Of a DNA stretch of 64,000 nucleotides, positions 1-64,000 are shown piece by piece. Within the stretch, counting starts at the first letter, position 1. Each line of letters opens with the position of its first letter. The notes below the pieces were generated by a model that had not been told where the DNA came from, ran no database searches, and saw only the letters and a program-made list of their open reading frames with translations. The DNA comes from Zingiber officinale. Its lineage: Eukaryota; Streptophyta; Magnoliopsida; Zingiberales; Zingiberaceae. The DNA lies in NCBI RefSeq assembly GCF_018446385.1, contig NC_055996.1:131674532-131738531 (forward strand), written 5' to 3'. Both the position numbers and the translations under genes were made by a program.

Positions 1-1840
1 TTGGTAATTCAATAACTCATCATCGATCTAACCATTTCCATAAGAGTCCTATTCCTTCGCTCGCTACACCATTCCATCTGTTCAAGTGACAATTGGGATT
101 GAATCCCGACCTCGATAAGTAATTCCTAAACTCTCCTAAGAGGTATTCGCCACCACGATCGATCGTAGTGTCTTGATACTTTTACCTAATCGCTTTCTCC
201 ACATCGACCTTGTATTCTTTGAACTTGTCAAAGCATTCGGACTTGCGGCGCATTAGGTAAATGTATCCATATCTTGAATAATCGTCTATGAAAGAAATAA
301 AATATTCAAAACCTCCTCTTGTCTGGACAGACATAGGACCACACAAATCAGAGTGAACCAACTCTAACACTTCTTTGGCTCTATACCCCTTGGCCTTGAA
401 CGGCCTCTTGGTCATTTTACCTTCTAAGCAAGATTCACAAGTTGGAAAATTTTCCAACTCTAATGAACTCAAAAGTCCATCGGCTATAAGCCTCTGAATC
501 CTACTTAAATTAATATGACCAAGTCTTAGATGCCAAAGATATGCTTGGTTCATTTCTGAAGGTTCTTTTCTCTTATTAGAATTAGAAGATGAGTTATAAA
601 TTTCCATGTTTTGCTTTGTGGAAGAAATTGGATTTAAAATATACAAATTGCCAACTAATGCACCAGAACAGATAATCACTTTATTTCTTTTAATAACTAC
701 ATCGTTACTGAAAGAAACTGAATATCCATCTAAAAACAGTTTAGAAACTGAAATTAAATTCTTTCTAAACTGGGTACATAAAGACAATTTCTTAAAACCA
801 AATTTTTATTTCTACTAAAAGATAAGTAGACGTCTCCCACTGCAACAGCTGCCACCTTAGTAGCATTGCCCATGTAGACGGTAATCTCCCCTTCAGATAG
901 TCGTCGGGTTTCCTGGAACCCCTGCAAGGAATTGCAGACATGATCAGTGGCTCCCGTATCTACACACCAGGTGCTGGTAGATAACACCGCTAAACATGTT
1001 TCAACAATTAGAGCATGAGATATACCTTTGTTTTGGTTCTTACGAGGACAGTCCGCCTTCCAATGTCCTGTTAGATGAAGCACTTGCCCTTGACTTCTTC
1101 ACTCCAGACTTTAATCCAGTACTCGAGATTTATTCACTTTCTTTGAACCATCTTGTTTCTTCTTCTTCTTTCCTCTCGGTTTAGAAGTAGAACCATTTTC
1201 AAAGATAGTGAATTTGAGAATTTTGACGAAATAATCCTTCTGCTGCTTGTCAGTAGTTCCCCTAATAAATAAATCCTTTTATTCATATTATAGTTCAAAG
1301 GAATCGCTCAAAACTTCTAGGTAGCGTTTGGAGGATCATATCGATCCGGGTTTCCCATCAATTTCTCCTCCAAGGATCTGTATCTCGCTTCGGATAAGCC
1401 ATCATGTTTAGGATATGATCCCTTACAGAGTACCCTCTTGCATGGTGGTCATTATCTTTCTCATAGCTTCTTGTCTAGAAGCCCTATCACGATGACCAAA
1501 GAGTTCCTTGAGATTGTTCATAATATCATAAGTCGTTGGTAAATCTTTATCTTGATGTTGCAATACATTTGACATTGAAGCCAAATGTAACACCGCGCCA
1601 TCTCATCCGCCTTTACCCATCTCTTATGATATTCAATCTCCTCTTGGGTAGATTCACCATGGGTGCATCAGGACAAGGTTCGGTCAAGATAAATTTATAG
1701 CTTTCAGTGATGAGACAATATCCGTGTTTCTTTTCCAATCTATGTAATTTGGTCCGAAGTCTATTTTGTTGAAGTATGATGGATAGTGGGTTGAAAGTCA
1801 TCCTAAGAATCACAAATAACTTTTGGTCGAACTCTAAATT
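1..1840 (-). pseudogene. Copia gag-protease-integrase remnant
   Basis: Read right to left, the gag part (about 1840-1190) matches copia gag in order (a YKFILTEPCPDAP stretch near 1670-1700) but is shifted in frame and has stops. A zinc-knuckle remnant with GHWKADCP and a protease active site WCVDTGATDHVC lie in the frame 1083-754. The frame 787-182 has the GAG-pre-integrase pattern (LWHLRLGH, then CESCLEGK) and the start of the integrase core (HSDLCGPM, FIDDYSRYGYIYLM). Past 182 a TAA and further frameshifts follow, although DRGGEY and ERRNRTL can still be read in shifted frames. This copy cannot make a polyprotein. It is related to, but older than, the open copia pol at the right end. Confidence 0.85.
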
Positions 1841-2890
1841 TAGAATAATATTGATTCCTCAAACAATACTATTTTAAATTAACCAACACCTCATAACACC
1901 GTGAATTTTGTATGCCACGTTAGTGTGGACGTATACAATTTCAACATTTGTAAAGGAGGGTTTAACCCATTAATTTTATTATCTTGTCAACCTAACTTTT
2001 GACAAATAAAATTAATAGTTGGTATTATTTGGTCTCACAAATAATAGCAGTTGGGGAGGATACTATTAGATGTGTCTAAGTGTTCACCATTACTTGACAC
2101 TAAGTCCATTAATAAGATTATGCCCCTTCCGCTGGGGAAGATCACACGCCTTGATTAACTTCCTATAGTCATCCAGTAATGGAAGTCTGTTCTAGTGATC
2201 CGCAAACAAGCTCATCCGTTATGGAGGAAGGCACTCGAGCCAACGCAAGCTTGTTTGCATCACTTACAAACCAGTAATGGAGACCATGGATTTACTTAAA
2301 ATCTCTCTCCCACTTAGTTATTTACAAATGAGGAATTTTAACTATGCTAGCCTACTAAACTTGTAAACTAACATGCACACACAGGACAATATAAAAGCAA
2401 TAAATAGAAAATCTAATTTTCAACTATTATGGCTTTTATCTTTAATTGTCCTCCGTGTGTTGTCATCCGAAGCTGCTGCCATATTTGGCCACCGCCACCG
2501 GGTCTAACTGTCGCATCCATCTTGCTCCGAGTTTCGCTGCGCCTCTGGTCCTTAGAAGGTTCCACGCTTTGCAAGATTCGATCCATGACATAAATAGAAT
2601 TTTACATTTTGATCCTATATTCCATAAAAGGAATGTACATGTATCTAGATCAAAATAAAATCCTAATAAAACTAAATACAGCTCCTGCTGTATTTTAATA
2701 CAATCATGCACACACATATAAATTGCCCTTGACATGTCCAAGGGTCCAATCACACACATAATTAACTAAAAGTCATAATAGTTGGATCCTGCATCCACAA
2801 AGTTAGCACATCCTACTATTATTCTGCCTAAATTATGTATGACATGTGCATAATTAAACTAAATACCAAATACACAGAGGCAAAACCCTA
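1841..2890 (-). other. Untranslated leader of the left copia element
   Basis: About 1 kb between the gag remnant and the primer-binding site. I see no recognisable coding domain; short open frames on both strands have no familiar motif. Position and orientation fit a long retrotransposon leader. Confidence 0.5.
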
Positions 2891-2902
2891 GCTCTGATAC
2901 CA
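2891..2902 (-). promoter_or_regulatory. Primer-binding site of left copia element
   Basis: On the minus strand this reads TGGTATCAGAGC, complementary to the 3' end of initiator methionine tRNA, the usual primer of plant copia elements. It lies 2 bp from the inner LTR end at 2905, the normal spacing. Confidence 0.93.
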
Positions 2903-2904
2903 AT

Positions 2905-5307
2905 TGTTGGTTGCTACTCGGAAAACCTATAGGTTCCACTGTACAAAAATTTGTACAAAGGTCTGAACCTTTTCCTAGCTACCATGTGTTCTTTTAAATT
3001 AAATTTTGGATCGCCTGCGGAACTTAACACGTTTGATCCAAAACTTAATCTATTTGTTCTTTTAGGTTTTGACTTGGATCTCCTGCGGAACTTAACACGT
3101 TCGACCCAAGTCTCCTTAAGTTATTAATTCCATTAAATATTAATTTCCATAAAAGGTTCCCAGTACTGACGTGGCGAGGCACATGACCTTCTTGGATATG
3201 GGAGCAACCACCACCGACTAGACAAAACCTTTAATAGAAAGCTAATATTTAATTTCCTAAAATAACTTTAGGTTAACCAAAGAGAACAATCAAATCACAA
3301 GGAAAAGAAAGAAACAAAAGAACACAACTTCGAAAAAACATATTCGAAATTCTAGAACGTAAGCCTCTTGTATTTGGTATTATTTCCATAAATAACTAGC
3401 ATGATGCGGAAATAGAAATTACTAGTTATACCTTGTAGAAAAACCTCTTGATCTTCTACCGTATTCCTCTTCTAACCTCAGACGTTGTGTGGGCAACGAT
3501 CTTCCGAGACGAGAAACCACCAATCACCTTCTTCTCCTCCTAGCTAGGTTCGGCCAACAAAGAGGAAGCTTCACCAAGGAGGAAAAACAAAATACTAACC
3601 AAGCTCCAAGAGATGCTAGCTTTCTCTCTTCTTCTTCTTCTTCTTGAGTAGTATCCGGCCACCACAAGAGCTCCAATAGTAGCGTAGGGTTCGGGCAACA
3701 CACGAGGCCGAGAGGCAGAGGTTGGCCGGCCACACCAAGGAACAAAAGAGGGAGAGGAATAATAGATGTTGTGTCTTGTGAAGGCACCCTCACCCCTTCT
3801 TTTATATTCCTTGGCCTAGGTAAATTAGGAAATTTAATTACAATAAATTTTCCTTAATTTCCTTGACATGATTTAATTGAGAGAAATAAAATAAAATTTC
3901 CCCAATTAATTTCAAGTGGCCGGCCACATCATTGGAAACAAAAGAGGACAAGTTTTAATCAACAATTAAAACTTCCTAATTTGTTTCCGGAAATTTTAAA
4001 AAATAAAATTTCTCTTTAAAATCTCTTCATGGTTGATAAAAGGAAATTTCTATAATTTTAATTTTATCAACATGTGAATAATTTTTAAAGAAAAAAAAAA
4101 TCTCTCCAATCTACAAATAAGGAAAGAGATCTAATCTCTTTCTTTAATCTTTTGTAGATCTTTTACAAGAGAGATATTTTAATTTTAATTCTCTTTAAAA
4201 TATATCTTCCACATAATAATAAAAATTAAAATTAAATTTCTTTTTAATTTTATTTGGCCGGCCCTACTAGCTTGGGTTCAAGCTAGGGCCGGCCACCCAA
4301 TTTTACACCTAGGCCGGCCCTAGCTTGGTTCCCAAGCTAGCTTGGCCGGCCCCCTATTGGTGGGTATAGAAGGTGGGTATAGGTGGGTATAGAACTCTAT
4401 AAATAAGAGGCTACGATAGGGACCGAGAGGAGGAATTGGTTTTGGTCTCCCGATAAAATTAAGCATCTCGTGTTCGCCCCGAACACACAACTTAATTTTA
4501 TCAATGATAATTCATTCCACTAGAGAACTATCATTGAACTACCGCACCAATCCCAAATTACATTTTTGGGCTCCTTCTTATTATGAGTGTGTTAGTCTCC
4601 CTGTGTTTAAGATATCGAATGTCCACTAATTAAGTGAGTTACTGACAACTCATTTAATTAATGTCTAAGTCCAAGAGTAGTACCACTCAACCTTATCGTC
4701 ATGTCGGACTAAGTCCACCTGCAGGGTTTAACATGATAATCCTTATGAGCTCCTCTTGGGGACATTATCAACCTAGTATCTCTAGGACACAGTTTCCTTC
4801 TATAATCAACAACACACACTATAAGTGATATCATTTCCCAATTTATCAGGCTTATTGATTCATCGAACTAAATCTCACCCATTGATAAATTAAAGAAATA
4901 AATATCAAATATATGTGCTTGTTATTATATTAGGATTAAGAGCACACACTTCCATAATAACCGAGGTCTTTGTTCCTTTATAAAGTCAGCATAAAGAAAC
5001 GACCTCAAATGGTCCTACTCAATACACTCTGAGTGTACTAGTGTAATTATATAGTCAAGATAAACTAATACCTAATTACACTACGACCTTCTAATGGTTT
5101 GTTCCTTTCCATTCTGGTCGTGAGCTACTGTTTATAATTTATAAGGTACTGATAACATCATCTTCTGTATGTGACACCACATACTATGTTATCTACAATA
5201 TAAATTAAATGAACAACTACAAACAAATGTAGATAATTAGACCAAATGTGATTCTTTATTCATAATGAATGTTTACAAAGCTTAGACTTTCAGTATACAC
5301 TCCAACA
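2905..5307 (-). repeat. 5' LTR (2.4 kb) of left copia element
   Basis: The boundaries are a perfect 6-bp inverted terminus, TGTTGG at 2905 and CCAACA ending at 5307. The left boundary sits next to the primer-binding site and the right boundary next to unrelated gypsy sequence. The length of 2403 bp is above the roughly 1.8 kb I recall for Angela/BARE LTRs, so an internal insertion is possible. It carries six GGCCGGCC sites, two hairpins at 4255-4353, and a TATA-like box on each strand (minus-strand candidate around 4976-4985; plus-strand TATAAATA around 4397). Confidence 0.85.
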
Positions 5308-6324
5308 CGAACGATCCTCTACCTCGGCTTGAGCCGAGGGTTCTATGTCGCCCGCGGCCTCGTCTTGAGAGGCAGGGGCGTCTAAGGCTTCGGGGACAGT
5401 TGGAGTCCCCTCACCTTCTTCGCCGGCCGGATCAGCTGGAGCAAGGCCCCGCTCGGCGATCTCCTTGTTCTTCACCGCCTCAATTTGAGCGGCTTTCAGC
5501 TTGAGCTTTTCGGTTGCCTTGGCGCGCCACATGACTTCAGCTGCAGAAGCAAAAAATAAATCAGTTAAAACAAAACAAATGGGAAGATAAGGGAACTTAC
5601 TCATGCTGCAGGGTAGATCGGCCGGGGTAGAAGACAAGCCGAATATGTACATTACTCCCGGGAGAAGTAGCTTGTCGATGTGATATCGTTGGCCGACCAG
5701 CCGTTCGACTGCATGAAGGTAGGCCGCGTCGCCTCTAAATTTGCCAAGCTCCGGTTGCGCCGGCATCGCCGTCTGCCACTTGGTACGAAAAGTTGACCGC
5801 TCGGTAAAACGTATATAGAAAAAATGCTCCTTCCAATGTTTGTTGGAGTTCGGCATGTTATCGAAGAGAACGAAACCTATCATAGACTGGAAAATAAAGG
5901 TGCCCCACTCGGCTTGCTTGGGATAAAAAAAGTAATGAAAAATCTTAGGGTCGAGGGGGATGCCGTTCAGTTTAAAGAGAACTATCACCCCGCTCAGCAG
6001 CCTAATGGAGTTGGGAACTATCTGGCCGAGCGGGATGCGTAAGTAATTGCAGACTTGCAAGATGAACTTGTGGGGTGGGAAGCGTAGCCCGGCCAAAAAT
6101 TGGTCTCGAAAAAAAAGAACTGTGCCGAGCGGCGGTTCATGAGGGCGATCGGTCGGTGTGGCTAATACTAGTTGGTGGTCGGAAGGAAGGTCGTAAGTCC
6201 GAGCGAGACGTAATGCGTTTTCCTCATCAAAATGGCTCTCCATGGTCGTATACCATAGACCCGGAGCGCCGTCGGTCGACTGCGAGGTACTAGTCATGGT
6301 CGAAAGACAAGAATGCGGGACCAA
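5308..6324 (-). pseudogene. Tat-type gypsy antisense extra ORF, copy A (Transposase_28-like), 3' truncated
   Basis: The frame starts at Met 6324 (alternative Met 6297) and matches the plant 'putative gypsy type transposon' domain family, for example FPPHKFILQVCNYLRIPLGQ followed by PNSIRLLSG. A 60-bp intron at 5541-5600 has a GTAAGT donor and a TTCTGCAG acceptor, and the same intron position occurs in copy B. After the intron comes a Lys/Ala-rich helix and an acidic Ala/Pro/Glu tail. The last codons from 5307 down belong to the inserted copia LTR, so the C-terminus is lost. In Tat-lineage elements such ORFs lie antisense to gag-pol, near an LTR. Function unknown. Domain assignment is from motif memory. 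Confidence 0.75.
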
Positions 6325-6329
6325 AAGGG

Positions 6330-7800
6330 AAGATTCAAGCGAGGAATGGAAGAAAACCGACTTAAGGAAACAATTAACAGAAGGAAGAAAGCGTTGGGAG
6401 CGAGAAAGAAGGTCTTACAAGCAAAGGAGATGATCGACGGGGGCCTGGGGGTTGCCGGAGAGTTGGGGGGCAAGATCGCCGGAGAAGAAAACGAGCAGAG
6501 GGGTGCCGGAGGAGGATGAAGTAACAAGGCGGCGGAAACGAAGTCGCGGGCTTTATAACGCCTCCCGGGAGCAACCTCCGCAGTCCGATCCAGGTCGCCG
6601 ATATCGAGGGTGTCATCTAGCCGTCCATTTCAAACGGCGGCTGTCCATCGGAAGTGACGCCACCGCCATACGCTGACAAACGCATGATCACCACGTGTCA
6701 ACAGGATACTGGCCGCATTTAATGAGCTCCCCTTACCGTGCGCAGAGCACGTGATGGGTAGCATGGGAGAGCATCGGACATGGATTCCAAGAGAACACAA
6801 AGGCACGGACAAGATATCGTCGAACGGAGGAGTATCCCTATGCCTGACCGAGCGGCCTGATGCAGTGATCATCGCTCGGTCAGATCGGCAGTCCAGTCAG
6901 TCGGACTTCGCCTCTTTCGACTAGACTCGAGGGGAAGGCAAGTGATCCGGTGGTAAGAGCCCGGGACCTCCTAACGAGGGGTCAGCGCCACGTGGAGGTC
7001 AAGGGGCCAAGTGGTCCGCCGGAGAAGGGTGAGCCGACCGGACTTGGAAGAAAAGGATAGGACCGATCGGCCGACCAATGAACATTCGGTAGTAAAAGGC
7101 GCCCTGACCGGGTCGGGGTTCCGACGCTCTGTCGAAACAGTAGTTAAGAGCCGAGCGGAAGAACCAGGAGAAAATGACACTGCTAACAGTCCCTACATAG
7201 CGCCTACTGGAAATTTCCCCAGTGCATCAATGTCAACGGCAGGCCGGACGCGAGGTGAGTGCCGTCCGTCTGGACGCGAGGTGAGTGCCGTCCGGCCATC
7301 GCGTAAAAGGAGGAGGGGCCGGCCGTACGGACTCCCTGTCCAGCTGGTCGGACGCCCTGGATTATGAGCAGTAAAGAAGGGGGAACCTCTTCTGACAGCC
7401 GCCAAGTCGTATGGCTAGGCCATACTCCTAGTCTGACAACGGGGTGTCCTGTTGTCCCATCGAAGGCGCGATGAGACTGTTGCAGTATGGCGTCAGGTAA
7501 GCTTTCTGACAGGTGCATACCGAGGTATGGGCTGCGGACACGTATGCGCCTCGGTGGACGTGCATTGGTTCTTTCACCGCTCTATATAAAGAGCCTCTTA
7601 TTTCGCCGGAGGTACGCGTTCTAGGAGCTTCAAAGCCACTTTTTCCACTTGCTTACCTGACTTGAGCGTCGGAGGGTCGCCGCCGGGAACCCCTTCCCGG
7701 CCCGACTTCTGTGCAGGATCGCCGGAGCTTCGTGCGACCAGACGGAGGCCCACGCCATCGACTAGGAGCACGCCACGTGCCCAGCGTCCTTTGGTTCAGC
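6330..7800 (+). repeat. Gypsy LTR-like / promoter region
   Basis: This GC-rich stretch lies between antisense ORF copy A and the start of the gypsy pol remnant. A plus-strand TATATAAA box at 7583-7590 is followed by a sequence with R/U5 character. On the minus strand a TTATAAAG box near 6552-6560 lies about 230 bp upstream of the antisense ORF start and could drive it. I could not fix the LTR ends or find a primer-binding site; the join to reverse transcriptase at about 7800 suggests that the LTR end, gag, protease and most of reverse transcriptase were deleted. The many short open frames here look like non-coding GC-rich sequence. Confidence 0.55.
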
Positions 7801-8945
7801 GATTCGGATAGGATCAAAGATATTTCGGCTGCAAATCGGCCGAGAGGTATATGTCAATGACATACTAATAAAATCGCTCTGAGCCGTTGACCTTTGCGCA
7901 TATATTGAAGAAACTTGCTGCACTCTGAGGGTGTACAGAATTAAGCTAAACCCAAGCAAGTGCCTGTTCAGAGCAAAGAGTGGCTGATTCCTTGGGTACA
8001 TAGTGATCGCGTGGGGAATAGAGGCAAATCCAAGAAGATGAAGGTGCTGCAAGACATGTCCCCACCTCGCAACTTGAATGAGGCCCAATGACTAACCGGA
8101 CGAATCATTGCATTGTCAAGATTCATCTCCAAATTGTTTGACCGGAATCACCCATTCTTCCACAATGAAATTCCAGTGGGACGTGAAATGTGAGAAGGCC
8201 AGGGAGGAACTTAAGAAATATCTTACCTCCCTACCTATACTAACAAAGCTCAATGCAGAGAGCCGCTATGGATTTATTTGTTATCCACATAACATGTTGT
8301 TGGCTCGGCGATAGTGCGGCAAAACAACTCTGAACAATAGTCAATGTACTTTCTTAGCCATATATTAAAAGATGCAGAAGCCCGCTATAATGGTCTCGAA
8401 AAATTGAGGTATGCGCTAATATTCGGCTTTCGGAGGCTTCGTCCGTACTTTCTCTCACATCCTATCGTGGTGATGACTAATAGTGCATTGGGAAGATTCC
8501 TCCTCAACCCAGAAGCATCCAGACTATTGATCAAATAGACCACCGAGTTGAGTGAGTTTGACATACAGTACTAATCGCAGACGGTGATCAAGGCTCAAGC
8601 CTTAGTTGATTTTGTCACTAGGGTCCAGAACGTTGAGCCAGATGCGACTTGGAAGATATATGTGGACGATTCATCTAATTGACAAGGCAGTGGAATTAGA
8701 ATCCTTTTAATATCACCACGAGAGGATCTGATGCACTTGTCCGTACGACTTGATTATCGGGCAACAAATAACGAGGGAGAGTATGAGCCCATGATAGTTG
8801 GTTTGCAGGCAGCTAGGCACGTAGGATCCATAAGAGTCCTCATTCATTCGGATTCTCAACTAACAGCTCAGCTGCTATCGGGAACGTTCGAGGTGAACAA
8901 CACTCGGCTCGAGTTGTATGCCGAAACTTTTGAGAAATTGAAGAC

Positions 8946-10032
8946 TGTTGGTGCAGCAGGACTGGCAAGAGGGGGGGGGGGGTGAATTGCCTGCAAACTA
9001 AAATACCCTCCTCAAAACTTTCAACTCAAAATAAAAGCAACAATAAAGTAAAGTAAAAATAACAGAAAAGAAAAAGAGGCTCAGCGAATTGACTTGGTTA
9101 CAACCGAGACAGTTGTTAATCCAAGGCGGTTGAGCATGTGCACTAACAGAGTCTCCTTCTATGAAAGCGGAGAAGCCTTTTACACTTTGAAAACTCTTAC
9201 ACGTTGCTTGGAGATGAAATACAGAGTTGATTTTCGTTCATCGTGAATAGCTGTTCGAGACCCCTTTATATAGGGTTTCCAAGACTTATCTAGTTCACTT
9301 GATCTTCGGGATCAAGATTTGACTCGAGAGGGATCGGTCGACCGATCCCCAGGTTCGGTCGACCGAACCTGCATACTTGACCAGCCTTCCATCCAGATGC
9401 AGTCTGTGTGGATCGAACCTGCATTCGGTTGACCGATCCCATTGTTCGATCGACCGATCAACCAACGGTCTCTCCCTGAGCTGGCCCGATCAGCATGCTC
9501 GACTAAGTCTCTAGTTTATCTCCGGTTCGGTCGACCAATCAGAAGGTTCGGTCGACCGACCAACCAACGGTTGGTTGTTGACGTGACTGCTGACGTGTCA
9601 CCAACGGTTGGCTTCTGATGATAGGGGTTCGGTCGACGGATCATGGAGTCTGATCAACCGAACACTTGTCAAGTAAACTTCTCGATTGACTTGCTCTGGT
9701 TCCGCTCGCTTGGGTAATTGCGGTCAACAAGAATAGGCCTCACCCGAACCCAATTCCTGGCCTTCTCCTCGAGCAGTCTTCTATCCTGGCTTTACGTCCC
9801 TCGAACGTTGCGTACGTTCTTCTTATCCACCGGTGTACTCTTCCGCAGCTCTCTCGTCCTTCGGACGCACCGAGCCCGTCGGCTCCCTTCCCGTGCCGTC
9901 CTTCTCGCTAGCTACGTCTTCCGCTCGACTTCCTGCGCTCCTAAGCTCCTGCACACTTAGACTCAGGGTTCAAAAATAAACAGGACCTAACTAACTTGGT
10001 TGATCACAACAAAACAACCACGGGGTCCAACA
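8946..10032 (-). repeat. 3' LTR of gag-only copia element
   Basis: 1087 bp, TGTTGG to CCAACA. It includes two perfect 18-bp palindromes centred on GGTCGACC (9331-9348 and 9352-9369) and several imperfect ones to about 9570. It is about 190 bp longer than the partner LTR. Confidence 0.92.
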
Positions 10033-10046
10033 ATCTCCCCCTTTTT
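10033..10046 (-). promoter_or_regulatory. Polypurine tract
   Basis: On the minus strand it reads AAAAAGGGGGAGAT directly before the 3' LTR, the expected second-strand priming site. Confidence 0.85.
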
Positions 10047-11641
10047 GATGTGCATCAACCCAAGTTCAAGTTAGGGTAAAAACAAATAGTAATTTTAAGA
10101 AAATTACTAAACTAACATTTGAAGCACAAAAATTATAATAATAAAATTTGCAACATAAAAAAATATTAATTTTTTTTAATTTTCCTAACTCCCCTCTAAA
10201 CTTGTTACTTAACTCTCCCCCTTGATCACAGCAAAAATGGGGTAAAAATAATTTTCTAAGTCATTTCCAAAATCCCCCAAAAATATTTCTAAGTGATTTG
10301 AAAAACTTGCTAAGTAAAAATTTAATATTATTTTTAGAAAAGCTTAGCTTAGAAAAAAATCCAATTTCAAAAAAAAAAATTTTTAAAATGAGAATTTTTC
10401 TAAGTAAAAATTTTAAGTAAGAAACATTTTTTTAGATAAAAAAATATTTTTGAAGAATTTTCAGGAAGATGTTTAAAAACTTTTCAAAGCATTATTTATT
10501 TTTAATTTTAATATTTTTTCAGAAAGTTAATTAAAAATTTTCATTTCTATATTCGGCTTCCAGGCAGTGCGTGAGGCACTAGGCCTTCTTGGTTATTGGA
10601 GCAACAATCACTTTCTAGTCAAGGCTCATAACGAAATCTTAATGTTTAATTTTCTCGCTGAAAGCTCTTAACTTACAAAAATTTTAATCTAGCAAAGATT
10701 TTGGAATCCAGTATAGATTCCTTTCTACTGAGTTATTCAAAAACTTAGGGGGTACATAATTTCTAGGAGCTTTCCTAAGTTGTCCATGATATTTTTTAAT
10801 ATACCAATTTAATTTTCCATAAATTCTTAGTTTTGATTTTGGGAATTTATTAACGTATGCATCATTATTTTTTTCAATTTCTCAATTTCAACTTTTAATT
10901 TTTCATTTTCTAATTTTAGATTATCATACATTTCTAGTGCGCATGCTTTTGCTAGGTTCAATTTCAATTCAGCATTTTCTTTTTCTAATTTTGCAAGATC
11001 TTTTATCAGCACTTTGATGAACTGAAAAGACTGAGTAGGAGTGAGATCACGTACCTTACTTACCTCACTTGGTAATGCTCCCCCTTCATTGCAGCTTTTT
11101 TCTTCTTATGATGATCCTCCCCCTTCATTTACGCTCATCTCTGAGTTTGAGTCATTTTCAAAGAGATGATTGGCCATCAGTGCTACTCCTGAGAAGCTTC
11201 GACTTCTGACTCAGAGGATGAAGAATCATCCCATGTAGCCTTCAGACTCTTGCGTGTTGAGGACGTCAGTTTTTGAGGCTTCTCCTTGTTCTTTTTCTTC
11301 AGTTTGGGACAATCATCCTTGATGTGTCCTTCCTCGTTGCAGTTATAGCATCAGACCGTCCTTCTGTTGCGTTGATGTTTCCTCGAATGCGATTTAAACT
11401 TATTCGTTTTAACGAACTTATTTAATTTTCTTACCAGAAGAGCCGCTTCAATTTCGTCGATCGATGCTTCAGATTCGGGATCGTCCTTTTCGGCTTTTAG
11501 GGCAATGTTGAGGTTAAACTTCTCTACTTGTTTAGGCTCTGCAAGTCGAGACTCATGAAGTTCGAAGGTAGAGAATAAACTTTCTAAACTACTTACCTCA
11601 AAGTCCTTAGAGATGTAGTATGCATCTATTAAGGATGGCCA
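10047..11641 (-). pseudogene. Gag 3' portion with zinc knuckle and coiled-coil frame, broken
   Basis: Reading right to left from the stop at the end of the N-terminal gag frame, homologous-looking gag sequence continues with in-frame stops. A zinc knuckle CYNCNEEGHIKDDCP lies near 11320-11350. Around 11012-10827 a short Lys/Glu/Leu-rich frame (LAKLEKENAELKLNLAKA) looks like a coiled coil, a common tail in this gag type. From about 10800 to 10047 the sequence is AT-rich with no coding signal. No pol domain can be seen. Confidence 0.65.
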
Positions 11642-12139
11642 TTAAGGAGTTCTGGGGAAGGCGTTGAGCGCGTATCGAATGGAATCTCGGTTCGTTACCG
11701 ATTCGCCAAGATTTGTCAATTGCGTTATCAGCTCCGTGATTCTCGCTTGGAGTTGCGCTACCTTCTCGCCGTTGTTCATCCGGAGGTTTGTTAGTTGTGT
11801 CCGGAGGATGTCGCGCCTCACTAGCTTTGATTCTGAGGTGCCTTTGTGGAGCTCAAGGAATTTTTCCCAGAGGTCTTTGGCGGAGTTGTAGCTTCCGATC
11901 CGAGTTACCTCCTGGGGTGGCAGGACACTGAGCAAGTGGAATTCTGCCTTTCTGTTGGCCATGAAATCGGCTTGCTCCTTCTTCATCCAGTTGCACTCTT
12001 CTTTGTCTTTTGGCGCCGCATATCCATATTTCATTATTAAAAGTATATCAAATTCAGTTTTAAAAAATACCTCTATTTTTCGCTTCCATGTAGCGAAGTC
12101 TCCGTCGAACTTTGGGGGATGAATGTTCGCGCCGACCAT
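11642..12139 (-). pseudogene. Copia gag N-terminal part (UBN2-type)
   Basis: 165 codons starting MVGANIHPPKFDGDFATWKR, followed by the typical gag helices (an AKDLWEKFLELHKGT block and a LTNLRM block). The frame ends at TAA just after ALNAFPRTP, where relatives continue, so it is a truncated gag. It lies immediately inside the 5' LTR and primer-binding site, as expected for gag. The rest of gag follows in broken form at 10047-11641. Confidence 0.8.
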
Positions 12140-12190
12140 TATCTCTATCTTTGTGCTTCAGTCGACGGTTAGTCCTTCTGAGGCTGTCGG

Positions 12191-12202
12191 GCTCTGATAC
12201 CA
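12191..12202 (-). promoter_or_regulatory. Primer-binding site of gag-only copia element
   Basis: The minus strand reads TGGTATCAGAGC, matching initiator methionine tRNA, 2 bp from the LTR start at 12205. Confidence 0.93.
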
Positions 12203-12204
12203 CT

Positions 12205-13103
12205 TGTTGGTGCAGCGAGACCAGCAAGAGGGGGGGGGGGGGGGGAATTGCCTGCAAACAAAAATACTCTCCTCAAAACTTTCAACTCAAAATAAAAGCA
12301 ACAATAAAGCAAATTAAAAATAACAGAAAAGAAAAAGGGGCTCAGCGAATTGACTTGGTTACAACCGAGACGGTTGTTAATCCAAGGCGGTTGAACAGGT
12401 GCACTAATAGAGTCTCCTTCTATGAAGGCGGAGAAGCCTTTTACACTTTGAAGGCTCTTACACGTTGCTTGGAGATGAAATATAGAGTTGATTTTCGTTC
12501 ATCGTGAATAGCTATTCGAGACCCCTTGATATAGGGGTTCCAAGACTTATCCAGTTCACCTGATCTTCGGGATCAGGATTTGACTCGACAGGGATTGGTC
12601 GACCGATCCCCAGGTTCGGTCGACCGATCAACCAATGGTTGGTTGCTGACGTGGCTACTGATGTGTCACCAATGGTTGGCTTCTGATGATAGGGGTTCGG
12701 TCGACGGATCATGGCGTCCGATTGACCGAACACTTGTCAAGTCAACTTCCCGGTTGACTTGCTCTGGTTCCGCTCGCTTGGGTGATTGCGGTCAATCGGA
12801 ATAGGGCTCATCCGAACCCAATTCCCGGCCTTCTCCTCGAGCAGTCTTCCGTCCCTGGCTTTACGTCCCTCGAACATCGTGCACGTTCTTCTCGCCCACC
12901 GGTGTACTCTTCCGTATCTCTCTCGTCCTTCGGACGCACCGAGCCCGTCGGCTCCCTTCCCGTGCCGTCCTTCTCGCTAGCTGCGTCTTCCGCTCGACTT
13001 CCTGCGCTCCTAAGCTCATGCACACTTAGACACAGGGTTCAAAAATAAACAGGACTTAACTAACTTGGTTGATCACATCAAAACAACCACGGGGGTCTAA
13101 CAA
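12205..13103 (-). repeat. 5' LTR of gag-only copia element
   Basis: 899 bp, starting TGTTGG and ending TCTAACA. It is collinear with 8946-10032 except for an absent segment equivalent to about 9352-9545, whose ends are two direct copies of GGTTCGGTCGACCGA. Confidence 0.92.
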
Positions 13104-14599
13104 AGACAAGTTTCTAAGAAGTGATTATACAGAAGATCCCCCGGTCGAACAACCAATATGCGGATGAGCTGGCTATGCTAGAAAATTCTTTATCTCCGAT
13201 CATAATAGATAAGTCAGTCAAACAAGTCTTACTGGTGGCACATATCGACCAGATGACTGGAATGACCTTCTCGAGTGATTAGAGGACGTCGTTGATAGAA
13301 TTCCTTTGATCGGGAGTCACATCGACCTTCCGGGAGGAAGCTCGTTTGCTAAAAAAAAGGGCTGGGCGATTTACCTAATCGGAGATCAGTTATATAAAAG
13401 TGCTTTCTCAAGGCCGTTATTCAAGTGTGTCGTAGCGGAATATATTGAGTACATTCTGCAAGAGGTTCACTAAGGCTCTTGCAGTACCCCATCCAAGCGG
13501 CAGATCATTGTCTAGCAAGATCCTGCTGGCCGGTACTTCTGGCCCACATTGCAAGTCAACGCCGCTCGAATGGTAGTAATTTGCCTGTCTTGCCAAAAGT
13601 ACCAAAACGTCCCGCACCAACATACTAAAGAGTTAAAAGCATCCGTCATGTTCTATCCGTTCAACTAGTGGGGCATAGATATTGTTGGACTATTTCCTAT
13701 GGCGACCAGGCAACAAAGATTCCTACTCGTGGTGGTAGATTATTTATCAAAATAGGTGTAGGCCGAACCGCTCGCCAAGATAACTGAGCATATAGTTATT
13801 AAGTTTATATGACAAAATATCCTGTGTCAATTTGGCATCCCTCTCAAGCTTGTCTCAGACAACGGAAGACAATTTATAGGGAAGATGCTCAAGGAGTGGT
13901 ATGAAGGCTACGACATCGCACATGCTTTCACTTCAGTGGCTTATTCGTAAAGCAACGGCCAGACAGAAGTCACCAAAAGGGAAATACTCAGAGAGCTTCA
14001 GGCTCGGCTCGACCAGACCAGAGGCAGTTGGGTCAATGAACTCCCAAGCGTATTGTGGGCTTATCGCATGACCCCAAGAGAGGCGATCGACATAACTCCG
14101 TTCCAGCTAGTATACAGGAGTGAGGCAGTGGTTCCAGTCGAGGTTGGAGTGGAGTCTGACCGGGTGTAAGTATACGATGGGAAAAATGCCGATCGGAGGT
14201 TCATGGAGCTCGACTTGGTGGATAATGTGCAGGATAAGGCTGTCGTTCGGGTTACAACATATCGGTAGTGCATAAAGCAAAGCTACAATCAGAGGGTGTT
14301 CCTGAGGTCATTCTAAGTCGACGACTTGGTATGGAAAAGAGTGATGTCGATCGGTGATGCCACCAAGCTAGCCCATGGGGAGGACCCTATAAAGTTATTT
14401 AGAAGCTCTGATCGGGAGCTTACTATTTGCAAGATGGGGATGGGAGAAAGCTCGAGCGACTCTGGAGTGCAAATCATCTTCAGCCCTATAGAGTCAGGTG
14501 AGAGGTGCAGAATTAAATTTAGATACACTTGTATAAACGTATATCTTGTAATTGCAGGGGAATGATAAATAAAAATCCCAAGTGTCCTAGACTCTTGTG

Positions 14600-15900
14600 C
14601 CGATCGGCCAAGTTAAAAGTCGAGCGACAACTATAAACCCTTGAGCAATGAAAATCAATAGTCAAGCGACGACTATAAACCTTTGATACAAAATTATTCA
14701 AGAAAATTACAATAGCCGAGCTGCGGCTATAAACCCTTGATACGAAATTATTCAAGAAAAGTATAATAGCCGAGCGGCGGTTATAAACCCTTGATACGAA
14801 ATTATTCAAGAAAAGTATAACAACCGAGCGACGACTATAAATCCGAGAGTCGATGAAAAGAAAAGTTGAGCGGCGACTATAAACCCTTGATATGAAATTA
14901 TTCAAGAAAAGTACAACAGCCAAGCGACTGCTATAAACCTATAGTCGATGAAAACAAAAGTCGAGCGGCAACTATAAACCCTTGAGCAATGAAAATCAAC
15001 AATCGAGTGACGACTATAAACTATTGATACGAAATTATTCAAGAAAAGTACAACAGCTGAGCGACGACTATAAATCCGAGAGTCGACAAAGTCAACAGTC
15101 GAGCGACTGCTATAAACTCGAGAGTCTACGCAAAATAAAGTCGAGTGGCGCCTATAAATCTAAAAGTCAACGAAATCAACAGCTGAGCGGTGACTATAAA
15201 CCCGAGAATTTATGCCAAATAAAGTCAAGTGGCAACTATAAACCCAAGAGTCGACGAAGTCAACAGCCAAGCGGCGGGTATAAACCCGAGAGTCTATGTC
15301 AAATAAAGTCGAGCGGCGACTATATACCTAAGAGTCGACGAAGTCAACAGCTGAGTGGCGGCTATAAACTCGAGAGTCTACGCTAAATAAAGTCCAGGGG
15401 TGACTATAAACCCAAGAGTCGACAAAGTCAACAGCTGAGCAGCGGCTATAAACCCGAGAGTCTACTCAAATAAAGTCGAGTGATAACTATAAATCCAAGA
15501 GTCAACGAAATCAATAATCAGCAACGACTATAAACCCAAGAGTTGACGAAGTCGACAGCTGAGCGACGGCTATAAACCTGAGAGTTTATGCCAAATAAAG
15601 TTGAATGACGACTATAAACCCAAGAGTCGACGAAATCAATAGTCGAGTGACGATTATAAACCTAAGAGTCGACGAAGTCAACAACTGAGCGACGGCTATA
15701 AACCCAAGAGTCTATGCCAAATAAAGTCGAGCGGCGACTATAAATTCAAGAGTCGACAAAATCAACAGTTGAGCGACAGCTATAAATCTGAGAGTCTACG
15801 CCAAATAAAGTTGAGCAATGACTATAAATCCAATAGTCATCGACAATAATCAAGCAGCTGCTATAAACTCAAAAGAAAGTTATTGGACAGTCGAGCGGCG
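14600..15900 (+). repeat. Tandem array, ~42-bp monomer in an 84-bp dimer, in gypsy 3' UTR
   Basis: After the pol stop the sequence becomes an array. The main form alternates two related 42-bp monomers, each with a GAGCGGCGRCTATAAAC-like core, one ending in a GTCGACGAAGTCAACA-like segment and the other in ACGCCAAATAAA. The left part (14620-15060) has a longer variant of about 54 bp with a GATACGAAATTATTCAAG insert. Open frames across the array are by-products of the repeat. Tat-lineage elements are known to carry tandem repeats in the untranslated region after pol. Intact spacers of an immune array are absent. Confidence 0.88.
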
Positions 15901-16259
15901 ACTGTCGACCCCAGTGTTGCAGCCGATTGGCAGATAGGATCTTCGATTAGAAAGGCAAAGAGGTCGTTCGACCTACACTGAAATGATTAATCAAGCATCT
16001 TAGCGATTAGTTACATAGAAGAGTGGAAGCATAAGGATTCACACTTAGAATATTTCTATTAGTATTACAAGACTATAAGGCAGGAAACTGGATAGCCTTA
16101 TGGGGCCGAGCGGGGATGCGCGAAAGGGCATTTGGAATATTTAACAGAAGCTGAAAAGCGCCAAACGAGCACGCGTTCATTGAGACTTAGAAGTTTTACA
16201 AAAGATCGACGGGGATTACAAGAAGCAATTTGAAATCTAGATAGACGACTAGTCAAGAT
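15901..16259. other. Spacer between tandem array and antisense ORF copy B
   Basis: About 360 bp of unique-looking gypsy 3' UTR. No coding or structural signal seen. Confidence 0.4.
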
Positions 16260-18320
16260 AATGAAGCACATCATCCAGTAGTGACTCGGTAAGCTTCTCC
16301 CTATTTATGATCTTATTGGTCAGTGCGGGAGAAAGATAGTCGTCATCCTTTAGTTGTTGAAGAGTCCCATCAATGCCACAGTTGAAGAGGCGAAGTGCCT
16401 GATTGGTGTGTATCATTGAAAGGGTCGGAACGAAGATAGTTGCGCTTGTAAACTTCAAGTCGTTCGGGCTCTTCCTCTTGGTACGTCTTGAAAGCCGCTT
16501 GGGATGCCTCCAATTCAGTTTTCAAGAAAGCCAGCTCGACATCTTTGGCGTCGAGCTGGAGCTTCATAGCCGCTTGCTCCGCAGATCGACTATCCAGTTC
16601 TGTCGCCAGACAACCTCCGCCTCCTTGAGATTTTGGCCAAGACCCGAGTCTTTTTATTTTGATGTCTAAGTCCTCGATAGCTCGGAGCTTCTTGGCGTTG
16701 GCGGAATTGATCTTAGATTCAAAACTATTGGTTTTCTTGGTAAGCCGCTCGATTTGTAGGGCTTGATCATTATTCTTGCTCCTCTCTACATTGAGCGCCC
16801 GTTCGGAGCCCATTAGTTGCTCAAAGCTCCTTTCCAGATCGGCCTTCAACTGAGTCACCTCTACAGTCAATTGCTCAAGGTGAGCCCAAGAAGTTTCTAA
16901 GGGGTCGCTTGAAACACACAGCTGTTACACTTTGTGCTCCAAGAAGGACAACCTCCAGTACATGGCCAGACTTTCAACCTAAAACTGTAATAATTATAGG
17001 TTAATGATTGACCGGTCGGGAAAGTCGCAAGTAAACATAATGGTAATATACATACTCCAATGGACTTCTGAGTGTAGCTGTTCGCGAGCTCGCTAGGAGA
17101 AATGATTGTTGCACAAGCCCGAGCATCGGCCTAGACTTGTGCCAGCGGTCCTTGAATCCTGATCTGGTGTTCTAGGGATCGTGGCTCGGTGCTATCAGGA
17201 TAGCGCCACTCGTCCGTTGGTAGATTAATGATGGTTGTTATGTGTCTCCAACAGCTCGAACCTGATGGCTCGGAGGTGGTCTGTCCTGTTGATCGGGTCA
17301 TGGGGGAGGAGCGAATAGTGGACACCTGGGCAACCGACAAGGAGGACTGGGGTGACATAAATGCGATGGGCGGCACACGTATGGTCCTCGGTGGCAGCAC
17401 GGACAATGATGGTGTCCGGTCGAGTGACAGAGGAGTAGGAGCCGTGACGATCCTCTATTCGGGAAAGGCTGGAGATGAAGTTTCACCTCGCTTGGACGAC
17501 GACTGCGAGGCAACATGGGCGGGGATCTGCAGTGCAGAGGTAGCCAAACAGGACGAACCTTCCCCTCTACGCCTCTTGCGTTGTTGGATTAAGGGCTCAC
17601 CCGAGGTTGCCGACTTCGAGGGCACCGAGATTGGCAATAGTGAAGGCCACTCGGGAGGGAGTTTAGCTGTGGCGGCCGCATCGTTGCTAGCCGCCATCCG
17701 GCTTCCACCCACCTCGCTAGCCGCTGCTTGGCTTCCCTCAGCTTCACCAGTTGAATCGCTAGATTGGTCGATTGACAATAGGCCCCGACTCTCTAACTCG
17801 GCAATGCCTTTGACATTAATCTCTGCGTTGGTGAGTCTACTTTTGCTGCTCAGGCGTGCCCTCAGCATGATTTGAGCTGCAAGAAAGGAAAATAAATTAG
17901 TTAGATTCAAAGATGGGGAGAAGAAATAAATACCTAGGGTAAAGGGCTGCAGCGTGCGGATCGGACAATACTTTAAGACACTCTCCAATAGCAGCTGATG
18001 AATTTGATATTTCTGACTGGTCAGACTGGAAGTTGCTTGGAGGTAGTTCAATCAGCTTCGATATCTCCCGAGTGATGGAGGCTTTATCACTTTCATTTGT
18101 CAGTCGGTCGGAAAGTCGGGCCGAGCAGGAAAATGAACAAAAAAAAATTAATTCTTTCTCCAATGTTTATTAGAGGATAATATTTTATCAAAAAAAAAAA
18201 TGACGCCCATTTGAATTTGAAAAAGAAAAAATCTCGACTCAGATAACTTAATAATAGAACACCCGAGTGCCATCCGCTCTTTAGACACTGAAGCACGAAG
18301 AAGACAAGATCATCCACAAA
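16260..18320 (-). pseudogene. Tat-type gypsy antisense extra ORF, copy B, decayed
   Basis: The minus strand is homologous to copy A: a region near 18170-18120 with the NKHW, FFFVHFPARPDFPTD pattern matches NKHW, FFYIRFTERSTFRTK of copy A. A 57-bp intron (17877-17933; GTATTT donor, TTGCAG acceptor) sits at the same place as the copy A intron, next to IMLRARLSSKSRL. Downstream come Ser/Ala-rich low-complexity sequence and a coiled-coil frame (16870-16370, TVEVTQLKADLERSFEQL). Stops and frameshifts interrupt it, and the part upstream of about 18320 is missing. Its position after pol and the tandem array, in opposite orientation, fits the Tat layout. Confidence 0.72.
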
Positions 18321-18394
18321 TTCTCTTCTCTGATTTCCTCTGCAAGCGCACCGTAGAAATTATGTTTCGTACGAATTTTTCTTATAGCAACACT

Positions 18395-19046
<652 letters not shown>

Positions 19047-19480
19047 TAGCAATCGGCATTGGACTACTTAGAGATGCAGCCAGATTTAGGGGCTCCCGTG
19101 AGATACCAACAAGGCAGATAGCTGAAATTTATCAATCATCATCAACCTGATCATCCACCAATGGCTCAATTGCAAATAAGTGAAAGGGTAATCGAGTTCA
19201 CATCCATTTGAACTTATCTTTTTACATACTAATTACAGAACACAACAAAAATTTAAACCTTAAGAATTGCTGGGTCCTGCCATGTAGCTTTTCTCCTGCA
19301 CGCCCTGCTTGAGTTTTTCTGTGCATCTCTACATATTGCAAACGTTTGACTATCTGGTCCTTGGCTCACTGCATACTCGTTCTAAACTTCAAGTTTCAAA
19401 GACTCCATATGAGATTCATCATCCTACAACCATAAAACAATAGTTAATCAGTCAATGAAAATTAATGCTGAGGGTATTTG
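19047..19480. other. 3' flank of the small coiled-coil gene
   Basis: Probably its 3' UTR and terminator region. No other feature seen. Confidence 0.4.
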
Positions 19481-22400
19481 CTAGGATCGTTGATGTACCA
19501 GGTGCGAGAATTGATTCAGATCTAGCAGTGTAGTAGTGCTGGGTTTTGCTGCTTCAGTTACTTTCTGATTTTTCACTTCACCAAGGGCATATAATGGTAG
19601 ATTATTGCAAGCAGAAGATGATGACAATTGATTAAATTGCTTTTTGATTCCGAAAAGGGTTGTTTGTGATGGATTTTCCAAAAAGGACAGGTATTTCTTT
19701 CCAAGGATTCTGAAAAGACAAATAATCGTCTTATACTTGAAAATTTGTTAATGAAAAAAACTGTCAGAGAGAGGATAAAACAATACTTGACTTCATTCAT
19801 GAGTCTTCGCTTCTTCTGTTTTATCAGTTCTAACTGTTTCTTCTTTGCTTCAGACTCCTGCAAAAAAGCAAATGAAAATCATGAAATAGAAAGTATTAGG
19901 AATTGGGAGCAATAGAAAAGTAATGACAACAAATCCTATGGAACAATGTAATTTGATGCCCTTCAATAGTTCAATCCAAGCAGAAGAATTCAACAAGAAT
20001 TTGAAACGAGAAGTGAAAAAAAAAGGATAGCCCGGTACACGAGCAGTGAGCATAACAAAATTTGTTGGACAGGATTAATGTTTGAATGGTTTGAGGATTT
20101 CATCTTCTTGAACAATTAATAAAAGAAGGATTGTGTCCTGCTCTTTTGTTCCTCAAGAGAATAAAAAGAGGTTTGAGTTTCAGAGGTCCACCTTGCAAAG
20201 CAATTTGTGAAGCTGATGGTACTTGAAAAAAGAGTGCAAAATTTTGAGAAAAATAGCAGCCCATCCATGATCCAAGGAATGCACATGTATATAATCAGGA
20301 ATGCTCATTGTATCTGAAGTAGTTGATGATTGGAACACGTTGATTCACTAATTGTGTTTTTTATTGCATGCATCTGTCTTTGTGGGGTTGTAGGTGCACA
20401 TTAATCAGATGATGAGATGAATAACCAATTTCGTAGTTCAAATCAAAGCTAATGTATGTGCTTGAGGAACATGCCATTCCCTTTGCAATCTATAAGTGTG
20501 CTGACTAGGTAAATAGAACTAATAAGTCTGAGGAACATGCTTTGTCCATCTATTATTTCTAACCAACTTAAACAACAGGCCAGTTGTTGTAGAGACTTGA
20601 TGAATGCTTGTCTAAGCTATTTGAAGAGCTAGAATACAATTGCTGCATAGATGATGAGATATTTAAAACAGTCCATTGAAATAAGTTCAATAAGAACATT
20701 CCACATTGCCACATCTACAACTACAAGCAATTTGGATGCACTACAGCATGTTGCTAGCACAATGAAACAAATATTCATGCTGTATTAGAGAAACAACTGC
20801 CTTGTCATATTAAAAATTGATTATGTTTCCATTCAAGACACTACCATCTGCAAACATTATTTACTTAAGTAGGTGTCCTTTTGCTCTTCATATGCATAGT
20901 CATCTCAGTCATTCCTCATTTGCTCCCCTTCAAAATCTCATATCTATTCTTCCAAAACATTGCCTTTAGATAGTGAGTCTTGCCATCTTGGAAAATGACT
21001 CTTTACCCTCATCTTACTAGCGTCCACTAGCATCCTTGCTAGCTCATTCTAATATTTGGAGCCCTAATTGTTATATTAAACTAGAACTTTCAGTATTTTG
21101 TTCTGTTCTTTAATGATCATTCAATAATGACAGTATGGCATAATTAATATAATAATAGATCAGTCAGAGTCATTTTCCATCTTTTGTTTTTTAAGTGGAA
21201 CCTAAAAATCAATTTGGCACGTTCCTTGCTATGTTCTGCAATTCTTAACTATAATGCCTGTGTTTTATCATCCACTTTTGCCACTAGATGAAAATGAATG
21301 CTACAGCAAAACCTATCTATTGTTTAGATGAGAAAGTATTGGGGAAATTATTCAATATTTTATAGGCATTTGTACTTCCATAACAGAATTCTTTCTAGCT
21401 GTTCTTTTGATGGTATTTTACAGGGTATAACACTGCTGGGATATAACTTTAAGACACATTTGTGAAGAGAGCATCAAATTCAAGATCTGGGAGAGCTAAG
21501 ATACATTTTGGCATAAAGACAAAATGGTGCAAGACAATATAGTTATGTGCCAAGATATTTACTCTTGATATTTTAGGGGAGGTTGATATACTTGGTGCAA
21601 AACTGAATGATATTTTCATGGTGAGAGGAGGACAGCTTTCTCTCGAGTAGGACACTTATGCTGGGAGGGAAAAACTCATATAGAGAGTTCAACTTTGATA
21701 CCAATTGATACAGCACTATTACTTTCACGATGAATTTTACTAACTAAAAAAAATTATTAACTGAAAAAAAAACAAATTACAAAAGGGGGGGTTGGGTCTT
21801 TTAAAGACTCCAACCCAATTAAAGTTGAAAAATAAAGCAAACTAACAGACTAAGAAATACCTACTAACCTAAAGGATTCACAACTTTGGAAATAAATGCA
21901 TATAAAATCTTACCAAACTAGAGAACTTGACCAGGCTATAGCTCCCTATCCTAAACTAGAGAGACTACCCAATATCAAAATCAAACACAAAATAAAACCA
22001 AATTTGCATCACATGCCCCCATGGTGCTGCATGACAACCTGGTGACCCAACTCATTGCACCTAATTATCTTCGTGAAAGAACAAAGCATAAGGAATTTCA
22101 TATGTGAGAAAAATTTGAATCAATAATCTTTTTAATCAGTTAAGTTAGCTGATGTATATACTATCTCTGAGGCCCCAGAAATGACAACTGTAACAATATT
22201 AGAGCACATGAATATCTGCTCCAGCTTAAAGGAGAGTTGAATGACTTCAATGTTTGAATGGGTTGTAAGAAATTCCATCTCCTTTTACACGATAAATAAG
22301 AAGGATTAAATTCTACTTTCGATACACTTGCTAACCAAATGTCCTCTCTCTCAAAAATAAAATAAAAAATAAAAATGAAGAGCCCTTAACGAATAGTAGT

Positions 22401-22644
22401 TGCATGCCAATACCATTCTTAAGCATCAAAACAGAGTGAAGGAAAATTAAGGTTCTGAGAAATCATAGAACATAGTAAAATGAGGGGGGAAAAGAGAGAA
22501 AAGTTTCACCTTTTTCAACTCCTCGTAGTCCTGCATCAGGTACTGACGCTTGAATCTTCCCCTATCAATGGTATCCTTCCCAACTCGACAACAATCCACG
22601 GCCGGTGACGCATCCACGATCGCCCTCCTCGCCTTTTTCCCCAT
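19481..22644 (-). CDS. Small basic coiled-coil plant protein, three exons, function unknown
   Basis: Exons (minus strand): 22644-22510, 19857-19787 and 19709-19481, giving 144 residues and stop TAG. Both introns are GT-AG, and exon lengths (135, 71, 229) join in frame. An upstream in-frame Met at 22695 exists; I chose the one giving MGKKARRA. Residues about 28-75 are strongly charged and predicted helical: DYEELKKESEAKKKQLE, then IKQKKRRLMNEVK, then LGKKYLSFLENPSQT. The C-terminal half is Ser/Asn-rich and probably disordered. I recall similar uncharacterised plant proteins of this plan, but no function. Intron 1 is 2.65 kb. The gene is divergent from KIN7O, with 973 bp between start codons. 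The last exon might extend by another splice. Confidence 0.7.
19858..22509 (-). other. Intron 1 of the small coiled-coil gene
   Basis: 2.65 kb, AT-rich, with no recognisable coding sequence. Short open frames here have no familiar motif. A GATACCAATTGATAC patch near 21697 faintly recalls a copia primer-binding junction but no LTR could be traced. Confidence 0.55.
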
Positions 22645-23617
22645 CCTCGCCTCGGTCTCACGGATAGAAGCGGCGACAAAAGGGAAAGGAAGCAAACCCT
22701 AAAGCGGGCCGACAAAGACGAACTCACAAGCGGAATAGAACGGATCTATTCAGAAAGAGCAGGTAATAAAGATAACAGATGGATAAGGACCAAGCAGTTT
22801 GTCGCGGATAGAGAGAGAAACCAAGGTGCGCTCTCTCTCCTCGAAGATCTGACTAGGGAATTCCCCTCTAAATCAACCCATAAAATTCCACAAGATCAAA
22901 CTGGATTTGCTCGATCAAAAGGATAATTTTTTTGAGGGGCGGGCGCCCATAAGATGTTGGATTGGTGTGAGCGAGGGAGATGAGGCAGTCCATTTGCAAG
23001 AAGACCACGGCTCCTCTCGAGACAGCTATCCCTATATCAATCTATCTCCACCCTTCGCTTCTTTATCTCTCAGCGGCTTTACACCTTCCTTTTTGCTTCT
23101 CTTCCCCGAAATAAAAATCCTGTATTGGGCCAGCTGCGGCATGGAGAAGGCGAGCGAGCGAGCATAGCCATAAAGGCAGAGATGGAGGACGTGGGTCTGG
23201 CTGCTGCTGGTGCTCCATCTGAGAGGGGATAGCTTCTGGCTCCTCCTCCTCCTGCTGGATCTAATGGTGGAGATGGTGTGGGTTGTGGGCATTTGATAGC
23301 CTTTCAAGAGGATGAAAATCCTTCTTCTGCTATTTTCCCTTTCAAATAAATAACGAAAAATCAGAAAAATTTCATTTTATTTATTTATTTTCTATATCAG
23401 TTTTGTCCAAATAAAAAGGAAAAAAAAATAATTTACAAATAATCCCAGAACAGTCATATTGGGCCGGATTTGGGCCACAGGGATTCAGCCTAACTAACAA
23501 ATACCTGGCCCACATTTCCCTGGCGCTTTCGGGCGGGAAACTAAAAACTCAATTATCTATTCATAGTCAGTGCCCAAGCCGAGTGTGCCGTCCTTACCTT
23601 TCCCTGCGCCGGCGACG
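22645..23617. promoter_or_regulatory. Divergent promoter region between the small gene and KIN7O
   Basis: It holds a perfect E2F-type site (GGCGGGAAA at 23532-23540, reverse TTTCCCGCC) 78 bp before the KIN7O start codon. TGGGCC site II elements occur at 23126-23131, 23460-23465 and 23471-23476, with one in reverse orientation at 23507-23512. E2F and site II motifs are characteristic of plant genes active in dividing cells, which suits a mitotic kinesin. No clear TATA box is near the KIN7O start. Transcription start sites are unknown. Confidence 0.65.
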
Positions 23618-26600
23618 ATGGAGAGGATCTACGTGACCGTGAGGGCGCGGCCGCTCTCCCCGGAGGAATCCAAGTGCAGCCCATGGAAGATCTCCGGTAG
23701 TTCCATCCACCTCACGAACCAGCCTTCCAAGTTCGAATTCGGTCTGTCTCCGCCTCCTTCCCTCCTTTTCAAACCCTAGCCGTGCACTTCTACGCCTCAT
23801 TTCGATTTCTTCCCGAGTGTCAGACAGGGTTTTTGGAGACGATTGCAGAACTATTGATGTCTACGAAGCTCGCACCAAGGAGATCGTTGCTTCCGCCGTC
23901 CGCGGCTTTAATGGTCTCGTGCAACACTATTACCCATCTACATAATTCGTCAGTTTTAAGCTATGTCTGACCAATATTAGTCTTGCAAGTATGTTTCTTG
24001 AATTGGAGTGCTTATGCACTTGTGAATTTTAGCTTCCTTAGCATTTCCCTTTTTTGTTTGTTCTTATAGGCACAGTTTTTGCCTATGGGCAAACTAACAG
24101 TGGCAAAACTTATACTATGCGGGGTTCAAATTCAGAACCTGGAATTATCCCCCTCGCTGTGCATGATTTATTCAAGAGCATCCAAGAGGCAATGATACTT
24201 TTCCTATATATATTTTGCCAAATTAACACTTTGCCAATTTGTGGTCAGTTCAATTTTTGATTTGTAGAACTTATTTATTTTCCATCACTTACCTGCTTAA
24301 GAAAGCCACATCATCGTCATTACCTTTTCGTATAAAATTAGCCTGTGCATATGAGTAATACTAGCAGTTCTATTAACACTGAATTGAGTTACTCCCACAG
24401 TTGAAGATGATAGTAGTGTTAAGAATAAGTTGTTTTTGTAGATGTGGGCATTGCCAATGTAGGTTTAGGCAGGTCAATTTATGCATGTTCTTCTATCCTT
24501 TTCTCCCAAGGTTTACCACCCAAGTTAATGACCATTTACAAAAATCTTCATTCTTGTATAGCTTGACAAATGATACTAGTGTTGTGTATATGATGTTAAT
24601 TGCAATACTAGGATATGGATAGAGAGTTCCTTCTCCGCATGTCTTACATGGAGATATATAATGAGGAAATAAATGATCTTCTGGTCCCAGAGCATCGTAA
24701 ATTGCAAATCCATGAAAGCCTCGAGGTAGCCTTCAACTGAAAGTACTTTATCCCATTTGCATCATTGATTTTGTTGTATATTTTCTTTGATCTTAATGAA
24801 TCATCCTGACCATGCTTTGAAGAGGGGTATATATGTTGCTGGTTTAAGAGAAGAGATTGTGACCTGTGCTGAACAAGTTCTTGATTTGATGGAGTTTGGT
24901 GAATGTAAGTATTTTCTTGTTTGCCACAGTTTTATTTATTATTTATTATTTTATTGAAGGGGAGCTTGACACAACAGTAAAGTTGTTGCTTTGTGACCCA
25001 AAGGTCACGGATTCAAATCTTGGAAACAACCTCTTACAAAAAGCAGGGTAAGACTGCGTACAATGGATCCTTCCCCGGGACCTTGCATAGCGGGAGCTTC
25101 GTGCACTGGACTGCCCTTTATTTATTATTTATTATTTTTGTGTTCTTGAGGAAAGTTATTAAAGTACATGACATGAGCACTTTTTTTGTTGCAGCTCATC
25201 GCCATATCGGAGAGACAAACATGAATCTTCATAGTAGTAGGTCTCACACTATATTTCGCATGGTACGTTTATTTGATAATTTGAAATGTATTGCATTCGG
25301 ATGATTATCCTAAGTTGTTCCACTGATTTTTGAATGGACCTTTAGATTATTGAGAGTAAGGAAAGGGTGGAAGAAGAGGGCACAATTGATTCTTGTGATG
25401 CAGTCCGTGTATCAGTTCTTGTATGTAAATTTTGCACTGTTTCAGTGCTTGATTGTGATTACATTTCCTAAATTTTTCCCCACTTTGACTCTTTTCAATA
25501 GCCATCTTATTGATTTAAAATGTTTAAACTCATGCAGAATTTGGTGGATTTAGCTGGGTCTGAACGTGCAGCCAAGACTGGCGCAGAAGGCGTGCGACTG
25601 AAAGAGGGTTCTCATATAAACAAAAGCCTAATGACGCTTGGTACTGTCATAAAAAAGTTAAGTGAAGGTGCAGAAAGCCAAGGGTATGCTGTTATTGTCT
25701 GCCCTATGTAGTTTCTTTCACACGCAAATGTATACTCATCCTTACTGTTAAACTATTGCAGCGGTCATGTTCCTTATAGGGACAGTAAGCTCACTCGGAT
25801 TTTACAGCCTGCACTTGGAGGAAATGCTAACACTTCAATCATTTGCAACATTACATTGGCACAGGTGCATCACCAACTTGTTGTATTTATCTGTTGATTA
25901 CTGGAGTTTCATCATGTTATTTGATTTAGTGCACTCTTGTGTTCTCTTGATGCCCGTATTGTTCAAGTGACAATTCTCACCTTCTGTTTTTCTTGATGAT
26001 ACATATTTGCAAACAAATCTATCGGATAACCAAGTTTGTTATATATTCTATACTTGTACCTCTTTGAAGGTCTTTTTTCTCCTATTGTATATAAGTGACA
26101 TAATGAAGGTGAGAAACACATTGCACTATTGATAGATAGGTGATAATCAACTCTCACATTGTATCCTTCATGGCAGGTTCATGCGGACGAGACTAAAAGC
26201 AGTCTTCAGTTTGCAAGCAGAGCACTGCGTGTTACCAATTGCGCATGTGTTAATGAGGTTTTGTTGTCATCAAATTCTTTTGTTGTTCTCTAATTCTTAG
26301 AAATTTCTGATATATGTCTATTTTTATCTTGCAATGACTATTTATCAACAAATGTTGAGATTAAGGGAGAATTAATTCATTCTCATCACAAAAATGAAGA
26401 ATATAAGAATAATACACATAACTCTTGGATCTAATTTTATATTCGTGGTAAGGACCTCAATGGAGTGGGTTAGGTGTAGGATAAGATTCTCTATTCAGTC
26501 CCAACTGGTAGAATGTCATTAAGTGGGAAAGCTAAGCATGTTTCTTCAACTAGAAGAGATAAAGAACATTAGGATATTATATTTGATACCCTAAAGACTA

Positions 26601-29600
26601 GATAGGTTAGAGTAGACATGGGATGATATACATCCTTTCTTGCATTGCCTAGCAAATATATTTTAAGGAGAAAGTACATAAATGTTATCCGAACTTCTTT
26701 GGAGATATCTAATTGACACTGAAAATAAAATTATATTGAATTGTTGTCTGATTTTAGAAAAAAATAATGGGTGCCTTTGTAACTTGTAAAGGAACTTGGC
26801 AAAAAAGTTTGGCCAATTGATGCCATTTTGATGATTGTTGTCCTCTCAACAACACAATTATAACAAATGATAACAATGAAATTGATGCTAAATCCTCTTT
26901 TATTTTGAAGCTCTTAGCATTCCTTTTCTCCTACCCCTCTCCCTTGATCTCAGCCTCTCACTCTCTACCTTTGATTCTAATATCACCTACCCTTTTCCTC
27001 ATTACTGAAAGTAGATGATCATCAATGCTAGAGACTCACATTGTAACATCGTTAAGGTTTACAATTTTGACCCGTGTCGAGGTTTTGGCTCTGGACTGGA
27101 ACAATATGATTTTGGTACCGTATCGTGCTGTGCCAATATAATTTCAATATTTTTTAAATATAAAATATATTACTTAAAAAATAAAATATTTAACATAAAT
27201 ATTTTAAAAAATAAATAATATAAAAAATAATCTTTAAAAAAAGGGAAAAGATATGAAAATAGATAAAAAAAAGGGCAACTCGGTGCACGAAGCTCCTGCC
27301 ATGTGGGGCCCCGGGGAAGGATTTTTACCATGTTTTTTTTGCAAGAGGTTGCTTCCTATGTTGCACGGATACGGGTATCGTATTGGATACGACACGGATA
27401 CGGCGATACGAAAAATTTTAAAAATATAAGACACGATACGGCTAGGATACGACGATTATTAAAAAAATAAAAAAATATTATATATATATATATATATCGT
27501 ATTAAGAATTAAAAATCCTAGAATAGAAAACCATGTTCATATTAGATTAACCATAATATCCATTACAAACAAAAAGTAAACATAACAAAATGCAACACCC
27601 CAAATACATCTTAAATAAACAAGTAAAAAAAAAATCAAACATCCATATCGGTCTCATCGCCAACTCCGCCTTCGTCAGTAAATAAGACCGACTCCAATTC
27701 AGGTTCATCAAGAGACAAATTGGCAATTTCAAGGATAGTAGCACCCTCCATATCCATGGAATCAAATCCATCTGCTCCAACATCCCACATCTTATTTTCT
27801 CCTTCATTATAATGTGGACTCCTCCTAGATAAAAGACGAAGATTATAGTGTACATATACCAAATCTTTCACTAATCACCATGTTTTCAAGACATTTCTTG
27901 ATTTGCCTGAATCTTTTAAGCATAATGATCGTTGAAGCAAATCGAGTATCCGCAAGTGATAGCATCTTCAAGTTTGAGTTATCGTTGAACATGGATAATC
28001 TCATATTGTGATTCATGATAAAATTCTTGATCATTGAAGCATCATTTGCTACTTCTGCTATCCATTTGCATTCATCAAAGGCTTCTTTGTTTTGTAGAGA
28101 GTCAATCGGTGCACAAATATTCTTCAAAGCAAGATTCAATGTGTGCACAACGCAAGGAGTCCAAAATATATGTGGGTACTTTGTCTCAACGAGAAGCCCA
28201 GCAACTTTGCAAACAGGAGCATTATCGGTGACCACTTGAACAACATTCTGATGTCCCACTTCATTTATGGCATTAATGAGCAACTTAGAGATGAAAGTTT
28301 TATCCTTGTACTCACCTTCACAATTTATCGCCTTCAAAAACATAGGACCACTTTCACACACGACCATGATATTAATTAGCGATCTTCTTTGCACATCCGA
28401 CCACCCATCACTACAAATACTAACTCCCTTTTCTTTCCAAGCAGCTTTTGTTGGCTCTAAAAGCTTTCCAATATGAGCTTTTTCTTTTTGAAGAAGTGAA
28501 GTTCTCAATAAATTGTATCCAGGTGGAAGATAACCTGGAATTGTTCGTTGAGTAGCCAAACTGAAAGCACGAACATAATGAGGATTCCTAGCAATATTGA
28601 AAGATAATCCCCCAAGTGTAAAACAACCTTGCAATTTTAGAGTGGAGCTCATCTCTGGCATTCAAGTTAAAAGATTTTTCAAGTGGGCCAAGTGGTCCTT
28701 TCCTCTTCTTTGTTGGATCATCATTTTGTAAAATACCACTAGAACTAAATGAGGATTTTGAAGCCATATTTGATGATGCAGATGACGAAGGCAGCGGAAC
28801 TTCTTTCTGTTTAGAATTCTTCTTTCTCAATTCTGCATCATCAATAAGTTGTTGCATACGTTTTATTTGATCCATTGTAACAGCCGTACAACCTGCAATT
28901 CCAGCACCTTTTTGTTTTAACAGGCGCGTTTTCACCCTTGAATATGATCCTTTGCACACTTTATTACATATATTGCATGACCAAGTGACATTTCCTCCTC
29001 TAACTGCCTTTTCCACCTTGGTTACAAATTTCCACAAAGGAGAATAATCATCAACATCCTCCTGTGCACTCTTATTTTGAAAACTTTCCATGGCAAATAG
29101 GATGAAAATAACAATTAAGAAGTAACGGAGGGGAGCCTATTGTTAAACTTACCAGAAACTTACCAAAAGCAAAAACAAATTCGTGATCTCAGAAGAAAAA
29201 ACAAAAAAGTAAACTTACTAGAAAGAGGGCTATGACGGGAAGCGACAACGGGTTGTTGCGAGCGACGACGGGCTGTTGCGAGCAGTGGCAGGCTTCTGCG
29301 AGCAGCGTCGGGCTGCTGCTGGATTCTGCGAGGGTTGCTGTTGAGCAGGTGACGTCGGGCTTCTGCGAGCAGCGGCGGCGACGCTGGGCTTCTGTCGAAG
29401 AGAGAGTAGACGATGTCGGGCTTCTGCGAGCAGCGGCGAGTTGCTGCTGGGTTCTGCGAGCAGTGGCGCTGTGGCGGACTTCTGCGAGCAGCGGCAGGCA
29501 ACCAAGACCCTGGCGAACAGTGGAGAGCGTTGGCGGCGAAAGCGCAGGAGATGGTTGTGTGAAACAGTTCTGTCGCGATGGGAAAAAGGAATCGCCGATC

Positions 29601-32600
29601 GGGAGTGGGGAGAGGAATCGGGAGTGGGGAGAGTAATTTAGGGCTTTTTTCCATTTGAATAAGTAGTCCTTGTAATTTTATTATTTTTCAATTTTACCTT
29701 CAAAATTTTTATTTTTTTTGCAATTGAGCCCAAACGTGTCCGAAAACGTGTCTAATCCGTGTCCTAGCCGTGTCTGACTGGTCAAACTTGTAAAAAGTCA
29801 ACGACGCGGTTTTTGCCGTGTTCGACATGCGTATTTACGTGTCCGTGTTATGTCCGTGTCCGACACTTCCAAAATTTTTTTTTTTTGAGTGTCTGTGCTA
29901 CCTAGGTTTTTTCTTAGAGATATGAAAATAGATAAATAAATAAATAAAAATTTTATTATAATTTTTATATTAAAATAAATGAAATATAAAATTAATTAGA
30001 TAATTTTATTAGGATTTAATAAAGCCTCTTTAGATTATTTCCATCATAGTTAAGAATTGATTAAAATAATTAATATAAGTTTAATTAAAAAAAAAATCTG
30101 AAATCCGACACTACTCTCGAGCTTGCGCGGCTTCCGCGCTGTTGCGGGATTGTGCTTCCCCTCAGCTATGGCCACGAGGATTGCGTGACTCCTCCAGCGC
30201 GACCGTGGTGGTCATGCAACCCCTTTGCAGCAGCCGTAGGATCGCGCGACGCCTTCGCGGCGGCAGCGGAAGGGTTATGTGACCACTCCGTTGTTGTTGC
30301 GGGGTTGAGCAACCCCTCCACTACGACCACACGGTCACGCAACACATCGCAGCCGTTGTGGGTCTGGTGCCGAGGTCGTGCTGGTGCCGGTCGTCGAGCG
30401 GAATGAGATGTTTCGCCCATTTCGACCGTCTCGGCATGACACTTTAAACCATGGACATTGTTTCCTTTGTGCTCTATTCCTTTCAGCTCTATGTTGATGT
30501 GTTTGTCTTCACCACCAAGGGCATCAACTTCTCCAGCAAACATGCTTACCTCGCTGATTAGTGTTTATCCTCCCAACACTGCAGTTGTATGTGTATCAAC
30601 TAGATATCTAGTGTTCTCCCACTAATGAATATTAGAATATGCTAAATTCTCTTCTTAGTGATTGATCTCTAACTATAACTTCACTCCTGCTATCCGATTC
30701 TGTTCACAACATTTTCCGCTTCCTTTACCACATAATGTGAATACTGCTAGTCAACCTTCCATTAGTAAACTGTTTTATATGATTATAAGAATACTTAGGC
30801 AACCCTATTTTGGAACCTAGTGCAACCTATTCTATTAAATCTCTATGACAAATTTCAGAGTGAATGGAATCTTCATTTCCTATTTGTTTGCATTTTCTTA
30901 TATCTGTTGTAACTGCTTGATGTTCTAGGAGTTTAATATTCCTATAACAAATTCTGAATGACTAAATGAATTTTCTCTACTTCATGCAAGAAACCTCACA
31001 TGCTTTCTTTTTCCAACCACCCTTCACTATCTACCTCCCCATCATTCTTATAATTTTCAAAATAGATCAAAATTGCTTGTATCTCTGTTTTTAATTTTCT
31101 CAGTAATAATCAAAGAGCCGCATTGTCTTATTGCAAGCTTAGGCCCACTTTCTTTTCAATTTCCCCGCTCAATTTTCCTTTTCAAAGAAAAAAAGGAGAA
31201 TCTGAAATGAAATAAGTAAGAAATAAATTTGACATTGAGTTTTTCACTTTTCTATGAAATAAAGCTTTTTTTTTTACTTGAGGTAGATTGAACATTCCTG
31301 AAAATTATCAAAAAAAAATCTTTTTTTATAAGAATTTGATTTCTCCCATATTCTTGGGAAATTTTTGTTTTTAGCAAGTTGGAGAACTGGGAACTTTCCA
31401 AAATAAATTCAACCTTGACTTTTCAATTAATAGACATTTATTTCGTTGACCTAAAAGTTTATGGGGTTCTCTTACTTCTCTTTTTATTTATCTTGGAACC
31501 CACTCTTAATCTGTTTCATATGCATTGCTTGATTTGTCTCAGACAAACGGGTAATCTGTATATTTAGTTGCTTTTTGCCATTCATTGACAGATCCTAACA
31601 GATGCAGCTTTATTAAGACGCCAAAGGAAAGAAATTGAAGGGTTACGAGCAAAATTATTGGTCTGTCCATATACATTGATGTTATTACCACTTGTATTGG
31701 GTCCATGTTGCTTCAGTTGCTAATTTTTGTCTTGTTATTTCTCACTTTTGCTGGGTATTATAGAGCTCTCACTCAGAGCATTTGGGGGAAGAAATACTTA
31801 ACCTTCGAAACACTCTGCTACAGGTTCACCGCATTGTTTGCTTTTCTATTTGATGATGTGGTTACCATTGATGATTATTTTCTCTTAATATGGGATGTAT
31901 TTTTCTAAGAGTGAGCTTGAGAAGGACAGAATATCATTGGAGCTAGAAGAGGAAAAGAAAGCTAAAGCTCATCGTGAAAAGAGATTGCTAGAGCAAGCCA
32001 AGAAAATTGCTAACCTTAGTTCACTGGTATTATGTTCTGAAAGGGATGATAAGAGTACATACCTTAGTCAGGTTAGTAAATTTCTTCATTTTAAGTATAT
32101 TACTACAAAACTGTGCTTTTGTTCATTTCAAAAAGAAATCCATCCCACTGCCATAGTGTGAATGCAACTAAACATAGGTTGATTTACATATTAATTAGGT
32201 CGCCCCTTTTTACATCTCTGATTTTCTTTTGTTGTCTGATTGGTAAAACAGTTGTTCTTGAATTAGGTAAATCAATTGTGGTTATTTTTTTATGCTTCTT
32301 TAGCATAATATGCTTTACGCATTTTTTTATGTTGTTCATATCTCGTCTCACAAATGCAGCCAAAATCTCATTTTTAAGCTGTAATTTGATTTACTTTCAT
32401 AGATTCAGTTACTTCCTAATTCTTTCGAATGATTCAACAGTATATAATATTAGGGATGGGGAAAAAATTGATTTATGTGACACTAATTGGAAAATCAAAT
32501 TGAACTGATTTGAAAATTTGGGTTTTTTCGGGTTTGGGGATGTCAAATACACTCTTTTGAGTTGGGGGTCTGGTTGTTAGCATTCATGTAAAATCCGATC

Positions 32601-35600
32601 CAAACTGATTAGGTAATTAATTAGTACATATTAATTACATATTTTATTATTATTTTTAAATAATAAAGAAGGTCAAAATGATAATAAATGAATTCAGATA
32701 ATTGATTGAATTTTAGTTTGCAAACATAGAATTTTTTAAAAAATTGGCCAGATCCAATCCATGCCAAAAAATTGTGTCCCGATATGTTTTTAGTGAAACT
32801 TGGTTCCAATCTAGGTTTGTGGATTTTAGTACATCCGATCAGACTCATTCTCGTCCTTAGAGTAATTTGTTCATTTCACACATTACAATTTATTCTTGCT
32901 TTGACTTGTTATGATCTACAATAGTTTCTATATTATGCATTTTTGCTTTACTTACAGATGAATGCCATCCTATTTGTTGTTTTGAGAACTAAATGCCTGA
33001 ACTTAAAGTTCCTTTTCATTTACAGAACAAAAGAAGACTAACATGGTGCCCAGGACCTTCTCGAAAATGTAACAATGAGGTAAACCATAATCTGGGCCAA
33101 CTTGTATTATTATAGATATCAGATTATGTTAGTTACGCAGTTTAAATTAAGGAGCTATTTATATAAAATATCAATATCAGATTTTTTTTGTTAAGCAGTT
33201 CAGTATATTGATATCCTGTATACCAGGTGTATTGACTACTGAATGCATAATGATCTAATCAATATATTAAGATTCTTACAGGAAAACAAAATGTTATTTT
33301 TGATTTTTCTGGACTCATTAGTGTCTAGACTGGTGGCCAGCACTTTACCCAGCACTATTCCAGTAATGTTTAAGTTTATCAAGGACAAAACATATCTCTC
33401 TGATGATTTTATCTTCGTTTCAAAATGTTAGGCATTAAATGTCTTGCTTGTTTTATTGCTTGAATTAATCTTTCTTACTGGAATAGTATGGCAATGCTTT
33501 GGGTTATCTTTTAGTTTTACACAGTTGATTGATATTAATTGTTATATATATATATATATATAGGTTTTGAAATATACTTTAGTGGATGCATGTTAGTTTG
33601 TAATAATGATTGCTATGCCTTCACATATGCCCCACATGTTGCAAATGTTCTCTGCGGTGAGTAGACCACATTATCTGCATATGCCATTTGAAACATGAAG
33701 TGTCAGTTGGGATATTTCTTTGATAATTGTTATTCGTAGATGAAGGCTTCTTTAATATGTCTATACCATATAGCACCTGGCTGATAATGACAGCCTTCAA
33801 TTCAAACGCACTGCAAATGTTGGTTATGCCTATTAACTTGGATTTTTTTTTGTATACATTATCTAGTTCATTGATTCAGTGCAAGCAACAATATTTTTTT
33901 TGTAATGTTTGCTAACTGTAAGGAATATAAATTCAGGTGCCCGTTCCAGATTCAATTGCTACAGATCGCATTAGACATGATTCTGATATTGGTTTCCATG
34001 TCCCTTTTGAAGAATTAATAAAAGAAAATAATGTTAATCCGGATAACATGAATCATGATGCTAGTTTGCCTGATAATTCGGAGGATGACTATGATTGCAA
34101 GAACTTCTTTTTTCCAGATGCACATGCTTTGCTGCATGTTACAGATAGGAAAAAAATCCATTCCAAAAAGCTTGGCTTGCTTTCGGTATGTATCTTTTTT
34201 TGCCTTTGCAACTTTTTGTTCTAGTCCCATGTGATTTTAAATTTCAAACAACTCTTTGTTAGGCAGTAAGTGAAACTGATGAATGCAACCACATTGACAT
34301 AGAAAAGAGCATGAGTTGTCATCGCCAGGTTTTGCTTTCTATCTTTTTACAAGCTAGTTTGTGTTTGATGTAAGAGCCAACATGAATATAATATTCGTTT
34401 CAGAATGCCCTGGACTTAGAATTTAAAAGCCCAGCAAAAAAGTTATCTGAATTCAGTCCTAGCCATGGCAGCACTATTGCCTCGAGTGGTAAAACAAGCT
34501 GCAGCGTAACTCGTGGGTGTAAAAGCTTAACTGAGAGGGAATCAGAGGCAATCGTTGTCATCAAACAACTCCAGGATCAGGTACTTTATTTGTCATGGAT
34601 GTACATACTCTCATCTTAACATAGTAACTGGAACACATAAATGCCTATGCAGATCAAGTCACTAGAAATTGAGAAGGCATCTATTCAAAAAAATTTGGAC
34701 AATGTTCTTGAGTTGGCTACTGAACAGAATGCTTCCTTCAAGGAGAAGTATGAAGAGGTAACTAGTCAATGCATTTTGGAATACTTTTGTGCCACATGAT
34801 ACATTTGGATGTGGGAATAGCACAATAAAGTTGCTCCTTTTCTTCTTTTTTGCATTTGAGACTCAATCAATATTAGATTTAACTTGATTTATGGGGATGC
34901 CATTAATGGAAGGTGTACCAAATTGATTAAATAAAAAAATGAAAACGACATTACTAGTTGAATTAGAAATACCATTATATGCACATTAGATATAAAATTT
35001 CACACAAATATTTATGAAAATTAAATCCAATTTCCTTATCATGAAAATTCTAACAGAATAATGTGAGGCCTTAAATTAAACTTCAATGCAATCTTTGCCT
35101 ATGATAAAATTTTTTAGCAGCTTTCTTAAATTATTTGTATTAAAAGTGAAAATATCAATATGTTATATGAACAAAAACTGAGAAATATTTTGGTTAGAAA
35201 TTAGTTCAATGATCGAGTTTGGTTTGGATCCCTTACCACATTGTTCACATTTATAATTTTATTTTTGTTAAATTTATGATATGACTAATGATTTTTTCAG
35301 TGGCAATTGTTCTTTTAATGAGAGCTTTAGACTTTTACTCGATTGTTTTTTTCCCATGAGTTTATAATTAATTTACTTCTTTTATGGGATCTGGTATAAA
35401 CTTTTCTATAAGTTTTTACTATTTTATTGTTCTGGGTATTAATTTCTTTCTCTGTTTTCCCAATTTACACTGGTTGTTATCTTTCACCTTATTTTTTTCT
35501 TTAGCTCAATCAAGAGCTTTTACATGCGCAAGAAGAGGCTAGGGCGTCTTGTGAACAGCTTCAACCAGTGGTACTAACCGATGCAGTTATAGTAAGTTTT

Positions 35601-38600
35601 TTTTTTTTTTTGCTACTCATTCATTCTCGTTCTTATGATTTCGTTGTTGAATGGATTCTTAACTGTAAATACAAAAAAGATATGGATTTTCATCTTTCTA
35701 TTTTATGCATACTTCCTTGGCATGTTTCAGGGAATTAAGTCAGATTTATCTGGAAAGGTTGTAACTGAAGTCCAAGACTTAGCGATGCAGGTTGAACATT
35801 CAAAGAAATCTATGGATGATACTGTATCCATAGTTAAAGATCTATTCAATGATTTCTCCATCCTAGCTGATGCATTTATGGTAAATTTCTTGCTAAACTT
35901 GTAGTGACAGGTACATGTATTCCTTTTGCTTGAATTTCTTGAGTATGCCGTTTGGTAAAGATTGCTTATCCCATTTTAAATTGGAAAGGAAAACAATGTC
36001 AAATACTAGGTTTTTTTTTCTGTTCTCGTCTTTATGTTATGCAACAGCAACTTGAGTGTATGGATCTTATCCTGTGACCTCCATGTAATTTTATATCACA
36101 ACTTCACAAGTGATATCTCAACAATTCTAAATCATTTATTATTATGCTAAATATTGTTCTCGTTGATCACCTCTTCCCTATCACGACTTCAACTTTTTGG
36201 AGTTTGGTCTCATCATTGTGTCATGCTCTCGAGTCTTGAATATCTTGTGCACTCAAGAGTGATCGCCTATAGAAAGTGTTTTCAGCATATTGGTTTTGCT
36301 GGACAGGTTCAATTGTTGGCAAGTGAAGGTGCAATCTTGTGCTGGTAATTGAAGCATATCTTCTGTTCAAAATTGAACCTTTTTAGCATCATGGAAAAAC
36401 TCTAGCTTTGGCATTTGCCAATGCTACTATAAAATATGAGGATAATAGATTTTGGATGTATAACGTTGAGTCCTGCTTTGCAGCAATATTTTCTGTTTGT
36501 GTTTCCTCTGCTTGTTGATGTTTTAATCTTTGTTCTGCCTCATGTAATTTTGTGCTTTATCTCGCACTTCATTCTCTGGTAACAGTTTCTTCATATTTGT
36601 TTGTATGCCAGGAATTCAGGTCATTTGCTGATGCAGATGCTGCTCAGTTCAAATCAATAATTGCAGGACATAACGAAATACAAAGATGTACGATGAAGAG
36701 AAATTGTGAGCTTGAGCAAGAAAAGGTGTGTTGTAGCTATGCTTTTGATAAAACATCAATACTTAACCACACATTTTGCGTTGTTTGCTAACTTGCTAGA
36801 AATGCAGGACATTCTCCACAAACAATCTGTTGCCTATCAGAATCAACTGCAGGAACTTATATCTGAATTGGAAAATCAGCGGAAAGCTATGGATGTAAGT
36901 TTATTCATTATGCATGTGTTACTATGATGATCTTATCTTATCCTTTTTTATTTGTGGTAGGATCTTGGACTTCAACATGATCTTCAGAGGGATGACCTCC
37001 TGTCTCAAGTCCTCAGTCTTCAAAAAGAAGTGTCATGCTTGTCATCCTCTTCTATAGTAAGAGAGAAGGAAACCATCAGAAAGGAACTTGATAAAACCAA
37101 GGCAAAGTTGAAGGATACGGATTTCAAGCTTAAAAATGCTATTCAAGACAAGATAAAACTAGAGGTTGCCATTTATAGTTTGTATCCCTTTTGTTCAGAT
37201 ATGTTTGATCTGTAGTCTATCAAGCTTCCAGTAATTATCTTCAGAAATATTTGACAGAGTGAAAAGGCACAGGCTGAGCGAGAAATCAAGCACTTGCAAA
37301 GTCAAAATGTTGTTCTCGAACGTGATATTTGGAGACGTGACTCACTTGGTGCTAGGATGCGTGACTCTAAATCAAGTGATTATAACCGGCAAAAGGGTGT
37401 CAACATGATTGAGCAAAATCTTCAGGTCAGGTTTCTTATTCTGTCATATCTTTTAATCTTTTCATATTTCGTATGATCTTGTGCCAATTTATTAGATTGC
37501 AATTACTATAGATATAAAGCTCCATTTGTTTGTCTAGGAAGACCACCAAAAACTAGAGCTTCGTGTCTTTGAAATGGAGGCTGAGATCACTTGTTTGAAT
37601 GAGGCTTTGCTGTGTGCATTTAATGAAAAGGAAGAAGCCGTCTCAAGGAATGAATTTTTGAATTCAGAAATAGAGGCTCTTTCGGAGAAGTTAGGCACTG
37701 CAGGTTCTGAGATAAAGTCATTGAAGGGGGAGATGGTAGCCATGGTGTGTCCTACTAAGATAAACTTTTCCCTTTACTTTATCTTGTTTCCTATTTTCCT
37801 AATGGTTGTCTTCGACATGTTCTGCTACAGGCAGAGAGATTGGTTGAGTCTGAATCAGTTTTGAAAGAAACGGAGTCCTCTATGAACTCTGTGTTAAGAG
37901 AAAAAGAAGAGATGGGAATAGTAATAATTTTTTGCAACTTTCATTTGGAACACTGATTCTGGTATTTTGCTTGTGAACTTCATCCAATTTCTTCATTTCC
38001 ATTTGGTCTGCAGCAATTTGCAGATGCCCTTTTAGAAATGGAGGCAGAAAAATCGATATGGTCATCTAAAGAGAAAGCTTTGTTGGATGCTAGTGAAAAA
38101 TTAAAAATGCAGATTAATCTGACTCAGAAACTATCTGAAAATTTACAAGAGGTATTATATATGAGAGATTATTCTTATTTTTTTCCATGTCAATATTTTA
38201 TATGTTGTCCACTTAATGCCACTTTCACTTTTCATTGATCTTCGAGCACTTTATCATAAGAATAATTTGTGTATTTTGTCGTAATCCTGATGCATGTGAT
38301 AGGCAAAGAATGATCTGAAGTTTTCTGAAGAACAATGCGAGGAACTAAAGGAAAGGCTAATCTTCGTCGAAGAAAAGGCACAGGAAGAGAAACAAAGCAG
38401 GTGAATTTTTTCTTAGTTTTTTTAATAAATAAATTTGACAGGGGATGGGCCCTGTTTTGGTTGGATGTCCAACATGTGGCGTCTACCTTAGTTTGAAAAG
38501 TGGGACTATCTCTATCCTGGTTGACTAAGTTGGATATGATTGTTTTTTATTCAATTTTTCCAATTTGTCTGATGAAATGAAAAATGTTGAGATGGTATGC

Positions 38601-39992
38601 ATATATGCTTAAGGTAGAAAACTGGTTTTATAGTTATTATTTGAATCAATTTGAGTAGGTCTGAGGGGGGGTAGAATGAGATAAAAGAAAACATTTGTTA
38701 ATAGAACAAAAAAATTCAAAAGGTTTGGATATTATTAATTATATAGTTTTGCATATAGTTCAATAGAAGGATAAATTCAAAAATACTTTGAGATGGCATG
38801 ACACATATTCAAAGATGAGTTGAATCAATTAGAGGACACTATAAGCTGATGAGGAAAATTGAAGGAAATTTAGGTTAATGTAATTAATAATAATTTAATT
38901 TATTTGAGTTTTTTTTTTTGCTTTAGTCTTGCATAAAGCCCAATAAAAATATAAGATCAATCTCAAATAGTTAGGGACAAGCAATGCTTGATGAGGATGA
39001 CTTCAAGTGCCTTCCATGCTAATATAATTTTTTCTGTAATTTTATTATTTAATTTGAAGTTTATGCTCAAAAGAATTAATTTCATGCAACTTAGCTTATT
39101 TTTTTTAATATTCTATAAATTAATATAACAGTTTTGTCTTCCGCAGCTTGGCCAAGTCTTCTGAGATTGATCAACTAAGAAACGATCTTAAGCAGTGTGC
39201 AGTTGAGATTGTGGAACTGAATGAAGTGAGCCTTTCTGTTTGTTTAATCTACTGTTTTTATTTATTTATTTATTGAAAGCACATTTGTGTTATTAAAAAT
39301 CAAATCTTGATTATCCAACAGGTGAAGTCAAGATTTGAAGCACTGTCATCAGAACACCAACATACTTGTGAAGAATTACGAAAACTGCAGGAGCACGTGA
39401 GCATCATTTCTAGAGAAAAGGATGAGTTATCTTCTCTGGAATCTGCTATTGGTCAAGAATTGGTAGGTCAATTGCACAATCAGTTTTGTTAGGATGGGGC
39501 GTGTCTAGACTTGAGGAAATCAGTCTTGTTATCTGTTCAAGTTTTTATCCAATAGCACTTGTTTTCTATGCAGATAGTGAAGGCCAAGACTGATTCAAAT
39601 GAATTAGAAAAAAGGCTTTTGCAAATGGAACTCAAAATGCACAAGGTATGTGAAGCAATTACCTTTTTATTTACAATGTCAAATTTTGCATTGTGCTCAG
39701 AGATTTCCTTCTCGGGCTGGTGCTATTTTTTTCTGTGTGAGATTACTCTTTAAAGACATGATGATGCTTGCAGGATAACTTAAACTACAACAAAGAGAGA
39801 ACAAAGCTCAGAATGCAGCTTCGCTCAATGCAGGCAACTTTAGATGCTTATCGTGGTCGATACAAAGAGGTTGTCGATGAAATGGGTCTGATGAACAAGA
39901 AATATGAAGAAGCATCGACCAAGTTAAAGAAGCAACTAGCTCAATATGGTAATGAAATACTTAACTTGAAGAAGCAGTTGGTCACTAAATAA
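23618..39992 (+). CDS. KIN7O: Kinesin-7 family motor protein KIN-7O (CENP-E-like), 32 exons
   Basis: The N-terminal microtubule motor (residues ~1-334) has P-loop GQTNSGKT (78-85), switch I SSRSH (190-194) and switch II DLAGSE (228-233); a long coiled-coil stalk runs to residue 1265. Exons: 23618-23741, 23824-23913, 24070-24188, 24612-24725, 24823-24904, 25195-25262, 25346-25420, 25538-25683, 25762-25864, 26177-26257, 31592-31660, 31764-31823, 31910-32071, 33026-33079, 33937-34185, 34263-34328, 34404-34580, 34653-34757, 35505-35591, 35731-35880, 36612-36725, 36808-36894, 36961-37164, 37258-37425, 37538-37744, 37831-37920, 38014-38151, 38303-38400, 39147-39225, 39322-39462, 39574-39645, 39774-39992. 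The sum is 3798 bp with no stop. The motor sequence and exon order match Arabidopsis KIN-7O as I recall it, as does the length (about 1270). Intron 3 uses a GC donor; the others are GT-AG. Probably acts in mitosis. Confidence 0.95.
24953..25116 (+). mobile_element. Au-like tRNA-derived SINE in KIN7O intron 5
   Basis: It begins GGGGAGCTTGAC, has a B-box-like GTCACGGATTCAAATCT, and ends with AGCGGGAGCTTCGTGCACTG and CTGCCC, all typical of the Au SINE of flowering plants. A perfect 22-bp target duplication flanks it (24931-24952 and 25117-25138, a TTTATTTATT-type sequence), showing retroposition and fairly recent age. Confidence 0.92.
27268..27355 (-). mobile_element. 5'-truncated Au-like SINE, split by an hAT element
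   Basis: The minus strand gives the 3' half of the same SINE (CCTCTTGCAAAA, CTTCCCCGGGG, GGAGCTTCGTGCACCG). A 19-bp direct repeat AGATATGAAAATAGATAAA occurs left of it (27249-27267) and right of the hAT element (29918-29936), which is the SINE target duplication now separated by the hAT insertion. Confidence 0.85.
27356..29905 (-). mobile_element. hAT transposon, decayed, inside the SINE in KIN7O intron 10
   Basis: The ends are CTATGTTGCACGGATAC and, in reverse, CTAGGTAGCACAGACAC, matching at most positions. The flanking octamers GTTGCTTC (27348-27355) and GTTTTTTC (29906-29913) differ at two positions and fit a decayed 8-bp target duplication. The interior codes for a broken BED/DUF659 transposase. 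Subterminal regions are rich in variants of CCGTGTCC, as in hAT ends. Confidence 0.82.
27635..29091 (-). pseudogene. hAT transposase (BED zinc finger + DUF659), frameshifted and internally deleted
   Basis: The frame from Met 29091 has a BED-type finger ([21 protein letters not shown], with CxxC). A frameshift near 28615-28625, in a short G run, changes to the frame 28661-27843, which holds DUF659 with [12 protein letters not shown] and the second acidic block VVTDNAP. After [10 protein letters not shown] the protein jumps to a C-terminal tail ([17 protein letters not shown], then [21 protein letters not shown]), so most of the region between DUF659 and the C-terminus, including the hAT dimerisation part, is missing. 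Non-functional. A GC-rich region 29220-29640 lies upstream within the element. Confidence 0.88.
32450..32862. mobile_element. Possible old MITE in KIN7O intron 13
   Basis: The ends TAGGGATGGGGAAAA and (reverse) TAAGGACGAGAATGA match loosely. No clean target duplication. Weak call. Confidence 0.3.
38680..39090 (+). repeat. KIN7O intron 28 segment with a diverged copy at 55550-55890
   Basis: Collinear blocks are shared with 55550-55890: a GAGATAAAAGAAAACATTTG-like start, ATATAGTTTTGCATATAGTTC, and a GATGAGGATGACT block. The copy lies downstream of the second NLR gene. Confidence 0.75.
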
Positions 39993-40245
39993 TCTACTTT
40001 AATTACTATGTATTATATGATGATGCCTGCCCTTTGTAAATGTACAAGCCTGTATTATGCCTGATGCTGTTTTTGCATTGGAAACAACCAATTATTCCGT
40101 TCATGTTGGAAAAGTTGTAAGCAATTTATTATCATAGCAAAGAAGGTTTTGGTTTGAGTTTTATTTTCAAGTTTATTGTGCTAGGAGGATAGATAATGCC
40201 TATTAATTATGTAATTAAGCTCTAAGTTTTGCAAAATAAATATTT
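39993..40245 (+). other. KIN7O 3' UTR, parent of a copy at 47918-48135
   Basis: Immediately after the kinesin stop. About 80 bp (40078-40156) are nearly identical to 47963-48042. Confidence 0.8.
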
Positions 40246-40984
40246 TTCTATATTTATCTTTTGTTTGGTTCAACTAACTTTATCTCTCTTTCGATTTAAA
40301 AATTTAATTTTTAAACTCGTTTTAAATCTCTAAGATAAACTTGTAGTGCGTGTGATCTTATAAGTTTTCGGTTTGACATCCATAATTAATTATTAATTAT
40401 GGAATGATTATGAGTGATATTAGTAGTATATTATGATCTTCAATTGATTGAAAAATTATAGTTGATTTTAGAACCACTTTTGAACCTTGTGTTTCATTTT
40501 TTTCACTTGTCTTATACCAATTTGGTTTAGAATATGGTTTATTTGTCAGCCTCTACTAGTTTGATTATGTCATACCTAGTCCAAGTAATATTTTTTTGTC
40601 TTGCTGATTCAAATTACTCGTACATGTGACCACGAGTACAATACTCTTAACATGTGATGTTTTGGTCAAAGACTTTGAGTAACAATCTTGACAAGTGGTC
40701 ATACGGTATACATCTTCTTATAAGGAGTGGTGAATTTTTTGTTAACTATTCAAATATCTTCGGACACTTTGACTAATTAGAAATCAAATACGATGTGGGA
40801 AGAAGAGCATATAGAATTGTGATGTAAGTAACTTAGACATCAATTTTGACGAGCTGGTCTCAACATGCCATTGGCGATAAAATACTTACCAGATCCTTAA
40901 CAAGTCAATGGAGAGCCTTTTAAATAATGGATTTGAACCATGCCATTTGACATCACGTTGCTTCCATGATTTGTGAGAAGGGTA
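40246..40984. other. KIN7O-NLR1 spacer, first part
   Basis: AT-rich with no gene. The motif GGAGAGCCTTTTAAATAA near 40909 recurs near 50762 and, changed, near 55932. Confidence 0.6.
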
Positions 40985-41270
40985 TGGGTGCGCTTGTTTT
41001 TTTGGAAAGGAATATGAATGGTAATGGAAATGATGATGATAAAAGATGAATACTCAGTGTTCTCGCTAATTCGTCCCAAGAATATGAATGATAATGTAAA
41101 TAAAAATAATAGAAGTGTAGAATGAGAATGAAAAGATTTCTATACCCTGCTAAGTAATCCCATATTTGAAAGATTGATTCTGTAGGACCTATCATTATTT
41201 ACTCAAATCAAGCACCGTTATTTCATTTTTTTTTTCTATTTCTCTTTTCATACCATCCAACCAAGTACAT
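40985..41270. mobile_element. Degenerate Harbinger/Tourist-like MITE
   Basis: It starts GGTGCGCTTGTTT and ends CCAACCAAGTAC, similar to the neighbouring MITE ends. Interior A/T-rich with GAATGAGAATG-like repeats. Borders uncertain. Confidence 0.5.
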
Positions 41271-41274
41271 CTAA

Positions 41275-41529
41275 GGGGGTGCTTGGTTTGTGGAAGGGAA
41301 TGAGATTAGGAATGAGATTCATTGAAGTAAGAATGTGAATGAGGAGTTTTGAATCCGTGGACCCCACCATTCCCATTCCCCCCATTTTACTTGGTAATGG
41401 CCAAATCTCATATTTGGGGGTTTGAATCCGTGGGCCCCACCATTCCCATTCCAAACATTAACATTCCAAACACTAACTTTCAATCCCTTTCCCATTCCTT
41501 ACTTCCATTCCCTCCAACCAAGCACTCCC
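41275..41529. mobile_element. Tourist-like (PIF/Harbinger) MITE
   Basis: 255 bp with terminal inverted repeats GGGGGTGCTTGGTTTG and (reverse) GGGAGTGCTTGGTTGG. The 3-bp target duplication TAA flanks it (41272-41274 and 41530-41532), the signature of this superfamily. Inside, a segment reading TTTGAATCCGTGGRCCCCAC is repeated twice. Confidence 0.88.
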
Positions 41530-41532
41530 TAA

Positions 41533-43187
41533 GTAAACACTATCAATAGGAGACTTTCCTTGTCCAATCAAAGTACCTAATCAGAAGCAATTATGTAACA
41601 ATGATGAAGCCAGGCTATTGTATTTTTTACTACAAATTAAAATTTAGTTCAGTTTAATTTATTATTATTATTATTATTTATTTTAATTGTAATTTTAAAA
41701 TTATTTAAATGTTTTAGCTAATTATCAATGAAAATAAACTTTTATACAAATAATTTAAATACAACTCAATTGGGATATACTAAATATATAAAACTAACTA
41801 AACTCAGTTAGAAGCCAAATGCTAGTTGTGTTTTCGAGAGCATGCAAATTGGGCTCCCACGGACATAGTCAAATTAATATGATAGATGAGATCGAATTCC
41901 TGAGAATAATCTTATGGGGGAATAAAATTACTTGACATCAATTGGTGTGACCTTTTTTTCCAAATACGGTAGGAAGGACATGGAGGTCTAGACATTTGAT
42001 AGTTTGATTTTTAACTATAGTATATTTGTAAAAAATATTTCTCTAAATAGATACATAATTAATAAATATTAAATTTTTAGACCGTTCATCATAAATATTT
42101 CTTAATTTACTTTAGTGACTAATTAAAATAATTCTATAGAATCAAACGATTACCTCAAAACTAGCTGAGTTTATCAATTTTTTTTTTACAAGAAGGAATG
42201 CTTAGAATGAATTGGCAAATTGAGATGTACATAAGATGGATGTCACTTTTGATGAACAAATTTGAATATGTCTTGATAATAAAATATTTGCTTGTTGTTT
42301 AAGACATAAATGGAGAGCCTTTGTGATCTTGGTTTGTTAGAATGATCATAATAATCATCATGAATTTTACTGAACGGTTGCCGTAGGTATATGAAAATAT
42401 TAATTTATACATTCATTCGATCTATAATTCTAGACATTCTTAATAATAATGATAATAATAATAATAATTAAAATTAATTAGTATTTAATTTAATTAAATT
42501 TATTTATGAAAATATAATAATATAATTAATAGTTAATAGGAAAATAATTTTATATGATCATATAATTTTTTTAAGATTTTTAAAAATTTAAAATGAATTT
42601 GTATTATATTTTATTTTAAAATGATTATATTTCTAGAAACTGAATTTTATTTATTAAAATCTAAATTCTAAGTTCTAAATTTCTAGAAGCATGGTACGTC
42701 TTACCGTCTTCTCTCACGCGCCTAAACCCTAAATCACCGCCGCTGCGCCGTGCCCCGCCCCGTGAGGTGCCGCCACGCCGGAGCGCCTCCGACGTCGTTG
42801 TCCGATTCATCCAGAGGTAATCATTTCTGATCCGATCCGTTCTTTTGCCTTTATAACGTCCGAGAAATGCGTTTCAAAACAAACCACGTTATTTACCGGA
42901 ACTTTGGAACGGCTTGAGGCGTTCACGTGCCGGGACGCCCGTTCCGGCCGTTCCAAGTCCGCCCCGACGAACCATGATTGTGACGGGCATGGTGAGCAGG
43001 GATTTGTACGAATTTTGCTGGAGATCCAGCCCTTTTTAAATAATAATCGATTTAATATCCATAAAAAAGGAAGACCTCAAGGAGTCGTCGGCCTGCAAAA
43101 TATTAATATTGCTCTCTTTTCTTCTCCAAAGGTATCATTAGCCACATCCTCCGCAAACAACTTCTGCATAATCCATCATCCGGAGCT
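41533..43187. other. NLR1 upstream region
   Basis: Contains a segment at 41540-41600 that matches the NLR2 upstream region at 50865-50930, then AT-rich sequence. A GC-rich patch at 42710-42990 stands out and may be a 5' UTR exon or a gene fragment: it includes CTAAACCCTAAATC and a GAG|GTAATC donor-like site near 42816. Confidence 0.55.
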
Positions 43188-46100
43188 ATGGCAGAAGCTT
43201 TGGTAAGTGATGCGTATCGCCTCATGAGCGAGAGGCTAGCAGATCTCCTCCAACTCAACGACAAACTCAAAGCTACAACTGGTATCGAAGGGAAGATGGA
43301 GAAGCTCAAGTTCTTGTCCACGATCATTGACAAGGTGATCCAAGAGGTCGACTCCCGTCCTTTTATTGATGATGCCGTGAAGGACTTGCTCAAGAAACTC
43401 AAATACTTGGCCTGCGATCTTGAGGATGTTGTGGATCACTATGACACCAAAGTCTTGCAGATGCAGATATCAAATGCTTCTTTTGAGTCGGTCCGTGATT
43501 TCATCTCTTCTGATAATCTGTTTAAGAGCAGGGTAAATTGCATGATAAAAGCTATAACACAAAGTCTGGATTTTATTTTGCTACAAAAGTCCATTCTTCT
43601 TAATTTGCCACAAAGCAGTAGCCACATGTCATTAAATCCCTACAGAGAGACCCACTCCCGAAATAGCTTTGTTGTTATAGGAAGAGAAACAGAGAAGAAT
43701 ATGATTGTCAATATGTTAACAAATGATGATGATGATGATGAAGAAGAAAGCAACCATGCCACAGTGAAGGTCATTGCCATCGTCGGAATGGGTGGCCTGG
43801 GGAAGACTACACTTGCTCAGCTTGTTTACAATGATACGAGGGTGCAAGAGCATTTTGCAAGTTTGACAATGTGGAAAATTGTTGGGCCCGAATTTAATCC
43901 CACAAAGATACTGAAGTCTATATTAGAATTGGCTACTCGTAAATCTGTCGGCATCTCAGAAATAGACTTAGTGAGACAGGAGCTAGAAACAACATTATCT
44001 GGTAAGAGGTTTTTGCTCGTGCTGGATGATGTATGGAATGAAGATGCATTAAAGTGGGGTGTACTGAAAGCAGCCTTAACATGTGGGTCTAGAGGAAGCA
44101 AAATTTTAATGACAACCCGTAACCAATGTGTTTCTTCCATCATGGACTCATCTTATATCCACCAAATGAAGCAGTTGTCCCCAGCTGATTGTTCGTTCTT
44201 GTTTCAAAAATTTGCATTTGGTGACAGAAAAGTGGATCGAACCTTGATGGAAATTGGTGGAAAGATTGCTAAGAAATGTGGCGGTGTTCCCTTGGCTGCC
44301 ATTTCTCTTGGTAGCATGCTCCGCATCACTCGAGATGAAACCTATTGGTCCTCGGTATTGAACAGTGAAATATGGCAGTTGGGAAATGAGGAAGATAAAG
44401 TGTTAGCTGTACTAAAGTTGAGCTATGACACCCTCCCTCCACGGTCAAAGAAGTGTTTCACATTTGGCTCCTTATTCCCAAAGAACTATAGGATGGCAAA
44501 GGATGAATTGATAAAACTGTGGATAGCAAATGATTTTGTATGTTCAGAAGGAAATTTTGATGCTGAAACAAATGGCAACCTTGTCTTTAATGATCTACTA
44601 ATGGGGTCATTCATTCTCTGGGCACCTTCCAATGTTTATGATGATAGTCATGTAAACATGTGCACGATGCATGATTTGATGCATGATCTGGCACGATCAG
44701 TATCTGCAAATGCATATTGGAATTCTGATCAAGACTCAGTGGAAGATGTTGGAAACAGAACATATCATTTGCAAATTCAACGAGGAGAGGAATCAAGCAT
44801 GACTCAGGTTTTAGGAAAGAAACCATTGTACTTGCGCACCTTTATGTATAATTCCTCGCGTTTGAGCATCAATCTGCTTGAAGTCTTTTCAGAATTGAAA
44901 TTTTTGCGGGCGTTAGATTTAAGATACTGCGGCATCAGGGAGGTGCCGACATCAATAGGAAATCTAATACATTTGAGGTACATCAACTTATCTAACAATA
45001 TGATTGAAGTTCTACCCGACTCCATAACCCTTCTCTCCAATTTACAGTATCTCAATCTCGGTTTCAATAAGGAACTTCGAGAGCTACCAAAAGATTTAGG
45101 GAATATGCAAAGCCTTAGGGATCTTGATTTATCAAGTTATTTATTTGATAGTGGTTTTAAATTGACACACATGCCATGTGGGTTGTCACGATTAACTAAT
45201 CTTCGAAGTTTATCTGTCTTTGTTGCTGGGGATGGAACTGATGCATGCTCAATTATAGAACTTGAGGATTTGAAGCTTCATGGAGAAATGGAAATTAAAT
45301 TTTCTGATGATTTTAAGAATTATTCTTGTGGTGGAAGAAAAATCTTGAAGAATAAAGATCTTAATGAACTATGCATAAAGTTTAATGGTTCAGAAAGATA
45401 TGACAAGGACATGTTGGATGATCTTTGTCCCAACACGAGCTTAAAGAAGTTAACCATATCCAACTATGGGAGTCCACAATTCCCAACATGGTCGATAGAT
45501 TTACAACTGCCAAATTTGGTTGAAGTTTACATTACAAGCCGTTTTTGTGAGCATCTTCCTCCGTTTGGAAATCTACAGTTTCTTAAGAAGCTCGACTTAC
45601 GGTGTATGCATGGTATCAGACAAATGGGTGTTGAGTTCCATGGGTGTGGAGGCTTTCCTTCCCTTCAAGAACTCATATTGGATGGGATGTATATTTTAGA
45701 GGAATGGTCGGAGTCTCATGGTGTCAATCAGTTGTTCCCTTTACTACAGCGAGTGAAGATAATCAATTGTCCAGAATTAAAATGCATGCCGAGGCTTCCT
45801 AGAATCCAAGAGCTTGAGGTACTTTGGTGCAGGAGGAGGCTACTCTCATGTGTTGGAAGACTGACTTCTCTTTCTGTTCTTGAAGTAGTTGATGTGCGCG
45901 ACATGGTATCTCTTCCAAGTGGCTGCATCAGAAACCTCACATTCTTGACGAAATTAGAAATTATAGCTTGCGAACAACTCCAATCTCTCCCTGGGGATGA
46001 AATGAAGCACCTAAAAATGCTTCGTTCATTGATCATTGAAGGTTGTTATAATTTGACATCCTTCCCGTTAGAAGTGGGGCATCTCAGTTCTCTTTGTTTT

Positions 46101-46616
46101 CTACGGCTCTCAGGCTGCCCAAGTATAATATTGCATCCAGAAGAACTCGTACAAATCTTGAATTCAATACCTGAGTTCGAAATACAGATTTGTGGCAACA
46201 AAGTCAATTTAAGTGAGCAACTGCAACACTTACACACGCTCGGAGGATTGTTGCTAACTGGTGATCATAATGCATCAGATCTGTTCGAGAACCATGCGTA
46301 TGAACATCCAGAATTATGTATTTGTTGTTGTGATGAATTGGAGTTGTTGATGACAGCAGAAGCAGCAAGCAATATTGTGCTAGAAGAACTACACATAAAT
46401 GGAATTTCCAATCTCACGACCTTGCCTGACTGGTTGCTTCATCTCAAATCTCTTAGTTTACTATCAATCGAGAATTGCCCACTACTAGAAAGACTGCCAA
46501 AGAATTTGAAGAACATACATATGTTAGAAGGTTTGACGATTGACAATTGCCCACAACTGGAAAGTAGATGCAAAAGGGAGACAGGCGAAGATTGGCCGAT
46601 CATCTCATATCTGTGA
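43188..46616 (+). CDS. CC-NB-ARC-LRR disease resistance protein (RGA-like), NLR1
   Basis: An intracellular immune receptor of 1142 residues. Rx-type coiled coil (1-~130) with EDVVDHYDT near 79-87; an acidic linker of five Asp and three Glu near 180-187; NB-ARC with P-loop GMGGLGKTT (200-208), kinase-2 LLVLDDVW (~276), RNBS-B near 301, GLPL as CGGVPLAA (~364), RNBS-D CFTFGSLFPKNY (~422) and MHD as MHDLMHDLA (~494). The LRR region follows, from about 540 to the end. All core NB-ARC motifs are intact. RNBS-A reads WKIVGPEF, unlike the usual W-V-S-D-F pattern. The coding exon has no intron. An intron appears to lie in the 3' UTR, with donor GTAAG at about 46661 and acceptor TAG before GCCGAGG at 47249. 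NLR2 is its tandem paralogue. Confidence 0.95.
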   Translation: MAEALVSDAYRLMSERLADLLQLNDKLKATTGIEGKMEKLKFLSTIIDKVIQEVDSRPFIDDAVKDLLKKLKYLACDLEDVVDHYDTKVLQMQISNASFESVRDFISSDNLFKSRVNCMIKAITQSLDFILLQKSILLNLPQSSSHMSLNPYRETHSRNSFVVIGRETEKNMIVNMLTNDDDDDEEESNHATVKVIAIVGMGGLGKTTLAQLVYNDTRVQEHFASLTMWKIVGPEFNPTKILKSILELATRKSVGISEIDLVRQELETTLSGKRFLLVLDDVWNEDALKWGVLKAALTCGSRGSKILMTTRNQCVSSIMDSSYIHQMKQLSPADCSFLFQKFAFGDRKVDRTLMEIGGKIAKKCGGVPLAAISLGSMLRITRDETYWSSVLNSEIWQLGNEEDKVLAVLKLSYDTLPPRSKKCFTFGSLFPKNYRMAKDELIKLWIANDFVCSEGNFDAETNGNLVFNDLLMGSFILWAPSNVYDDSHVNMCTMHDLMHDLARSVSANAYWNSDQDSVEDVGNRTYHLQIQRGEESSMTQVLGKKPLYLRTFMYNSSRLSINLLEVFSELKFLRALDLRYCGIREVPTSIGNLIHLRYINLSNNMIEVLPDSITLLSNLQYLNLGFNKELRELPKDLGNMQSLRDLDLSSYLFDSGFKLTHMPCGLSRLTNLRSLSVFVAGDGTDACSIIELEDLKLHGEMEIKFSDDFKNYSCGGRKILKNKDLNELCIKFNGSERYDKDMLDDLCPNTSLKKLTISNYGSPQFPTWSIDLQLPNLVEVYITSRFCEHLPPFGNLQFLKKLDLRCMHGIRQMGVEFHGCGGFPSLQELILDGMYILEEWSESHGVNQLFPLLQRVKIINCPELKCMPRLPRIQELEVLWCRRRLLSCVGRLTSLSVLEVVDVRDMVSLPSGCIRNLTFLTKLEIIACEQLQSLPGDEMKHLKMLRSLIIEGCYNLTSFPLEVGHLSSLCFLRLSGCPSIILHPEELVQILNSIPEFEIQICGNKVNLSEQLQHLHTLGGLLLTGDHNASDLFENHAYEHPELCICCCDELELLMTAEAASNIVLEELHINGISNLTTLPDWLLHLKSLSLLSIENCPLLERLPKNLKNIHMLEGLTIDNCPQLESRCKRETGEDWPIISYL

Positions 46617-47917
46617 AATATTTATATACACTACGGGGATTCAGAAGGACATTTTGAAAAGGTAAGATATAAAACCATTATAGTTAAATAAACAACATCA
46701 TTATATATATATATTTGTATGGTTGCATAGCATAGCATGATTTCTTTTTTATCCAAAAATCTTAGTTTTCAAGCATCCACTTGATAATAATGTTGATATA
46801 TATGGTAATTTATAGGAGATTGTTCAGTGCTGTTGTATACATGCATGTTGATGGAATTCTTGTAATATTTTCAAAAAGATTTTTAAAAAATAGATTGCAA
46901 AAAAGGAGAATCCTGGGAGCTTTCAAAATTCTCATAAAGAATAGTCACTTATTTAAAACTAATAGCAAAATTTAGACATTTATATATACATATAAAACCG
47001 TATACTTTTTTTTTTGTAATAGCTGTTTTGCACAACGCATTTATTATGCAAATGTGATAATACTGATTGGAATACTCTTAAAATAATTCGTATGATGATA
47101 TTAGAGAAACATTAATTCAATTACATCTACGGTGTTGTCATCAATTTTATTCAATCATGATTTTTTTTTTGAAAAAATCTCTTTTAGGTTATTAAGTTCG
47201 TTTGTGCTCATCATGCCTTTTGTCTTTCTTTGACCTCTAAAATGGTAGGCCGAGGATGAAGATTGGGCAGATGAAGACTGAGCATATGAAGACTGAGCAG
47301 ATGAAGACTCGGCATGAGAGTTGCATCTCATGAAATCCTTTATTGCTAGTAAATTTGTTTTAAGTTTTTTATTTTCAGAAACTTTGAAAGTATATATGTG
47401 GTTTATTATGCGTCACACTAGGACTTCATTTGTCGTTGGATACATTATGATTTTCCTCTCTTGGTGGATGCTACGTGGGATCTTTTTGTTGCTTTATGGT
47501 GGTGTTATGTAATAAATAAACTATTTGATATTGAGTTTGACAATTATGTGATTTGATACTGATCATTTGCATACATTGCAGTTTTTTTCTTAAACGTGGA
47601 TGCACTTTTGTATAAAATAGAAAAGTTCGGTTAAAATGTTTCTAAGAAAATGAATAATTAATACAAGCACTCGACTGCAAATAAAGGAATTCTCAAAAAC
47701 AATATTGTTGCAATCTTTGCAAAAAATGTTACCCAAGTTATTTTGTGTTAATCTCATAGATAAACATTTACATGTTAAAATCACTGCAAGTCCACAATAA
47801 CAAGTGAACATTTGCCATCTTAAATCCTTGCTAATGTACAGAAAACTAATGGCATGATCACTTTTTAGATGACTCGATAACATAGTAAATTCAATTTTTC
47901 CTAGGAACATAACCCTC
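46617..47917 (+). other. NLR1 3' UTR intron, second exon and 3' flank
   Basis: Probable 3' UTR exon from 47249 (GCCGAGGATGAAGATTGGGC), homologous to the final exon of NLR2, and carrying three tandem 18-bp GATGAAGACT-type units at 47266-47313. The sequence 47330-47590 aligns with NLR2 flank 54865-55090. No other gene seen. Confidence 0.65.
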
Positions 47918-48135
47918 GTCTATATGATGATTCCTGCCCTTCTGACTCATACTGTTTTCTCAATGGAAACAACCAATCATTCCGTTCATGTTGGAAAAGT
48001 TGTAAGCAATTTATTATCATAGCAAAGAAGGTTTTGTTTTGTTTTGAGTTTTATTTTCAAGTATATGGTGCTCGCTAGATAGCTAATGCCAATTAATTAT
48101 GCAATCAAGCTCTAAGATTTGCAAGATGTGTATTA
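47918..48135 (+). repeat. Duplicated copy of the KIN7O 3' end
   Basis: Includes an ~80-bp block nearly identical to the KIN7O 3' UTR (GGAAACAACCAATCATTCCG, then GAAAAGTTGTAAGCAATTTA), followed by AATTATGCAATCAAGCTCTA as in the parent. There is no exon. Confidence 0.9.
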
Positions 48136-48564
48136 AATAAAGATTTGGAATGGTAGTTTTTGATTATATGAAATATATACATTATGATGTGGATATATTT
48201 ATCAACTTGTTTATCTTTATATAAGATATATTTACACTATAGGATTTGAATGAGAAACAAAATAATATTGCGTAGTCTTAGTTATCTCTTTTAGGCTTCT
48301 TTCTTTATGCTCTATACAGGGCTGACCCTGACTTTTTGGAGCCCATGGGCGAAAAGAGAAAGGGACCCTATAGGAAAAAAATTTATACTAACATACAATT
48401 TGAATATAGTTTAATAGAAAAATTTAAACTCCATACAAAATATATTTCTCAAGATTCTTTAAAAAATCATATATTTTTTAAGTTTTTCCAAAAAGTATAA
48501 TAGCTACAAATACAAAAAAAAAAGTATAAAATAATCATTGAAAAAATCTATAGCTTCTAGCATT

Positions 48565-49220
48565 TTAAGAAGCAAAATCATCAATAAGGTTTTCAAAATC
48601 AATTTTTTTTAACACCTCATTTTCGATACATAAAATTGTCAAACCATTTATATTCAAATCATTATCATCTTCTTCTCTCAATTCTTCTTGCTCATTCGTT
48701 GCATGATTATGATCATCATTTTCTCTTAATTCTTCCTGCTCATTAATTGTATTATCATTTAGTTCTTCTTGATTACTCAATTGCTGCTCATTTGTTGTAT
48801 GATCATATAGTTCTTCTTGACTTTCTTCTTGTAATTCATCAATTGAATCTTCAATTGAAGAGCTAACTTTAAAAAATTACAAAGAACATCTTTGTGATTT
48901 TTAATAATCTGTTCCACTTTTTTTATATTCTTTTCTAATTCCAAGATTGATATTTTTTGAAAACATGTTTGTACTACAAATTTCAAGTGTAAAAATAAAA
49001 CACACATAATCAACAACAAAGCTAACAATGAAACAAACACAAGTAGTGAAAATAATAGTTGAAGAACAATATAGCCTGGTTTATGCTCGAAACAATCGAT
49101 ATAATTTATTCTATAATGATTAAAATTGAGATGATTTATTTTAACTCTTTCAAATCGATAAGAAAAACCATAAAATATTGGCTCCAATACAATATAAAAA
49201 TTAATATTGAATATTGACAA
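48565..49220 (-). pseudogene. hAT transposase C-terminal remnant plus unrecognised frame
   Basis: The frame ending at 48565 finishes LTILCIENEVLKKIDFENL and then IDDFAS, which resembles the C-terminus of hAT transposases of the TTF-finger/DUF4371 type. Before it is an Asn/Glu-rich repeat (NEQEELRENDD, NEQEELREEDD). The frame 49220-48777 has a hydrophobic stretch (LLFSLLVFVSLLALLLIMCV) and a Lys-rich part that I cannot assign. No catalytic domain remains. Confidence 0.55.
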
Positions 49221-49689
49221 TAAGAAAAAAATATAGATAAGTAGGTAGCTTACATTGTAAGTTTATATATTGATGAATTATGATATTGATGAAACTAAAA
49301 TTTCAATTGGAGATTATAATTTTCTGGTTTAATTAGAAGAGATTCAAAGAAGAAGAAAGGACAAAATAATTAGTATTCAGAATTCATACTTTACTCTTCA
49401 GAAGTCATAATCTTATGACTTCTGTAAATAAATTAATGAAGAAAGAGCTGCACAAACAATAAAATCTTGGAAAGAGAAAAAATGATCATTTACCTTCCTT
49501 CTTTTTTTTTTCTTTTATTTTTTTATTAAATTTTAATAGAAAATATATTTTTGGGACATTTATTAAAACAATTTAATAATATATATTTGGATCTTTATTA
49601 AAATAATCCAGTAATTTTTTTTAGGTTTTTATTAAAATAATCTAATTATATATAATATATATTATATATACATGTCAAATTTGGGGCCC

Positions 49690-49848
49690 CCTGATCAGAT
49701 CCTCTGTCCCAAGATTCTTGTGTCCCTCCTCGTCGATCGGACGGTCATGACAGCCTCGTGATGTGCACTGCATCCTTGAGATATGATCTAGCCCGTCCGA
49801 TCGGTGAGGTGACACGGAGAATCTTGGGACAGAGGATATGATCTCAAA
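49690..49848. mobile_element. MITE nested in the hAT element, same family as 18853-19046
   Basis: The arms begin GATCAGATCCTCTGTCCC and (reverse) GATCATATCCTCTGTCCC. The interior shares CCTTGAGATATGATCT and the CGATCGG motif with the MITE at 18853-19046. Confidence 0.75.
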
Positions 49849-49909
49849 AATCGGGGGCCCTTGTCCATCGCCCTCGGTGACATGCCTCAAGGCTGGCCTT
49901 GGCTCTATA

Positions 49910-50460
49910 GGATGTAAATGAACTGAACGTTCGTGAATAAGTTTAGTATTAGTTCAGTTTAGTAAGAGTTTGTTTATATTTCTTCAATACACATAAAATC
50001 AATTAAATGAATAAACTTGCATAATTTGTTAAATTAAACGAACAAGCTTGTATACATGTGTACAACTCGTTAATGTTTATGAACAACGTTCTAAATAATA
50101 TTTATAAATAACGTTCGTAAACAATATTCGAGAATTATGTTCATAAATAAAACTCTATTAGCATGCTAAATAAACAAATACACTTTCAACATGAACAAAT
50201 AAGTTTGTATTATCAAACTCAATAATCAATCAAACAAGTTTAAAATGTAAAAATTTTAAATTATCAAACAAATATGATTTGGGAGACCGATAACATTAAG
50301 CTCAAGCCTATTTGAATGAAGCTCAAGCTCATAAAAAGGGAACCAAGCTAAGTTTGAATAATGATTTTAACGGCTTGATATATTTTAGACTTGTCTTGAT
50401 TTAATTACTTTATTAAACAAACTTGAATAATATAAAATTTGACTCGACTTAGATCATTTA
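49910..50460. repeat. AT-rich dispersed-repeat-like sequence
   Basis: Repeated GAACGTTCGTGAAT / AACGTTCGTAAACAA-like words and AAGCTCAAGC words give it the look of an old transposon, but I cannot set borders or a family. Confidence 0.35.
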
Positions 50461-51167
50461 TAACTCTATTTATGGTACTCACATTCCTCAAAATAGTTGG
50501 AGTTGCCCATGAATGGAAGCTTGTGCGCGGTTGCATTATAAGAAGGAAAAAAAAACCATTTTATTTATTCTAATGTTCTTTAATTATTTGATTTATAATT
50601 TATAATAATTTAAAAACAAATTGAATTTATATTTTAAAACAGTAGGGGAGCGCTATTTGGTTTCTCATGCACCATTTTAATTAAATTAATGCCAATTTGC
50701 AAGTATTTAGAATAATTAGAAATCAATGCCATGGCAATAAATACTTAATTGCCACAAAGATGGAGAGCCTTTTAAATAACGGATTTGACACCACCGCAAT
50801 TGCTTTCATGGGCAATAAAGATTAGCTTAATTGTCCCAATCGAAAGCTGTGACTTGAGGGGAGGGTAAGTAAACAATCATTATCGGAGACTTTCTGCGTC
50901 CAATCAAAATGCATAATCGGACTAAATGATTGATGTAGCAGTATCGAAGACTAGAGTAGTTGACCGATGCAATTTTTACAATTATTGTATGTATCGGAGA
51001 CTTTTTATTTTTTTTCCATTTAAGTATATAAAAATGGATATTACAAAATTGCAAACTCTTGTTCGTCTAAATTAGTGGTTATTTACATTCTCCAAAATCT
51101 TCCAGGCACGACAAATTAAAGAAGAAGAGCTTCTAAATCTTTGTTGTTCTAAGTTTCAGGCATAGCT
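50461..51167 (+). promoter_or_regulatory. NLR2 upstream region
   Basis: A TATATAAAAA box lies at 51025-51034, about 135 bp before the start codon. The region 50755-50930 is homologous to the KIN7O-NLR1 spacer (40900-40990 and 41540-41600), confirming duplication of the promoter side. Confidence 0.55.
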
Positions 51168-54100
51168 ATGGAAGCACCTTTGCTAGCTGTGGGTCGCTTC
51201 ATGGTGGACAAGGTGGCAATTCTCGTCGAACTCGACGAGAAACTCAAGGCAATAACTGGCATCAAAGGGAAGATGGAGAAGCTCAAGGAGTTGTCCACCC
51301 TCATTGACATGGTGATCCAAGACGTCGAGTCCCACCCTTTAAATAAAGATGCCGTGAAGGACTTGCTGAGGAAGATCAAATACTTGGCCTACGATCTCGA
51401 GGATGTTGTGGATTACTATGACACCAAAGTCTTGCAGAAGAAGCAGAGATCAAACACTGCTTTAAGGCCGGTGTGCGATTTCTTCTCTTCTAATAATCAA
51501 GTTGTATTTAAGAGTATGATAGGCGGCATGATCAAAGCTATAACAGATAGTCTGGATTCTATTTTACTGCAAAACTCCATTTTTCTTAATTTGCCACAAG
51601 GCAGTATTCGCACGTCGGAATCAAATCTCCATGAAGAGAGACATTCCCGCACTAGCTTGGTTGTTATAGGGAGAGATACAGAGAAGAATATGATTGTCGA
51701 CATGTTAACAAAGGATGATGATGAAGATGAAAGTAGTACTCATGATACATTGAAGGTCATCGCCATCGTTGGGATGGGTGGCCTGGGGAAGACTACACTT
51801 GCTCAGCTTGTTTTCAACGATGAGAAGGTGAAAGCTCATTTTGAAAGTTGGAGAATGTGGAAAGTTGTTGGGGCTGAATTTGATCGTAAAAGGCTAATGA
51901 AATCTGTTTTAGAATTGGCTACTGGTAAACCAGTCAACATCTCAGAAATAGATTTAGTGAGGCAGGAGCTAGAAAAAACATTATCTGGGAAGAAATTCCT
52001 GCTCGTCCTGGATGATGTATGGAATGAAAATGCATCAAGCTGGGATGTGCTGAAAGCAGCCTTAACATGTGGGGCGAGAGGAAGCAAAGTTTTGGTGACA
52101 ACTCGTAGCCTACGGGTCTCTTCAATTATGGGTTCAAATACCACCCACCAAATACAACAGTTGTCTCGAGATGATTGTTTGTCCTTGTTTCAACAATCTG
52201 CTTTTGGAGATGAAGCAGCGGACCAAAAGTTGATGGGAATCGGTGGAAAGATTGTTGAGAAATGTGGCGGTGTGCCCTTGGCTGCCATATCTCTTGGTAG
52301 CATGCTCCATGACACTCGAGATGAGACTTATTGGTCCTCGGTGTTGAAGAGTGAAATATGGCAGCTCCAAGATGAGGAACAGAAAGTATTAGCTGTACTA
52401 AAGTGGAGCTATGACTCTCTCCCTCTACAATCAAAGAAGTGCTTCGCATTTGGCTCCCTATTCCCAAAGAACTATATGATGAACAAGGATGAATTGATAC
52501 GACTGTGGATAGCAAATGGTTTCGTAAGTTCAGAAGGAAATTTTGATGCAGAAACATTGGGCAACCGTATCTTTGATGATCTTGTGTCGAGATCGTTCTT
52601 TCTCTTGGTACCATCTCAAGATGTAACCGAGTGCACAATGCATGATTTGATGCATGATCTGGCACGATCAGTATCTGCAGATGTATATTGGAATTCTAAT
52701 CAAGACTCAGTTGAAGACATTGGTAAACGAACATATCATTATTTGCAAATATTTCCGGGAGAATTACCAAATGATATGTTTTCTCAGGTCTTAAGCAAGA
52801 AGCCATTGTACTTGCGCACCTTTATGTCCCAAGATACATCTTCACACTTGAATATCAACCTGCTTGATGTCTTCTCAAAACTGAAATTCTTGCGGGTTTT
52901 AGATTTAAGATCCAACAATATCAAGGAGGTACCAGCATCAATAGGAAATTTGATACATTTGAGGTATCTTAACTTATCTTGGAATGATATTGAAGTTTTA
53001 CCCGACTCCATAACCCTTCTCCTCAATTTACAATATCTTCATTGCAATAACCTTAGATTGACATACATGCCTCGTGGGTTGTCACGACTAATTAATCTTC
53101 GATGTTTACCCCACTTTGATGCTGATAACAGAAGTGGGGCATGCTCAATTACAGAGCTTGAGGATTTAAAGCTTCATGGAGAAATGACAATTAAGTTTTC
53201 AAAGAATTTTAAGAATTATTCTTGCGGCGGAAGACAAATTTTGAAGAATAAACATCTTAGTGAACTATCCTTGCATTTTAATTGCTCGGAGAGTAATGAC
53301 AAAGACATGTTGGATGATCTTTCTCCTAGCACGAACTTAAAGAAGTTGAGCATACGCAATTACGGGAGTAGACAATTTCCAGCATGGTTGATAGAGTCAC
53401 ACTTGCCAAATTTGTTGGAAGTTAGCCTTGACAATTGCTATGGTTGTGAGCATATTCCCCCGTTTGGAAATCTGCAGTTCCTTAAGAAGCTTCGCTTATG
53501 CATAATGAATGACATTTTCACACAGATGGGTGCTGAGTTCCACGGGCACGGAGGCTTTCCTTCCCTTCGAGAGCTCTCCTTATCTTCGATCTATAATTTA
53601 GAGGAATGGTCTGAGTCTGATGGCGTCGATCAGTTGTTCCCTTTACTGCAGAAGTTGCGGATTCTGCGATGTCCCAAATTGAAATCAATGCCGAGGTTTC
53701 CGAAAATCCAGGAGCTTGAGATATCATATTGCAGTGAGAGCCTACTCTCATGTATCGGAAGGTTGAGTTCTCTTTCTGTTCTCAAAGTGGAGGATATGAA
53801 CGACATGACATCTCTTCCAAGTGGCTGCATCAGAAACCTCACATGCTTGAAGAAATTGAAAATTACAGAGTGCGGACGACTCCAATCTCTTCCTGGGGAT
53901 GAAATGCAGCACCTAGAAATGATGCGTTCGTTGACCATTTACAGTTGTAACAATTTGTCATCCTTCCCGTCAGAGGTGGAGCGTCTCAGGTCTCTACGTC
54001 TCACGAGATCTCAACGTATAGCAGTGGAACCAGAATTACTCGTACCATTCTTAAATTCACTGAATAAGTTCCGAATAGAGATTTGTGGCAAGAAGGTCAA

Positions 54101-54810
54101 CTTACGCGGGCAACTGCAACGCTTACACACGCTCAAAGAATTGTTAATAAGTGGGAAACATGGTACATTTTGCTTTTACCGCAAAGCCACGAAGTTAGGC
54201 ATTTGTTGTTGTGATGAATTGGAGTCGTTGATGACGACAACAGAGTTAGCAGCAAGCAGTACTGTACTGCTAGAAGATTTATACATAAATGAATTTTCCA
54301 ATCTCACGACGTTGCCTGAGTGGCTACAGCATCTCAAGTCTCTTCGTATTCTATCAATCCGGAACTGCCAACGATTAGAAAGGGTGCCAAGGGGTTTGAA
54401 GGATCTATCTATGTTGAGAGTTTTGAAGTTTATCAATTGCCCACAGCTGGAAGGAAGATGCGAAAGGGAGACAGGAGATGATTGGCCCATCATCTCGCAT
54501 GTGACACAGGTTGTTGTCTGTCAAGTTCCTCAGATTCGATTGAACATAGTTCAACAGGTAAGATTGAAAATCATTTTAGTAGTAAAATATATAACTAGTA
54601 AGATGATATTGGATAAATATTAATTTAATTATATCTTTTGATTCCCTTACAGTGGTGTAAATTGATTGAGCCTATACTGAAAGAACTTGATTTTAGAAAC
54701 CCAATAAGAACTCAAAATAGAAAATACAAGTTCATAAACATCCAACTTGTTTATTGCCCTATTGAACTGACCTTTTTTTTTTACCTTAATATTTGTAGGC
54801 CGAGGGTTGA
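51168..54810 (+). CDS. CC-NB-ARC-LRR disease resistance protein (RGA-like), NLR2
   Basis: An intracellular immune receptor, tandem paralogue of NLR1. Coiled coil with EDVVDYYDT; P-loop GMGGLGKTT (202-210); kinase-2 LLVLDDVW; GLPL as CGGVPLAA; RNBS-D CFAFGSLFPKNY; MHD as MHDLMHDLA; then LRRs. I favour a splice: exon 1 51168-54557 (donor GTAAG) joined to 54799-54810 (acceptor TTTGTAG, then GCCGAGGGTTGA), giving 1133 residues. The same donor and acceptor are found after NLR1. If unspliced, the frame runs to 54623. Compared with NLR1, 30 residues are missing early in the LRRs. RNBS-A reads WKVVGAEF, again unusual. All core motifs look functional. The ligand is unknown. Confidence 0.94.
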
Positions 54811-55549
54811 GATTGGGCATGAGATCTTAATTATTGTTCAGAGATGTATCTATTGTGTCCTCTGATGTGAAATGAAGTTTGCAAGTAAATTTATTTTATT
54901 TTTCAAATACTTTAAAATATATGTGGATTATTAGTGTAGGATACATTATGTTTTTTTCTTATTCAAAGGATTATTGTTATGTTATGTGGGATCTTTTCGT
55001 TGCTTTATGGTCTAATAATTATATCATAAATGATCTACTTGATATTGGATCGCCAATTTAGTGATTTGATACTAGTTATTTTGCATACATTATTATTATT
55101 TTTCTTATACTACAATTCTCTTTTGCATAAAATAGAGAAGATTCTGTCAAAATATTTTTGTAAATATATATATATATATATGCTAAATGCCAACTTTGAA
55201 ATGATTAAGCGTATGCCTCTAGAAAAACAAGTACAATATAAGTAGATGTTCTGCAATACTTACATATTTGAAATAAACTTTTTTTTTTAATGTTTTTGGT
55301 GCAATTAACTTATAAAAAAAAGCTATTTCACAAATTTTAATTGATATGATAGTTCAAGGTTATGTTATCACCTGGTGTCTCATTCAAAGAAGCTACTATA
55401 ATGGTATTATAATTCAATCATGACTAACAAGACATGACTTCTCATTCCTTTATCAATAAGGAGCAAACTAATTCGTTGCAAATAGGTATTCAAGAGGAAA
55501 AAAAATGGAAATAATATTATGAAATTAGAAATATAGATTGGTAGAGTGA
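54811..55549 (+). other. NLR2 3' flank
   Basis: Homologous to the NLR1 flank to about 55090, then AT-rich with a TA repeat near 55165. No gene seen. Confidence 0.55.
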
Positions 55550-55990
55550 GACAAAAGAAAACATTTTTTTAATATAACAAAAAAAATGAGTTCAAAAGAT
55601 TTGAATATTATTAATAATATAGTTTTGTACATATTCAATAGAAGAATTATCTTGAAAAAAACTTTGCGATGGCAATTCAGAGATGAGTCAATGAAGGAAG
55701 ATTGAAAGAAATTTTGATTGATTCAATTAATAATAGTTTAATGTATTTTAGTATTCCTTTGGCTATAGTTGGGGTTTGATGAATGATGAGGATGACTAAC
55801 GCTATTTTATTTATTTTTTTTGTAATTTTATTATTTAATGAAGTTTATACTTAAAAGAATGTCTTGTGCAATTTAATTTAAAAAAAAATGAAAAATCAAA
55901 TTAAAATATTACTTTAAATAAAAGTAAACGGAGAGACTTTTAAATAATGGATTTGACATCACTTCCACGAGCAACAAAAAATTAGCTTCT
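55550..55990 (+). repeat. Diverged copy of KIN7O intron 28 followed by the spacer motif
   Basis: 55550-55890 aligns in order with KIN7O intron 28 (38680-39090). About 40 bp later GGAGAGACTTTTAAATAATGG matches the spacer motif found before NLR1 and NLR2. No kinesin exon remains between them. This looks like the start of a third duplication unit. Confidence 0.72.
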
Positions 55991-56244
55991 TAAGAATAAA
56001 TGATACACTAATGACCTTAAATAAGAGAGCGTTTACTTTCAACTTTATTTTCTTAAAAACACACGTTGTTTTTCAGAAAATAATTTTTAAATATTCTTTA
56101 TTTTTTTATAAAATGATATCTTACTTTCAAAAAAACGCCGTCAACCAAACAATATTTTCTCTTTTTTAATAAAATGAAAAAGAAAAAAAAAAATAACCAA
56201 ATCAAATGCTGTCTTAATTTTTAGCAGCAAAATAACCTCATTCA

Positions 56245-56295
<51 letters not shown>

Positions 56296-56339
56296 TAAAT
56301 CAAATTGTTTTATTTTTAGCAGCAAAATAACCTCATTCA

Positions 56340-56391
<52 letters not shown>

Positions 56392-56463
56392 TTTTGAATG
56401 AGGTTACTTTGACCAAATCAAATGCTGTCTTAATTTTTAGCAGCAAAATAACCTCATTCAAAA

Positions 56464-56507
<44 letters not shown>

Positions 56508-56602
56508 AATGAGGTTACTTTGACCAAATCAAATGCTGTCTTAATGTTTAGCAGCAAAGTAACCTCATTCAAAAAATATATATATATATATATATATAGG
56601 TC
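56245..56602. repeat. (TA)n microsatellites alternating with a ~70-bp palindromic unit
   Basis: Four TA tracts (near 56248, 56345, 56468 and 56577) are separated by copies of a unit with the inverted ends TTTGAATGAGGTTACTTTG and CAAAATAACCTCATTCAAA around a CAAATGCTGTCTTAAT core. Open frames here are repeat artefacts (Ile-Tyr runs). Confidence 0.88.
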
Positions 56603-57344
56603 CGCTAAATTAATGACATTTAGTATCGGTCCCATGAATATAAAGGGAAGTAAATATAGGTATACAGATCATAAGTATATAGTGGGTTAAATCTCAGGTT
56701 GTTAGTTCCTGAGAATCGACTCCTGACTATTATGCCAGAAATGTCATACGTCCACCGTCTATGTTACACCCCTGAGACAAAGCTGTAGAAATTAAGAGAT
56801 GGAGAAATTAACCATATCATTAAATCCAAAATTGATTGAGAAATAAAGAGTACAAGGCCTTATATAGTTAATTACAAGAAAAAATCTAAACCATAAACTG
56901 AAAAGATAAAAGATTATATCTAAATCCTAAACTAAAAAAGGTAAAAGACTAAATTGCCCAAAAAACTATAAACTAATAATTCTAATAGATTATATAATCT
57001 AAATTATATAATCTAACAAAAGCAACCTCCTTCCAAGTAATCATAGACCAGTGTTGTATATAGGCCCAGGTTGATTCCCAGCAGGTATGAAATATTCCAT
57101 TAGTTGGTTAATCTCTCCTTGCATCCGTTGTTGTTATTAGACGAAAACCCTTGTGATTTATCTTTCTTCTCGATAGTAGGAGGCCATCATGGAGGGGCCG
57201 TCGAGATGACGATTTCAACAAGCCAATGAATAAGTGTCCTAATTGGGTTGCTCAAGGAATGTCCTGTATGTTAGTAACATAGGGGAAAGTACCAACACAA
57301 TTCAAGATATAACATAGGGGAAAATGTAATCAGGATTATATTAC
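56603..57344. other. Unassigned sequence between TA array and MITE
   Basis: No gene seen. Parts near 56760-57000 have a transposon-like look (AAACTAAAAAAGGTAAAAGAC words), but without borders. Confidence 0.3.
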
Positions 57345-57925
57345 AAGGCTGATTATTTTATTTGGTTTAATTTTAAACTTGTAATGTAATGTAATCTGAA
57401 TTACAAAAGACAGTGAAGTTATGTAATCTGGATGACAAAGCAAATACTATATAATTCGATTACATTACGAGGTCACCGTTTAACCAAAATTTAAATGCCG
57501 AATATACCTCTAATCCATCGCGACCGCCGTCGGCGGTGGTGGCTGCAGCCGACAGCTGACGATCAATGGGTGGCGGCGGCCGACGACCGGCGGGCGGCGG
57601 CGACCAGCGACCAACAGGCGGCGACGACCGACGGGTGGCAACGACCGGCAACCGGAGATCGGCAACGACCATTGGTTGCCACAAGCTCCGATAGAGGTGC
57701 AACGGTCGTCAATAGAGGTCGCAGAATATTTTTATCATTTTATAATAATACGAATTACATTCCTTATAAAAAATAATGGATACCAAATAAAAAAATGTAA
57801 TCATCCTTGTAATTAAAGATTACATACATTAACATTACCAAACATAGTAATGTAATCAAGATTACATTAAATTACATTACAAATTTGATTACATTACAAG
57901 TTAGATTACACTCAATCAAACATAG
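57345..57925. mobile_element. MITE-like element with TGTAATGTAATC-rich arms and GC-rich centre
   Basis: The arms are inverted: left TTTGGTTTAATTTTAAACTT then GTAATGTAATGTAATC; right, in reverse, TTTGATTGAGTGTAATCTAA then CTTGTAATGTAATC. The centre (57515-57700) is a CGG/CGACGA-rich block unlike the surroundings. Exact ends uncertain. Confidence 0.65.
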
Positions 57926-57959
57926 TCGAAGCATAGCAGATCTTCTCTTTAACCCAGCC

Positions 57960-59716
57960 TGTTAGAATTTTCGGGCCGCGAAAATCGCTTTTTCACATCG
58001 CGAAAACCCCGAAACTCCCTAGCCAACGGATCCGTGCGAAGAGTATAGAACAAAAATTTTACATGTACGAGTTTCTTACCTAGATCTACTCTTAGATCTA
58101 TATGTTTAGAAAATTACCCTTGATGTGTGCCCTTTTCGAATCCCGCTCGTCCAAGGAAGTGCCGGATCTCAAGATTGTCAACGTAGACAATCCTCTAGAA
58201 GTATCCACACGAACAAGATGTGTTCTCTAATACACAAAGATGGAGAAGAGAACACCACAAGTGTGCTAGCACTTCTTGATGCTCTCGGATGGGATTGGAA
58301 GAAGAAGAAGGGAAAAGAAGAGAACACACTCCTCTAAAAATCTCTATGTGACTTTCACTAACCTTTCTTCTTGGATTAGACTCACTCGCCTTTCTTCTCC
58401 CTTGCTTGAAACCCACGACCAAGAGAAGAGAAGGAGCAAAAAAAGAGATTGAGGAAGAAGATGATGTGAATGTGAGTGAATGAAAAATTCATTCTCATTC
58501 AAAACCAAAAAGGTAACCCCCATTTTTATTAAATGTGGCCATTAAAGAGAATAAATTTGTAACCCCCATGAGGTGTCACACTTTGATGATGTGACACATC
58601 ATCATTAGTCCTCCTAATGCCAAATCACTAATGATGTGGCAAATAGTCAAGTCAAACTTGACTCTTCCTCTTCCTCTCATGTCAAGTCAAACTTGACTTA
58701 ATCTCTCTCATGGTTGATCTAATCCAACCATTTAATTCAAGCCAATTTAATATAATGAATTTAATTCATTTAATTAAATTGATTCAATGAGTCATAATCT
58801 AAATTAGACTCATTATACACATGAATCAACTTGAGTCCAACTCAATTAGCCCAATTAGGATTACTCTTAATCCAATTTGATTCATCACATGAATCTAATC
58901 CTCTTGGTTCATCATATGAACCTAATCTCCATCCACTTGTTCTTTGTGTGTGATCCAATAGGTTCTTGTAACGTTGGCAATGCCCCTAAACCCATTTAGG
59001 ACCATAAGTAATGAGCGATATCTAGCAATACATCATTACTACCCAAGTTACAAGAATGTTGAGATCCAACATCACCTTGTGACTACTAATTGTGACTCCT
59101 CACAATATATGACAAGTGTCCTTCTATCCTAGACATCTAGATTGATTAATGTGAGGCATAGACCGTGTCATCCTCTAATCAATCTAAATCTTGAACTCCA
59201 AGTAGACTCACTAAATCAAATGAGCTCAATATCTCATATTGACTCATTTGGGCATGGCCATGCACTTCGTAGTCTCACTCTATCAAAAATACCGATGTCT
59301 CTCCCGTCATATAGGAGGGATAGATCCCATCTACATCACTCACATCCCTCCGCATAATTTGTTACATACCCAGTAATCGCCTTTATAGTCTACCCAGTTA
59401 CGGGTGACGTTTGACGAAACCAAAGTACATAACTCCTTATGTAGGGAACCATGGTGACTTCAGGTCTAAGGACTAGTAGTCATACTAATAGCCACATGAG
59501 AAAGTATATGACACTCATATAATGATCCAGGATACTTTCTCATGGCGGGTCATTCAGTATACATTCTCTAATGCATACACATGTGTCAACTTAATATCTC
59601 TATATCCATGACTTGTGAGATCAAGTCATCGAGTTGACCTATATGCTAGTCTTATTGCATTAACATTGTCCCTGAATGTTAATACTCGACTAGGAATGAT
59701 TAAGAGTAGTGTTCCC
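57960..59716 (-). repeat. Older copia LTR, truncated by a same-family insertion
   Basis: It starts TGTTAGAATTTTCGGGCCGC and is collinear with 59717 onwards through its whole length, but ends at GTGTTCCCT (59716), about 210 bp before the LTR end in the intact copy. The rest should lie beyond the right edge of the window. Confidence 0.88.
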
Positions 59717-61554
59717 TGTTGGGTTCTTCGGGCCGCGAAAATCGCTTTTCACGTCGCGGAAACCCCGAATCACCCATAGCCGTAGATCCGTGCAAGGAAA
59801 ACTGAACGAAAATTCCGAGTACGAGTTTTACATATCTTTTTAGATCTACCCCTAGATCTACATGTTAAGAGCTTTACCCCTGTTGCATGCCCTTTCGCGT
59901 TCCCGCTCGTCCAAGGAGTTGCCGGCTCTCTAGACCGTCAAGCGTCGGTCCTCTAGAAGTATCCACACGGACACGTAGGTGGAGAAAAACCTCACACAAA
60001 AGTGTGCTAGCACCTTAGTGAGATTCGGCCAAAACAAGGAGGAGAGGGAGAGGGAGAGCTTGAGAGGAAGGAGGAAGGAGATACACACTTGAATGAAAAA
60101 AATCAATTCACATTCAAAACCAAAGTGGCCGGCCACTTCCATTGTGTAACTCCCCATTAAATGCAATTAATGTGAAGTTATTAAGAAAATGGCTTTGTAA
60201 CTTCCATGAGGTGGCAACCATGATGATGTGGTGCATTATCATTGGTCCACATCAATGCCAACTCACCAATGAGGTGGCATAAAGTCAAGTCAAACTTGAC
60301 TTTTAAACTTCCTCTCAAGTCAAGTCAAACTTGACCAAATCTCTTCCATGGTTGATCTAATCTAACCATTTGATTCAAGCCAACTTAATATAATGAATCT
60401 AATTCATTAAATTAAGTTTATTTAATGAGTCATAATTTAAATTAGACTCATTGAATACATGAATCAACTTGAGTCCAACTCAAGTTAGCCCAATTAGGAT
60501 TACTCTTAATCCAATTTGATTCATCAAATGAATCTAATCCTCTTGGTTCATCATATGAACCTAATCTCCATCTAATTGTCCTTAGTGTGTGACCCTATAG
60601 GTTCTTGTAACGTTGGCAATGCCCTAAACACATTTAGGAGCATAAGTAATGAGCGGTATCTAGCAACACATCATTACTACCCAAGTTACAATAATGTCGA
60701 GATCCAACATCACCTTGTGACTACCAATTGTGACTCCTCACAAAATAATGACAAGTGTCCTTCTATCCTAGACATCTAGATTGATCAATATGAGGCATAG
60801 ACCGTGTCATCCTCTAATCAATCTAAATCTTGAACCCCAAGTAGACTCACTCAATCAAATGAGCTCAACATCTCATGTTGACTCATTTGGGCATGGTCAT
60901 GCACTTAGTGGTCTCACTCTATCAAGAATATTGATGTCGCTCCCGTCATATGGGAGGGATAGATCCCATCTACATCACTCACATCCCTCTGCATAATTTG
61001 TTACATACCCGGTAATCGCCTTTATAGTCCACCCAGTTACGGGTGACGTTTGACAAAACCAAAGTACATAACTCCTTATGTAGGGATCCATGGTGACTTC
61101 AGGTCTAAGGACTAATAGTCATACTAATAGCCATATGAGAAAGTATATGACATTCATATAACGATCCATGATACTTTCTCATGGGGGTCATTCAGTATAC
61201 ATTCTCCAATGTATACCCATGTGTCAGCTTGATATCTCTATATCCATGACTTGTGAGATCAAGTCATCGAGCTGACCTACATGCTAGTCTTATTGCATTA
61301 ACATTGTCCCTGAATGTTAATACTCGACTAGGAATGATTTAGAGTAGTGTTCCCTATATCATCTCACTATCGATTCAACTAATCGATTGATATAGGTATG
61401 AACCTTCTACTCACGGACGCTATTATACTTAGTCTATTTGGCACTAATACAAATAAGTATAATAACCAAACAAATGCCTTTATTAATATACAAGAATATG
61501 ATACAATGAGTCCATACAATCATCAAATGATTGGCTCTAGGGCTCTAACTAACA
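59717..61554 (-). repeat. 3' LTR of right-end copia element
   Basis: 1838 bp, starting TGTTGGGTTCTTCGGGCCGC and ending CTAACA at 61554, next to a purine-rich tract (minus strand TAGTGGGAGAT) that directly follows the pol stop codon. The outside 5 bp are TCCCT (59712-59716). Confidence 0.9.
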
Positions 61555-61568
61555 ATCTCCCACTAGCA

Positions 61569-64000
61569 CTAGTGCCAATCAGTATAGGCTCTAAGGCCTA
61601 ATGACCTAGTGTGACCATCATGCTTCCTCTCTGCCAAAGCCTTGGTCAAGGGATCTGCGATGTTAGCCTCTGTAGGTACTCTGTAAATCTTCACATCTCC
61701 TCTGTCGATAATCTCTCGAATGAGATAGAAGCGCCGTAGTATGTGCTTGGTCCGCTGGTGTAAGCGAGGTTCCTTCGCCTGTGCTATAGCTCCATTGTTG
61801 TCACAATAGAGCTCAACTGGGTCAGCGATGCTAGGAACCACCCCAAGTTCAGTGATGAACTTGCGGATCCAAACTGCCTCCTTTGCTGCCTCTGATGCAG
61901 CAATATACTCGGCCTCTGTTGTAGAATCAGCTACTGTGTCCTGCTTCGAACTCTTCCAGCTCACAGCACCACCATTTAAGCAAAACATGAACCCTGACTG
62001 CGATCGGTAATCATCCTGATCGGTCTGGAAGCTGGCATCACTGTAACCCTTTACAGTTAGCTCATCATTGCCTCCATATATCAAGAAATATTCTTTAGTC
62101 CTTCGTAAGTACTTAAGAATATTCTTGACCGCTATCGAGTGACTTTCACCTGGATCTGACTGGTATCTGCTCGTCATGCTCAAAGCATACGAGACATCAG
62201 GTCGAGTACATAGCATGACGTACATGATCGATCCTATGGCTGAGGCATAAGGGATCTGATCCATGCGATCTCTCTCCTCTCTAGAAGAGGGACCTTGAGT
62301 CTTCGAAAGACTCACGTCATGTGACATCGGCAGAAATCCCTTCTTGGAATTCTGCATGGCAAATCGAAGGAGTACCTTGTCAATGTATGTACTCTGACTT
62401 AGGCCAAGCAATCTCTCAGATCTATCTCTATAGATCTGTATCCCTAGAATACGGGATGCCTCACTTAAGTCCTTCATTGAGAAGCAACTCCCTAGCCAGG
62501 TCTTGACAGACTGAAGCATAGGGATGTCCTTCCCAATGAGTAGTATGTCATCCACATACAATATGAGGAAGACAACTATGTCCCCTATAACCTTCTTGTA
62601 GACACAAGGCTCATCTTCATTCTTGATGAAACCAAACTGTTTGATCGCATCATCGAATCGAAGATTCCAGCTCCGAGAAGCTTGCTTTAGTCCATAAATG
62701 GACCTATGCAGCTTGCATACTCTACTAGTATGCTGTGGATCTGCAAAACCCTCAGGTTGTGTCATGTACACATCCTTGAGTAGGTTTCCATTCAGAAACG
62801 CGGTTTTGACATCCATCTGCCATATCTCATAGTCATGGTAGGCTGCAATAGCAAGCATGATCCGAATGGACTTAAACATCGCCACTGGAGAAAAAGTTTC
62901 ATCATAGTGAATACCATGAATCTGCTTGAAACCTTTAGCTACTAAGCGACCCTTATAGATAAGTCCATCTATGTCAGTCTTTCTCTTAAAGACCCACTTG
63001 CACCCAATGGGTTTTACCCCTTCAGGTGGATCAACCAAAGTCCATACTTGGTTGGTGTACATGGATTCCATCTCGGATCTCATGGATTCTAGCCATTTCT
63101 CGGAATCTGGTCTCATCACAGCTTCTTGATAGGTGGTAGGCTCATCCTCTATGAGCACAATGTCATCATGGTCAGACAAGAGAAAAGAGTATCTCTCAGG
63201 CTGACGACGTACCCTATCAGACCTGCGAAGAGGTATGTCTACTTGAACCGGTTGTTGTTCCTCAACTCCTTGTGGAACAATATCATCCACAACACTTTGT
63301 GGTTCCAGTTCAATTTCCATCGAGGCATTAGTTCTATTGTTCGCATCTTGAACTTCTTCAAGATCGAACGCGCTCCCACTAGTCTTTCTAGAAACAAAGT
63401 CCTTTTCTAGAAAGACCCCAGTCTTTGCCACAACTACCTTGTGCTGACTGGGAATGTAGAAGTAATATCCCTTAGTTTCCTTGGGATATCCGATGAAATA
63501 GCACTTGTCGGATTTGTGTCCTAATTTGTCTGAGACTTGGCGTCGTACGTAAGCCTCACATCCCCAAATTCTCATGAAAGACACCTGGACATCTCTCCCA
63601 GTCCATATCCTATATGGTGTCTTTATCACGGCCTTTGATGGAACTCGGTTGAGTATGAAAGCTGCCGTGTCTAGAGCATATCCCCATAGATATGTCGGAA
63701 GATCTGTGTGACTCATCATAGATCGTACCATATCTAATAGGGTACGATTCCTCCTTTCGGATACACCATTCCACTGTGGTGTTCCAAGAGGAGTGAGTTG
63801 AGATAGAATCCCACACTCAGCTAGGTAGTCACGAAACTCACGGCTAAGGTATTCTCCACCTCGATCTGATCGAAGTATCTTAATACACTTGCCAAGCTGG
63901 TTATGTACTTCATTCTTGAATTCTTTGAACTTTTCAAAGGATTCAGACTTATGTGTCATCAAGTACATATAACCATATCTACTGAAGTCATCAGTAAATG
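61569..64000 (-). CDS. Copia polyprotein, integrase to RNase H, open to the window edge
   Basis: Stop TAG at 61571-61569; the N-terminus is outside the window and the frame is still open at 64000. In order: integrase core DDFSRYGYMYLM, DRGGEYLSREF and ERRNRTLLDMVRSMM; the C-terminal integrase region; a linker; reverse transcriptase from about GCKWVFKRK with the catalytic YVDDILLIG; RNase H with ADSTTEAEY and the final DPLTKALAERKHDGHTRSLG. No stop or frameshift in at least 810 codons. The motifs fit the Angela lineage of plant copia. It copies the element RNA and integrates the DNA. Activity is possible but not shown by sequence alone. Confidence 0.93.
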   Translation of the reverse strand, partial: FTDDFSRYGYMYLMTHKSESFEKFKEFKNEVHNQLGKCIKILRSDRGGEYLSREFRDYLAECGILSQLTPLGTPQWNGVSERRNRTLLDMVRSMMSHTDLPTYLWGYALDTAAFILNRVPSKAVIKTPYRIWTGRDVQVSFMRIWGCEAYVRRQVSDKLGHKSDKCYFIGYPKETKGYYFYIPSQHKVVVAKTGVFLEKDFVSRKTSGSAFDLEEVQDANNRTNASMEIELEPQSVVDDIVPQGVEEQQPVQVDIPLRRSDRVRRQPERYSFLLSDHDDIVLIEDEPTTYQEAVMRPDSEKWLESMRSEMESMYTNQVWTLVDPPEGVKPIGCKWVFKRKTDIDGLIYKGRLVAKGFKQIHGIHYDETFSPVAMFKSIRIMLAIAAYHDYEIWQMDVKTAFLNGNLLKDVYMTQPEGFADPQHTSRVCKLHRSIYGLKQASRSWNLRFDDAIKQFGFIKNEDEPCVYKKVIGDIVVFLILYVDDILLIGKDIPMLQSVKTWLGSCFSMKDLSEASRILGIQIYRDRSERLLGLSQSTYIDKVLLRFAMQNSKKGFLPMSHDVSLSKTQGPSSREERDRMDQIPYASAIGSIMYVMLCTRPDVSYALSMTSRYQSDPGESHSIAVKNILKYLRRTKEYFLIYGGNDELTVKGYSDASFQTDQDDYRSQSGFMFCLNGGAVSWKSSKQDTVADSTTEAEYIAASEAAKEAVWIRKFITELGVVPSIADPVELYCDNNGAIAQAKEPRLHQRTKHILRRFYLIREIIDRGDVKIYRVPTEANIADPLTKALAERKHDGHTRSLGLRAYTDWH

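Follow-up and report, generated by a model that had tools for sequence, protein, structure and literature searches.

Two adjoining resistance genes in ginger (Zingiber officinale) were probably duplicated in tandem along with the tail of a neighbouring kinesin gene. From the letters of the DNA, we place the probability of this reading at about 0.83. That figure refers to tandem duplication together with the kinesin end, and the detail of a single unit lies outside it. Decayed pieces of the kinesin tail most likely persist between the two resistance genes, NLR1 and NLR2, and again after NLR2. The window that was analysed is 64,000 nucleotides long, and all positions count from its first letter. 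Its duplicated blocks are collinear, lie on the same strand and, for most of them, match in divergence; a minimum of three copies of the unit can be traced, at a synonymous divergence of about 0.4.

The product of the kinesin gene matches the Pfam Kinesin model. Part of its motor region is closest to CENP-E in the PDB, where the two best matches to that part are both CENP-E (66 bits, versus 49 for the next). Such a CENP-E-like motor domain places the predicted protein in the kinesin-7 family; KIN7O, the name used in a preliminary description of the sequence, is a putative subgroup label. NLR1 (43188-46616, + strand) and NLR2 (51168-54623, + strand) are intact reading frames of 1142 and, unspliced, 1151 amino acids. 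Both exceed the Pfam cut-offs for the Rx_N, NB-ARC, WH_DRP and LRR models, a domain content that assigns the predicted proteins to the CNL class of plant NLRs. The best PDB match of NLR1 is Sr35/CNL9, and NLR2 is 64% identical to it in protein sequence. A tblastn search of the window revealed no third NLR; a minus-strand hit to 23 residues of NLR2 (11096-11028, E 0.33) was taken as chance.

The preliminary description had proposed a repeated unit of kinesin end, spacer and NLR, resting on four similarities. All four were recovered by self-comparison, on the + strand, collinear and in the order described, and several proved longer. The kinesin 3'UTR, described as nearly repeated between 40078-40156 and 47963-48042, is shared from 40014-40246 (unit A) to 47921-48136 (unit B), with a best piece of 223 bits. 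The copy lies about 1.3 kb past the stop codon of NLR1, and its core at 47964-48053 is near-identical to 40079-40163. The alignment of the two NLR 3' flanks, given as 47330-47590 with 54865-55090, widens to 47225-47660 with 54775-55176 (both +; best piece 115 bits), and its NLR1 side takes in the end of a likely 3' intron, a likely terminal exon and sequence beyond, with splice sites predicted by eye. Kinesin intron 28, so numbered in the preliminary description, occupies 38401-39146 on the + strand (about 746 bp; borders predicted by eye from the sequence, not all of them exact). The diverged copy of 38680-39090 reported at 55550-55890 corresponds to a blastn alignment of 38670-39090 in unit A with 55540-55874 in unit C, both on the + strand, at 147 + 66 bits.

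The fourth similarity is a spacer motif, GGAGAGCCTTTTAAATAA, placed near 40909, 50762 and 55932. It occurs exactly at 40910 and 50762 and with one mismatch at 55930; at up to four mismatches its sole other occurrence is at 6224, on the minus strand, with four. The surrounding spacer copies, all on the + strand, are A1 at 40862-40979 (carrying the GGAGAGCC core, and seen by blastn, local alignment and profile search), B at 50711-50833, about 400 bp upstream of NLR2, and C at 55887-55991, which tblastn shows to be followed by no NLR in the window. A further copy, A2 (42218-42336, +), had escaped the preliminary description. Its local alignment to A1 scores 80, as good as none of 200 shuffles, and nhmmer reports it at 42265-42335 with 1.5e-11 from a model that itself included A2. 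Comparisons of A2 with B and with C were not significant (9/200 and 8/200 shuffles as good), so the case for A2 runs solely through A1. Another candidate, similar to the spacer and located at 43010, was rejected (32/200 shuffles).

Within the spacer of unit A lies a MITE-like insert (41271-41533, +) with terminal inverted repeats (TIRs), whose score is reached by none of 500 random intervals; flanking TAA was seen by eye. Directly past this insert the similarity resumes, such that 41530-41600 matches 50866-50936 in unit B, both on the + strand. This pair is new to the present analysis. Unit B thus matches the right flank of the insert, with the insert itself absent. A suspected second MITE-like element at about 40985-41270 was discarded, since 156/500 random intervals had TIR scores as good.

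Each of the non-coding blocks has at least one piece scoring above the best of 100 dinucleotide shuffles, which reached 41.0, 36.5 and 41.0 bits for three region pairs. The 3'UTR, intron and NLR-flank pairs stand far above these values and the spacer cores modestly so (47-51 bits versus at most 41). Self-comparison matches under 41 bits were put aside, as were matches to an AT-repeat array at about 56200-56600; these include an opposite-strand match of 49628-49673 to 56299-56252, which at 44.6 bits is above the shuffles.

Units A and B share, in collinear + strand order, the 3'UTR, the spacer, the block after the insert and the NLR. The 3' flank and the spacer are shared between B and C or between NLR1 and NLR2, and the intron and the spacer between A and C. 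A single duplication is not enough, because the 3'UTR copy comes before NLR2 whereas that of the intron comes after it. The partial third unit that had been proposed is borne out by the intron piece and spacer copy after NLR2, with no NLR behind them in the window.

Divergence was estimated for each block. NLR1 and NLR2 have a Ks of 0.395 (0.334-0.462) and a Ka of 0.201. The Jukes-Cantor (JC) distance is 0.355 +- 0.037 for the 3' flanks (385 aligned bases) and 0.336 +- 0.038 for the intron block between A and C (329 aligned bases). These three estimates agree within error, and with the order and strand of the blocks they support the proposed unit. The block after the insert gives 0.40 +- 0.09. 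Similar divergence of flanks and coding sequence, as had been predicted, is therefore found in these four, and it fails for the 3'UTR pair, at 0.14 versus 0.34-0.40. The spacer was left out of dating, as its divergence came out at 0.18 with one aligner and at 0.51 with another.

Alternatively, the non-coding blocks could be dispersed repeats that were inserted separately near the NLRs, with duplication confined to the NLRs and their 3' ends. Intron 28 is indeed long next to four neighbouring introns (one upstream and three downstream, of roughly 95-150 bp), as if it held an insert, and the window is rich in repeats. The TIR score of the intron block in C, matched by 19/500 random intervals, is weakly suggestive, but that of the corresponding block in A is matched by 58/500, those of the 3'UTR blocks by 315/500 and 432/500, and that of spacer C by 443/500. 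Moreover, the copies are collinear in one orientation, and the divergence of the intron is near the Ks of the NLRs. Profile searches of the 64 kb found no further copy of the 3'UTR, intron or flank blocks and four copies of the spacer, all on the + strand, a result that excludes very high copy number only. Taken together, separate insertion appears improbable.

Under the preferred reading, the segment copied would have begun in the last part of the kinesin-7 gene, crossed the spacer and taken in one CNL gene, 3' end included. Tandem copying, by unequal exchange or end-joining, would have produced three or more units, arranged head to tail, that are still traceable. Of these, A would have retained the working kinesin end. 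The second, B, would have kept the 3'UTR, the spacer and NLR2, and lost the kinesin intron and exons. The third, C, would have kept only the intron piece and the spacer, any NLR having been lost or lying outside the window. From this arrangement we infer how the exchange took place, that deletions followed and that all copies go back to one common unit beginning near intron 28.

The preliminary description also spoke of direct breakpoint evidence, and here it went too far, as no junction is fixed to the base. The stretches joining NLR and kinesin sequence, 47660-47921 (about 260 bp) and 55176-55540 (about 365 bp), share no detectable sequence: they do not align to each other (101/200 shuffles as good), nor to the kinesin gene at 38000-40014 (83/200) or at 36000-38670 (169/200). 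Left of the intron block, no homology rises above shuffles. Likewise, no alignment was obtained between A and B from the 3'UTR to the spacer (194/200 and 113/200 shuffles for its two ends), between NLR1 and NLR2 from the block after the insert to the start codon (60/200), or between C past its spacer and the stretch leading up to NLR2 (73/200). Old junctions may have decayed. The lack of matching sequence weakens the breakpoint claim and leaves the duplication claim intact, although it does count against the common unit border.

The absence of exon copies is a further point against the preferred reading. For the last kinesin coding exon, with its stop codon (39774-39992, +; translation and tblastn), no second copy was found in the window, and a tblastn search with the last six exons, of which the first was included only partly, found none in B or C. 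It returned 61 of 73 rows outside 37900-40000, 19 of them beyond 40000; with a best E of 0.23, the 61 were taken as chance matches.

One unit with later deletions and two events are variants of this reading. In the latter case, two duplications would have had different breakpoints in the kinesin gene, with B copied from just past the stop codon and C from intron 28, later losing the exons and the 3'UTR. The copy in B does start about 20 bp past the stop codon and the copy in C within intron 28, and the stretches before them cannot be aligned to each other. However, the intron and the NLRs are alike in divergence within error, so that no difference in age is seen, and deletions in a common unit explain the same borders. 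Two events thus have a real but less than even chance.

The low divergence of the 3'UTR pair speaks against simple duplication of the whole segment. Equal rates for this and the other blocks have P values from 4e-7 to 9e-10. The effect is mainly due to an 85-base core with 2 differences, compared with 8/43 and 17/83 on its two sides. With gap columns omitted, 58 aligned bases in a row are identical, a length reached in 16/5000 permutations. Constraint on one copy accounts for the mean divergence, but not easily for the core, and an added assumption, constraint or conversion, is needed.

One way to explain a younger 3'UTR copy is later retroposition of kinesin mRNA, truncated at its 5' end, to a site after NLR1. 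It would fit both the lower divergence and a beginning just past the stop codon, but no poly(A) tract follows the copy in B by eye, and the copy sits where tandem duplication predicts, on the same strand and ahead of the spacer block and NLR2. A retrocopy is accordingly very improbable. A better candidate, though still on the unlikely side, is that the 3'UTR was duplicated with the rest and that the kinesin gene later overwrote only the core through a short tract of gene conversion. This would produce both the sharp contrast between core and surroundings and the long identical run. Against it, constraint in both copies yields the same pattern, and the two cores differ in length by 5 bases.

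In an improbable further reading, selection would maintain the core (40079-40163 and 47964-48053) at both sites, and NLR1 would use the kinesin transcript-end signal as its terminator. If this were true, the duplicated tail of a neighbour would have supplied an immune receptor with a new 3' control element. A structured RNA in the core is unsupported, as the region folds no better than shuffles in A and B (z 0.90 and 0.46) and Rfam has no family at its gathering score in the window.

In tomato, pieces of a lipoxygenase gene sit between copies of Hcr9. The Cf-4/9 (Hcr9) locus is described as a resistance-gene locus with conserved lipoxygenase sequences on its flanks (PMC4766677); its genes encode receptor-like proteins beside a non-kinesin neighbour, whereas the ginger locus has NLRs beside a kinesin. 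For the CNL cluster SH3 of coffee, the legend of an evolution figure names non-R genes flanking R genes and truncated gene versions, and the edges of the duplications are not linked to mobile elements (PMC3113787). That case was shown from three genomes or sub-genomes, and the ginger locus comes from one sequence only. These two loci are precedents for the one in ginger.

In the banana RGA08 locus, as in that of ginger, the non-coding DNA that separates NLR copies is itself duplicated, and unequal recombination was inferred between the intergenic copies (PMC3017797). Unlike ginger, it holds 13 and 18 RGA genes and pseudogenes of 70 to 99% identity, and the excerpt makes no mention of neighbour-gene remnants. 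At Co-2 of common bean, too, CNLs are reported to have been copied in segmental duplications, and the junctions of these were studied; the duplications are large, subtelomeric and ascribed to end-joining and homologous recombination (PMC6102362). No case joining a kinesin and an NLR was found among the matches listed from the open-licence literature.

The ginger locus is a well-preserved instance of the ordinary growth of a resistance cluster. Old NLR duplications often retain little besides coding similarity, so the size of the unit is hard to know. Here the remnants of UTR, intron and spacer allow the unit to be outlined and the copy traces to be counted, and the unexpectedly kept core of the 3'UTR allows one to test specifically if sequence copied from a neighbour can be reused as a control element of an immune gene.

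The two neighbouring immune-receptor genes, NLR1 (43188-46616) and NLR2 (51168-54623), lie on the plus strand and have intact reading frames. Both carry Rx_N, NB-ARC, winged-helix and LRR models above the Pfam cut-offs and are therefore CNLs. Their proteins are 64% identical, with Ks 0.395 (bootstrap 0.334-0.462) and Ka 0.201 over 1098 codons. By eye, each has a likely 3' intron (GT...AG), at 46662-47248 in NLR1, whose stop lies 45 nt upstream of it, and at 54558-54798 in NLR2, which seems to read on into the next exon. The gene upstream of NLR1 has a kinesin motor domain, part of which finds its nearest PDB match in CENP-E. This proximity fits kinesin-7; the name KIN7O is taken from the preliminary description. 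The last kinesin coding exon ends at 39992. Upstream of the motor exons is a long diverged tandem-repeat array (14604-15903), and a direct-repeat pair of 91-93% identity (8946-10033 and 12205-13103) lies about 3 kb apart.

A tandem duplication of a segment including the kinesin end is well supported, with a probability of about 0.83. The preliminary description had rested such a duplication on four similarities, all of which were recovered, at the same or slightly wider coordinates, in self-comparisons that covered the full window and three non-coding intervals: from the kinesin end to NLR1, between the two NLRs, and beyond NLR2. The kinesin 3'UTR pair scores highest (223 bits), followed by the kinesin intron pair (147 + 66 bits), the NLR 3' flank pair (115 bits), the spacer cores (47 to 51 bits) and an additional block past the spacer (46 bits). 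Dinucleotide shuffling of three region pairs, 100 times each, gave maxima of 41.0, 36.5 and 41.0 bits, so the spacer cores alone are only modestly above chance; whole-spacer local alignments (A1-B, A1-C, B-C) each outscore 200 of 200 shuffles. An AT-repeat array at about 56200-56600 also gave matches, among them an opposite-strand one of 44.6 bits; these were discounted as simple sequence. The 64-kb window holds no further block copies, which rules out only very abundant repeats.

The blocks, all on the plus strand, fall into three units. Unit A comprises kinesin intron 28 (38670-39090) upstream of the last kinesin exons, the 3'UTR after them (40014-40246), spacer A1 (40862-40979), a MITE-like insert (41271-41533), a post-insert block (41530-41600), spacer A2 (42218-42336), NLR1 and its 3' flank (47225-47660). 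Unit B has a 3'UTR copy (47921-48136), a spacer (50711-50833), a post-spacer block (50866-50936), NLR2 and its 3' flank (54775-55176). Unit C consists of an intron copy (55540-55874) and a spacer (55887-55991), then other sequence, with no NLR in the rest of the window.

A single duplication is insufficient for this order, because the 3'UTR copy precedes NLR2 and the intron copy follows it. The order would need either three units shortened by deletions or two events whose borders differ. Spacer A2, the fourth spacer copy, lies 1.4 kb past A1 and aligns to A1 (score 80, 0 of 200 shuffles as good) and not significantly to B or C (9 and 8 of 200 as good); it is perhaps the trace of one more lost unit. 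Over 88 common columns, A1-B, A1-C and B-C differ at 34, 37 and 29 sites, numbers too small, in an alignment too poor, to give the order of events. Direct breakpoint evidence had also been proposed. The junction stretches before the unit B 3'UTR (47660-47921) and the unit C intron (55176-55540) show no match to one another or to any kinesin stretch tried. The outline of the unit therefore follows from the data, and its breakpoints do not.

Equal divergence across blocks had been expected. It holds for the NLR 3' flank (JC 0.355 +- 0.037, 385 bases), the kinesin intron (0.336 +- 0.038, 329 bases) and the post-insert block (0.40 +- 0.09, 71 bases), which agree with the NLR Ks as would be expected of one old segmental duplication or several nearly simultaneous ones. 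Spacer divergence depends on the aligner (0.51 global, 0.18 in gap-tolerant local alignment) and gives no date.

The exception is the 3'UTR pair (JC 0.14 +- 0.028). If the pair had diverged as fast as the other blocks, a count of at most 27 differences over 211 bases would have P 4e-7 to 9e-10. Halving these rates, as for constraint on the working kinesin copy alone, gives P 0.21 to 0.04. By comparison, the NLR coding alignment has 27 differences in its best 211-base window too. Those of the 3'UTR are unevenly spread (8/43, then 2/85, then 17/83), leaving an 85-base core, chosen after the data had been viewed (40079-40163, copy 47964-48053), with two differing aligned sites between far more diverged sides; the other dated blocks are likewise far more diverged. 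The longest identical run of the 3'UTR pair, 58 bases with gap columns omitted, was reached by 16 of 5000 permutations and contains a 5-base insertion in unit B. One-sided constraint accounts for the mean but not easily for the core, which conversion or a constraint acting on both copies would explain. The core shows no sign of RNA structure, and Rfam gives no hit at its gathering score.

Later changes have probably affected the spacers. The insert of unit A has terminal inverted repeats, whose score none of 500 random intervals reached, and TAA on both sides. It is probably younger than the duplication, since unit B matches its right flank without the insert. From 3'UTR to spacer, B spans about 2.6 kb and A about 0.6 kb; neither end of this interval aligns between the two units (shuffles as good: 194 and 113 of 200). 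The stretches directly before NLR1 (41600-43187) and NLR2 (50931-51167) also fail to align (60 of 200 as good), so no relationship can now be recognised between these near upstream regions. In unit B, the unmatched stretch 48300-49910, which lies after the 3'UTR copy and before the spacer, is by eye probably a transposon; inside it is an inverted repeat (49693-49843) that in part resembles 18947-19044. Farther along, a 1.2-kb direct repeat of 92% identity (58545-59717 and 60183-61355), probably of LTR elements, adjoins a minus-strand reading frame (61569-63968) that we take to be copia-type.

Precedents are described from other resistance loci: the coffee SH3 CNL cluster (PMC3113787), conserved lipoxygenase sequences flanking tomato Cf-4/9 (PMC4766677), duplicated intergenic sequence in banana NLR clusters (PMC3017797), segmentally duplicated CNLs in common bean (PMC6102362), and, in rose TNL genes, eight duplications and indels flanked by illegitimate recombination signatures (PMC3503547). 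The process at the kinesin-NLR locus is thus ordinary. What seems uncommon is the number of non-coding parts still legible at a Ks near 0.4, together with the preserved 3'UTR core.
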